Origin: Panopea generosa
Lineage: Eukaryota; Mollusca; Bivalvia; Adapedonta; Hiatellidae
Direction: 5' to 3'
Length of the DNA: 64,000 bases
Assembly (NCBI GenBank): GCA_029582155.1
Contig: CM055899.1
Coordinates: 58,755,349-58,819,348 of the forward strand
The notes beneath the pieces were generated by a model. The model did not search any database, was not told where the DNA came from, and saw only the letters and a list, made by a program, of their open reading frames with translations. The first letter of the stretch is position 1, and each line of letters starts with the position of its first letter. Shown here in pieces: positions 1 through 64,000 of the stretch. The translations under genes and the position numbers were made by a program.

Positions 1-86
1 TATTATACACAACAGTTCGTTCGGCCAGACGGTTTAATTATAATACACGTCAGTGTAAACGCTCAGTTGCTCAATGTGATAAACAA

Positions 87-104
87 GTGCGTGTGTGTGT
101 GGAT

Positions 105-135
<31 letters not shown>

Positions 136-144
136 GGGGGGCGG
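87..144. repeat. Compound microsatellite (GT)n then (G)n
   Basis: A GT run interrupted by GGAT leads into a run of more than 20 G. It is a simple repeat and a likely site of length polymorphism and assembly error. Confidence 0.95.
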
Positions 145-794
145 GAAGATACTTATTTGTGAATAACCAAGACATAAATGTACAGACCAAACTACGGCGA
201 GTGCGCCTAGCTACATTGCAAATCATAGATACAATATCAAGGCCTCTGTAAAACCTATAAATTTGGTGTCGACCATGATTTATATACTATGGAATTACAT
301 GCAAAACGTCTGGACAGGGTGGACAAATTTACATACATGAACTGATAGCTTTATATGAGTAGGATCTAAGTTAAGGATTCATGACTTCTCACATGCTATA
401 TAAAGGACAGATTTATAAACCCGTTGGATCATATAGATACAGTTAATTAATATATATTTAATTTCATAAAGGGAGATACCAGTTAGGATACCAATTTTGC
501 AACAGAATTTCTCTTTGCGGTTTTAGTTAGGGAATGACGTGTTAACCCAAGTCAGAGATATGTAAATCTGAAAGGAAAATGGGTGAAAACATTGGTAGGT
601 CTATTTGACAATAATTTGACATAGGAAGTATATAGCGATATACGTGTAAGTCCTTGATCTGATCAAATATATATGTCTGTTAATCTGGAATATTTGTTGA
701 GAGAATATTACCTAAAAGTTGATAGCGCCTACTGTTGAAAATGGTGCTAAGAAAAATTGCCTGCGAAATATTGACATAAAACTATTTTATTTTT
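145..794. other. No recognisable feature
   Basis: AT-rich sequence to the left of the tandem units. I see no long open frame, repeat or RNA-like fold. Confidence 0.6.
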
Positions 795-1126
795 GCTGGT
801 GAGTATAAAATACCTCGAAATGTGTACACAGCATCCATTTATATTTGGCGGTTTGCTAGTACAGCAGATAGCCTAATTTTCAAATCCTCATAAAATTGAG
901 GTTAACGCATCGTGTGGGATGTGGTTGCCATGCAATTGCTACAATCGCCGGTCGTGGGTGATTGAGCGTCCCTTTCACTGTCTTATCTCTATATTTCTTC
1001 TGTCAAATAAAGTAACATCCTTTTCTTGTGTTTGAAGAAACCGGTTTGAGTCCATATTTTGGTAACTGGTTATTCTATCACTGGCCTTATTTCAGTATTT
1101 TCTGATAAATTTTCTTTCTTTATTTA

Positions 1127-2027
1127 CTGAGAGTTAAACAATGTACATGGAGATTTAGCTCCAAACAATATCGAAGTAGACGGAGAGCCAAACAATGTAG
1201 ATAGAGACTGAGAGCCAAACAGTATAGACGGAGATTGAGAGCTAAACAATGCAGATGGAGTCTGAGAGCCAAACAATGTTTATGGAGACGGAGAGTCAAA
1301 CAATGTAGATGGAGATTGAGAGCCAAACAATGTACATGGAGACTGATAGCCAAACTATGTAGATGTAGACTGAGGGCCAAACAATGTAGATAGAGACTAA
1401 GAGCCAAACAATATAGACGCAAACTGAGAGACAAACAATGTACATGGATACTGATATCCAACCTATGTAGATGGAGATTGAGAGCCAAACAATGTAGATG
1501 TAGACGGAGAGCCAAACAATGTAGATAGAGACTGAGAGTCAAACAATGTACATGGAGACTGAGATCCAACCTATGTCGATGGAGATTGAGAGCCAAACAA
1601 TGCAGATGTAGATGGAGAGCCTAAAAATGTAGATAGAGACTGAGTGTCTAGCAATGTAGATTGTGACTGAGAGCGAATCAATGTTTACGGAGACTGAGAG
1701 TCAAACAATAAGATGTCGACTGAGAGCCAAATAATATACATGGAGATTGAGAGTCAAACAATATCGATATAGACGGAGAGCCTAACAATGTAGATATACA
1801 CTGAGAGGCAAAAAATATAGACGGAGACTGAGAGACAAACAATGTAAATGGAGATTGAGAGCCAAACTTTATAGATGTGGATGTAGACTGAGTGTCAACA
1901 ATGTATATGGAGACTGAGAGCCAAACAATGTAGATGGAGACTGCGAGCAAAACAATGTAGATGACGATTGATTGCCAAATAATGTGGATGTAGACTGAGA
2001 GCCAAACAATGTAGATGTGGACTGAGA
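1127..2027. repeat. 27-bp minisatellite array A
   Basis: About 33 units of GAGAGCCAAACAATGTAGAT plus GGAGACT, with many substitutions. The period is a multiple of three and the unit lacks minus-strand stops, so long open minus-strand frames arise with a nine-residue periodicity such as LSLHLHCLA. Confidence 0.95.
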
Positions 2028-2140
2028 AATAAATAACAGTGAAATAAATCAGTCAGTGGCCTGTTTAGCAAAATAGTAATAAATAGCTATATTAGGTTGA
2101 TAACCGATATATTGTTTTGAATTGCACGACTTTTGTTATT

Positions 2141-2213
2141 GTGGCGTCCAAGTCCAGTGGTCGTGTCATTGGATTAGTATTCCAGGGTTTCGGGTTTGAT
2201 CCTCGGTTATGGC
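2141..2213 (+). repeat. tRNA-like SINE head (copy in unit A)
   Basis: The spacing resembles internal RNA polymerase III boxes: an A-box-like AAGTCCAGTGG and a B-box-like GGGTTTGATCC. No closed acceptor stem is seen, so this is a tRNA-derived repeat, not a tRNA gene. Confidence 0.5.
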
Positions 2214-2992
2214 ATTGATAAGTATTTCCCACATGTCGCATAAATCGGTGTTGTACACCGCGCATGTGGCGTGTATTCTGAATCTTGCACTATCCTCAAA
2301 AATTCTTATATAAAAATAACAGTCACCATAAACAACAATGGATTTGGAAGTTCTGGGAGCTACTTAAACTATTGCGCTCCCCATTATACTTGTAGTTAAG
2401 ACCTAACTTATATGACGGTAGGAAGATTGTTGCGCCCAAGAAATTAGATCTGTGTCAATCGGTTTAGCATTAGATCTATTTCTGTTGAAAATGCATATAA
2501 TTGTCATAATTTCTTTGTACATATGAGAACATTTGACACATTTTCATGAGTTCTGTAAAATTTTAATGACATTGGGCACTGCTTGATGATTCTTGCATAC
2601 CGGACAAGGATTTCCGCGTATTTAGTACCGGGTACGGAATTTTCAACATACACACCATCCACGCGCTTATCCTACACTGCAGTGACGTTGGAACAATTTA
2701 TGAGTTGACGTATTAAAACATATGACGTTGTATTTTTTATTTGACGTATACTGATAGTCGTTAAGTTGAACGTCTTGTTGAGTTTCTAATCAGTACTGTA
2801 CTGCTCTTGCGCCTATGGTATTTTATTTATAGACTACAGATAAAAAGCAAGGGAAGATTCAGGGGGGTACACCCCCCACCCCCAAAAAAATAATTTGGCA
2901 AGCATAGGTTTTTCTTCTACACATTTACTCTGAACTCAAGTTACCATCTAAACGAATTGTGTTAAAACAAATAAAGCACGTATATAAAGTAC

Positions 2993-3275
2993 CTGCGACG
3001 GATTGTTCAAAGGAGCAGTCGACTAGTGACAGCCTATCTCTCGCCGTTAAAGCCGTAGGTTCGGCCTCAATCGGTCCAAAAACTCCATCGGTGAAAGTAT
3101 ACAATATACTTGCGGAATGAAAGTGGTTCTACTCAAATCTATCTTGAGGTCTTCATCAACTAATAAAACTGGATATGCAATACATAATCAGCCATTTGTT
3201 GAAAATGACGTTAAGCACAATTGAGGACCTCAGTGTAGATTGAACTTAAATCAACCTTGGAGTTTAACGTAAAAA
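2993..3275 (+). repeat. SINE-like element in unit A
   Basis: A head with a B-box-like GTAGGTTCGGCCTC is followed by a body and the 3' motif TTGAAAATGACGTTAAG. That motif also ends the intronic SINE at 33341-33562. The corresponding segments are at ~6312-6590 and ~9697-9975 in units B and C. Confidence 0.55.
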
Positions 3276-3410
3276 AAGAAACGCAAAACATTATAATTAA
3301 TGTTGACTGTCATACACGTATATCAGTAACTTATATGCTGTGTCTGTGTAATCTAATATAAAAAATGTATGTTATTTTAATAGGGTTAATATTTTCAATA
3401 AGAAAAAGTC

Positions 3411-3416
<6 letters not shown>

Positions 3417-3465
<49 letters not shown>

Positions 3466-3480
3466 ATAATATATATATAT
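3417..3480. repeat. (TA)n microsatellite
   Basis: A long TA run, then TAGTCATAATATATATAT. Much shorter at the same place in units B (~6746-6763) and C (~10131). Confidence 0.95.
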
Positions 3481-3495
3481 TATTTAAATTTTTTT

Positions 3496-3572
3496 TCGCC
3501 TTCGCTGCGGCTCGAACATACGACATTCTGAGTGATAGTTATAGGCGTATGCCACTGCGCCACTTTGGAGCC
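3496..3572 (-). repeat. tRNA-like module, unit A
   Basis: On the minus strand GGCTCCAAAGTGGCGCAGTG gives a perfect A-box core (TGGCGCAGTGG), with TGTTCGAGCC as B box 40 bases on. The terminal stem is not convincing, so I call it tRNA-derived. Confidence 0.55.
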
Positions 3573-4046
3573 TAATAATAATACAACAGTTAACACCTTT
3601 TAAAGTTGTAAGATCATGAAAGGGGCGTCATTCTAGTTGACCGGAACTGGAATTAATTCATACGTTTGATATACGTTTTATGATATGTAAATTGTTGTGA
3701 CCGACTAAAATGTTTTGCTGGTGAGTATAAAATACCTCGAAATGTGTACACAGCATCCATTTATATTTGGCGGTTTGCTAGTACAGCAGATAGCCTAATT
3801 TTCAAATCCTCATAAAATTGAGGTTAACCCATCGTGTGGGATGTGGTTGCCATGCAATTGCTACAATCGCCGGTCGTGTATGATTGAGCGTCCCTTTCAC
3901 TGTCTTATCTCTATATTTCTTCTGTCAAATAAAGTAACAACATTTTCTTGTGTTTGAAGAAACCGGTTTGAGTCCATATTTTGGTAACTGGTTATTCTAA
4001 CACTGGCCTTATTTTAGTATTTTCTGATAAATTTTCTTTCTTTATT

Positions 4047-5354
4047 TCCTGAGAGTTAAACAATGTACATAGTGATTTAGATCCAAACAATATCGATGTA
4101 GACGGAGAGCCAAACAGTATAGACGGACACTGAGAGACAAACAATGTACATGGAGACTGAGAGCCAAACTCTGTAGATGTAGACCGAGACCAAAACGATG
4201 TAGATGGATATTCGGAGCCAAACAGTATAGACGGAGATTGAGAGCTAAACAATGCAGATGTAGTCGGAGAGCCAAACAATAAAGATGGAGATTGAGATCA
4301 AAACAACGTATCTTGAGACTGAGAGCCAAACAATGTAGATGGAGACTGAGCGTCAAACAATGTAGATGGAGTCTGAGAGCCAAACAATGTTTATGGAGAC
4401 GGAGAGTCAAACAATGTAGATGGAGATTGAGAGCCAAACAATTTAGAAGGAGACTGAGAGACAAGCAATGTACTTTGAGACTGATAGCCAAACTATGTAG
4501 ATGTAGACTGAGAGCCAAACAATGTAGATAGAGACTAAGAGCCAAACAATATAGACGGAAACTGAGAGACAAACAATGTACATGGAGACTGATATCCAAC
4601 CTATGTAGATGGAGATTGAGAGCCAAACAATGCAGATGTAGACGGAGAGCCATACAATGTAGATAGAGACTGAGAGTCAAACGATATAGACGGAAACTGA
4701 GAGACAAATAATGTACATGGAAACTGAGATCCAACCTATGTAGACGGAGATTGAGAGCCAAACAATGCAGTTGTAGACCGAGAGCCAAACAATGTAGATT
4801 GAGACTGAGAGTCAAACAACGTATATTGAGACTGAGAGCCTAACAATGTAGATAGAGACTGAGTGTCTAGCAATGTAGATTGTGTCTGAGAGCGAAACAA
4901 TGTTTATGGAGACTGAGAGTCAAACAACGTATATTGAGACTGAGAGCCAAACAATGAAGATAGAGCCTGAGTGTCTAGCAATGTAGATTGTGACTGAGAG
5001 CGAAACAATGTTTATGGAGACTGAGAGTCAAACAATAAGATGCCGACTGAGAGCCAAACAATGTACATGGAGCATGAGAGTCAAACAATATCGATATAGA
5101 CGGAGAGCCTAACAATGTAGATATACACTGAGAGCCAAAAAATATAGACGGAGATCGAGAGACAAACAATGTACATGGAGAGTGAGAGCCAAACTTTATA
5201 GCTGTGGATGTAGACTGAGTGTCAACAATGTATATGGAGACTGAGAGCCAAACAATGTAGATGGAGACTGCGAGCAAAACAATGTAGATGACGATTGATT
5301 GCTAAATAATGTTGATGTAGACTGAGAGCCAAACAATGTAGATGGAGACTGAGA
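4047..5354. repeat. 27-bp minisatellite array B
   Basis: About 48 units of the same 27-bp family. The right third (4830-5354) is nearly the same as the right part of array A, as expected for duplicated units. Confidence 0.95.
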
Positions 5355-5467
5355 AATAAATAACAGTGAAATAAATCAGTCAGTGGCCTGTTTAGCAAAA
5401 TAGTAATAAATTGCTATATTAGGTTGATAACCGATATATTGTTTTGAATTGCACGACTATTGTTATT

Positions 5468-5540
5468 GTGGCGTCCAAGTCCAGTGGTCGTGTCATTGGA
5501 TTAGTATTCCAGGGTTTCGGGTTTGATCCTCGGTTATGGC
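5468..5540 (+). repeat. tRNA-like SINE head (copy in unit B)
   Basis: Nearly identical to the copy at 2141-2213; duplicated with the large unit. Confidence 0.5.
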
Positions 5541-6778
5541 ATTGATAAGTATTTCCCACATGTCGCATAAATCGGTGTTGTACACCGCGCATGTGGCGTG
5601 TATTCTGAATCTTGCACTATCCTCAAACATTCTTATATAAAAATAACAGTCACCATAAACAACAATGGATTTGGAAGTTCTGGGAGCTACTTAAACTATT
5701 GCGCTCCCCATTATACTTGTAGTTAAGACCTATCTTATATGACGGTAGGAAGATTGTTGCGCCCAAGAAATTAGATCTGTGTCAATCGGTTTAGCATTAG
5801 ATCTATTTCTGTTGAAAATGCATATAATTGTCATAAATTCTTTGTACATAGGAGAGTATTTGACACATTTTCATGAGTTCTGTAAAATTTTAATGACATT
5901 GGGTACTGCTTGATGATTCTTGCATACCGGACAAGGATTTCCGCGTATTTAGTACCGGGTACGGAATTTTCAACATACACACCATCCACGCGCTTATCCT
6001 ACACTGCAGTGACGTTGGAACAATTTATGACTTGACTTTTAAAACATATGACGTTGTATTTTTTATTTGACGTATAATGATAGTCGTTAAGTTGAACGTC
6101 TTGTTGAGATTCTTACTAGTACTTTACTGCTCTTGCGCTTATGGTATTTTGTTTATAGACTATAGATAAAAAGCAAGGGTAGATTCAGGGGGGTACCCAC
6201 CCGAAAAAAAAATAATTTGGCAAGCATAGGTTTTTCTTCTACACATTTACTCTGAACTCAAGTTACCATCTAAACGAATTGTGTTAAAACAAATAAAGCA
6301 CGTATTTAAAGTACCTGCGACGGATTGTTCAAAGGAGCAGTCGACTAGTGACGGCCTATCTCTCGACGTTAAAGCCGTAGGTTCGGCCTCAATCGGTCCA
6401 AAAACTCCATCGGTGAAAGTATACGATATACTTGCGGAAGGAAAGTGGTTCTACTTAAATCTATCTTGAGGTCTTCGTCAACTAATAAAACTGGATATGC
6501 AATACATAATCAGCCATTTGTTGAAAATGACTTTAAGCACAATTGAGGACCTCAGTGTAGATTGAACTTAAATCAACCTTGGAGTTTAACGTCTCCAATA
6601 AAGAAACACACAACATTATCATTATTATTAATGTTGACTGTCATTCAAGTGTATCAGTAACTTATATGCTGTGTCTGTGTAATCTAATATAAAAAAATGT
6701 ATGTTATTTTAATATGGTTAATATTTTCAATAAGAAAAAGTCATAAAATATATATATATATATTATTTAATTTTTTTT

Positions 6779-6855
6779 TCGCCTTCGCTGCGGGTCGAAC
6801 ATACGACATTCTTAGTGACAGTTAAAGGCGTATGCCACTGCGCCACTTTGGAGCC
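6779..6855 (-). repeat. tRNA-like module, unit B
   Basis: Copy of the module at 3496-3572, with the A-box core kept and the B box reading TGTTCGACCC. Confidence 0.55.
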
Positions 6856-7334
6856 TAATAATAATACAACAGTTAACACCTTTTAAAGTTGTAAGATCAT
6901 GAAAGGGGCGTCATTCTAGTTGACCGGAACTGGAATTAATTCATACGTTTGATATACGTTTTATGATATGCAAGTTGTTGTGACCGACTGAAAAGTTTTT
7001 GCTGGTGAGTGTAAAATACCTCGAAATGTGTACATAGCATCCATTTATATTTGGCGGTTTGCTAGTACAGCATATAGCCTAATTTTCGAATCCTCATAAA
7101 ATTGAGGTTAACCCATCGTATGGGATGTGGTTGCTATCCAATTGCTACAATCGCCGGTCGTGGATGATTGAGCGTCCCTTTCACTGACTTATCTCTATAT
7201 TTCTTCTGTCTAATAAAGTAACACCCTTTTCTTGTGTTTGAAGAAACCGGTTTGAGTCCATATTTTGGTAACTGGTTATTCTAACACTGGCCTTATTTCA
7301 GTATTTTCTGATAAATTTTCTTTCTTAATTTACT

Positions 7335-8827
7335 GAAAGTTAAACAATGTACATGGAGATTTAGATCCAAGCAATATCGATGTAGAAGGAGACTGAGAGA
7401 CAAACAATGTACATGGAGACTGATAGCCAAACTATGTAGATGTAGACTGAGAGCCAAACAATGTAGATAGAGACTGAGAGCCAAACAATATAGACGGAAA
7501 CTGAGAGACAAACAATGTACATGGAGACTAAGATCCAATGTAGATGGAGATTGAGAGCCAAACAATGCAGATGTAGACGAAAGCCAAACAATGTAGATAG
7601 AGACTGAGAGCCAAACAATATAGACGGAAACTGAGAGACAAACAATATACATGGAGACTAAGATCCAATGTAGATGGAGATTGAGAGCCAAACAATGCAG
7701 ATGTAGACGAAAGCCAAACAATGTAGATAGAGACTGAGAGCCAAACAATATAGACGGAAACTGAGAGACAAACAATGAACATGGAGACTAAGATCCAATG
7801 TAGATGGAGATTGAGAGCCAAACAATGCAGATGTAGACGAAAGCCAAACAATGTAAATAGAGACTGAGAGTCAAACAATATAGACGGACACTGAGAGACA
7901 AACAATGTACATGGAGACTGAGAGCCAAACTTTGTAGATGTAGACTGAGAGCTAAACAATGTGCATGGAGAGTCAGAGCCAAACAGTATAGACGGAGATT
8001 GAGAGCTAAACAAAGCAGATGTAGTCGGAGAGCCAAACAATAAAGATGGAGATTGAGATCAAAACAACGTATCTTGAGACTGAGCGTCAAACAATGTAGA
8101 TGGAGTCTGAGAGCCAAACAATATTTATGTAAACAGAGAGTCAAACAATGTAGATGGAGATTGAGAGCCAAACAATGTAGAAGGAGACTGAGAGACAAAC
8201 AATGTACATGGAGACTGATAGCCAAACTATGTAGATGTAGACGGAGAGCCTTACAATGTAGATAGAGAGTGAGAGCCAAACAATATAGACGGAAACTGAG
8301 AGACAAATAATGTACATGGAGACTAAGATCCAACCTATGTAGATGGAGATCGAGAGCCAAACAATGCAGATGTAGACGGAGAGCCTTACAATATAGGTTG
8401 AGACTGAGAGTCAAACAACGTATATTGAGACTGAGAGCCTAACAATGTAGATAGAGACTGAGTGTCTAGCAATGTAGATTGTGTCTGAGAGCGAAACAAT
8501 GTTTATGGAGACTGAGAGTCAAACAACGTATATTGAGACTGAGAGCCAAACAATGTAGATAGAGACTGAGTGTCTAGCAATGTAGATTGTGACTGAGAGC
8601 GAAACATGTACATGGAGACTGAGAGTCAAACAATTAGATGTGGATGTAGACTGAGTGTCAACAATGTATATGGAGACCGAGAGTCAAACAATGTAGATGA
8701 AGACTGATAGCCAAACTATGTAGATGTACACGGAGAGCCAATGAAGATGGAGATTGAGATCAAAACAACGTATATTGAGACTGAGCGCCAAACAATGTAG
8801 ATGGAGACTGAGCGTCAATGTAGATGA
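7335..8827. repeat. 27-bp minisatellite array C1, with 130-bp higher-order repeat
   Basis: About 55 units of the 27-bp family. Near 7531, 7661 and 7791 the segment beginning AGATCCAATGTAGATGGAGA recurs every 130 bases, a higher-order repeat of five units less five bases. Confidence 0.93.
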
Positions 8828-9099
8828 AATCCTCACTAAATCTAGTGGAATGTTGTTGTTTTACAATTGCTAGAATCGCCGGTCGTGGATGATTGAGCGC
8901 CTTTTACTGTCTCTCTCTATCTATCATATGCCTAATTAAGTAACCTCATTGTCTTGCGTTTGAACAAACACGTTTGAGTCCATATTTACTGTGGAGTTCA
9001 AAGTTTGGCAACTAGTTATTCTTACACTCTAGCTTTTATTATACTGGTCTGATTTCAGTATTTCCTGCTAAATTAAGTTTTCTTTATCCTAAAGCTTTT

Positions 9100-9247
9100 T
9101 ATTGATTGAGAGCCAAACAATGTAGATGTAGACGAAAGGCCAAACAATGTAGATGGAGACTGTGAGCCAAACAATGTAGATGACGATTGATTACCAAATA
9201 ATGTGGATGTAGACTGAGAGCCAAACAATGTAGATGGAGACTGAGAA
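9100..9247. repeat. 27-bp minisatellite array C2 (short)
   Basis: Five or so 27-bp units after the folded-in flank, then the common right flank AAATAAATAACAGTGAAATA. Confidence 0.88.
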
Positions 9248-9359
9248 ATAAATAACAGTGAAATAAATCAGTCAGTGGCCTGTTTAGCAAAATAGTAATA
9301 AATTGCTATATTAGGTTGATAGCCGATATATTGCTTTGAATTGCACGACTATTGTTATT

Positions 9360-9432
9360 GTGGCGCCCAAGTCCAGTGGTCGTGTCATTGGATTAGTATT
9401 CCAGGGTCCCGGGTTTGATCCTCGGTTATGGT
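9360..9432 (+). repeat. tRNA-like SINE head (copy in unit C)
   Basis: Same module, here reading GGTCCCGGGTTTGATCC at the B-box-like site. Confidence 0.5.
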
Positions 9433-9564
9433 AATGAAAAGTATTTCCAACATGTCGCAACAACCGGTGTTGTTGAGTTTCTAATCAGTACTGTACTGCT
9501 CTTGCGGTTATGGTATTTTATTTATAGACTATAGATATAAAGCAAGGGCAGATTCAGGTGGGTA

Positions 9565-9586
9565 CCCCCCCCCCCCCCCCCCCCCA
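9565..9586. repeat. Poly(C) run
   Basis: C homopolymer inside unit C, where units A and B have short C runs. Confidence 0.9.
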
Positions 9587-10155
9587 CCGAAAAAAATAAT
9601 TTAGCAATCATAGGTTTTTCTTCTACACATTTCCTCTGAACTCAAGTTACCATCTAAACGAAATGTGTTAAAACAAATAAAGCACGTATTTAAAGTACCT
9701 GCGACGGATTGTTCAAAGGAGCAGTCGACTAGTGACGGCCTATCTCTCGCCGTTAAAGCCGTAGGTTCGGCCTCAATCGGTCCATAAACTCCATCGGAGA
9801 AAGTATACGATATACTTGCGGAAGGAAAGTGGTTCTACTCAAATCTATCTTGAGGTCTTCGTCAACTAATAAAACTGGACATGCAATACATAATCAGCCA
9901 TTTATTGAAAATGACGTTAAGCACAATTGAGGACCTCAGTGTAGATTGAACTTAAATAAACCTTGGAGTTTAACGTCTCCAATAAAGAAACACACAACAT
10001 TATCATTATTATTAATGTTGACTGTCATTCAAGTGTATCAGTAACTTATATGCTGTGTCTGTGTAATCTAATATAAAAAATGTATGTTATTTTAATATGG
10101 TTAATATTTCCAATAAGTAAAAGTCGTAAATATATATATTATTTAATTTTTTTTT

Positions 10156-10231
10156 CGTCTCTGATGCGGCTTGAACATACGGCATTCTGAGTGACAATTA
10201 AAGGCGTATGCTACTGCGCCACTTTGGAGCC
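10156..10231 (-). repeat. tRNA-like module, unit C
   Basis: Copy of the same module with a decayed B box (TGTTCAAGCC). Confidence 0.5.
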
Positions 10232-10375
10232 TAATAATAATACAACAGTTAACACCTTTTAAAGTTGTTAGATCGTGAAAGGGGCGTCATTCTAGTTGAC
10301 CGGAACTGGAATTAATTCATACGTTTGATATACGTTTTATACTATGCAAATTGTTGTAACCGACTAAAAGGTTTT

Positions 10376-11265
10376 GCTGGTAAAGTAGATAGCCTAATTT
10401 TCAAATCCTCATAAAATTGAGGTTAACCCATCGTGTGGGATGTGGTTGCTATGCAATTGCTACAATCGCCGGTCGTGGATGATTGAGCGTCCCTTTCACT
10501 GTCTTATCTCTATATTTCTTCTGTCAAATAAAGTAACATCATTTTCTTGTGTTAGAAGAAACCAGTTTGAGTCCATATTTTGGTAACTGGTTATTCTAAC
10601 ACTGGCCTTATTTCAGTATTTTCTGATAAATTTTCTTTCTTTATTTACTGAGAGTTAATGTAGATGCCGATTGAGAGCCAAATAATGTACACGGAGATTG
10701 AGATACAAACAATATCGATGTCGACGGAGAGCCAAAAAATGTAGATAGAGACTGAGAGCCAAACAGTATAGACGGACACTGAGAGACAAACAATGTACAT
10801 GGAGACTGAGAGCCAAACTCTGTAGATGTAGACTGAGAGCAAAACAATGTACATGGAGATTCAGAGCCAAATAATATAGACGGAGATTGAGAGCTTAACA
10901 ATGCAGGTGTAGACGGAGAGCCAAACAATGAAGATAGAGATTGATATCAAAACAACGTATCTTGAGCCTGAGAACCAAACAATGTAGATTGAGTATGAGA
11001 GCCCAACAATGTTGATGGAGATGGAGAGTCAAACAATGTTGATGGAGGTTGAGAGCCAAACAATGTAGAAGGAGACTGAGTGTCTAGCAATGTAGATTGT
11101 GTCTGAGAGCGAAACAATGTTTATAGAGACCTAGAGTCAAACAATTAGATGCCGACTGAGAGCCAAACAATGTACATGGAGATTGAGAGTCAAACAATAT
11201 CGATATAGACGGAGAGCCTAACAATGTAGATAGAGACTGAGAGCCAAAAAATATAGACGGAGTTC
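10376..11265. repeat. Large tandem unit D, truncated
   Basis: Begins as the other units but lacks the ~70 bases around TATTTGGCGGTTTGCTAG. It runs into a 27-bp array and stops at 11265, where a different tandem family takes over. Confidence 0.85.
10650..11262. repeat. 27-bp minisatellite array D
   Basis: About 22 units of the 27-bp family in the truncated fourth unit, abutting a GAAAAAGAGGCCTC array. Confidence 0.92.
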
Positions 11266-11660
11266 TGTTTAATAATGGAAAAGAGGCATCACTTATAATA
11301 GTGTCAGTTCTATTTAATAATTTAATAATGAAAAAGAGGCCTCGCTTATAATATTGTCAGTTATATTTAATAATGAAAAAGAGGCCACAGTTATTATACT
11401 GTCAGTTCTATTTAATAATTTAATAATGAAAAAAAGGCCTCGCTTATAATATTGTCAGTTCTATTTAATAATGAAAAAGAGGCCTCACTTATTATATTGT
11501 CAGCTTATTTAATAATTTAATAATGAAAAAGAGGCCTCGCTTATAATATTGTCAGTTCTATTTAATAATGAAAAAGAGGCCTCACTTATTATATTGTCAG
11601 TTCTATTTAATAATTTAATAATGAAAAAGAGGGCTCGCTTATAATATTGTCAGTTCAATT
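11266..11660. repeat. Tandem array, alternating ~45- and ~53-bp units
   Basis: Units run TTCTATTTAATAATGAAAAA, then GAGGCCTCACTTATTATATT, then GTCAG. Alternate units carry an extra AATAATTT. This gives a dimer period near 98 bases. Confidence 0.93.
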
Positions 11661-11822
11661 ATAGGATTAAATTAATTTTTTTTTCTGGTTTTTATGCATG
11701 TGTAAAGAATGTCGAATCACGCACAGATCAAATAAGAAGGACTTTATGTCAGCTTTGTGCGTGATTCGACATTCTTTACACATGCATAAAAACCAGAAAA
11801 AAATATTAATCCTTATAATTCC
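11656..11822. repeat. Long inverted repeat (hairpin), arms ~67 bp, loop ~30 bp
   Basis: The inner ~45 bp of each arm are a perfect inverted match, from the loop (11726-11755) outward: GTAAAGAATGTCGAATCACG pairs with CGTGATTCGACATTCTTTAC. The outer parts match with small indels. It looks like a recent fold-back element or palindromic MITE. Confidence 0.93.
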
Positions 11823-12790
11823 AATCCTGATGATAATATTTAATTTGAGACTCCTCAAGTGAATAAAAAAAATAAAAGAATAACTATACGCTACAAAGTA
11901 AACGCGAAAGAATACATCACCTCTGTCCTGGTTGACATAAAATTCTCTTAATCTAATATCCAATAATATCGTAACGGCTATTGTTTCCATTATCAGATGA
12001 ACTCTGCAACATTAGTTGGTTTATTGTTAAATGACGAAATATATTGCGGTGAAAAAATTAAACACCCGCCTTTTATCTCTCAATTTAGACAAATAAAAAA
12101 TTAATAATTCCAGGAAATTCACACATAATGTATTATATATAAACGTAGAAGCTGACGTCATTGTTTAGGTTTTGTCTACACGCCTGTTTTTAAAAAAATG
12201 TGTCAGTATTTACGAAGGTCATATAAATTCACGCTCATTGATGAAGAATCCGAATTTGGAACGCTTTATACGACTTTTACGTGCAAGGTTTGTATATTTA
12301 CATTGTCTCACGATCGTCTTCTTCTGAACTTCAACTACATGTACATGTTTTTATTTAATTTTTCCTGTGGAAATTTTTGTCAACGACTAGCATTCACGTT
12401 CGGTAAACCAGGATTGTGTTCAGTGGTACACTATACATCTCAAATCTGAACATTTTATTACCTACTTCATTGTTTCTCAAAACAACTTATGGTCCGATTG
12501 TGACGCCTGGTTAAATCGCTGAACCAAAGAAATCTATAAAACAATAAACCGAAGAAAACAGCTAGGACTAGATCTAACATTTGTTTTCGTTGTGTTTTAT
12601 TATTGAAAAAAGCGTGGAACCGTTGTGAATGTCTTTTAAGTTTGTATATTGTTAAACCGACCATCAAAATATCGATACTTCTTTGTTTACGCGAAAAACG
12701 TAAAAGTAGTCCGGCTCACGGGTTTTATCAAAAAATAAAAGTCTTTAAATAATTGACGTTGTCCAATGAAAATGCTTAAAATACCTATAT
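11823..12790. other. No recognisable gene
   Basis: AT-rich. Short open frames here (for example at 12198-12449) have no family motifs, and I see no repeats beyond short runs. Confidence 0.6.
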
Positions 12791-12814
12791 GATAATGAGA
12801 TTGAAATTATCTAA

Positions 12815-13005
12815 TAAAGAAAAAGAGGCCTCACTTATAATATTGTCAGTTCTATTCAATGATGTTCAGTTCTATTTAATAATAAAAGAGAAGCCTCATT
12901 GATCAGTTTTATTTAGTAAATAAAAAGAGGTCTCACTTATAATATTGTTTATTCAATGATGAAAAAGAGGCACCGCCTGTAACATTGTCAGTTATATTTA
13001 ATACT
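12815..13005. repeat. Dispersed copies of the GAAAAAGAGGCCTC family
   Basis: Four diverged units (for example AAAAAGAGGCCTCACTTATA and AAAAAGAGGCACCGCCTGTA) about 1.2 kb right of the main array. Confidence 0.8.
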
Positions 13006-13044
13006 AGTATTATACGAAAAAAAATGGCCTCAGCTACAACATTG

Positions 13045-13172
13045 TCACTTGATGTGAATAGTGAGCACTTTGTCCGCATATGCTTATTACTGGTTCTACT
13101 CAGGAACTCCGAGCGTGATCTGTACAAGTCGTTATCACTTGTTTCGCAATCGAAGTAAAAAAAAAAATAAGT
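13045..13172 (+). repeat. SINE 3' body and A-rich tail
   Basis: Contains TCCGCATATGCTTATTACTG and GGTTCTACTCAGGAAC, then TTTCGCAATCGAAGTAAAAA. This matches the intragenic copies at 19135-19335 and 29350-29485, in the opposite orientation. Confidence 0.7.
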
Positions 13173-13831
13173 TTTAACTAATTGAATAATGAAAAAGAGT
13201 TTGAAATTAAAATATAAGATGTATTACTTCATTCAAGGAATTATATAGAGAAGGAAATGCGACTGACTGAGAGTTTGTGAACGCTCGCGTATTCACAAAA
13301 AATCTCGCAATATCTCGTTTTCAATTATCGTAACTCCAATTCACCTCAGGAATACAAATCAAAATTCTTACAAGGCAGGATGAAATTCTCATCAAGAAAT
13401 GCCATTCCCAACAATTTGTGTTTAAATTTTTTAAAGTGAATTTGATTACAAAATTGGTTTACTGCAGCTAAAATAACGACAATTTACGATACATTTTTCC
13501 TTGAAACCTCAATATCATTAATTCAAGATCATTTTGCATGATCAAAACATGTTTAAAAATTGCATATCAATTGCAGTTTATGTTAAGAAATCAGTTGTTT
13601 GTGAGTAATGAATGATTACTTTGCCAGATATTGAATCCTTCGTGAGCTGTTTTATCATCATTTAGTTAAGAGATGCAATTTTCCTATCCTTAGCTTCATT
13701 GTAGTTCGTTGGCTGTATGAGAAGATTGTGAATAAGTGGGTCAACATTTTCTGTTTAATTTGATAATGTTTTAGTATAACTATATAAAACTATATAAAAT
13801 AGACTTCAATGCAGATCGTTATTAATACTTA
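13173..13831. other. No recognisable feature
   Basis: AT-rich sequence between repeats. Confidence 0.55.
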
Positions 13832-13980
13832 GGAAGGATAAATAAACGCCGGTTGAATTTCAGAGCCACATTATCAAACTATTGTAAGCAAAATTTATCG
13901 TGTTAGAATATATGTATATGTTAAGGTATTGCATTGATGGTTTTGTCAATGTGGTCATTATTATTGACAAACTCATTTAA

Positions 13981-14118
13981 GAATTAAAAGCCGAATTTTG
14001 AGTTTTCATCGGGTGATGAAAAACATTAGGCCAGTTTAAAGTGATTAAAGTGACATTAAACTGGCCTAATGTTTTTCATCACCCGATGCAAACTCAAAAT
14101 TCGGCTTTTATTCCTTAT
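13981..14118. repeat. Hairpin part of element Z
   Basis: Near-perfect inverted arms of ~60 bp around a 16-base loop: AAAAACATTAGGCCAGTTTA pairs with TTAAACTGGCCTAATGTTTT, extending out through CATCGGGTGATG and AAAGCCGAATTTTGAG. A diverged copy is at 32405-32565. Confidence 0.9.
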
Positions 14119-14279
14119 ATTAACATTATGTTCTCCAGCTATTTTAGATAAAGCAATCACGTTATTTTTGTATTTTTTATATTTAAAAAGCAAATTATAC
14201 GCATTAAACCACAAAGCCAATGTCACGAATGTAACGGCGACATTGTCAACATACTGAATAAATGCACGCATTTGTACGT

Positions 14280-14745
14280 CTCACACCACTATTACATTTC
14301 CCATAGGGCTCCATTGTAACATTTATGTCCAAATCAGAGTGAAAAATTAAATTCTGCAGCATGTGTCTGGGCTCAAATTCTTCATTGGTTCAAGATATGC
14401 AATTATAAAGAAAAAAAAGTATACCTTGACCAGGTTGTTTTTTTTTAAATTCAATGCTTTTGTGAGACCTATCAATTTCCAGAGTAACGATATGTCAACT
14501 ATTCGCCCTAGATGCGGTTCGAACCAACAATTCTGAAATGACACAGAATTGTCCAGAAAGCTGGTATCAGCATCAAATTTTTTAGTGGTGATTTCTAAAA
14601 TACTGACCATTTAACTCATGCTAGCAAAAAACAAAACACTGCAGTACAAAGCCCTGAAAAAAGAAGAAAAAGAGAACTAAAGTTTTATTTCTACCTCCTT
14701 CATCTGTAGGTCCGGAGTACTCAAGGGATATAATAGTGGTGTGAG
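14280..14745. mobile_element. MITE X (466 bp), inserted in element Z
   Basis: Perfect 15-bp terminal inverted repeats, CTCACACCACTATTA and TAATAGTGGTGTGAG. The empty site is visible in the related copy near 32710, where GCATTTGT runs on to CAACTTACGG without interruption. A target-site duplication is not clear. A second, truncated copy lies at 55190-55510. Confidence 0.85.
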
Positions 14746-15214
14746 TCCTGAAGGACAACTTACGGCAAACGTCACGTAAAACTAACGGCAACGTGACGTC
14801 TCACCTGCAAAACAAAATCGTGCAAACAATGAAATGCAAACTGGTCCTTTTTAGCTCCGCCCAGCTGCGAGTGTTTTTCATTGGGAAATGAAATGCAGTG
14901 AATCTTTATATTTCATTTAAACCGATTGCAGTGGGAATGTAAATATTTAATAATGAAACACTTTTACATATATATTCTAAAAATGTTAATATTGCTAACA
15001 CTAGTTTGACAGCGTGGTACTGAAATTCACCGGCATTTATTTATCCTTCCAAAATATAATGAACGACCTGCAATCATTTCAGTATAGAATAAAGGTCACA
15101 AGTTGACATAACACAAACAGAATCCCTATGTATTACATACATGTTGTTATATGGGTCATGTAAAAGAAATGTAAAAAAAAAATCAGATATATAGATGAGA
15201 CCTCTTTAAAGCGC

Positions 15215-15592
15215 CATTTCAAAGGATAAGACATAAGGTTATACTGCAACTTCTTTTTAAAGGACAAGAAATAAGATAACACTGTTATTTCGTTCGAAAG
15301 GACAAGAAATAAGATAGCACTGTTTCTTCGATCGAAAGGAAAAGAAATTAAGTTATACTGGTACTTCGTTTGAAAGGAAAAGAAATTAGATTACACTGTT
15401 TCTTCGATCGAAAGGAAAAGAAATTAAGTTACACTGTTACTTCGTTTGAAAGGAAAAGAAATTAGATTACACTGTTTCTTCGATCGAAAGGAAAAGAAAT
15501 TAGATTACACTGTTACTTCGTTTGAAATGTTACTTCGTTTGAAATGTTACTTCGTTTGAAAGGATAAGAAATTAGATTACACTGTTACTTGG
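15215..15592. repeat. ~38-bp tandem array
   Basis: About ten units of AAAGGAAAAGAAATTAGATT plus ACACTGTTTCTTCGATCG, alternating TTCGATCG and TTCGTTTG ends. Near the right end TGTTACTTCGTTTGAAA is repeated without its partner. Confidence 0.92.
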
Positions 15593-15994
15593 TAAAAGTG
15601 TAGAAACGTTTTGCAAGTTATATCCATCCATTGTAAACACGGATTTTTATTTACTCATGATTGTTAATTAACAATTATTTTTCAAAATTCCTTAATTAAA
15701 AAGTTGCCTTGACATTGATTGGGCAAACATTGCTTTGAGCGTCTATGTCCAGATAAAATAACATTCCTGTATGAAACGTCACCTTTCATATGAATCGTCC
15801 ATACAATTATATTTAAATATTGTAAAATCTATTTGAGAGATGGCCCATCCCGACTACTATACACCATATTTACAAGGTAAATAAATGATAACAATGGATT
15901 TTTACAAAGAATGGAAATTGAAAACATGTACATTTTGTGATAAAATAGAATACAATTGTTTTAATAAAATAAATGTACAAAATCGTTAGACATT
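15593..15994. other. No recognisable feature
   Basis: AT-rich sequence with no supported gene or repeat. Confidence 0.55.
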
Positions 15995-16080
15995 TGATGT
16001 CTGAGAGATCTAAAGCGCCGTCTCAATCGATCACTAACCTCGCATTGTAGAGGTTGTAGGTTTGAACCCAACTCTGTTTA
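15995..16080 (+). repeat. tRNA-Leu/Ser-like SINE head
   Basis: CTGAGAGATCTAAAGCGCCG, TCTCAATCGATC and AGGTTTGAACCC resemble the A box, anticodon region and B box of a long-variable-arm tRNA. The same CTAAAGCGCCGTCTCAA string occurs in the minus-strand SINE at 33341-33562. Confidence 0.6.
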
Positions 16081-18165
16081 AAGGCTTTATTTGTAGAGTT
16101 TGCCAAGAATTTGTTGAAGAATGGTGGATCTGCTCTAAACAGTTCTGAGGTCTTTATGAAATTGGATGTTGTATATGTATTTTAATGGTATATATAATTT
16201 CTTTCCTTCTTTGTGTAAGAGGATATATTAAAACAAGCGATCGAAAGTCTGAACAACACGCACCCTTTCTCACCACAATGCCAGTATTTATTCAAGAAAA
16301 TACTTATCGATTTTAATATGAGTTGGACATTTTACTCATCTAATCCAAAAATCCAAGATTTGTAATTACGTTACTCTGTGAACACCGTCCAATTATCTTG
16401 CCCCTTTTTATGGGTTTGATTTATATAACAATTTTTCAGTGAATCCTAAATTAGTTCTTCGTTGTTACTTCCCGTAGATGAGATAAAAAACAACCGTTCA
16501 CATAGGTAAGAAATATCAGTCTTATATCAACATGGACAGTAACATGAAACAAAACACTTGAGGTATTTGTCTTCAGCTTTTATTTCTTCAATATATTAAT
16601 ATTTATACATAAACGATACAAAACATATCAATGTTTTTTTTATATATCTGGTTATAATGATGTTGTATCTAATTTATATATATTGATATATTTTCATTTT
16701 TTACTTGATAATTGCACATATATATATCAACACAGTCTCAGTAACAAATATCATCTCGATGTTTTAGCCAATAAGTAAACAATTCACATTATGATGATAA
16801 CTAGAATTTTTAAAAAAAAATTCAAAAAAAAAAAAAAAAAAAAAAAAGAGAAGAGAATATTTTGATTATTATATAGTAACCAAATTATCATGGAACGTGT
16901 GATGAAAAAATAATAATTGCCTTGCCCATGTAAAAATTGTAAATAATTTATAACGACTTTCCCAGTTTGTAATAATATTTCTTATAATAGTTTGACGGAG
17001 GGATGTGTTTAACAATTTAGAATTTCCAGTATGTGAAATGAAGAAAAAAATCGAAGCCCGTTTTTACCTACAGAATCAATGTATAATATAATCTCTTGAA
17101 GGATAAGCGTGCTTGACTGTTAGAAAAGATTCCAACAATAAATAAAGCTAACATATGTTCAAAGTTTCAGAGATATCAGTCTATAAAACTAATTTCATGC
17201 TCAACTAAATACAATTTTCAGGATTCATATACAAAACAACTTAAAAAGACAAATAGAAAGATGAGAGTAATAGGTATTAACATTGGAGTATATTTGTGTT
17301 TTAGTTGCGCATAAGCTCATAAGTTTATCATGGGGCAAAGTTTTATAATGTCGGAACCAGGCTTTCAGGCTTCATGCAAAAGGCTAGGTATTAGTTGAAT
17401 GGTCAATATATAAAATGAAAAGTAAAAACTCGGTTTATTACTTTCACAGAAAGATGATTTAGAAATGCAAATTCCAATGCAAAATTTCGGTGTTTTAAAA
17501 TTGTGAAAACATAACGTAATTTGAAATATAAATGTTAATGCTGAAATCTTTACCACTGCAAGGGAATCTCCTTAAAAATTTGGACTTTCAATAATTATAT
17601 ACACCAATATTGAACTTTATAACTGTGAAACATAAACATTTAAAACACTGATCATGTCATAAATTGAATTAATAGATGGACTCTAGTGTCGTGTCAACAT
17701 AAAACACTCGTACTGTGTTCCACATATATTTTAACTACACGGTGCTTACATCATTCCAAATAAACATTGATCAGCTGAAATGTCAACATGAGATATCGAT
17801 CATTTCAAATATATTAAACGTGTTTAACACTACTACGAACAAACAACAATCTTCAACTTAAGTGTGTGAACTCATGTTATGAATAGAACTTTCAGATTTA
17901 CCGTATAATTGATGATTTATGGAAAATTCATTTAACAAACCTCCGCGAAAGAGACTCTCTCAGGACATAAGTTTTAACAAGTGTATCAATTACAAATAAA
18001 TTTCATAAATGCATACCACTGACCCATAATTCAAATACACAAAAACACACTAAACACCATTGAAGTGAGTGCAATTTACATCTTTTAATGATTACATAAT
18101 TTTAGCAGGATACAATTAGTTCACAGTATTATTGTCTGCTGATTTTTATAAATGGTCTTAAAGTA
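16081..18165. other. 3' flank of the peptidase gene, no gene seen
   Basis: AT-rich, with a poly(A) run at 16824-16847. Open frames are short and lack known motifs. Confidence 0.6.
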
Positions 18166-18194
18166 TGATGCAAGTATTTATCAACACAAATGAT

Positions 18195-18390
18195 TGTACT
18201 GGTGTCTTTAAGTTTAAACGTATTTATTTCACTTCATATTATGAAGTCATTCCAACTTACGCTCGATGCCTTTACTTTAGTTGTGAAGTCTCAAAGTCTT
18301 TCTGGGTTGAACTAGTACCAAGTGTATGCGGAAAAGCCACCATATCATGGATTCGATGCTCTACCGCTAGACCGCTCGATGGTGTTTTTT
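18195..18390 (-). repeat. SINE-like element
   Basis: On the minus strand an A-box-like GGTCTAGCGGTAGAGC is followed by TTTTCCGCATACACTTGGTA, then CAACCCAGAAAGAC. The body matches the SINE at 19135-19335, but the head differs. Confidence 0.6.
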
Positions 18391-18777
18391 GATGTTATGA
18401 TTGAGTAAAATAATGTATTTGTGGATGGATTATCCAGTTGGTACTAAATATAATAAACACATTTAATCATAAATATAGATTCGTCTTCAACTATATGTAC
18501 ATATCTTATTTTACACATTTGGCAAAATCTTAACGTTTAATCACAATACTGTCAAAAGCTCCATTGTGCAGCAGTATTTAAACTGTCACGTGATTAGGGA
18601 AATAATTTGTTTCCAATACAGAAAATAACATACAGTTTAACATCACTTTAAGATTCATATTTAATTATTCTGTGTTATATAAGTATATATCTAGTTCGAT
18701 ACGATAACATAAATATGACATTATATTGAGGATGATAATAATATTTAATGTTAAAAAAATGTTCGACCCAGTCTGCT

Positions 18778-18985
18778 TTAGTAGTCGTACATAAAATCTG
18801 TCACATCTCTTAATGTAGAAGTGGCTGATTGTATGGTAAACAGTATGACAGAGAAATGTTTCTTCACTATTTTCCATTGCTTATCCACGTCTTCGTTTTG
18901 TTTGATGTAGACCAAGGCGTCAGAAAGTCCTGGAAAGCTACTCCCGGAATAGTTGTCAAGCATGCTCTCTGCGAACAGAATGTGT
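18778..18985 (-). CDS. FOLH1-like: Exon 17: C-terminus and stop
   Basis: Encodes residues 701-769 and [22 protein letters not shown] and [13 protein letters not shown] match the family C-terminus. The lysine that contacts the substrate glutamate in human FOLH1 (Lys699) is N712 here, while the adjacent tyrosine is kept (Y713). Possible poly(A) signals of ATTAAA type occur ~30 and ~115 bases downstream; none is decisive. Confidence 0.94.
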
Positions 18986-21900
18986 CTGAAAAAGATATTA
19001 AAATAATGAACACTCGAAAATAGTATATGAAAACAGAGCAGAATGATTTTTCTCCTTTAGAATGCAACAACGTGTTCTTGCTATGTAAATGGAATATAAC
19101 CATGACACGTATTTTAAGAGAAAGCAATACTTGTTTGTTTAAACTTATTTATTTTACTTCGATTGTGAAACAAGTTCTTACAACTTAGACAAATCGTGCT
19201 CGAAGTCTTCCTGGGTAGAACCAGTACAAAGCATATGCGGAAAAAAGAGTCTTGCTCAAGGACGCTGCACGTAGCCGTAGAGGAGGATCGAACCAACAAC
19301 GACCCTCCGATCATGGGTTCGGTAGAAACCAATAGATATACACTTACAACCATTATTCTTACTCTAAATAACAGAGGCGGAGTGAACATTTATAATAATT
19401 GTGTTAAACTTTTTTTTATATATTTACTCTATGTTTTACATTTTATTTTGTCCAACTGATTCAAAGGCTCATATTTCAAACACATTACCTCAACGAAAAT
19501 TAAATAATAAAAAGTTTCAAAACTTAAAAAATGATGTATATATGTATATTAAAGGGACCTCTTCAATCTTCTACCAGGCAGGCCAGCAGGGTCGATGAAT
19601 GCCCGGTCTAGTTGCATTAATTGATCATTAATTCGACGAACGGCAAATGGACTGAAAGGTACAAAAGGGATTAAATAGTTTTAAAAACATAAATATAAAA
19701 CATTTTAAAGAAATAATGCCCCTCTGAAATTTTTTCGTAACTTCAAATTTTACACTTAGAAGTTCATAAACTTACGAACGTTAGTGGAACGGGCCCCAGA
19801 CTCGTACTTTATTTACTCTAACAACTAATAGCTAATGTTCATACACTTACATAACGTTCATCCTTTAACATACAGTTATATTTTCCATTTGTTTTATCAT
19901 TTGTTTACCTATTCAGACTTCTGTTTATGGAACTATATTCTATCATATATATATAAAAAATAAACTGCTAATATCACCAGTTCGTTTAAACCCTTATATT
20001 TACAATCGCGTCATTTAATTTGCATCTTGTGGCTCTCATTGCATCCATATACATAAATATTTTATCTTGTCTGTTTATTCATTGCATGTGCTTATACGTT
20101 AAATTAATGTTGTACTTTGTAAATAAGCTGAGGGCCTCATGTAAAACTGAAGTAACTCAAATAACTGTTTTCGTTAATTAAAGGCTTTACTTATTATTAA
20201 TTTTTCTTTATTTTCATAAACATTATTACTATTATTATATTTATCAATTTTATCATTATTTATAATTATAATCATCACTATAATTATTATTATTATTATT
20301 ATTATATTATAAATATAATATATGACACCGGTATGCTGACTGTAACATAGTTTTACATCGTCTGGTATCTACTTACTTGTTCAGATTTGTGTCTCTAATT
20401 CGTTTTTCAAATTCATGAACAACACCAGTGAAGTTAGCTATAGCAACAGTCAGAAGAGCTGAAACAAACAAGTAGATTTTAATTTATTTCATGTTTTCTA
20501 AGTTGTAACTATTGAATGTTGTATTAGATATTGTATTATTTACGCATGTTATACATTGATTGATTGAATATTTAGCGTCATTGTTATGCGATAGAGGGCT
20601 AACAGACGACCAGTTAACCTAACCACTGTTTCCTGGGATTAACCAGTACTCGAGCACATCCAATCTCCGCAAGTAACTGATAACTTTCCCACTTGAATCA
20701 GTGGTGAGAGACGAATGATAATGAGACACAATGTCTTATATCAATCTTCAAGGAGATTGTTGCCGTGCGGGGGATTCGAACTCACGACCGCTGGATTGAT
20801 AGTCAGACGCACAACCGGCGCATGTTATACAGCGAAGCAAAGAGATGTCGGATTGATGAGGTAGTCTTCAGCAATTAGAAAATTGTTACAATACTGTTGT
20901 TTCGGTGGCTGTTTTCTCCTGTGATATACATACATATCAGATGGTTGCACATAAACCAGAAACAACGTGTTTGTATAGAAACATTTTTTATGAAAAATAT
21001 ATAAAAAAGGATGAATGCGCACTGTCGAATGTTGTATTCGCTTGTTATATGATGCGATGAACAAGTGCACCAAGGTCAATCAGATCAATTGGAATCTTCA
21101 GAAAAAGCAGTCAGTTTTCGTTGTCGACAGCCATTTTGTACGAGAATATTGTAATCGTCTGAAAACATTACTTGTTGTGTAACTTACACGTATTGAGGTC
21201 ATGATTCTCCATTATCGTCCCGTATTCTTTCAGCAGGGTTTTACCGAAGTCAGCCATCACTAAACCGTAATCCGATACGTTGAATGGTAATATTAAACTA
21301 TCCGATAGGTGGCGCGCCATCTCTACCCAAACCCGACCAATAGCTGTATGGTACTGAAATATATATTAGGCTTACATGAAACAAAAAAAAATATATTTTT
21401 AATTTCATAAGTTACTTTTTAATATCGTGTCTTATATTATTTAAATAATATAATATTGTTGATGCATATAGCGAATAATCTCTGGAACTGTGACATAATA
21501 GTATGACCGTTCAGCCAATATCAACCCTAAGGCTTGTACGAAACGGGGATTCAAACTCTGGTTGCAGTGGGGGAAAAAGAGAGATATTGCTTGCAGTGGC
21601 GCTTATTAGACGTGAGAGACGTGGCAACAACCACTGGCAATTTTATTTTAAACATTGATGAGAAAATTGTACTCAATCTAATAGAATATTTTAAAAAAAA
21701 TGAACGCAGCCGCTTCCACCTAACACAAATAAGGCGATCAACGTTTTCATAATAAAAGCTTTATAAGCATGCATATAATAGAAGCTATAGTCGTACCTTA
21801 AATCCTCTGTCCATGATTGTATCAACCAAACGGAATGTCTCGTAAACCGAATGGTACATCGGATATGTAGACACATTAAACGTTTTCTATAATAGAATAG

Positions 21901-24900
21901 AATATACTTGTTATCGAACGGTTCATCGGACATGAAGACACTCAAGCGTTTCTATTATAAACTATGAGAGACACTCGTTATCGAACGGTTCATCGGACAT
22001 GAAGACACCTTAAACGATTCTTTTATAAACTATGAGAGATTCTTGTTAGCAACGGTTCATCGGATAAACGATTATTTTATAAACTATGAGAGATACTTGT
22101 TAGCAACGGTTCATCTGATATGAAGACACCTTAAACGATTCTTTTATAAACTATTAGAGATACTTTTCATTGAACGGTTCATCGCACATGAAGACACCTT
22201 AAACGTTTCCATTATAAACTATGACAGATATTTGTTATCGAACAGTTCATCGAACATGAATACACACACTGTTTCTATTACACTATTATGAGAGATACTT
22301 GTTATCGAACGGTTCATTGGACATGATGACACACAAACGTTTCTATTATAAACTATGAGATATACTTGTTACCGAACGGTCATTGGATATGAAGACACTC
22401 AAACGTTTCTATTACAAACTATGAGAGATACTTGTTATCGAACGGTTCATCGGATATGAAGACACACAAACGTTTCTATTATAAACTATGAGATATACTT
22501 GTTACCGAACGGTCATCGGATATGAAGACACCTCAAACGTTTCTATTATAAACTATGAGAGATACTTGTTACCAAAAGGTAATCGGATATAAAGACACCT
22601 CAAACGTTTCTATTATAAACTATGAGAGATACTTGTTATCGAACGGTTCATCGCACATGAAAACACTCAAATGTTTCTATTATAAACTATGATAGATACT
22701 TGTTAGCAATGGTTCATCGGACATGAAGACACTCAAACGATTCTAATATAAACTATGAGAGATACTTGTTACCGAACGATCATCGGACATAAAGACACCT
22801 TAAACGTTTCAATTATAAACTCTGAGAGATACTTGTTATCGAACGGTTCATCGAACATGAAAACACACAAACGTGTCTATTATAAACTATGAGAGATACT
22901 TGTTATCGAACTTTTCATCGAACATGAAGACACACAAACATTTCTATTACAAACTATTAGAGATACTTATTATCGAATGGTTCATCGGATATGAAGACAC
23001 CTTAAACGTGTCTATTATAAACTATGAGAGATACTTGTTATCGAATGGTTCATCTGATATAAAGACACTCAAACGATTCTATTATAAACTATGAGAGATA
23101 CTTGTTATCGAACGATCATCGGACATGAAGACACCTCAAACGATTCTATTATAAATTATGAGAGATACTTGTTATTGAACGGTCATCGGACATGAAGACA
23201 CCTCAAACGATTCTATTATAAACTATGAGCGATACTTGTAATCGAACGGTTCATCGGACATGAAGACACATTAAACATTTCTATTATAAACTATGAGAGA
23301 TACTTGTTACCGAACGGTCATCGGAAATGAAGACACCTTAAACGTTTGTATTATAAACTATGAGAGATACTTGTTAGCAACGGTTCATCTGATATGAAGA
23401 CACCTTAAACGATTCTTTTATAAACTATGAGAGATACTTGTTATCGAACGGTTCATCGGACATGAAGACACCTTAAACGTTTCCATTATAAACTATGAGA
23501 GATACTTGTTATCAAACAGTTCATCGCACATGAAGACACACACTGTTTCTATTACAAACTATGAGAGATACTTGTTATCGAACGGTTCATTGGACATGAT
23601 GACACACAAACGTTTCTATTATAAACTATGAGATATACTTGTTGCCGAACGGTCATCGGATATGAAGACACCTCAAACGTTTCTATTATAAACTATGAGC
23701 GATACTTGTTATCGAACGGTTCATATGACATGAAGACACACAAAAGTTTTTATTATAAACTATGCAAGATACTTGTTATCGAACTTTTCATCGCACATGA
23801 AGACACACAAACATTTCCAATATAAACTATGAGAGATACTTGTTTTCGAACAGTTAATCGAACATGAAGACACACACACGTTTCTATTACAAACTATGAG
23901 AGATACTTGTTATCGAACGGTTCATCGGATATGAAGACACACAAACGTTTCTATTATAAACTATGAGATATACTTGCTACCGAACGGTCATCGAATATGA
24001 AGACACCTCAAACGTTTCTATTATAAACTATGAGAGATACTTGTTACCGAAAGGTCATCAGATATGAAGACACCTTAAACGTTTCTATTATAAACTATGG
24101 GAGATACTTGTTATCGAACGGTTCATCGCACATGAAGACACTCAAACGTTTCTATTATAAACTATGATAGATACTTGTTAGCAATGGTTCATTGGACATG
24201 AAGAGGCTCAAACGATTCTATTATAAACTATGAGAGATACATGTTAGCAACGTTTCATCGGACATGGAGTCACTCAAACGATTAGAATATAAACTATGAG
24301 AGATACTTGTTACCGAACGATCATCGGACCTGAAGAAACCTTAAACGTTTCAATTATAAACTATGAGAGATACTTGTTATCGAACGGTTCATCGGACATG
24401 AAGACACACAAACAGTTCCATTATAAACTATGAGAGATACTTGTTACCGAACGATCATCGGATATGAAGACACCTTAAACCTTTCTATTATAAACTGTTA
24501 GAGATACTTGTTATCAAACTGTTCATCGGATATGAAGACACCTTAAACGTTTCTATTATAAACTATGAGAGATACTTGTTATCGAATGGTTCATCGGACA
24601 TGAAGACACACAAACATTTCCATTATAAACTATGAGAGATACTTGTTACCGAATGATCATCGGATATGAAGACACCTTTAACTTTCTATTATAAACTATT
24701 AGAGATACTTGTTATCGAACGGTTCATCGGATATGAAGACACCTTAAACGTTTCTATTATAAACTATGAGAGATACTTGTTATCGAACGGTTCATCGGAC
24801 ATGAAGACACACAAACGATTCTATTATAAACTATTAGAGATACTTATTATCGAATGTTTCATCGGATATGAAGACACCTTAAACGTGTCTATTATAAACT

Positions 24901-27900
24901 ATGAGAGATACTTGTAATCGAACGGTCATCGGACATGAAGACACCTCAAACGATTCAATTATAAATAATGAGAGATACTTGTTATTAAACGGTCATTGGA
25001 CATGAAGACACCTCAAACGATTCTATTATAAACTATGAGCAATACTTGTTATCGAACGGTTCATCGGTCATGAAGACACTCAAACGATTCTTTTATAAAC
25101 TGTGATAGATACTTGTTATCGAATGGTTCATCTGATATAAAGACACTCAAACGATTGTATTATAAACTATGAGAGATACTTGCAACTGAACGGTCATCGG
25201 ACATGAAGACACCTCAAACGATTCTATTATAAATTATGAGAGATACTTATTATTGAACGGTCATCGGACATGAAGACACCTCAAACGATTCTATTATAAA
25301 CTATGAGAGATACTTGTTATCGAACGGTTCATCGGACATGAAGACACTCAAACGATTCTTTTATAAACTATGAGAGATACTTTTTAGCAACAGTTCATCG
25401 GATATGAAGACACCTTAAACGATTCTTTTATAAATCATAAGAGATACTTGTTATCGAATGGTTCATTGGACATGAAGACACTCAAACGATTTTATTATAA
25501 ACTATGAGAGATACTTGTTGTCGAACGGTTCATCGGAAATGAAAACACCTTAAACGTTTGTATTATAAACTATGAGAGAAACTTGTTATCGAACGGTTCA
25601 TCAGAAATGAATACACTCAAACGTTTCTATTATAAACTATGAGAGATACTTGTTATCGAACGGTTCATCGGATATGAAGACACACAAACGTTTCTATTAT
25701 AACTTATGAGAGATACTTGTTATCAAACCGTTCATCGAACATGAAGACACACAAACGTTTCTATTATAAACTATGAGCGATACTTGTTATCGAACGGTTC
25801 ATCGAACATGAAGACACCTTAAACGTTTCTATTATAAACTATGTGAGATACTTGTAATCGAACGGTTCATCGAACATGAAGACACACAAACGTTTCTATT
25901 ATAAACTATGAGCGATACTTGTTATCGAACGGTTCATCGGACATGAAAACACCTTAAACGTTTCAATTATAAACTATGAGAGATACTTTTTATCGAACAG
26001 TTCATCGGACATGAAGACACCTTAAACGTTTCTATTATAACTTATGAGAGATACTTGTTATCAAACAGTTAATCGAACATGAAGACACACAAACGTTTCT
26101 ATTATAAACTATGAGCGATACTTGTTATCAAACGTTTCATCGGACATGAAGACACCTTAAACGATTCTTTTATAAACTATGAGAGAAACTTGTTATCGAA
26201 CGGTTCATCGGACATGAAGACACTCAAGCGTTTCTATTATAAACTGTGAGAGATACTTCTTATGGAATGGTTCATCGGACATGAAGACACACAACCGTTT
26301 CTATTATAAACAATAAGAGATACTTGTTATCGAACGGTTCATCGGACATGAAGACACTCAATCGTTTCTATTATCAACTATGAGAGATACTTGTTATCAA
26401 ACGGTTCATCGGACATGAAGACACTCAAATGTTTCTATTATAAAATATGAGAGATATTTGTTATCGAACGGTTCATTGGACATGAAAACACTCAAACGAT
26501 TCTATTATAAACTATGAGAGATACTTGTTATCGAACTGTACATCGGACATTAAGGCACCTTAAACGTTTCTATTATAAACTATGAGATATACTTATTATC
26601 GAACGGTTTATCGGACATGAAGACACTCAAACGTTTCTATTATAAAGTATGAGAGATACTTGTTACAGAACGGTCATCGGAAATGAAGACACTCAAACGT
26701 TTCTATTATAAACTATGAGAGATACTTGTTATCGAACAGTTCATCGGACATGAAGACACATTAAACGTTTCTATTATAAACTATAGGGAGATACTTGTTA
26801 TCGAACGGTTCATCGGACATGAAGCCACCTTAAACGTTTCTATTATAAACTATGAGCGATACGTGTTACCGAACAGTTCATCGGACATGAAGACACCTTA
26901 AACGTTTCTCTTATAAACTATGAGAGATACTTGTTATCGAACAGTTTCTTAAAAAAAACCCCATATCATTCATCATATCTTACTTTTCTATTTTAACGAT
27001 AATATAAATTAACATGCTGATAAAATAGTCTTACCTTGTCGTATGTATATGTCATAGATGCGATTGGTACACCGATCCTATCTCTAAAAGGTGCATCGTC
27101 ACTCCCAGCGCCGGGTAACGTTATCCTGCAATATAATCAAATATAAATCAAATACTGACTCTGTAAACATTGCCTTTAAATGCTGTTAATTCACATTTCT
27201 TTGTTATCACTGTTGTGTGAGGACCTTTTAATAATGTTTCAATAGCGGAAACATCGAGGTCGGGTCCACTTTTAAATAGCATATCCCAGAACCTGATATC
27301 TCCCGAATCAGGTCTGTTAACCTACGAATGAAAAAGCAGAGACTTCTGTGCCAGTCCCATAATTCATAGCAATTGAACGCGCATACTAAACTGTGATCCC
27401 AATCAAACGGACCAATCAACGTACTCAAATGTGGTTTTCCCAACATTGCTATTTAACTGACCAAATCGGGAGCTCGATCCGTTCTACAGACTAACCAGTT
27501 ATAAGCTCTCCGGTTTGTTATTGACCAAGAACATTTAATCCATCGAACATTTTACTGTGTTGACCATGTACTTTGAAAGCTACAACTCCATTTTTTCTAC
27601 ATATTTTCTTTTTAGGTATTGCCCATTATTATTATATGCATTAATGTGCTACTGTGGTGGATGTGTCTTTTTACTGCTACGTCTTCTATTGTATCTACAT
27701 TTCCCCATTATTTATGACAAATAAAACCAATCAGTTTAGTAAAATCAGAAAGGCAGTATTATCCTTTGTCTGATCTAAGCTTACTTCAATAAATATTCAC
27801 AACAAAAAGTTAAGTCATTACAAATACATGAGAAATAATTGAAAGCCAGACGTGTGCCTTGATGTGAACATTTATTTTAAAAATTTCAAGATTCAAGATT

Positions 27901-28518
27901 CAAATTCTTTATTCCGTAATTTAAACATATAATGTTTCTCATTACATACAAATTCAGATAATAAATGTAACACATGACACACAGATAATAGATCAATATT
28001 ATGTTAAATTCTTTTAAATTAGAAAATTACGTTATTTAAATACATAACTTTTGATAGTTTTAAAGGCGCAACCTGAAATTCAATTTGGGAAGTTAACAAA
28101 CAGACTCAGTGGTTAAATCAAGTCTACCAACTTTCGTCCAGGTGATATCTGTCACCCTTAATCATACTTAAAAATAAACGGAGATGATTAACCGATTTCT
28201 TAACTTTCAGACGGGAATGCGGATACAATGACCTGTTATGAACTTTATTAATATGTTTTATTCTGTGTTGTAATCTGTGATCATTTACACAACTAAAGTT
28301 ATGTAATTAGACACAAAAAACACTTTTATTTTACAAAAGTATATTATACAAAGGGGCAATAACCGTTCAGTCAGACTATAAAATGAATAAAATAAGTTGA
28401 ATTATAGTTGTACTTGCCTGAAAAGACTGATTAAACTTTTTGTTTTGAGTAAAGTTTATTTCACATTTACACTATATGTGCTAATCGTTAACTTTCCAGC
28501 GGATTTCATAATCTTGGC

Positions 28519-28587
<69 letters not shown>

Positions 28588-31500
28588 GAAGTAGCATGGT
28601 GGAAAAAGTTTGGACCTTTTTTATTTTCGATATTTTCAACTATCCAAATCAATTGGAACCTACATATGAGAAATCCTTAGAAAGCCATATATAAAATAGT
28701 TGACAAATTTCAATGAAACGTAATAGTAACGTTATATAAATATAAACTATCCTCAGGAAACGCAGCAAAGTAGCTCGAATAGCGAACACATCACTTTTGT
28801 GGTTTTCAATATTTAAGCAACATCTTTCTAAGTTACTTACTCGGGTCTGTCATCTTGTTTTGATGGTAATGCCATCTTCCAGGTATCGTAAACAGTTGCT
28901 CTGCCCTCGGCTATCTCTGTTTGGTTTGGGTTGGAAACCCTTTTTGTCGCAGCAAATAATGACTTCATTATCAGCGGCGTTCCCCGAGCCCAAAACGTGT
29001 AATTGCCTGAATAAAGTGACGAAAATACCAGACACTGAATGGTTAACATTATAAACAGTTAAAAACGTCAGATCGTGTAGACATGAAAGAGCAACACTGA
29101 TAAATATTGTTGTTATTGTTACTATTGTTATTCTTTAAGTCATCGAGCCAAGTCGTTTCTAGGGTGTGTGTGAGTGTGGGGTTAGGGCATGATTGGTGTT
29201 GCATGTTTCATTAAACTTCATGATAAGATTACGTAAAAACCGAGTCTTCTCATGATTGCTTTCTCTGTTTCCAATGGATCCTTTTTGTCATATATTACTT
29301 TTTATGAAAGAAACGAAAGGAAAAAACAAAAGAACTTCGTCCTTATTGATGAAAGTAAAAAATAAAATACATCGATACACGTCTTACAACTTAGACAAAT
29401 CAAACCATAAGTCGTCCTGGGTAGAACCAGAACTAAGCCAAAGCTAATAAAGTTTCTTGCTCAAGGTCACCACACGTGGAAATGCAAATAGAAACTGGAG
29501 AATAAACAAGAGCTTATCATTCTCAAAAATGATAACAAACAAATGGATAAATATGTCAATGCATATTATATATAATAGAAAATCTTTATCAAGTTATTAA
29601 TGTAAAGAAGTAACAACAAAACACCAAGTAAAGTGGGCATTTTAATTGCCGGGAATTATATATTTAATTCCTGAAGAGATAGATTATTTACCAATATATA
29701 TATATACACATCAAAACATATATGGGCATACAAAACCGCCGAATACAAAGTAATGAGCATAAAAACAACAACAATGCTCCAACGTCATTTGCATATAGTC
29801 GATATAATGAATCCAGCATAAACTTGAAAAGAGGAACGCGGGTTTGTATTTTAAACAATATGAGCTTAATTGACTCCTTGGAAGACACAGAACGTAACCA
29901 AAAGAAAAAAAACACAGTCTATTTTTTTGAGACTATTCACGAGAGCGAATGAAACATTACTCTATATCTACTAGTATCGGATTAAGCGGTAGCATGTTCT
30001 TCTGTCCTAGAGCTGCACAGAATTCGTTCCATGGTTTTAAAAAATCAGATATAGCAATAACATCGAGTAAAATACCAGGCGATTCTTTACGACCACAGCA
30101 CAGCACATTATTAAAAGATATTTCAAAATACTTGTCGACTTTTTACGGTCATAACACCGAAAATTGTTATATGATATTTCAAAAATGAGACAAGACAATC
30201 TAATATAATACGTTACCTTCCACTGCTATGTCGACATTGAGGTATGCGATCGCTCTTGCACCAAGTGACTTGGTGTAATGCTAAAATTGAAATGAAAAGA
30301 ATTGAACTTATTATATATTTGGAATGAATATTTTAGTGGACTTTGTTTAAATGAGAAATACAAAATGAAAACACACATTTTAAGTATCAAAATTGTTACT
30401 CTAAATTGTTTTTGAAAGGATCCATTAGATTCATCGACATCTAAAATAAAATAATTGGCATGCTTATCTTCTAAGGTGAACTATTTTGGAATATATGATT
30501 AACAGTACCTCCACCCACTCAGTAGATCCAACCAGGCCATACTCCTCGGCACCCCAGCTACAGAACACAATACTTCGTCTTGGTCGCCAACGTCCTGTTG
30601 GTGAGTCCATTATTTTACTTTTTTTTGTATGATGAACGACAAAAACATAACTATCATACTATAGGTGAATATATAGTGAGAATATTCATGGTTACTTAAA
30701 CAAAGCAGAAAAAGAATGGTTTTATTGGTGTCTTTTATTTACATGCTCAAATATTGTGTACAATAATTAAAGCTTAATATATTAGAAAATGGCTAACGGT
30801 AATATATATAAGGTTGACAGTGTTTACAGTATAACACATGCTATTGTGTGAAATGTTGTAGATGTTGTAGGCTTGTCAATTTACAATCGTGACGTACCTG
30901 ACTTGACTAGGTCACCCATAACACGTGACATTTCCATCATTATAGCTGTACCACCGGATGCGTCAACAGCACCAAATACCCAAGCGTCTCTATGATTACC
31001 CACAAGAACGTACCGATCTGAAAATGAATCACGATTTATATCATATGGTCGACTGGTAACTATATTGTAGTTTAGGGATGAGCGAACATGCAATATAGGT
31101 CTCCATATACCTTATACATTATCTATGCTTCCATTGTTATTTTTTCTATGTTTAGATATACCATTTACATTTTAAATGCTTCCGTTGGTATACTTAGTAT
31201 TTATCAATATGCCTTATATATTCTATATGTTGCATTTTATGTTCTAAATATTTCTCAATTATTCAGTGAATATACCTTATACAGTATGTTACGGTATACC
31301 GTGTACAGCATGTACGTTGTCATTGGTATTTTAAGTATTTCTTCATATGCCTTATATATTCTATACGATGACATTTATGTTCTAAATACTTCCCCATATA
31401 GGTCTCACTGGGGAATTACCTCCCATACATGACGGTAGCAAGATTATTACGCCAAAGAAATTAGAGCTGTGTAAAGCGATTGGGCAATTGTTTCGTTAAA

Positions 31501-34500
31501 AATATATAAAATGTCATATTTCTATGTTTAGATATACCATTTACATTTTAAATGCTTCCGTTGGTATACTTAGTATTTATCAATATGCCTTATATATTCT
31601 ATATGTTGCATTTTATGTTCTAAATATTTCTCAATTATTCAGTGAATATACCTTATACAGTATGTTACGGTATACCGTGTACAGCATGTACGTTGTCATT
31701 GGTATTTTAAGTATTTCTTCATATGCCTTATATATTCTATACGATGACATTTATGTTCTAAATACTTCCCCATATAGGTCTCACTGGGGAATTACCTCCC
31801 ATACATGACGGTAGCAAGATTATTACGCCAAAGAAATTAGAGCTGTGTAAAGCGATTGGGCAATTGTTTTGTTAAAAATATATAAAATGTCATATTTCTT
31901 TGTGCATATTGGAACATTGGAACATTTTCATGATTTCTGCAAAGTTTGGGTGACATTGGGAACTGTTTGATGATGCTATAACAGTTTAAAGATGCGTAGT
32001 GATACACTGCAACAAATGGGCAGGATTGGCAAAAATGAAGGGGTGCAAACAAACCATCGAAATTGTGAAAAAGCAACCTGTTCAACCCCATGTTTTTTCT
32101 GTATATTTGGACCAACAGAGGACTATCTATGGGAATACAGCACTTTTAGAACCATTGGTAATGTATCAAGTGTTCCAGAAGTGCATGTCTCTATATGTAG
32201 AACAGTACAAAATTAATTGGTGTGTGAGACGTATACATTTATATACGTTAACATTGATATGCATTCGAAGTGTCACTCATTTGTTGAACCTATATTATAT
32301 TACGTAGTTCGCGCGCGTTTGTAGATATGATCGCTACAACCATTTGTCAAATTGGGTGCACCTGTTTATCAGGTTTATGCTCCTCACTGACAATTACAAA
32401 GCAGTCACTTAAGGATTAAAAACCCAATTTGAGTTGTCATCGGGTGATGACAAACATTAAGCCACTTTGATATCCATGAAGCCTGAAGGGCTTCTCTGCA
32501 CCATTAAACTAGTAAAATGTTTTTCATCACCTGATAAAATCTCAAAATTCGGCTTATAATTATTATATTTACATTACTATTTCAGTTAAAACTATCACGT
32601 TTGTTTTGCAAATTTTCATATTTAAAAAGCAGATTATACGCATTAAACCGCAAAGCTAAGGTCATAAATGTAACGGCGACGTTGTCAACATACTGAATAC
32701 GTGCACGCATTTGTTGGCAACTTACGGCAAACGTCACGTGACGTCTCACCAGTAAAACGAACTCGTGCAACCAATGAAATGCAAACTGGTCCTTTTTAAG
32801 CTCCGCCCGGCTGCAAATACTTTTCATTGGGAAAAGAACCGCAGTTGATCTATATAGTTCTTTTAGGCTGTTTGCAGCAGAAATCTCAATATTTCTCTAT
32901 ATTGTCCTTATTATGAGTAGTTTATATAGTGAAATGTCATAGACACGCCGGGTGAATTTCAGAGTCACATTGACAGTGTAAGCGATACTTACATTTTTTA
33001 AATGAATGTAAATATGTAAAGGTATTGCATCATACTATCATTATTATTGCCAAAATCGTTAATGAAATATATATTCTAAAACTGAAAAACTTGCTTACAA
33101 TTGTTTGATAATTAGGCTCTGAAATTTCGGCGTTTCTTTATACTTTCAATATATATTACATATGCTATTGTGTGGCTGTTTTCTTTGCATGCTTAGTTTT
33201 CTGTTTGACATATATAAAGTTTTTTTTTATTATTTGTACCTGGTTCAATACTTCCTCTGATAATACCAATAGCGTTGTACGTCATTACACGTTTATTACT
33301 TGTAGATACCATAATATGTGCTTTCCTGGAATGATAAAATAGTGTGTTTTTTTTTGTATTTTTGATGGGGTTTAACGTCATTTTCAACATATTTCAGGTT
33401 ATATATACAGAGGCAGACTGAGCTGAACCACCGTACTTCCGCAAGTAACAGGCAAACTTTCACACATAATTTTTTGGAGCGATCGGGACTCGAACCTATG
33501 ACTTTAGCGAGACATGTGATCTTGAGACGGCGCTTTAGATCACTCGGCCACAGAGGACCCCCTAATGACAGCTGCAACGTGGTGATCCTGGTTGTCATAT
33601 CACCCCTCTGTATGTACTGTACTTATTATAGTCTGACAGGAATACTTTCATTTACACGTTTTGTCTTATGGTGAGATGACGGGAGAAGAGCGAGATTGGA
33701 TGCACTCACTGATCAGGTTTAAAGTTCACCACTGGCGACTTTTGCTACTGACCGTTCCAATGCAGAGACCCTGTTGCCACATGTTCTCTATGCTTGTATT
33801 GTAGTTATGTTGATAATTCTGTATGCTGATTGTTTTCATGCTGTTTCAATGGTTTTGAATGTTATGGATCCTATTTGTTACATATATCTGCATTCTGTAT
33901 TATAACCAACATGGCTTAACATGATAAACACAATACTACATTTCTTCAAAAAAGATGAGAAAGAACTTTCAGTTTAAATTGAAATTATATACAGATACAA
34001 GTAACGTTTCTGTAAAACTTTACAATATAGGGAGAACTGTAACTAATGTGGAAAACATTGTGGTTCAATCCATTGGAGTATATTATATATAAATTTGTAT
34101 TGTGAGGTGATCATCATTCTCTGTAACATGAGTAATACAATATGTTTAAATTAAATTTTGAATTCGAAACTTACTAAATAGTCGAAATTCATCACAATAG
34201 TCTCCAATATTGCATCATGTGACAAAAGAAATCATAAGACTCACCGTACTGTTTATTATTTACTGATTTACAAAAAAAAACCCATTAAATTTTGTACTAC
34301 ACGTTTATTTTCAGAAAAAAAATTGTCAAAGGTTATTTCATAAATATTTGTCTAAAAATCACAATTATTGAATGTATTTTCACATTGAAAGGTTTAAAGT
34401 AAAGAAAAACTTGAAACATGAACTAAAAAAGTTTTTATGTACACATCTTCATTATAGTAGAAATATTATTATGTTATTTAAAAAAATGTAGGACATTCGA

Positions 34501-34904
34501 TAAGATTGAACTAAATTACAGACATACCATCCGGGTGTTTTGAAGCTGTCACCGTATCTGTACGTGACGTTCATACCACCCTGCCATTCGCTGATCACAG
34601 CGTCACCACCAAGATTGCTGAAATAAAATCCGGAAACAATGTTTTATATTTTAAAAAAAATATAGAAATTTATTTGAAGTAATTTGATCAATATGTGTAA
34701 ACTTGATTATGTAAACTAACATGACAATGTATACATTTTGACGAGATTATGATCTTTAAATCTCACCTTGTTCAATGCGTACGTTACATACACGGCTACC
34801 ACTACGAATAATTGACGATCAGTATGCACGACAACACGGTATTTTACGTTGACCGTAAACTTAATGCATATTATTTTAACGTTATTAAATAAAATCATAA
34901 TGTG

Positions 34905-34947
<43 letters not shown>

Positions 34948-37900
34948 CCAAGAATATAACCGTTTTCTCAATCTTTCGAGCAAAAATGACGAAATCGATT
35001 TTTTTATTCTACAGCATTTCTGATTGCACGTTTGTTTTTTTTTTTTATATTTGTAGTACATACCAATGAATTAGACTGTATAGGTTATAATATCTAGGCT
35101 GATGTCATTAGGGAACTGAACGTTAAAAGGTGTCGAGTAAGTAGTTCAATACACCGCGACCGCCTCGTTTTTAGTTACGCACAAATGTATAACTTACTCA
35201 TGTGTCAAACAACATAAAATACTGTTATTATAGAACTTTTGGGTTGCTTTTCTATTAAACACTATCTGCGAATGAAGTATGTTTTCGTATTTAAAACCAA
35301 TGTGCCAAACTGCACGAAATACTGTAATTATCGAACTTTTAGTCGTTTTCCTAACTTTAATGTATCTTGTGTAAACACTATTTCCGAATGAAGTTTGTGT
35401 TTCGGCTTTTAAAATCTAAAAGTTCGTTTTGTAACAGCTGTATTACGAGGATACGTAACGCACTGGAGTATTTATATTGTTTGGATGGGTGTATGCTAAA
35501 TGACGTAAAACTTGAATGTAAAACTGTGTCATTACTGTATGGATTAACGAAAAAGGATTTAGATTTCGGTCTAGTGTTTTTTTTATTCAAATATTTTATC
35601 CTTTTTTTGGCCACCCTGGGACATTGTCGTACGACACCATTTGCTGTATTCGCAGAGGAACTCAAAATCTTAAAAAAATCGAATTTGAAATACTATGTAT
35701 ATATCCTACGCACAACACAGCTATTTTGGTCATGGTTTGAAACGTCATTTAGTGTGTCAAGCTGGATATACAGGGAGGTGTTAATGGAAAACATCTATCA
35801 AGTAATTTGAGATCTGTTGTACACTTATCTATGTTGAACACACCTATGTATATGCATACATGCATCGTCGAATACCTACGGGTCATTAGTGACGATACTC
35901 TCTATTCATCATGCTGGGTGGAGAGTATCGGAATTAACACCATGACTATCCGACGATGATAGACACGTGAGTATTGCCTAGTGTGATTATCTACTCGAAG
36001 TTTGAAGTTTATATATTAGATACACTACCTCATTAAATGTATGGCTATACCATAACCAATTGGATGACATGGGATTGCTGGCAAGTAAAATTCCTTATCT
36101 TTCTCTCTGAATGCATTTTCTGTGAATAAAAATATTTATACATGTATCTTACTTCTCTATTGATTAGTAAGTGCTGAATATGTATATATTCGATTTGTCA
36201 GTTTGTGAACACAATTGTGTTTGTATTCCATATAGTAATATTCATACCAAGACTCTGGAAAAATAAACATGTGATAAAATATACGAACTGTCCATATTGC
36301 TCAAAGTTACATAACGGGCAATGGTATACGAATCATCAAAACAGCCAGCCAAAACATAACAATTCAGTAATGCATATGTGCGCCAATAGATATAATAAAC
36401 ATTATAGAAATGATATGAACGAATGTACTTTAAAAGATGTATAGTCTATGTACATTGAGATGACTAGGTGTTCTTTAAGGAACTATGTAGATATGCACTG
36501 GAATGACCAGTCTGTTCTTTAAACAGATACCATATTGACAAGTGGCGTAAATTACACGAGTGTAAACATAAATAGATCAAAGCTGACAAATGATCAACAT
36601 AAATACACATTTTAATTAAAGACAAACTGTAAGAATGAAATCTGAAATGGCAAAAATACAAACAACGACCTGAATGAACAGATTTAGCAAGGTAAGTGAT
36701 TGATTGGCAGTAAATGATCTAGTCGGCATGTTATAATATGCTGTGTCATTCGTTTAGATTTCATTTCTTGAAAAAGAAGGTTTGACTCAAATTATCACGT
36801 TTTTACTTTGGCAATTAATTTTTATTTCATTACTCGCGTCTTTATTTCTGAGAAATATAGAGTAACAGTTAAATACTTTGATCGTATAATACATATCGTT
36901 CCACCATATATTATTTATTAAAGTGACAGGTGAAGTACTTGTTAGATTTATATCATTAGCAACTATGTTGATAAAGGTAAGACATATCCAGCCTATCAAG
37001 GCTTATCGGTCAAGTTTTCATAAAAATTGCAATAACTTCAACACACATATAAAGAAACATACATAACATAATTCAACAAAACAACAAGAACAAAATAAAA
37101 TGAATTTATCCATCGATGCAATGCGAAAAAAGAATCATTTAGCCCTACTGAAACTAACGATTCTTGGGTAACATTCACGTAAAAAGCCCATGTGTTTTCT
37201 AATAAAGTATTGAAAACAAGAAATCGAAATGAATATTAAATTAAAAAAAACAACAACAGTACACTCAAGTTATGATACTAGTATGAAATAATTTGAATGG
37301 TCGTTATAGTAACTTACTGACCTGTAGCAGGGTAATCGGCGGTCAAGGGGTCTCCATAGCCAATGAAAACGGTTCCTCGCTGAGTTCCAGACGGCGGTAA
37401 CCACCAGTTTTGCGGATATACCTGGTTTATATCGCCGTTAGTAACGTCATGTGGGTCGGAAAAGAGGATAATACCTATTGCGCCATGTAATTCAGCAAAG
37501 TGAACCTAGGATTATAAAAACTTTTATGGATTTTGGAACAGGAAAGTAATGTCCAACTGTGTGGAAACACAACTTGTTAGGAAGTGTGATAGTTTGGGAT
37601 AAAAAACAAGGACGGAATTATACAAAATACTTTGAAAAATAATTAGATACCAGAGAGGAGAATTAATGTATATGTATGAAGTTATTTTATTATGTTTATT
37701 GATAAGGGCATTCGGAATGTTTTATTTTTATATACATGCTATAGTTTTCTGCAAATCTTTTAAAGTTAAAAGATATTTGTCTGACAGTGTTAAAAGGCAG
37801 TGTCTCTTAGCACACAATACAGCCATGGCCATGAACAGAGATTATCACTTATTGTCTCATTGTCATTATTCTTATATTGCAACTTTCCCCGGTAAAATTA

Positions 37901-39569
37901 TAGAAACTTCACGTGGAAAGCTGGTCCAAAACAGTTACAGAATAATACGCAAAAGTCAAACCTTGTCACCACGGAATATCTTCCCATATCGAGCTAACAC
38001 TATTTTCCCAGTGACGTTTATGTTTGTCTTGTTTACCAACATGACGTAGTCTTCATCTCTTCCATAGTTTACATACACAAGATCTCCCTGGCAACAAGAA
38101 TTTTGATAACTGTGTGTTACGAGTTATAAAGATTAGTTATTCATCATTACAGTACATGATTTTAATAAATACGAGAACAACACAGAACACAGATCTTCTA
38201 TACAACTTAATATGGTTACCATGCTAAGACAATACTGTATAAGGTCATCCAAAAAGATTGCTTCAGACTCTATTTTGATGAAAACATCATTCAGAATGTA
38301 TACTATTTGAAAAAAAGTAAAACGAATGTAACACTAACATTGACAGCAATGCATGCTGATAACTTTCACATTGATTTTGTAAACGGATAAATATCATGGA
38401 AAAAATAGGTTCGAGTGAATAAATTATTATTCTGAGATAAAGCAAAAACAAATCAACAAAGAAAGTTGATTGAAAAGCAAGCCATGTCGATTGAGAAACG
38501 TGGTAGTGATACAGTAATTACATGTTTTTAAAACGAAATGTTTATATTGCAAGATTATACAAAGCATATGTACTTGGACGTCACCCGGGGCAGAATATGC
38601 ATTGAATGGTGGTACAACGTTTGTCTTATTTTCTTCAGGCGTTAAGACTGACTCGGTCAAGTTTGATTTATAGACGCTTGTGTTGTGTTCGTCAAGCAGC
38701 TCCACATAGTTGAGGTTAGACATATTTGGATATGACAATAGGACGTCATAAGGAGTCAACGTCACGTGATCCAAACCAGCGTCTTCCCAAAATGTTTTTA
38801 GATGTCTGGCTAGCTCGTGACTTCTTTTTGTCCCGGCAAGATGAGGTTGTTCACACAACATCCTGAAAACAAATTGTTTTGTGAAAATGTGTAAGGAATC
38901 AATAAGGACATTTTACGTGGTTACATATAGTTACATGTATCTAACTAGATCTATTATGCCAATGTTCTCAAAACAGAGAAACATTTTATCAACCTAATAA
39001 ATTTCATTTTATCTTTCCATTATGGAATTTGAATAAACAATCGTTCAAAGAACAACCCAATAACCCTGCCATTTAGTCTTATAAACACAGCAACATGCAC
39101 ATGTGCACAGTGTAAAATAAATTAAGTTCGTAGCTTTTATCAAAGGGTTGCTCTAATTTATTGCTTTGTTTACCCTTATAAATGTGCGGCTTCTCAATAT
39201 TACTTATGGAGAATGGCTGTACGATGTAACACCAAATCTGATCGGATATATCGACATGCAGAGTGTGAACAATGTCTTTATTTGTACTTACTTTAAATTA
39301 TTTCTGATGTTCTCACTTTTCATATTCTTTATAAGAAGGTCGCCTATCGAGGGATCTTCGTCTTTCATAAGTGATTCGGATACACCCGGCAGAAACACAC
39401 CGTCCTTGGCTGCTTCCGGTTTGTTGTCGGGACGAACAGCATATCGACCAATCAAAATACCGATAATAAATGCAGCCAACACAGCAAATACAACAAGAAT
39501 TATAACACACTTTCTGTTTATTGCTGTTTGTCTTGCTATAATGTTTTCAGTTGATCCGAATTCATTCAT
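18778..39569 (-). CDS. FOLH1-like: Glutamate carboxypeptidase II / NAALADase-like zinc metallopeptidase (17 coding exons)
   Basis: Minus-strand gene assembled from 17 exons, all with GT donors and AG acceptors, that join in frame to 769 residues plus a TAA stop; human FOLH1 is 750. Residues 1-20 are a short cytoplasmic tail and about 21-42 a single membrane anchor, giving a type II ectoenzyme. A PA domain spans roughly 130-350, the M28 peptidase core about 370-600, and a transferrin-receptor-like helical dimerisation domain about 600-769. Putative zinc ligands are H390, D400, E439, D467 and H569, with E438 as general base. More than ten N-x-S/T sites fit an extracellular glycoprotein. The family removes C-terminal acidic or other residues from peptides at the cell surface. 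GAGSDDAPF and YTYDK resemble NAALADL1, while [10 protein letters not shown] resembles FOLH1/NAALAD2, so orthology is unsettled. The start is the first in-frame ATG, with A at -3. The 5' and 3' UTRs were not defined. Confidence 0.95.
19135..19335 (-). repeat. SINE in intron 16
   Basis: Minus-strand order: GTCGTTGTTGGTTCGATCC (B box), CGTCCTTGAGCAAGACTC, TTCCGCATATGCTTTGTACT, GGTTCTACCCAGGAAGAC, then GAAGTAAAATAAATAAG as tail. Same family as the copies at 13045, 18195 and 29350. Confidence 0.75.
19559..19651 (-). CDS. FOLH1-like: Exon 16: [18 protein letters not shown]
   Basis: Encodes residues 670-700 and two bases of codon 701. [18 protein letters not shown] is a family signature. The donor is inferred as AAGAG|GTCCCT, which is weak. 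It is the only nearby GT that keeps both frame and the exact residue spacing to exon 17. Confidence 0.88.
20281..20322. repeat. (ATT)n / AT-rich microsatellite
   Basis: TTATTATTATTATTATTATA and flanking AT-rich repeats in intron 15. Confidence 0.9.
20377..20458 (-). CDS. FOLH1-like: Exon 15: helical domain
   Basis: Encodes residues 643-669 and two bases of codon 670. [20 protein letters not shown] aligns with [20 protein letters not shown]. The acceptor is GTTTCAG and the donor CAA|GTAAGT. Confidence 0.93.
20555..20825 (-). repeat. SINE in intron 14
   Basis: On the minus strand GGTCGTGAGTTCGAATCCCC supplies a strong B box. The body follows with AGTGGGAAAGTTATCAGTTA, then GGTTAGGTTAACTGGTCG, and an ATTCAATCAATCAATG tail. 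The tRNA 5' half is decayed. Confidence 0.75.
21188..21353 (-). CDS. FOLH1-like: Exon 14: start of dimerisation domain
   Basis: Encodes residues 588-642 and one base of codon 643. [20 protein letters not shown] and [10 protein letters not shown] match the family helical-domain block (VFELANSIVLPFDCRDY). The donor is CGT|GTAAGT, confirmed by frame with exon 15. Confidence 0.93.
21797..21886 (-). CDS. FOLH1-like: Exon 13: last zinc ligand ([10 protein letters not shown])
   Basis: Encodes residues 558-587, starting [18 protein letters not shown]569 aligns with zinc ligand His553, and Y568 with Tyr552. The acceptor TATTATAG has a poor pyrimidine tract. The acceptor and the first ~45 bases of the exon are homologous to the adjacent intron-12 satellite unit. 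The donor is AAG|GTACGA. Confidence 0.95.
21887..26945. repeat. Intron-12 satellite, unit ~64-70 bp, ~75 copies, exon-13-derived
   Basis: A head-to-tail array fills almost all of intron 12. On the plus strand a typical unit runs TATGAGAGATACTTGTTATC, then GAACGGTTCATCGGACATGA, then AGACACCTTAAACGTTTCTA, then TTATAAAC. Units differ by point changes and by CCTTAAACG versus CACAAACG length variants. Intervals of 21-23 kb and 24-26 kb look alike, and no higher-order period was worked out. The unit aligns with the exon 13 acceptor and first codons. On the minus strand, in the exon frame, it reads about [12 protein letters not shown] against exon [12 protein letters not shown], so the zinc-ligand His codon is CGT (Arg). 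Confidence 0.95.
27035..27125 (-). CDS. FOLH1-like: Exon 12: [11 protein letters not shown] loop
   Basis: Encodes residues 527-557. GAGSDDAPF followed by SMTYTYDK is closer to NAALADL1 than to FOLH1. The two arginines of the human FOLH1 arginine patch (Arg534, Arg536) are Ser and Thr here. The donor AAG|GTAAGA opens the 5.1-kb intron filled by the satellite. Confidence 0.94.
27225..27470. repeat. Dispersed repeat, copy 1 (intron 11)
   Basis: Shares CAGAACCTGATATCTCCCGA, GAATGAAAAAGCAG and GGACCAATCAACGT with 40130-40330. Unknown family. Confidence 0.7.
27885..28210 (-). mobile_element. Possible LINE 3' end
   Basis: On the minus strand the segment ends GGAATAAAGAATTTGAATCT, then TGAATCTTGAA. 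This is an AATAAA signal followed by a short tandem tail of the kind seen at 3' ends of CR1/Jockey-type LINEs. No coding part is visible. Confidence 0.4.
28519..28582. repeat. (TA)n microsatellite
   Basis: About 30 TA dinucleotides in intron 11. Confidence 0.97.
28841..29006 (-). CDS. FOLH1-like: Exon 11: peptidase domain
   Basis: Encodes residues 472-526 and two bases of codon 527. [13 protein letters not shown] aligns with GNYTLRVDCTPLM; VYDTW aligns with LYESW. The strong donor is GA|GTAAGT. Confidence 0.94.
29350..29485 (-). repeat. SINE 3' body in intron 10
   Basis: Minus-strand CACGTGTGGTGACCTTGAGC, AAGAAAC, GGTTCTACCCAGGACGAC and GTCTAAGTTGTAAGACG match the SINE at 19135-19335. Confidence 0.7.
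30217..30280 (-). CDS. FOLH1-like: Exon 10: zinc ligand Asp (LNVD)
   Basis: Encodes residues 451-471 and one base of codon 472. D467 in [11 protein letters not shown] aligns with zinc ligand Asp453. Only 64 bases long. Confidence 0.94.
30509..30594 (-). CDS. FOLH1-like: Exon 9: catalytic SWGAEE
   Basis: Encodes residues 422-450. [19 protein letters not shown] contains E438 (general base) and E439 (zinc ligand), aligned with Glu424 and Glu425 of human FOLH1. The donor is GAG|GTACTG. Confidence 0.96.
30898..31017 (-). CDS. FOLH1-like: Exon 8: first zinc ligands ([12 protein letters not shown])
   Basis: Encodes residues 382-421 and one base of codon 422. H390 in NHRD and D400 in GAVDASGG align with His377 and the bridging Asp387 of human FOLH1. 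Acceptor and donor are TTTCAG and CAG|GTACGT. Confidence 0.96.
31145..31896. repeat. 376-bp tandem duplication in intron 7
   Basis: Two adjacent copies, 31145-31520 and 31521-31896. I saw one difference (GTTTCG versus GTTTTG). Within each copy TATGCCTTATATATTCTATA occurs twice, and a palindromic ACGGTATACCGT is present. The duplicated block, and sequence to ~31980, resembles 2410-2600 in the large tandem units (GACGGTAGcAAGATTaTT...CATTTTCATGAgTTCTG). Confidence 0.95.
32405..32905. repeat. Element Z, copy 2 (intron 7)
   Basis: Diverged hairpin arms (CATCGGGTGATGACAAACAT and ATGTTTTTCATCACCTGATA), then ATACGCATTAAACCGCAAAG, CTTACGGCAAACGTCACG and GGTCCTTTTTAAGCTCCGCC, as in copy 1 but without MITE X. 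Confidence 0.8.
32935..33150. mobile_element. Short TIR element M, copy 2 (intron 7)
   Basis: ACGCCGGGTGAATTTCAGAG on the left and CTCTGAAATTTCGGCGTTTC on the right are inverted. The inner parts GTAAGC and GCTTAC also match. The ends are the same as those of the element at 13832-15050. Confidence 0.72.
33240..33325 (-). CDS. FOLH1-like: Exon 7: [14 protein letters not shown]
   Basis: Encodes residues 353-381 and one base of codon 382. [13 protein letters not shown] matches the conserved YNVIGTLRGAVEP entry into the peptidase domain. The acceptor TCATTCCAG is immediately preceded by the A-rich tail of a SINE. Confidence 0.93.
33341..33562 (-). repeat. tRNA-derived SINE abutting exon 7 acceptor
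   Basis: Minus-strand GTCCTCTGTGGCCGAGTGAT, CTAAAGCGCCGTCTCAAGAT and CATAGGTTCGAGTCCCGATC form a tRNA-Leu-like head with good A and B boxes. The body TGTGTGAAAGTTTGCCTGTT follows, then TGTTGAAAATGACGTTAAAC and an A-rich tail. The tail ends ~15 bases before the exon 7 acceptor. Confidence 0.85.
34528..34617 (-). CDS. FOLH1-like: Exon 6: end of PA domain
   Basis: Encodes residues 323-352 and two bases of codon 353. The sequence [14 protein letters not shown] matches the EKMGG...SSWRGS region of the family by position. It ends TG|GTATGT, and codon 353 (Trp) is completed by exon 7. Confidence 0.88.
34899..34946. repeat. (TG)n microsatellite
   Basis: TG run of ~23 units in intron 6, with one CG interruption. 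Confidence 0.97.
36029..36119 (-). CDS. FOLH1-like: Exon 5: PA domain, [10 protein letters not shown]
   Basis: Encodes residues 293-322 and two bases of codon 323. ENAFREK followed by [14 protein letters not shown] aligns with the family block YAYRRG...LPSIPVHPIGYYDA. The acceptor is TTCACAG and the donor AG|GTAGTG. Too short to appear as a conspicuous open frame. Confidence 0.9.
37322..37505 (-). CDS. FOLH1-like: Exon 4: PA domain
   Basis: Encodes residues 232-292 and one base of codon 293. [10 protein letters not shown] and [11 protein letters not shown] are family blocks. WWLP stands where human FOLH1 has WNLP, so the pocket asparagine Asn257 is tryptophan here. The donor CAG|GTCAGT is chosen over the nearby CA|GTAAGT because only it keeps frame with exon 5. 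Confidence 0.92.
37962..38087 (-). CDS. FOLH1-like: Exon 3: PA domain, GDLVYVNYG to FRGDK
   Basis: Encodes residues 190-231. [13 protein letters not shown] and [16 protein letters not shown] match the family. R222 in ARYGK aligns with the substrate-contacting Arg210 of human FOLH1 (from memory). The donor is AAG|GTTTGA, slightly off consensus. An earlier GTAAAC at 38036 was rejected because it would delete the conserved GKIV block. Confidence 0.92.
38574..38862 (-). CDS. FOLH1-like: Exon 2: start of ectodomain
   Basis: Encodes residues 93-189. PHLAGT and YDVLLSYPN match the family block before the PA domain. Four N-glycosylation sequons (NMS, NTS, NLT, NKT) lie here. The acceptor is TTTTCAG and the donor CAA|GTACAT. 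Confidence 0.93.
39292..39569 (-). CDS. FOLH1-like: Exon 1: cytoplasmic tail, membrane anchor and stalk
   Basis: Encodes residues 1-92 and two bases of codon 93. It starts [11 protein letters not shown] hydrophobic segment, [20 protein letters not shown], forms the anchor at residues 21-40. The donor is AAA|GTAAGT. A longer upstream reading frame exists but has no earlier ATG. Confidence 0.9.
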
Positions 39570-40129
39570 TGTAGGTATATTTTGTAAATGAGTCAGGCAA
39601 GTATGGACAGGTTCGTTTTCGATTCGATTCCACACAGCATATACGTAAACAGTCGACAATTAAGCGCTAATATCTGTAACAGAATATTTTGAAGATGTAA
39701 GAAATGGTCCAATCATGTGATTATATCTATGGAACGACACTGGAAAAAGGTTATTTTTGTGGATTGCATTTATGTACAATAAACTAAAATATGTCATGTC
39801 ATAACATAAATGCAATCCACCAAAAAAAAACAACAACTACCTTGTTCACGCTAAAACAGATCTGATAATATGTGTCTCTTGTGTCTGTCGGGATTTGGTT
39901 GTTTTTACCGAATATAATTCCTTTTTAATTCCAAGATGAAATCCTTCACAAAGCGAAATATCATGTAAGCTGGATCCACACGTTTGTCTTGTTCAAGTTC
40001 TTGATACAATTAGATGGACACATATAGTGGAATTAAACCTTGTAAGAATTATAACCATTCGGCATAACACCCAAACAAAAACAACCAAAACCCGACAGAC
40101 ACTATATACACATATGTTAGTTTAACCCA
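39570..40129. other. Upstream region of the peptidase gene
   Basis: Expected to hold the 5' UTR and promoter, but I recognise no TATA box or other decisive element; only the hairpin at 39754-39826 stands out. Confidence 0.5.
39754..39826. repeat. Short hairpin upstream of the peptidase start
   Basis: TGGATTGCATTTATGT pairs with ACATAAATGCAATCCA. T-rich and A-rich outer stems add ~6 bp with one bulge, and the loop is ~28 bases. It lies ~185-260 bases upstream of the start codon, transcribed strand unknown. Confidence 0.75.
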
Positions 40130-40330
40130 AAACCTCATATCTCCAGAATCAGACCAATGAAAAAGCAGGAAACTCTATGCGTGTCCCACAATTCATAATA
40201 AGTATACGCTTACTAAACTGTTACGTGATCAAACTTGCATTTGAAACAAGTGACCAATCAACGTGCTCTACAGACGGCATTCCCAAAATTGCTTTATAAC
40301 GAATTCAATTGGGAGAGTTATGTTCATACT
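40130..40330. repeat. Dispersed repeat, copy 2
   Basis: AAACCTCATATCTCCAGAAT, AATGAAAAAGCAG and GACCAATCAACGTGCTC match the intron-11 copy at 27225-27470 in the same orientation. Confidence 0.7.
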
Positions 40331-40674
40331 ATAAACTACACATATGTAACAGATATAAGCCGAAAACGGGTCAGTATGTAAAATATTGGAGTATTTGAAG
40401 CGGTCAGCTGGGTCGTTTGAGGCTTATATGTTACTTAAAACATGAAAAAAACATATAAATTATAGTTTGCATGATAAAGTGTTTATAATTGTTTTATTAA
40501 GCACATTTCAATCAAAATAAATAAACATGTGTCAAATGTTTCATAAATCAAGATTCATCCGCCTAATCTGCCTAACCTCTAACATAAAACGCTTTCTGCA
40601 CCTTAACAAATGCACCGGAGAACGGATAGTCACTTTACACATACATGTTAATATTGGACAGCAATCGCGCTTTT

Positions 40675-40752
40675 AGTTGCCAATTACGAGCACATATGGT
40701 TAGTTATGGCATGTTGTCAATTACTAGCACATATGGTTAGTTATGGCATATT
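40675..40752. repeat. 36-bp direct duplication
   Basis: TAGCACATATGGTTAGTTAT plus GGCATGTTGTCAATTAC occurs twice in tandem with few changes. Confidence 0.85.
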
Positions 40753-40889
40753 AAGATGAAAGTGACAACTAATGTTTATCTCAGTCTAATTATTCAAATG
40801 TCGAATGTGATGTTAATTCGGATACTGTTAGTTCTGAAATTCTTCAGTTAAAAGACAAAAATACTAAATTTGATATTTAATGTGAATTG

Positions 40890-41056
40890 TTCTCGGATAT
40901 ATCCGACTTTGAAGGTGACGATGAGCCGTCGATTATAGCGAGAAAGCACAGAAATAAGTATGCCAATAGTCATAAAGATGTCATACAAATTGAACTTTTA
41001 CTGCAAACAAACGATAAGCTATATTCGGACCTTCCTTATGAGAAAGGCAAGAAGTA
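40890..41056 (+). pseudogene. Acidic coding-like fragment, possibly transposon N-terminus
   Basis: An open frame reads CELFSDISDFEGDDEPSI, then IARKHRNK, and stops at KGKK. Acidic N-terminal stretches are common in DNA-transposon proteins. It lies ~600 bases upstream of the Crypton-like remnant in the same orientation, so it may be part of that element. Not recognised beyond this. Confidence 0.25.
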
Positions 41057-41617
41057 ATTTGGATACGACAACTACACCAAAACTATATAGTGGAGAGATA
41101 AAGAGACAGAGAAAGATACATACTTAATGTATACCTAACGATATCAGAATAAATAACATACGAGACAAAACCTATCATGCATGTAAAACCGCATTAATTA
41201 TAAGGTTTTCTGTCGCTGCATACGAGACTGCATGTCGTTCTATATTACGACTTATTATCCTAGCGTGTACTTGTAAACCTGGTCAACCTGTCAGCTGATG
41301 CACACTTGTTTTGTTATTAAAAGAAACAAGCCCAGTTGCTAGTTTTTGTTATGGGGTATCGTCATGAAAATTGTTATTTCATAAGATGCAAACAATATAC
41401 AAAAACTCAGTAGAATGATCTCTAAACTCTATTATTTTTGACCTTCTGAATATTTCACCTGTTATCACTGGAATAACATTCTTATATACATATGGTCGTT
41501 TCAAGTATACTATTTTTTTCTCATTTTATGCTATTTAGAAGAGGTTTATGCTGGAAATTTACTTTTATTAGGGGAGTTGTCGTGGTCTTATCGGGAGATG
41601 GTTGTTGTTATTAATGG

Positions 41618-41969
41618 GTGGTTGTTGATTTTAGGACGTTGGAAAGGGAGTTAAATTTTTTTTGTAAAATATTTGTCTCCTTTATTCCCAATTCAAATGA
41701 CGGTAAATGTACAGCATTCTCCCTCCGCCTGAAAAAATTATATAGCGAAAGCTCTTGGTACGATGGTATACCGATCGGTATTATATACAATACAACACAT
41801 GAAGTAAAGAGACTGGCATTATGGCAACTATACGTCAAACCACTCGCTACGAGCTACTACCGCAAAATGGCTTTACGAAACTGGTGTAGATGAACAACTC
41901 GTCTCTAAAAAGAAAGGTCATCGGTCAACAGCCGTAAGTTCGTATAACAGAACATCGTCTGAACAGTAG
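41618..41969 (+). pseudogene. Crypton-like tyrosine recombinase / DUF3504 remnant
   Basis: The C-terminal catalytic part of a DUF3504-type (KIAA1958/Crypton-like) tyrosine recombinase, split over two frames. The first frame gives WYDGIPIGI. The second gives NHSLRATTAKWLYETGVDEQ, then LVSKKKGHRSTAVSSY, then NRTSSEQ, followed by a TAG stop. The HxxR motif (HSLR), GHRS and the tyrosine in SSYNRTS correspond to conserved catalytic positions of the family. One frameshift near 41800-41832 and the stop make it non-functional. The upstream recombinase is missing or unrecognisable. Confidence 0.7.
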
Positions 41970-44396
41970 GAGCAAACCAGTGATTGGTGCAGTCAAATGG
42001 AAAAGTATAAACAAGTTCTGAAAAAGTTTCAAGTAGAGAGATCAAATTTGAAGGTCACGTTCTGTCCTTTCCATTAGAACTTTGACGGTTCTTGTGTTAT
42101 AATTATGTCATGTCGATCTAAAGTGCTTTGTTATTAAATCAAATAAATGAGAATGACTTTGTTACTTTTTACCTACACATTTCATGGAGTCTTTTATTTT
42201 TAGATCAGTCACACAAGCTTTCCAGTACCTATCCGAACATCCATCTGTTCATTTCCCTATGGGCTTCTCAGTCCAGTATTATTGTAAAGTTATAGTGGAC
42301 TTTATCATCGAAATACCATGAAAATATTGGACGGCTCTCAAGTATTAAATATGCAGTACTGCGAGAACAAAGTATGAAGTCAAAGTAGTGTTTTAATAGC
42401 AGATCTAGTGTAGCAGTTGCGACAAATATAATCTTTATTTAAGGCATTGACTTAATAACAGAGACTTGCAAGCTAATATCGATTCATCATGCACGGCTGA
42501 TATTTCAGGTGGTACCTTTAGTATGTCTTTAATGCCTCTTCGAACCTTAGTCTGAATTTAAGTTAAACTGATAAAAATGTTGACTATTTCAATTTATAAG
42601 TTATTAATGTTTTTCTCCAGAATTTAAATTATTATGTGTTGAAAACGAAAATCTTGCAATTTTTACGAAATATTTATTTTTTAACAAAAACTAGTGTAGT
42701 TGTCTAATACATTCATTTTAACAACACATCATAGAAATAGGAAATGTATGTAGAAAGATGAAGAGGTCAGGTAAAACATTGATTTGGATATTTTAAGAAG
42801 ATTTTTTTCTTATTTCTTACTTAAAATGAAAGAATGATCACAAAAAAGTAATTGTATGTGTAAACAGGATTTATTTCTTTAAATTTAAAAAATACCAGTT
42901 GCAATCAGACTCTTTCTTTTGATAGCAAAATTAAAAATATGTTGGTAGGTTCAGAAGTAGTGGTTCCATGATTAAGAAGACTCCAAATATGTCACCCGCA
43001 ATTTAGACAAGAACCTGCACTCTCTTTAATCTGTTTTAATTTATAATGTTATTAAATTTGTCGGCGCGTTTATAAGGAATATTAGAATCGAATTCTAGTT
43101 GAATATAAGCGTAGGTTCCAAAATGGTCACTAGTATAATTGTCTATTTTAAAGACACCGGAGTCATAAACTATAATTTCACTTGTTATAGCTATAAGGTC
43201 TTGTTATGTTCTTGTATTTTCAGTTATTCTAGCAATATAACGCACATATTAAAAATGAAAGACCTTTTATTTCTATCTTAGTGATTCTGGAAAAAAAAAT
43301 GTTCTATTTCTAATGGTTGCTTAGGTCTTAAATGTGCAGAAACGTAAACTAAGATACCGCCTGAGTTGCACGTATTTTCATGATGATACATGTTGTAAAA
43401 TTGTTTTAGTGCTAAAATCATTATGTACTTTCGTTAACAAATTAGTCTCTGTGAAACAAAACAGAATATCAAAGTCCCGAAAATTATCTTTAATATAATC
43501 AAATTTGTTTCTTATTCTAATTTCTTATCAACCGTTGGGCCTGAATGAGGCTCATTGTCGCCACTCAATAAAAGTAATATAAAAATGCGTTGTTAACATT
43601 TATAACATTGAGTGTATTATTTACTTCAATCCTTGATAATACTAGAAACTATCAGATAAACATGGCCTGTACATAGAATAAACCCAGTTAAGAATTCATT
43701 ATTTGCACATGTTCTGGTAAGCATAACTAGGAAACATTTGAAAAAAAAAGTTACTTGAACATGTCTAAAATACAAAGTATATTATATATATATATATACT
43801 TTGATCCTCCATGCCATTACATCGTTATCTGTGTGTTTAAATTGCCTGAATAAAAAAATGTACGCGTCTACAGACAGTAAACAGCATTGAACTCAACAGT
43901 GTGCCATTTCTAACATTACAATCCCTCGATACCCTTCATCTTATACTTGATCATCATTATCATATTATAAACAGCATAATTATTCTTTCATCAACGAGGT
44001 CAAGAGAAGCAAATTATCATCTCAGATCAACTCAGTACAAACGTGCCTCATAGTGGCATTCTTACGCCGTCCTCACAACGACCATGCCGTTCGCCACGCG
44101 TATATCCCGTACATAACACTTTCTTGTACGTTCGTCCCACGTGTTAGTTATTGCTCAATAGTCTATCCTGGTAGCGACGTGACATCCCTATGAACTATTA
44201 ATATCACAAAAAAACACGTGCAATACCGACCCTGACCGTTCTACGAAGCACATCCATGTCAGCTTCAAATATTTCAACTGAATTTTAAAATATTTTAACT
44301 CAAGTTTTCAACTCAGGTCAACATTATAGATCTTGTGAAGAGGAACATACCTCAGTAATTACTTACTGTTAACTGCTACTACTGAACATGTCCACA
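41970..44396. other. No recognisable gene
   Basis: AT-rich intergenic sequence with a short TA run at 43778-43798. Scattered open frames show no motif. Confidence 0.55.
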
Positions 44397-44606
44397 ATGA
44401 TGGGAATGACCCCAACGCAAGTTCTCAATATCTCCATCCCAGAAAGAAAAAAGAAAACAACCACCAACCTAACAGATGCACAAGAATAAACTATGATGGA
44501 GTAGCTTTCTGAGAATCCTGTTCTTTACAACAAGAAGTCATGGAGTACAATGACGCTGCCAAGAAAAAGACTCTCTGAGAAAAAGGCAGATGAGCTGGGG
44601 ATGAAG
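44397..44606 (+). pseudogene. Degenerate MADF-domain gene fragment (PIF/Harbinger-associated type)
   Basis: Reads RKKKTTTNLTDAQE, stop, TMME, stop, LSENPVLYNKKS, then after small frameshifts MEYNDAAKKKTL and EKKADELGMK up to a GTAATA donor-like site. ENPVLYN...YNDAAKK...LWEKKAxELGM is the pattern of MADF domains that accompany PIF/Harbinger transposases. Two stops and two frameshifts mark it as decayed. Confidence 0.55.
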
Positions 44607-44658
44607 GTAATATTTGTTAACTTTTTGGCTCATTGAGCCGGAAATACTTTCTCATTCT

Positions 44659-44660
<2 letters not shown>

Positions 44661-44706
<46 letters not shown>
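44661..44706. repeat. (CAG)n trinucleotide repeat
   Basis: About 15 CAG units just after the MADF-like fragment, starting at a TCTAG acceptor-like site. Confidence 0.97.
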
Positions 44707-44708
<2 letters not shown>

Positions 44709-44858
44709 CAACATCAGCCATGGGTAACTAATCAGAAGGCTAGGACTGAATCAATTTGAGTAGCTCAGCAGGTTTTTTATCCCCATAATTAGCGGGGACA
44801 GGTTGAGGACAAGTTGTGCTTACGACAAATTCCGACCAACTACATAGTCTTGCGGGCA

Positions 44859-45310
44859 TCAAAGTGTAGATGTGGACAGATTCGGGAATAACTTGGCCAG
44901 GACGGATGAGGACGAGACGGACGTGCTAGCAACGTGTTGAAGTCTTAGTAGAAACTTATTAGATGTGCGAGACTCGCACTCGAGTTGCAGTCCCGATGTT
45001 TGCCCGTGCATGAAATTATCACACCGTTGTTGCCGACTACCGGTACGTCCCCCATATGACAACGAATTTGTAGATACGTTCATGCCCCGGCCTAGTTGCG
45101 TCCTCATCCCGATTTGGCTTGATTGCACGGCCATGGCGATTGTTTTGAGCTTACGGGGATTACCGTTCTGCCAGGACATACCCAAGCCTCTCACGTTTGA
45201 TATAATTTCCCACTCGTCACTAATACGAGTTTCACGTTCATAGTAGATTGCGTCGAAACCTTTTCCCATTTTGCCAATTATTTTTGTCGTGCGGGGATTT
45301 ACCTGACAGA
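44859..45310 (-). CDS. Unidentified GC-rich open frame, possibly a transposon or gene fragment
   Basis: An open minus-strand frame with balanced, protein-like composition (for example GKMGKGFDAIYYERETRISD and NGNPRKLKTIAMAVQSSQIG). It begins after an acceptor-like GGTCTGTCAG and ends at a stop near 44859. Base composition here is clearly more GC-rich than its surroundings. The other strand is also open for 92 codons, so the coding strand is uncertain. I do not recognise a family. It neighbours the MADF-like remnant and may belong to the same transposon. Confidence 0.3.
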
Positions 45311-45944
45311 CCAGGACTGTGTGATAGGCCCTTAAGAGGTCATGAAAAGTACAGTATTTAAAAAATAACTTTTCTGAAAAATTGTTGAAAGAATATTTGT
45401 ATTGACATAATAATATTAAAAGATAATGATATATATAACACACATCTCACGACAAAAACAGATAAATAAAAAACATATATAATTAACACAAGATATATTA
45501 AAATAAATTAAAACAGCACACTCTGAAACTGTTATGGCAAATTAAATTGCTAAAAAAATTAATGTAGGTACAGCTCGAACTCATTTTGGTCGATAGTCCA
45601 AACCGTTACAATTGATGCTATCGGCATGGATAGTAGTATAGCACATTTGATATTGATATCTAGTTTATTTTATCTCAATCTGCTATCATACTACAAACAC
45701 CCCTAATCTAAAATAGAATGACGTAGTTTCAAAATAGCGTATTGGGTTTATATAGTTTACCATGTCATTTAATCTGATAGCATTCCTTTTTTCATGACTT
45801 TTATCAAGTCATACATTGAAATACCATGCGTCCTGTTAATAACCGCCGCTCGGGAAGTACACGCATGACAAGACTGACACAAAGACTATTCCGAGATTTA
45901 TAGGAAAACATTGTTTTTAAATGGAGATAGGACTCAAATTTATA

Positions 45945-46135
45945 TGTGACGCATGCTAGTTTTTATTAACGCTGTATTCAGAAAAAGGACGATTTATCAT
46001 TTGGTCAAGAAAACTTAAGAATTTTACTCTACGTGACGCATGCTAGTTTATATTAACGTTGTATTCAGTAAATGGTTGCAAGTTAAAAGGACGATTTATT
46101 ATTTGGTCAACAAAATTTAAGAATATTACTCTACA
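45945..46135. repeat. Tandem duplication, ~88 and ~103 bp
   Basis: GTGACGCATGCTAGTTTwTA...CGATTTATyATTTGGTCAA... occurs twice in a row; the second copy has a short extra GGTTGCAAGTTAA. Confidence 0.88.
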
Positions 46136-46944
46136 GAGACACGATACAATATAAGTTATCGAACAAAATAATGTTTGATTTAAATGTGCAAACTGCACAT
46201 TTAAATCTAAGATCGAACAAAATATAGGCGATATAGGTGAAGTCACTTTAAGTGCATCACCCCAACTAGAATTCAGCAGTCACTAGAATAATATGTGTAC
46301 ATGGCTTTTGTTTTTTCCTTGCCTTTACGGAGGCCAGCCTAAGTATAATGATAGGTTTTGATTTCCTGTAAGGTACTCTGTAAAATACTCTCTTTTTTGC
46401 CAGCCAGAGAATGACAATCAAGAGCAATTTTAATGAGATATGGAGACTTGTAATAACATTTATTTTAACGCCACCCGAGAACAATATCGGGGGAATGATG
46501 TTTATTTAATGCCGTCAGATTAACCTGATGTAATAAATCATGATGGCTTATCATATGAAATGCAGTATATAAATGATTCATTACACGGAATAGTGGGTAA
46601 CGAATCTTCATCTGAGTCATTGACAGTTTCTGAAAAAGAAGGAATTAGAAGAGCATTGTAAAGGAGTAATATTATGTATTCCACAGTGTTACTGATAACA
46701 TATTTTATTTGACTCCCATTCAAGGAACGAAACTGGATAACCAACAATAGATGAACATGCCGTTTTGTTGACATTTTCAGTTGTGTCTAGTTTGATAAAT
46801 CATTTGGCACAGGCTTTCTACAATTCAACATAACACCAGTGTTCAAATACTTTTGTTCTGTATATACCTACACTATTGTTACAAATTCAACAAGTAACCC
46901 AAGAAGGCACGCCGTTCGTTTTGAAAGGATTTTTCACTATTGTT

Positions 46945-47050
46945 TTTTAATGGTGTTTAACGCCATTGGCAACACATGTCAGATTATATATGGCGTATCC
47001 TGTGTTAGTGGTGGGGGAAGTAGAGCAGAACCGCCTGAGGCATTCCACTA
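46945..47050 (-). repeat. SINE tail fragment
   Basis: Minus-strand TGCCAATGGCGTTAAACACC with the preceding body matches the 3' end of the intron-7 SINE. Confidence 0.6.
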
Positions 47051-47089
47051 GATTAGTGTCTCGATAACGAAGTGTGACGGATGAAAGAT

Positions 47090-47595
47090 GTGTATATACT
47101 ACAATATATGTCAATTTGGATACCGTAATGTACTAACAATCAAGTAATCAAGTAGAGAGGTACATCGGCTAGAGTGGTGCACTGTTACAGATAGTGTTCC
47201 AAGCAGATTAGGTTACCGTCAAGATAAGTACTTCGACAAGTGTAATGTACTGTTATATATATTGCATCAAGAGAAGTGCTTCAACTAGAGTAATGTATTA
47301 AAGTGTAGTACACCGATTTGACGAATGTACCGTCTACAGTTTACCGATAGTGTACCGACTATGTAAAGTAGTGTACCAATACGAATAAGGCACTGACACA
47401 ATAGAAGTGTATCAACTAAAGTAGTGCATCGACTCAATGAATGTACCGGTTACAATGTATCGATATCGTACTGACTAGAGTAGTGTACCAACTAGATTCT
47501 AGTAGTGTACCAATTAAAATAATGTACTTACATTATAGAAGAATATAAACTATAGTAGTGTATCGGCTAGAGTAATACATTGACTGGGATAAATG
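47090..47595. repeat. Degenerate ~20-bp tandem array
   Basis: Loose repeats of AGTGTACCGACTAGAGTA and relatives (AATGTACCGGTTACA, TAGTGTACCAACTAGA). Strongly diverged, so boundaries are approximate. Confidence 0.65.
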
Positions 47596-48519
47596 AAAAA
47601 AAATGAAATAGAATAGATCTCCGGAAATTTCAGTCTTTTGTTCAGAGAAATATATGTACATACACGTTCTCTAAAATTTCATGATATAAAGTACAAACGC
47701 ATGATTGAAAACATTCGATATGTATCATCTTTAGCTATGAATATGCCCCAGGTTATAACTGCACATTATTTGACTACAAAAAAAACCAACATACTGGTAT
47801 ACTATAAGTGTGTCAAATTAAACATTAAGTCATTGCAGAAAGAAAAGGGAAAAGTGTTTTAATTTTCGTGTGTTTTCAGCACCACCGGTACTTTATAGCA
47901 TTAAATAAAACATTATGAAAGATGAAGAGATCCAATTATTACTTTTTGTAATTTTTTGTTCATAATTTTGAAATTGCAGAACTGATTACAGAATACAACG
48001 GTAATTGTCTGCTGTCCTCAAACGCATATTTATTGAAGTCAATAAATAAAGTTATGTGTACTTACTTGTTTAACACTTCATAATCTCCCATATAAATACA
48101 TAGATGTCCACACAGAAATAAGCAAAAATTATATTTTAAACACGTTTTTATTATCGTTGCGGCGGCCTCGATCCTATATTAGGTCATATACCTTCAAATG
48201 TATAAATACCTGGCTTTGAATAAACTATGTGACGGTTCATATTACGAATACATGTGTGTACTTGATATAACAAACGTGTCTATTCGTTTCGCCACTACTA
48301 GTTTTATAAAATCTTTTAGTTATATCTCTACCTCATAGCGTCACAAATGTGTTTTTAACTTATGGGTGCGACAATCAATTGTGTATTTATCGGAAAGAGG
48401 CTAAAAACCGAAAACAATATTTAAAACATGTTCATAAATGAATATAGAAGCAAATGCCTTACCGTTAACTATACAAAACTTAAATATTGTGTTCATTACT
48501 ATTTGATTTATAGGTGAAA

Positions 48520-48990
48520 CCTTTTTCTCACAATCTCTACATTTACAAATTGGGCCTGTCATTTTTTAGTTTCCTTTACATACACTTGGTACTGATTATG
48601 CTATGTATCCTATATTATGGAAATTTTGATTAAATGTTATTATATACGATTAGTACTCCAACCTGGCAATAGCAAACCTTTTCCTCACAACCTCTACATT
48701 TACAAACTGGGCCTGTCATTTTTTAGTTTCCTTTACATACACTTGGTACTGATTATGCTATGTATCCTATATTATGGAAATTGTGATTAAATGTTATTAT
48801 ATACGATTAGTTCTCCAACCTGGCAATAGCAAACCCTTTTCTCACAATCTCTACATTTACAAACTGGGCCTGTCATTTTTTAGTTTCCTTTACATACTCT
48901 TGCTACTGATTATGCTATGTATCCTATATTATGGAAATTTTGATTAAATGTTATTATATACGATTAGTACTCCAACCTGGCAATAGCAAA
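48520..48990. repeat. ~158-bp tandem repeat, three copies
   Basis: Each copy starts CCTTTTCTCACAATCTCTAC and ends CTCCAACCTGGCAATAGCAA. The copies are ~97% alike, so this is a recent triplication. Confidence 0.95.
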
Positions 48991-49394
48991 CGGTAATAGG
49001 AGTCGGATAAGATGTACCTCAAAGTAGGCTTTTTTGTACATATTAATGTTTCACCATTTGTTGTATTTATAATCTGGTATCATACAACTCTTTATTTTCT
49101 TAATTACCGGTTATAACAATCCCAGTAGTCATTCTCTGTTCGCTAAGTATTATAGATGTGATGAATATATGAAAATATTGTTTATATTTTGAAAGTTCTC
49201 CATGGAAGATTGAATTTCTTCAAATTAGTTCAATTATTAGATTAAGTCTTTATTCTTTTTTTTTATAATGTTAGAAAACTTCTCAAATCGGCCATTGTAA
49301 ACAACCGTTACACCCGTTCCTTGACGTCATGCAGGCGAAAGCGCCGCCTGGTAGTAATACCATTTTTACCACGATACATTTAGTTAGCACAGTC

Positions 49395-49830
49395 GTAAGA
49401 CAAGGAATCACTATTTAATAACAAGGAAACACTGCCGAATGACATATAACCACTGTCAAAAAATACGTAACCACGGTCGAATGATAAGAAACAACTGCCG
49501 AATAACATGTAACCACGGTCGAATGACATGTAACAACTGCCAAATGGCATGTAACCACTGCCGAATGACAAACAACACTGCCGAATGACAAACAACACTA
49601 CCGAATGACAAATAACCACTGCTAAATGACAAGTAACCACTGCCGAATGACATGGAACCACTGCCGAATGACAAACCTACCAAATGACAGGGAACTAGTG
49701 CTAAATGACAGGGAACCACTGCCAAATTACAAGGAACCACTGCTAAATGACATGGAACTACTGCCGAATGATATATAACCACCGCCAAATGACACATTAT
49801 CACTGGCTTATGACAAGGAACCGAATGACA
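49395..49830. repeat. ~18-21-bp minisatellite
   Basis: About 20 units of AACCACTGCCGAATGACATG with variable trinucleotide spacing. The period is mostly a multiple of three, so a minus-strand frame of about 147 codons stays open without being a gene. Confidence 0.9.
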
Positions 49831-49854
49831 AGTAAGTTTAATCACTGCCTTTTT

Positions 49855-49985
49855 AATATTTAGCGTCAATTTTAGGGTCAACAGACGATCAAATAACATA
49901 GCTACTATTTCTCGGACCCTAGAAGGTTAACAAGTATTTCAGCAACTAACTTTAACTTTCTCACATGAATCAGAGGTGAACGACA
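49855..49985 (-). repeat. SINE fragment (tail to the left)
   Basis: ATTTAGCGTCAATTTTAGGG, CAACAGACGATC and AACTTTCTCACATGAATCAG match the intron-14 SINE at 20555-20825 in the same orientation. Confidence 0.7.
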
Positions 49986-49989
49986 AATA

Positions 49990-51015
49990 TAAGACCACAG
50001 CTCGGACCAGTGACTTATGCTTTATATGCCTCTGTTCGAACTAAAACAGTATGTGAGAAAGTTTTCCAGTCACTTGCAGCTCGGACCAGTGACTTAATTT
50101 GTATATACCTCTGTTCAAACTAAAACATTATGTTTGAAAGTTTTCCAGTCACTTGCAGATCGGACCAGTGACTTAATTTTATATGCCTCTGTTCGAACTA
50201 AAACATTATGTGTGAAAGTTTTCCAGTCACTTGCAGCTCGGACCAGTGACTTAATTTTATATGCCTCTGTTCGAACTAAAACAGTATGTGAGAAAGTTTT
50301 CCAGTCACTTGCAGCTCGGACCAGTGACTTTATTTTATATGCCTCTGTTTGAACTAAAACAGTATGTTAGAAGGTTTTCCAGTCACATGCAGCTCGGACC
50401 AGTGGCTTAATTTTATATGCCTCTGTTCGAACTAAAACAGTATGTGAAAAGGTTTTCCAGTCACTTGCAGCTCGGACCAGTGACTTAATTTTATATGCCT
50501 CTGTTCGAACTAAAACAGTATGTGAAAAGGTTTTCCAGTCACTTGCAGGTCGGACCAGTGACTTAATTTTATATGCCTCTTTTCGAACTCAAACATTATG
50601 TTATAAAGTTTTCCAGTCACTTGCAGCTCGGACCAGTGGCTTAATTTGTATATACCTCTGTTTGAACTAAAACATTATGTTAGAAAGTTTTCCAGTCACT
50701 TGCAGGTCGGACCAGTGACTTAATTTTATATGCCTCTGTTCGAACTAAAACAGTATGTGAAAAGGTTTTCCAGTCACTTGCAGGTCCCACCAGTGACTTA
50801 ATTCTATATGCCTCTTTTCGAACTAAAACAGTATGTTAGAAAGTTTTCCAGTCACTTGCAGCTCGGACCAGTGACTTAATTTGTATATGCCTCTGTTTGA
50901 ACTAAAACATTATGTTAGAAAGTTTTCCAGTCACTTGCAGCTCGGACCAGTGACTTTATTTGTATATACCTTTGTTTGAACCAACACATTGTGTTAGAAG
51001 GTTTTCCAGTCCTGT
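49990..51015. repeat. 78-bp tandem array derived from a SINE body
   Basis: About 13 units of GCTCGGACCAGTGACTTAAT, TTTATATGCCTCTGTTCGAA, CTAAAACAGTATGTGAGAAA and GTTTTCCAGTCACTTGCA. The last part matches the SINE body TGTGTGAAAGTTTGCCTGTT...ACTTGCGG. The array ends in CACTAACAGCCTGCGGCTCG. Confidence 0.93.
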
Positions 51016-51134
51016 TTGGCACCTCCCACTAACAGCCTGCGGCTCGTGATAAGTAATTTCAACAGAAACAGCAGTCAACTGGCATTGACAGGTTCTACTA
51101 TTTTGCAAACTTAATAAAAACGAATATGTAGAAC

Positions 51135-52066
51135 TTAATCATTATAATCGTTAAATCTTTTTGTTGTTTTAATAAAATTATGTACTGATTCAACAATTTT
51201 CTTATTTGCGTTTAAAGATAAACTCTTATCGCCAAATAATAGTTTTTTAACGTTAAGAGGGTGAAACAATCTAGTTGATTGAAAGAGTGTTAGTCTTTGA
51301 TTTCTATAAATGGAACATTTAAAGAAAAAAATGTTCTGCGTCCTCAATTGTATCGCTGCATTTACAGAATGGGCTGAATTTTAGATTGTTTATATATAGG
51401 TCATTATTTAAATTACTGCAGTTATTTCTTAACCTAGCATGTAAAACTGACAAATGCCGCTTGCCATGAGAAAAATGTAAAGGTATATTACTGTTTTTGT
51501 GATTTTTGTTGATTTGTTTTTTAAAAACCATAAGTGAAGGCGAGGTTCGAATTTCATTATCTAAAGAATTCCACAAAGGAATGGATGAAGGTATACATGA
51601 TTTTTTCATCAAATTTGTTCTACAGTGTGGGATAGTAAAATTGTTTCTACTTCTAAGTGGGTATTGTGTTGTCTCGCCAACATATGATGGAATTAAATCA
51701 TTAATATAGGAAGGGACATTATTATTACGAACTTTAAACATAAAATAATTCTTTCGGAGTTCACGTCTCCATTTAAGTTTCTCCCATCCGCATTCCTGGT
51801 ATAACTTTTCTAATGATGCAGATCGTGTGAGACCAGTTATAATTCGCGCTGCCTCATTCTGAATTTTTTCTATGGAGTCTGAGAGGTGCACAGTGCAACC
51901 ATCCCAAACTTCAGATGAATACTCTAAAATAGGACGCACATAGGAAAAATACATTTGATTAAGAGCATTTCTACCAACTTTAAATTTTAGTTTTCTCATG
52001 ACTCCTATTGCCTTTGAGTCTGAAGAAAGAATGTTTTCAATATGTGTTTTCCACTTTCCATCATTA
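51135..52066 (-). pseudogene. 5'-truncated non-LTR retrotransposon (LINE) ORF2 C-terminus
   Basis: The minus-strand frame encodes the region after the reverse transcriptase core: MYFSYVRPILEYSSEVWDG, QNEAARIITGLTRS, then SIPLWNSLDNEI and FCKCSDTIEDAEHFF. RPILEYSSEVWD and AARIITG are hallmarks of CR1/Jockey-group LINE proteins. A frameshift in an A run near 51320-51347 separates the last ~67 residues (CSIYRNQRLTLF...FNDYND, stop). The 5' end stops at ~52066, beside a GGC-rich run, as expected for truncated reverse transcription. The clade (CR1 or Jockey) is uncertain. Confidence 0.88.
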
Positions 52067-52069
52067 TTA

Positions 52070-52090
52070 AAATGCGGCGGCGGCGGCGCC
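52070..52090. repeat. (GGC)n run
   Basis: CGGCGGCGGCGGCGCC at the 5' truncation point of the LINE. Confidence 0.9.
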
Positions 52091-52825
52091 CATAATATTT
52101 AGAAAATGCTTGAAATCATGATATTTAATATCGTTTTTCTGATTTCGTTCAATTAAAATGTGTTGATTTTTGTGTTATTTACATGTCTATTTAACGATAA
52201 ATAGCCCTTTATATTCTGACATGCAGTACTCTTTTAAGAAAGGACTTGTTTTTGATAAAATGGACGACTTATAAAGTATGTTATGCCCTGAAACTAATCA
52301 GATCAAAGGCTGGCGGGAATAAACGTGACCAAATAGATAAACACACGTGGAATACTGCATTACGAAGACTGAGTTAATTGCAACTACATACACACTTACA
52401 TAGTGTTAATTGTAGCACAAATGTTTAAACACTGACAAATTGACGGCAGATCAGAGAGCCGTTTATTCTCCCATAACAAATATTTAGATTTTATACAAAT
52501 GATATCACAATATAGATATAATTATCACATTAGGAGTTACAAAATAATATTGTTTTTTAAAAAGTCAATGGTTTTATCATCGGTGTACTGCAAATAATAA
52601 TAATTGTCTTTACTTGTAAATTAAAGTAAATTATTTAAATCTGTTGACGTGTTGCCAACTCTAGTGTGAATGATTTATATTCACATTTAAGTTATTTCAC
52701 TGAAACTAAACATGTTTTATGTGTTTATATTAAAATCGTTTTGAAGAGTTCTTCTATGTCGATAGATTACCTTTCAGAAATAGATTTAATAAATAGCAAT
52801 CGTGTGCGTATTTGCCAGCGATTGA
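52091..52825. other. No recognisable feature
   Basis: AT-rich sequence; no supported gene or repeat. Confidence 0.55.
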
Positions 52826-53026
52826 TCACTTAGAAGATTTACGTGAAACCTTTAAAATTCCGACCGGCAGATTATTACAGTGACGGGACCGTTTGGCCAG
52901 TTCATTCCGATAAAGGACTAACGGTTCCTTGCACTTGCCTATAATTTCTAAGAATGTTCTTATGTAAAGATCTTTTGGTATATCCTGTAGGCCATTATAC
53001 AAACAATCATGTATTACAGCGGCCAT
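52826..53026 (-). CDS. Possible first coding exon of an unidentified gene
   Basis: The frame starts in CAAAATGGCCGCTG, a good initiation context that also resembles a YY1 site over a start codon. It reads MAAVIHDCLYNGLQDIPKDL, YIRTFLEIIGKCKEPLVLYR, NELAKRSRHCNNLPVG. The composition is protein-like and the surroundings are AT-rich. Donor-like GT sites occur after LPV and after LK, but I could not find a following exon. I do not recognise the protein. Confidence 0.3.
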   Translation of the reverse strand: MAAVIHDCLYNGLQDIPKDLYIRTFLEIIGKCKEPLVLYRNELAKRSRHCNNLPVGILKVSRKSSK

Positions 53027-53832
53027 TTTGTACGCGGTCAGCTTTTAATCTGATTGCTTTTACCACACTGCAGGTTGACTTCTGCGTATAAAAACTTGAA
53101 TGCAGGTTACTCAAGTTTTCATATTCAGTATGGCTGGTTTGATTGTCTCCCTTATTTACTGACTGCATGAGAGGCACAAACGAGTTAATTCTGCAGATTT
53201 CAGAAATGTTTGGTCATAATCGTAATTAGGGTTTTCAATAGTATTGACGGAGGTTAAGTGATAACTTTCATGTTCGTTGAAACTGTAATAAAAAGTATGC
53301 TTACATCACCTATCCTTCGGGGTTTGTCATTAAAAACAGTCCTATTAGAGCACGGCTAGTGGCTGACATGATTTATTCAGTATACTGAATCCTAGCAATT
53401 TTATTATCTTAAAGCAAGAACCCAAAGTAAGCACTGGCGGTTTAACGTTCACCGTAGATTTCCTTAAGGGAGATCAAGAAAGGATATCATCTAGACTGGC
53501 CGGCAGATTGAGACACTCCTGAGAACAAAGATAAATTTTGGAATGGGGTACGATTTGAAATAATTGACTGTTACAGCTTCTTTTGCATTTTGTCATAAAC
53601 TATTGGATATAGAAGGGAGGAAAACATTAATAAGATTAATAAGACGAAGATCACCAATCGTTGTATCTTGCTTATAAATAGCAATATTTTAAGTAAAGCC
53701 TGGTTTAAATGTGTATGTATATTAAGATAAGTGTATTCCATTGTTTTACATTCTAATTTAAGTATGCTTATTATGAGAAGATTTAAATAACAAATGACAC
53801 CACAACAAATTGCTTTTTATAATTTCATTCAG
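53027..53832. other. No recognisable feature
   Basis: No repeat or convincing exon. Confidence 0.5.
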
Positions 53833-53919
53833 ATTGAATATGCAGCAGAGGAAAGAAAGTTCATGGCGCAACTGATGTGTGAAGATATTCTTCAGGAGCG
53901 TCGCGTGAAAGCAAGATGA
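53833..53919 (+). CDS. Possible exon, charged helical sequence
   Basis: After an acceptor-like TTTCATTCAG the frame reads IEYAAEERKFMAQLMCEDIL, QERRVKAR and stops. The following ~80 bases are also GC-rich. The sequence is charged and helix-forming. No family is recognised, and no donor in the right phase links it to the candidate at 54371. Confidence 0.25.
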   Translation: MEYAAEERKFMAQLMCEDILQERRVKAR

Positions 53920-54370
53920 GAAATTAAGCAGTACCACGCCGCGAGGAGACGCACAGTGTTTAACAAGAAACGCGAGAGCAAGACCGCGTCTGTTTTATAT
54001 TAGTATTCAAGATAATTTAAATGCGGTCGAATAGACCAACATGTTAAACTTCGTGTATGTATCTTTGAGGATTATCCAAGTAACAATTACATTTAATACG
54101 CGTAGCAAGTGCATGTTACCCATGATCAATTGATTAATAAACAACATTATTATATACATAGTTAACCATACATTAAATGACTGTTAAGCAGTAAATTTCC
54201 ACAAAGTGCAGATAGTTTGATCAAATTTTGGGTTGAGGATGTTGGCCAGCATACTTGCTCTGGTTTCCCTATGCTCGCATGATTCATTAATTCACAAACC
54301 TTGTATGTAAAAGCAATAAAAATATCACGAATACAAGAACTTTAAATACCCTGTCTATATGCTTACGCAG

Positions 54371-54476
54371 GGAAACACACAGTCTTCAAGAACGACAACA
54401 GAAGGTAAAGGCAATGGCAAACGAAAACGGGAAGAAGGTCAATGTCGTTGCTTCTGTAATAACCGACAAAAAGTAA
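54371..54476 (+). CDS. Possible terminal exon
   Basis: After an acceptor-like GCTTACGCAG the frame reads ETHSLQERQQKVKAMANENG, KKVNVVASVITDKK and stops at TAA. LQER..KVKA recalls the LQERRVKA of the candidate exon at 53833, so they may belong together. Unidentified. Confidence 0.28.
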
Positions 54477-55189
54477 ATTGTCAACAGAAATAAAAACATT
54501 TTCAATTATATTAATATTTAATATGAATTAAAACATTTCAATCTGGCTACACTTGCATATCTCTCAAATGTATTTCGCATTTAAAAAATTGGCAAATCTA
54601 ATAAAACTGAGATAAAACAACTTTGTTAGGTTTTATCTATTTATTAAACACACGCAACTTATCTGTGTATGGTGAAACAGAAAGACCATCACCACACACT
54701 GGAAATAGTGAAAAATACCGAATATTACAAACAAACACTACGGGTTGGTTTTTAATTACTTTATTCCACAATCTGATAACACTGTAAATAGTTGTAAACT
54801 TGTAAAACGTGTTTAACTATAAAGCAATAGCTAAACCTCATAGATAATTCTACTAATACATTCGTGGTGTACGTAAACAAACCTCTAATTTTACTGTACG
54901 TTAAGAAGGTCTCCTTTATCCGTAATTGCTAAAGAGAGGTCATTAAAATGCTGGTTTGGAATAAAGAATGATGCTAACTCGCCTATATTCTCGTATTATA
55001 TGTATATTGATAATCTTAATAATGCAAACGAAATTTTTTAATCTAATCGTACATGTACTAGTGCTGATAACCTATTGGCTTATAATGTGAGTTTAACAGT
55101 AATACGAATGATTTACTTTTATTCAAATGTCGTGTACGAGATCAGTTTATATAAGTATGGAAAACTGTTGTAATAATTTTACTAAACGT
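54477..55189. other. No recognisable feature
   Basis: AT-rich sequence without motif-bearing frames. Confidence 0.55.
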
Positions 55190-55510
55190 CTCACACCACT
55201 GTTACATTTTCTATAGGGCTCCATTGTGACATGTATGTCCGAAACACAGTGAAAAAAACACAACAAAATCTGCAGCATGTGTTTGGGCTTAAACTTTTCA
55301 CTGGTTCAAAGTATGCAATTATGAATGATAAAAGCATACCGTGACCAGTTTTTTTTAATTTAATGTTTTTGTGATACCTATCAATTTCTAAAGTAATAAT
55401 ATGTCAACTTTTCGCCCATGATGCGGTTCGAACCACCAATTCTAAAATGACACAGAATTATCCAGAAATATGGTATCCGCATCAATTTTTCAGTGGTGAT
55501 CATAGAATTT
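55190..55510. mobile_element. MITE X, truncated second copy
   Basis: Starts CTCACACCACTGTTACATTT, then ATAGGGCTCCATTGTGACAT, and follows the copy at 14280-14745 through GATGCGGTTCGAACC and GACACAGAATTaTCCAGAAA. It loses the right terminal repeat near CAGTGGTGATC. Confidence 0.85.
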
Positions 55511-57699
55511 GTCTAATTGTTTGTCGCAGTGGCTCTGATTTTTGCGTTTTTAAACAAATTCCAGAATTTATTCGGCTGCTTACGTCTTATTTCCTTCATT
55601 TTTATATTCTATCTTCCGATTGTAAGCGATTTTCTATTTTCGACAATAATATTTATAATTCCTGTTCTATTGTAATATCAACTGCCTGTTGGCATCCGTT
55701 CGATTTATATCATATAATGAAATAGATTCTTATATGTCGATTTTATATTAATTATTAAACCACTTATTTTTTTTTAGATTTGACAAAAATAATTACCCGA
55801 GGGTTTAACAGTATGCTTGAAATATTGATTTGCATTAAGTCAATGAATGCAGTAATGTTCGATAAAAGTTCATCTGTACTACAGTTCTTATGTTTTCGAA
55901 CTAATAGTAAACTTAAAATCAGTATCATCCAGATAACACGGACATTGTACCCTCCTTAGGTATAGTGCGTACGATAATATTGTTTAATCTTTTTAAATCG
56001 ATCCCTTGTAAATATTTAACTGATATTTAAGATCAGAAGATCAGAGAAACTAACCTTTTGGACCACGTGCTCTCCTTTTCATTTCGGACAATATCTCTAG
56101 AAAATCTAATGGCTTCATTTGCAATTAACGAAGTACAGAACAGAACATATATATTATTTCGACTTAAGCATATACAACTCATTATAATACACAAAATACA
56201 ATTAATCAATACATTAGGCGGTTTAGTTGCGGCAATTGCAATAGAGGCGGTTTAGTGCACGACAAGTAAACACGTTGTGCCTTTTTTCATTTCATCGGCA
56301 TCTCATTTACACATTTCTTGATGATGATATAACTGTTGTTAGTTAAAGTGCCGAAAAAGATTAGATATTAGCTGATCAGCTGGTAAATCTAAATGTCCGA
56401 TCTCTGCAGTTTTTGGAAGATTCGGATTGTTTAAAGAAAGTATGATTGTATTAGTAATATTGTCGCCTTTGTTGGTACTGGTTCGGTTCACTTCTGAAAC
56501 CACTCAATAAAACACTGCTGAAGTCCCTAGGGTGCTTTTAGGAGCTTTTGAAAATGTGATCAGACTTCCACCATTATATTTGCAAATTTTGTAATTAACA
56601 ATAAATTGTCGGAATTATTTTTACGTTTATTCAACAACACTGTTGTCAGATTTCCATCCTTCGCGGTTCACTAGCAACATGAAGTATTGTCTTGTGGATC
56701 GCATAAGGTGGCGCTTTAGCCACCATGTTCGTCCATTGAAGAGATTGTCACAAATCTAGATCAGTTATGTTTACATATATCGTCATCATATTCAGTTTTA
56801 ATCGAATACTGTGTATGGCGTTTCGTTGTAGATTGAGTTTGGAGTAGTATGGTTTTTGTTTTATACGTTTGATGATACAATAATTGTTTATAACGGGTTA
56901 ACAAGGGAACACGTGCCGTGGATATCCGATAGACATACTGTCAAGAATACGTGGAACATAAATAAATATGTGTGTGTATAGCCATATTATATTTAACTTT
57001 AGAACATTAGCCACTAAACAAAAACACTTTTCAGAGATTTGAGAAAAAGAATACTAAAAAGACACGAATTGAAAAATATATGGATTAGCAAATGATTATA
57101 AAAAGTTAAAAATGGAGAAGTAAATTGAGAAAGTGTGATAAATTATGAAATATGATCCTAGAAATATAATCATAATAGATTAATTGATCAAGACTGGGCC
57201 CACCCAACCTCCCGTCTTGACTGAAATCTTGACCAAATGGATGAGTTGTGACGCAGAAATTACTACTGTCAGGCCCTACGTCGTTCAACCACCACAACTG
57301 CTTTATCCAAGAGCGGAGAGCAGAAAAACAAATCGATATTGGAAACGACGTACTCATAAATTTATTGCACTTTTCGGATGAAGAAAATGTTGTTTATGTC
57401 CATAATTCAATACATCAGTTCAAAGACAAGACGGCGACTTACGTACAGGTGAAACAAATGAAAGTAGCTTTCATCTCTATTAGTGTATCTCAGGATATGC
57501 ACAGCCAGGGCTTTTATTCTCAACGACGTTTGGTTAAGAATCTATATGATTTATGTGTCGCTACATCCGATAATACAAGACATTGTATCTATAAGTCTAT
57601 AAACGTTGAAATTGTATTTGATAAAAGAAGGAATCGGAGTAGAACTACTGTCCTTCCGCAATTAATTAACTGGCAAAATTTCTAACATTACGCTTTCGG
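55511..57699. other. No recognisable gene
   Basis: AT-rich. The frame at 57248-57685 (145 codons) is open but shows no motif and is overlapped by others. Confidence 0.5.
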
Positions 57700-57790
57700 A
57701 CACAGCTGGGCTTGAACTCGCGCGTTAACGATGAGAGTAAAGTGGTCATAAGACGGCAGTACCTTAGACCTCCCGGTCACCGAGGTCCTT
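57700..57790 (-). repeat. tRNA-Leu-like SINE head
   Basis: Minus-strand AGGACCTCGGTGACCGGGAG, GTCTAAGGTACTGCCGTCTT and GCGCGAGTTCAAGCCCAGC align with the tRNA-like head of the intron-7 SINE. Ends do not pair as a true acceptor stem. Confidence 0.6.
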
Positions 57791-58984
57791 TCTGATAAAA
57801 GTAAATGAAAAAAAGAATTTATCTTTAAATTAGACAAAGTGACATTATTTTTTCTTTTCCATGGTCCATAACTCATCCAATACAACTAGTTTTTGACCTG
57901 ATAAAAGTCGTCTTTTCTTTTATTCATACATGTTATATATCAACGAAAGTAATCTGGACACCGAATCGTTACACTCGCACAGGTTTTGCATACATATCTG
58001 TAACAGTTTGTTTTTTAGGTATACGCTTTACCGACTTTCTAATTTGTCGTCTGAATTTCTTAGAATATTTTTCTTGGAAATTGTGACAAAATATATCAAT
58101 TTTATTGTGTTGAATACTGCATTGAATGATAGAAAGTTCGTTATCTGTTTAAGATTTAACTGAAGATTTTTTTTCTCAGAATGAGTACAATTGTATTCTT
58201 CGGTAATGGCGATTTAAATGGTGAAAAACATTTGTATGAGGCATGCAGTTTCCTCTTGAGATTGTCTGGCGCATTTGTTTTTATTGAGAATAACTAGCAT
58301 GAAAGTTTGTTAATTTCAGCTTCAAGGCCTTGATCATGAAGTGGTTTGTTTCATTTCCGTATAATAAAATAACTTTTACCTCATGTTTCCTTTGCCGCCT
58401 GCAATCTAAAATGGTTTACGTTTACAAGTGTTATGGCAAACAATAAACAAACTTATGAATCACGATCAAGTGGTATTCGAACCGTAAACAGGATGAAACT
58501 ATTGACTTACCTGTTATCGAAGTAAAACATATTTAATATAAATACTCGACCAAAATCTTGAAAAAAAAGTGTCTTCCAAGTGATACATGTACAAGGCTAC
58601 GACACAGTAACTTCGCCTGCTTTATGGATTTATAAAACAAAAATATGAAAAATATGAATTGAACATAAGAATGAGTTTTACTTTATTAGGTATAGAATAT
58701 ATTCGTGGGAAAACATAAACAAGTTTTAAAACGAGCGGGTTTCTATGCAGCCGAACCATAACATTCCTCACAGAACCATTACACATATTTCCGAACCATC
58801 AATTAAATCTCGAAAATGAAGTACAAGTGGTGTTATTTAATACAAGACATTTCCGGGTATACAAAGCAATATAAAGCCAATTTAAGATACAATCTCTAGG
58901 ACAAGTGGTAAGAAAATTCCTCGGTAACCTCGCGTCAATTGATTATTGACGACTAGTTAAACTAACCACTCTTTTATGGGCTCT
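57791..58984. other. No recognisable feature
   Basis: AT-rich, short frames only. Confidence 0.55.
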
Positions 58985-59056
58985 TGGGTGTGTGTGTGTG
59001 TGTGTGTGTATGTGTGTGGTGGTGGTGTGTGTGGTGGGTGGGTGGGGGGGGGGGGG
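58985..59056. repeat. Compound microsatellite (TG)n/(GGT)n/(G)n
   Basis: TG run, then GTGGTGGTGTGTGTGGTGGG, then a G run. Confidence 0.95.
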
Positions 59057-59619
59057 GATTTAAAAGTACTCGAACATGCCGAAAATTGACAAAACGTGCT
59101 ACTGCCGTTTCATGACAAGCAACTCGTGAGAATATGACATTTGGTGATCAGTTGATGAAATATTAATCGATCTTACACCAAAACAAACAACTATCCTCTA
59201 GTTTTTAGGGTGGCAGCTTTGGATATAATATAGACTATCCCATGCGATCACTCTCCGTTCAAAACAAAATACGATGTCCTGTTCTCATTTAAAGCGCTAT
59301 CGGCCTTTATTGGTAAAATATCTTCCAAGAATATGTCACCACTGGAACCACATTCTCAGCAACAGAGACTACAAATGCGATGACTGAATTATCTTTATAC
59401 ATTATCGGTTATAGTTCGGCAATATATTCCGCTTTTAACAGATCATTTAAAGTGACATGTATTAATTGACCTGACGAGGGCTGACAAGCAAGTTAGTAGC
59501 TAATCCAATTGGTGGTCGATATTGTGTCCAGGGCCGACATTTCCCTAGCACAGGCAAACGGTCTCTAAGTAAATACTACTACAATGTATTACATTGTATT
59601 TCCTTGGGCAAACTACGCC

Positions 59620-59800
59620 TGTTGGGGTCACATATGTAACTAAAGCACTTATGTAACTAAAAAGACACATATGTACTTAAAAGGGCACATTTGTAACTAT
59701 TTAGGAAAAAAAACCGACAGAGCACAAATGTATCAAATCGGACACAAATGTAACTATTATCTTATATGTAACTGAAACGGGCATATATGTAACTACCACG
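59620..59800. repeat. Degenerate minisatellite with ACATATGTAACTA core
   Basis: Eight or so spaced copies of CACATATGTAACTA and variants (CACAAATGTAACTA, CATATATGTAACTA), spacing ~18-25 bases. Confidence 0.75.
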
Positions 59801-61585
59801 AAACATGCTAAATTGTTGACGAACAATAGCATTTTACTATGTGTACTATACTTTGCGAGTGTAATATGTAGTTGTGAAAGTCTCCAATACATGCTGTAAA
59901 TACTGATATTGTTAATCTAGTTTATATATACTGACCAAAGAGTTAACCCGACACTCATTATTTTTCGTAATTCACCGTGTTGTCTTTGTGATCCGGACTA
60001 CATGCTAAACTTTCTTTATATACATATCATTATCTTGTCAGACTGTGTGATTCATAATATGTCAAATAATCATCACAAATCCGACACAAGTTTCGTCGTT
60101 GGCATTCATCATCGCCGTCAACTGTGGAATAAATGAGACAGACACAAGATTTATCTAAATCTTTATTAACTTTATTTATCGATACCTTCGATTGTAACAA
60201 TTACTGTTATAAATAAAACATTATGTAACTATTAAATACAATTAATAAGTATACATAAAAAACAAAAACATTTTTGCACTAGAGTATTGTTTCTAACACA
60301 AAAACAGATGTCTCTTCCATATATATCAGTCAAAATCTCTCACGAGGTTCCAATGTATGGAGCAGACAACATTTGCAACAGAGGAGACTTAAGTACTAAA
60401 TTTTTGAAGAATGGTTGCAACTTAAACAAGAAATAACTTTACAAAGATTGTCCGCGCAATTTAGAAATAAACATTTTATGATTTTAAACACAGTAAAGCT
60501 ACTAACCCATACATAATCCATCAGACACATGTTTTGATATATTCATCTTTATGTCAAACAGTTGATCTTATTAATGCGTATTTTCATTACATTTTGTCGA
60601 AAACCCTTTTATTTCCATCAACAAATGTGAAATAAAACCAATGGTCCTTGCTTTCTGAAAACTGATTTTCAATTTAAAAGCAAAAATTCTGTTCAACGCC
60701 CACTATGCAAACATCGAAAGCAAATGCAGTATTTTTATTCTCTGCATACTAGGTGATGATTGTGTCTGAAAAAACTGCATATCGATGGGTTGGCGCAAGA
60801 CTGGTCCAACTTACTATATTTCACAAAATCACTTGTTTACATATTTGAATAAAACACACAGAAATACACATCTTGTAAAAATATTAGACTTTTATTCTTA
60901 CTTATTTTTATATTGTTGCTAAGAAACAAAAAGGTCTATCTAATAAAACAAGTTTTCATAGCCGCAAAACAGGTCCAAGTAGAGTTGGTCTTGTCTTGTG
61001 TTTAAATTATATTACCTTAAACAGGTCCAAGTAGCGTTGGTCTTGCCTTGCAGTGAAATATTTTACTATATCAATATTTAAAGTTTGTCTTGTTTTGAAA
61101 AGAGTTTATAATTGCAGTGGTTTAATATATTTTAATTCTATTGATAATTTAGAAATTGGGTTGGGCATAATTTATTGCAACATTTGATTTAGCCCTTCCG
61201 CTACACAAAGAATATATTGCGTGTCGTAGTTGTCAAACAAATAAATTTGAAAGAGAAAAAAGATGTTAAAGTAAGAGTAAGAGCTAAAATAGAAAATAAA
61301 AACAAACTTAAAATAATACTTAAATGGTTTATTTATCAAAGTTTTTTATTTTATGTATTAGACCCTGTGATTATGGTATAAAACATAATATAAGTCTTGA
61401 TTGATATATTACGAAAGGACAATTTGATATAATAACATTTATCAATTAAATTTTAAGCAACATTTTTTGCAAACATGTTTACGGTAGATGGTGGTGGGAT
61501 AACTATCTTATATTCCCCCTACCCCGCCAATAATATGGTTTAGTAGTTGTTTTATAAGTAGTAAACGGGTCGGTTCAACGCCAAG
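59801..61585. other. No recognisable gene
   Basis: AT-rich. AACAGGTCCAAGTAGAGTTG and AACAGGTCCAAGTAGCGTTG, each followed by GTCTTG, are a short direct repeat at ~60968 and ~61020. Confidence 0.5.
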
Positions 61586-61587
61586 AA

Positions 61588-61795
61588 CTGCGCATGCCAT
61601 CTTGTTCTATTGACTGCGCGTACGCGGCGGCCATCTTGTTTCTATTATATGCACATAGACGGCCATTTTGGATGTGTGTGCGGCGGCCATTTTGAACGCG
61701 TGTCGGAAGGCCGCCATTTTGGATGACTACTGATAGTAACCCGTTTGCGCATGTGCGCCGGTCATTTTAGATAACGTCGTATGTGTGGCCGTAGT
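61588..61795. promoter_or_regulatory. Candidate TATA-less promoter: NRF1-like and YY1-like motif cluster
   Basis: A GC-rich island in AT-rich sequence. YY1-like sites: GCCATCTTG twice (61599, 61630), GGCCATTTTGG, GGCGGCCATTTTG and GCCGCCATTTTGG (61660-61720), with weaker GGTCATTTTAG. NRF1-like sites: CTGCGCATGCC (61588), CTGCGCGTACGC and TGCGCATGTGCGCC (~61744). This pairing is typical of housekeeping promoters in animals. No first exon is recognised beside it. Confidence 0.4.
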
Positions 61796-61997
61796 TTTAA
61801 TATAGAAGCCGACTTACGTCATATCGAAGTTTAGAACGATAGTCATGCGTTTGATAAGAACGTCTCAAAAGTATACAGAGCTGACTTGTATACTCGATCT
61901 AGGGCGTGGTCGCGGACATTTAGAGGGGTTAGGTCCTAGGTCATAGACGGAGACGTTTTAGTGACAACTGTTTCTTAAAAAACTAAACATGAACTAT

Positions 61998-62452
61998 CAA
62001 ATCAAATAGACTAAACTTTACAAACCTCCTTAAGTTTAATTTACTATGTTCCATCTTTCTATGAAAAAGTATTTATCAATTTTATATCCATTTGAATAAC
62101 TCATTTTACCTTGTTGACTATCCAACGTTCAGCTCATAAATGAACATACACTCACTACGCATGTATCGTCTCAATCAATCATACACATTAACACAACCAA
62201 ACAAAACTACTGTAATAAATTAAATAAATAATAATAAGTTATTGAAAATCAAATAGACTAAACTTTACAAACCTTCTTTAGTTTCATTTGCTGTGTTCCC
62301 TCTTTCTATGGCAAAGTATTTATCAATTTTTATATCCATTTCAATAACTTTTATCTTGTTGACTATCCAACGTTCAGCTCACAAATGAACATACACTCAC
62401 TACGTATGTATCGTCTCAACCAATCATAAGACACCTCATTAACATAACCAGG
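61998..62452. repeat. ~250-bp tandem duplication
   Basis: ATCAAATAGACTAAACTTTA...CCAACGTTCAGCTCAyAAAT...CTCACTACGyATGTATCGTC occurs at 61998 and again at ~62249, with about 10% differences. Confidence 0.92.
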
Positions 62453-63185
62453 CAGTATTAACGCGGTGTCAAGTAAGTACGTAGACAATGATGCATTCGA
62501 GTGCAAAACTTAATCACCGGACGTCCTAACAATAGATCAATGGATCCTTTGTGTAAACGTTTTATCGAAATTCACCCAATATTCAGTGCAAAAGCCAACA
62601 TGTCTGAGTACATAATAGCTAGTGAAACTATTTCGAACAATAGATCAATGGGTCCTTTGCTGTACATAGTCATGATTGGTATGGTCTGGACAGGTATGTG
62701 CTATAACCGTTGGATTATTTAACTCGAGCCAAGTTAGGTATTGGTATAACTGTCCACGGTGTGAGTATTGGAGTTTTATAGCAAGAGGAAAATTATTTTA
62801 AAATAAAATGTTGTTGTTGTTGTTGTTTTTAGTATCGTAGATGTTGCCTGTATAACGCACTTTTATGGGGAAAATCGGATATTTTGATTTTTTATAGCAG
62901 GAGGTAAATATTTAATTTTAGAGGACCACAGGGAAGATTGGAGTTCCAGCTGTGTTTCTTCTTTAAATAAGGACTTAATAATTATTATAATTACTATTAT
63001 CATTAACATTATTATTAAAGATGAAATATGTTCTTTTTAGTATCGTAAATGTTGCTTTAACTGTGTAACACGAATTTTACGGAAAAATGAATGGGTTCGA
63101 TCCTAAAACCGGAATTTGAAAATAATTGTTTCAAAATGAGGCAAATTATATATTTTTGAAAAGGTATGACCGAGTACATTACGAA
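62453..63185. other. No recognisable gene; short repeats
   Basis: ACAATAGATCAATGGrTCCTTTG occurs twice (62530, 62638) and TTAGTATCGTArATGTTGC twice (~62829, ~63037). A (TTG)5 run lies at 62811-62826. Confidence 0.6.
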
Positions 63186-63194
63186 AAATATGGT

Positions 63195-63800
63195 TTTCAC
63201 CGGAAATGACGTCATAAAATCAACTTTTTAATGCATGATCGTAGCGTATCGAACGAGGTATCGTTGGAATGGTATTGAAAAGCAGATTTCAAATATATTA
63301 GATTGATGGGTCTAGCTAAAATAATTTTCGATATATGTCAGAAATAAAAAAAGAAAACTCTTATAGCGAATGGATATGGTACCATATGAAACTAAATGAC
63401 GCGCAGTTTCCAAATATGTAATTTTTATGAGTCTATGACGACCCCAAGCTGAGATATATACGTTTGAATTAACCGGAAGTGACGCCATAAACGATCGAAT
63501 TTTAAATGCGTGTCCATAATGTATCGAGTAATGTAACGTTTGAAAGGTATTGAAAAGACGAAAATCCAACGGTGTAACTTTTATGAGTCTAGGACAACCC
63601 CGAGCTGAGTTATAGACGTTTAAATAAACCGGAAGTGACGCCATTAACGATAGATTGTTTATGCGTGTCCGTAACGTATCGAGTAATGTATCTTTGGAAA
63701 GATATTGAAAAGACGAATTCAACAGTCTAATGTTTATGAGTCTAGGACGAACCTGAGCTGAGATACTGTCGTTTAAATAAACCGGAAGTGACGTCATACA
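63195..63800. repeat. ~155-bp tandem repeat with ETS/CRE-like motif
   Basis: Units share ACCGGAAGTGACGyCAT (63199 diverged, 63473, 63629, 63780), then GCGTGTCCGTAACGTATCGA, then GGTATTGAAAAGACGAA, then TTTATGAGTCTAGGACGAAC. The first two starts are ~274 bases apart and later ones ~155. An open minus-strand frame (63312-63860) is a by-product. Confidence 0.85.
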
Positions 63801-63924
63801 ATTAAACTTCATCGTAGAATATTCGTTTTGGTAACGTTTGAAAGCTCTCGACACACTCATAAGGAAAATGTTATACGTATTGGTTTTTCTCTTACCGTTT
63901 TCGAGATATCACGATTTAAAAGTT

Positions 63925-63940
63925 GTGTGACGTCACACAA
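63925..63940. promoter_or_regulatory. 16-bp CRE palindrome
   Basis: TGTGTGACGTCACACA is a perfect palindrome centred on a full CRE (TGACGTCA). Whether it is functional or part of the neighbouring repeat is unknown. Confidence 0.35.
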
Positions 63941-64000
63941 TTCAACGCTTTATTGGGCCGAAATTTCAAACGATTATAACTGGGTCAATTTATGAGATAA

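Follow-up and report, generated by a model that had tools for sequence, protein, structure and literature searches.

Intron 12 of a peptidase gene in the bivalve Panopea generosa consists almost entirely of a tandem repeat, and the repeat unit is homologous to the edge of the adjoining exon 13, splice acceptor included. The array is likely to be an exon-edge minisatellite, or 'mirage': a stretch spanning the acceptor would have been duplicated and then expanded within intron 12.

The window analysed here, a stretch of 64,000 nucleotides, lies on an 87-Mb contig (C6) of a genome that was searched over 1.47 Gb in 39 contigs. It carries on its minus strand, as for all features of the window given below, a NAALADase/glutamate-carboxypeptidase-like gene of the M28 family (18781..39569, start and stop approximate), delineated by tblastn with bivalve proteins and by matches of its product to PDB sequences (GCPIII, 3fec; NAALAD-like, 4twe; and GCPII). 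The nearest named protein is a NAALAD2-like protein of Mercenaria mercenaria (58%). This locus was absent from the matches listed in a Pfam M28 search of the genome. Exon 12 (27035..27125) was located as a tblastn block, its donor being read in the sequence and its acceptor obtained by spliced alignment. Exon 13, in the numbering of the original prediction, is 90 bp long (21797..21886; from sequence and tblastn, the donor by spliced alignment) and encodes [30 protein letters not shown]; it includes a conserved His that we take, from human GCPII, to be a zinc ligand. Its acceptor AG, read in the sequence, occupies 21887..21888 (read 21888-21887). Between the two exons, intron 12 spans 5148 bp (21887..27034), of which the non-repeat start was delimited by sequence comparison at 26947..27034; by eye, its first bases resemble intron 12 of the paralogs described below.

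Tandem Repeats Finder (TRF) reported an array at 21848-26946 with a period of 67 and 76.1 copies. Segmentation resolved 77 pieces, 51 of them 67 bp long: the exon 13 junction, which is the seed copy and terminal unit of the array (21848..21914, the first 39 bases of exon 13 and the last 28 of intron 12), 75 repeat units of about 67 bp (21915..26937, GC 0.340) and a partial unit of 9 bp at the far array end (26938..26946). The original prediction of a satellite filling intron 12 with about 75 copies was therefore accurate as to extent and number. No lag was outstanding and no higher-order structure was seen among the 75 units. The array length given is that of one assembly; a repeat collapsed or invented during assembly is extremely unlikely, since the 75 units, with a mean pairwise identity of 0.857 and a maximum of 0.985, are not copies of one read error, and other genes carry similar arrays.

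A wide spread of the repeat through the genome had been named beforehand as evidence against an exon origin. It was not found: 76 of 76 matches to the unit consensus, a count that is a lower bound (at least 76), fell inside the window array. A 301-base probe also matched contig C4, where ten exon 14 matches define a cluster of paralogs at 24.12-24.37 Mb; elsewhere in the genome, this probe matched the unit only at the exon 13 junctions of two of these paralogs. Satellite DNA in the strict sense forms many or long arrays across a genome, and a single locus of 5 kb was found here, all match counts being lower bounds. Within what was searched, the array is thus a one-locus minisatellite and not a genome-wide satellite.

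The unit aligns over its full length with the exon 13 acceptor region. Homology to the acceptor and to the first ~45 coding bases had been proposed; the homology holds, but its coding part is 39 bases long and the match extends beyond the acceptor to take in intron sequence. Comparison of exon 13 coding DNA with the unit consensus gave a score of 44, and the best of 5000 dinucleotide shuffles, a control that the original prediction had itself put forward as able to overturn the match, reached 30 (0 of 5000 equalled the real score). The intron part alone scored 26, equalled by 29 of 5000 shuffles, and exon 13 of one paralog, parA, scored 33, equalled by 1 of 5000. In the rest of the window, top scores against the consensus were 27 on the plus strand and 32 on the minus strand. 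Chance similarity between exon 13 and the unit was ruled out by these 5000 shuffles. At the base that specifies the presumed ligand His, 63 of the 75 units read Arg (CGT), 10 read His (CAT) and 2 carry another base, as anticipated from the first reading of the repeats, and the peptide SYPMNRSI given then fits the consensus.

The paralogs bear on the direction of copying. Two of them, parA and parB, carry the whole unit, intron part included, once, at the exon 13 acceptor, with identities of 79.7 and 78.3% to the consensus. The unit lies 229 and 237 bp from the nearest copy of exon 12 in parA and parB, respectively, and 929 and 377 bp from the first copy, the longer distances arising because exon 12 is itself repeated there. 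Indeed, both paralogs contain tandem copies of the whole of exon 12 with a 140-bp period, five extra copies in parA (94-98% alike) and one in parB; these belong to the same family and the same intron as the window array, yet they were seeded by the opposite exon and duplicate an entire exon, unlike the edge unit of the window. In the six other C4 paralogs with both exons 12 and 13, the intervening introns (574, 581, 914, 1086, 1086 and 1098 bp) gave no match to the unit, and TRF shows only short repeats in them; exon 13 was not found in the two remaining paralogs. Moreover, the exon 13 motif occurs in 108 of the 120 relatives listed. Given the single copy at this splice site in two paralogs and the conservation of the motif across the family, copying from exon to array, the direction favoured in the original prediction, is well supported. 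The reverse order, in which the edge of exon 13 would derive from a pre-existing satellite, has nothing but the homology itself in its favour; with the motif in so many relatives and with paralogs that have the exon without any array, we give this order next to no probability.

The array also records the past of its source. At one codon of exon 13, the base that gives Lys in parA and parB is kept in 72 of the 75 units and the window exon now reads Asn; at another, the base that gives Ser in both paralogs is kept in 73 of the 75 units and the window exon now reads Thr. Among the 108 motif-bearing relatives, Ser outnumbers Thr by 82 to 2 at the latter site and Lys outnumbers Asn by 38 to 7 at the former. 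By parsimony, the array preserves a fossil of ancestral bases (Lys, Ser) since lost from the window exon. A tree of the units with exon 13, as originally suggested, was built from 78 rows and 68 columns: it places the 75 units on one side of a branch and the window junction with both paralogs on the other (support 96/83). Stars mark no more than 13 of the 75 inner branches, so that few relations among the units are resolved. At fourfold sites, the window gene and parA differ by 0.213 (272 sites), and the mean difference among units is 0.123; at face value the array would be younger than the split of the paralogs, although homogenisation can hide its age.

These comparisons suggest the following course of events. 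In the line leading to the window gene, a segment of some 70 bp that straddles the acceptor between intron 12 and exon 13 would have been duplicated in tandem, and the tandem duplicate would then have expanded to about 75 copies within intron 12, presumably by slippage or unequal exchange. A search for microhomology at the junction returned no match of at least 7 in 8 at the expected offset, and the resemblance of CATTCG to CATTGG is at most suggestive.

We then consider what the copies could still do. In the alignment, one base at the start of the exon part is missing in 75 of 75 units and another in 39 units, so that a copy spliced at its own AG would begin out of frame. Exon-derived columns vary more among units (0.137) than intron-derived ones (0.107). 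The minus strand of the array has stops in every frame, its longest open run being 49 codons; peptides such as [14 protein letters not shown] can nonetheless be read in a few units. A coding role for the units was ruled out by the base missing from all 75 and by an exon part that is not better conserved.

Splice sites were scored with a matrix built from 41 introns of three genes (the window gene, parA and parB). The real exon 13 acceptor scores 9.0, which is the mean of the 41 true acceptors (9.0), and the acceptors of parA and parB score 8.3. The AG is retained in 59 of the 75 units. For the 64 AGs of the array that correspond to the copied acceptor, the mean score was 1.8 and the maximum 4.4: none reached the tenth percentile of true acceptors (5.1) and ten reached the lowest true score (3.1). 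Among all AGs of the array (n = 268), 14 reached 3.1 and 2 the tenth percentile, the best scoring 7.7 and none equalling the real acceptor; among control intronic AGs (n = 2195), the corresponding proportions were 10.1% for the lowest true score and 5.1% for the tenth percentile. The copies stem from one founder and are not independent. By these scores, the copied acceptors seem to be weak sites. Since the real acceptor scores normally and the copied ones low, intron 12 is predicted from acceptor scores to splice, probably, in the normal way. On the donor side, many units contain a donor-like CAA|GTATCT whose score resembles that of a true donor, and 68 of 506 array GT sites score no lower than the tenth percentile of true donors, which counts against a fully silent array. 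The array could have a function, perhaps that of a decoy-acceptor or regulatory block which adjusts how often exon 13, and with it the conserved His of the enzyme, is included; the retained AGs and the frequent donor-like sites are in line with such a role. The low scores of the copied acceptors, the lack of constraint on the units and the absence of the array from the paralogs nevertheless make it very unlikely, and the array is most likely without function of its own.

To what extent other exons show the same behaviour was surveyed in a small and unevenly sampled set of genes. When exon blocks were compared with the introns of their own gene, a single block out of 15 had copies in the window gene (exon 13, with 68 matches), as did 2 of 16 in each of parA and parB (exons 2 and 12), the edge copies of these two paralogs being probably shared in part by descent. 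As controls we took 45 of 81 myosin-head matches, from 24 loci chosen where matches cluster and blind to repeats, and the first 6 of 57 ABC-membrane matches in list order. Clear edge copies accompanied 5 of the 45 myosin-head matches and 2 of the 6 ABC-membrane matches, in total 7 of 51 exon matches. In the myosin loci, acceptor edges were copied at L066 (44 bp x 5.2) and at L071 1887-2084 (60 bp x 2.6), the exon part being by eye only about 9 bases in both, and at L084 3240-3395 (47 bp in two blocks); donor edges were copied at L069 (41 bp x 5.2) and at L071 667-1005 (one extra copy). In the ABC loci, units of 80 and 46 bp that carry donor edges recur at least 8.5 times at L088 and at least 13.5 times at L089, respectively. 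Left out of the clear count were two weak cases, L083 (at most ~10 exon bases) and L084 539-679 (81% over 42 bp), and L072, which involves intron only. The GC content of the surveyed loci is 0.349, that of the window array being 0.340.

The 30 survey loci contain 32 arrays with a period of at least 15, covering 6676 of 61524 bases. These arrays overlap edges of exon matches by at least 8 bases in 6 cases, against 9.0 expected under random placement; 1917 of 2000 random placements gave 6 or more overlaps and 231 gave 6 or fewer. No array of the 32 lay wholly within an exon match in these loci. Splice junctions could be hot spots, with transcription, R-loops or splicing-linked breaks preferentially starting duplications at exon edges. 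In its favour, exon edges recur as sources (exon 13 of the window gene, exons 2 and 12 of both paralogs, 7 of 51 exon matches elsewhere) and, in the accessible part of a chicken study, over 90% of the sources are at most 1 base away from an exon border (PMC12954441). Against it stands the random placement just described; furthermore, in a screen that starts from exons, selection alone could leave edges only. We thus consider a hot spot unlikely. As edge overlaps are no more frequent than random, the arrays are best explained by local tandem duplications that occur often and catch edges passively: the genome would form intronic tandem arrays at a high rate, as this small survey suggests, and exon edges look swept up in the process, selection presumably keeping arrays out of exon interiors. 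There was equally no sign that a catalytic exon is a special seed, similar arrays being present at myosin and ABC-transporter exon edges at about random frequency. Within the limits of the small sample, the findings argue against the view that catalytic exons play a special part and against the view that splice junctions are hot spots.

The window gene thus offers a rooted example of how the edge of a coding exon may become a large intronic repeat, with paralogs as the state before, the array as a fossil of the exon, and copied acceptors that score too low to compete. Chances are about even that this bivalve genome forms intronic arrays so often that, in multi-exon genes, about every seventh exon gets its edge, splice site included, copied. 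If so, the range of exon-edge minisatellites would widen to include a protostome genome that is rich in AT and has large chromosomes, the suggested link with GC-rich dot chromosomes would be severed, and single-copy paralogs could time each birth. Should the survey hold, cryptic splice sites of some invertebrate genomes would have a general source in exon-edge repeats, which would then be no peculiarity of birds or amphioxus and would not require high GC.

Exon-edge tandem repeats are already described, in amphioxus and in chicken, and the belief that no such repeat had been reported must be abandoned: the accessible parts of three papers describe the same kind (amphioxus mirages, PMC3087553, PMC3902484; chicken exon stuttering, PMC12954441). 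Amphioxus mirages concern Adh3, the globins BflGb6 and BflGb9, troponin C and PGBD5 (PMC3087553, PMC3902484), the last two having been added, as far as the accessible text goes, by PMC3902484. The mirage type is further characterised by undisturbed regular splicing, length instability between haplotypes and a boundary copy that escapes homogenisation. As in those accounts, tandem units of the window array span the exon-intron boundary, lie in the intron that adjoins the source exon and often keep an AG or GT; as in BflGb6, the 3' end of the intron and a 5' part of the exon were copied (PMC3087553, PMC3902484). Indeed, the window units cross the boundary with 39 exon and 28 intron bases, many of them, though not all, keep the splice signal (AG in 59 of 75) despite low scores, and the boundary copy appears to have escaped homogenisation, the 75 units branching apart from it (96/83). 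In contrast to BflGb6, for which the text available gives 6 units in one haplotype and 3 in the other, each of 150-160 bp, the window array has 75 units of ~67 bp; unlike the mirages as presented there, it resides in a bivalve and has single-copy paralogs that show the prior state. An earthworm metallothionein has repeats and exon duplications, not termed exon-edge derived in the accessible part of its report (PMC12783039). For bivalves, no case of exon-edge repeats was found in the literature searched, which lay mostly outside subscription journals.

Exon stuttering in chicken, from what is accessible of the report, affects 236 introns of 115 genes with 1-44 copies, 190 of the introns being on dot chromosomes; its authors link it to high GC and mention gerbil genes without data, and intron length varies between individuals (PMC12954441). 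As there, numerous copies of a coding exon's edge, together with its splice site, fill the adjoining intron of the window gene, and the exon part, 20-187 bp with a median of 36 in the accessible chicken data (PMC12954441), is 39 bases here. The association with GC-rich dot chromosomes was not recovered: unlike the chicken arrays so described (dot chromosomes, high GC, 1-44 copies), the window array has a GC content of 0.340, lies on an 87-Mb contig and counts 75 copies. Compared with these known systems, the present case is new in its animal group, as far as the literature searched goes, in its copy number, in having single-copy relatives and in the survey that accompanies it.

Many units of the array of exon 13-edge repeats in intron 12 (window 21915-26937, minus strand) carry a recurrent donor-like site, CAA|GTATCT, which scores at about the mean of true donors. 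Two other repeats were observed in the window: a 27-bp repeat with the consensus CTGAGAGCCAAACAATGTAGATGGAGA, arranged in five blocks downstream of the M28-like gene (1126-11262), and, within the gene itself, a 376-bp stretch present in two copies that are 99% alike (31143-31903).

We also screened exon blocks against the introns of their own genes. In the paralogs parA and parB, both on contig C4, the 3' end of exon 2 together with its donor has one extra copy, lying slightly inside intron 2 (parA, locus L013, 534-566; parB, locus L015, 6080-6161; positions internal to each locus). In parA as well as in parB this extra copy scored above the threshold set by shuffling; the window gene showed no such copy above it.

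Two further paralogs with exons 12 and 14 were found at C4:24184000-24186400 (L061) and C4:24348000-24350600 (L062). No match to exon 13 was found between these two exons in either locus, and both would therefore be without the conserved YPMYHS segment.

Exon 12 is itself repeated in parA and parB. In parB it is present twice (C4 locus L014, about 3130-3375), the encoded proteins being unlike (SASDYASFRDRL versus GSGSDHAPFRDRI); the second copy by gene order has ATAAGG where a GT donor is expected. In intron 12 of parA (C4 locus L011, 5117-5959), the whole exon occurs in five extra tandem copies with a 140-bp period, each carrying an AG and a donor, GTAATG or GTAAGG. The length of exon 12 in parA is not a multiple of three, thus only a single copy would be usable at once. 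The parA copies may represent an incipient cluster of mutually exclusive exons.
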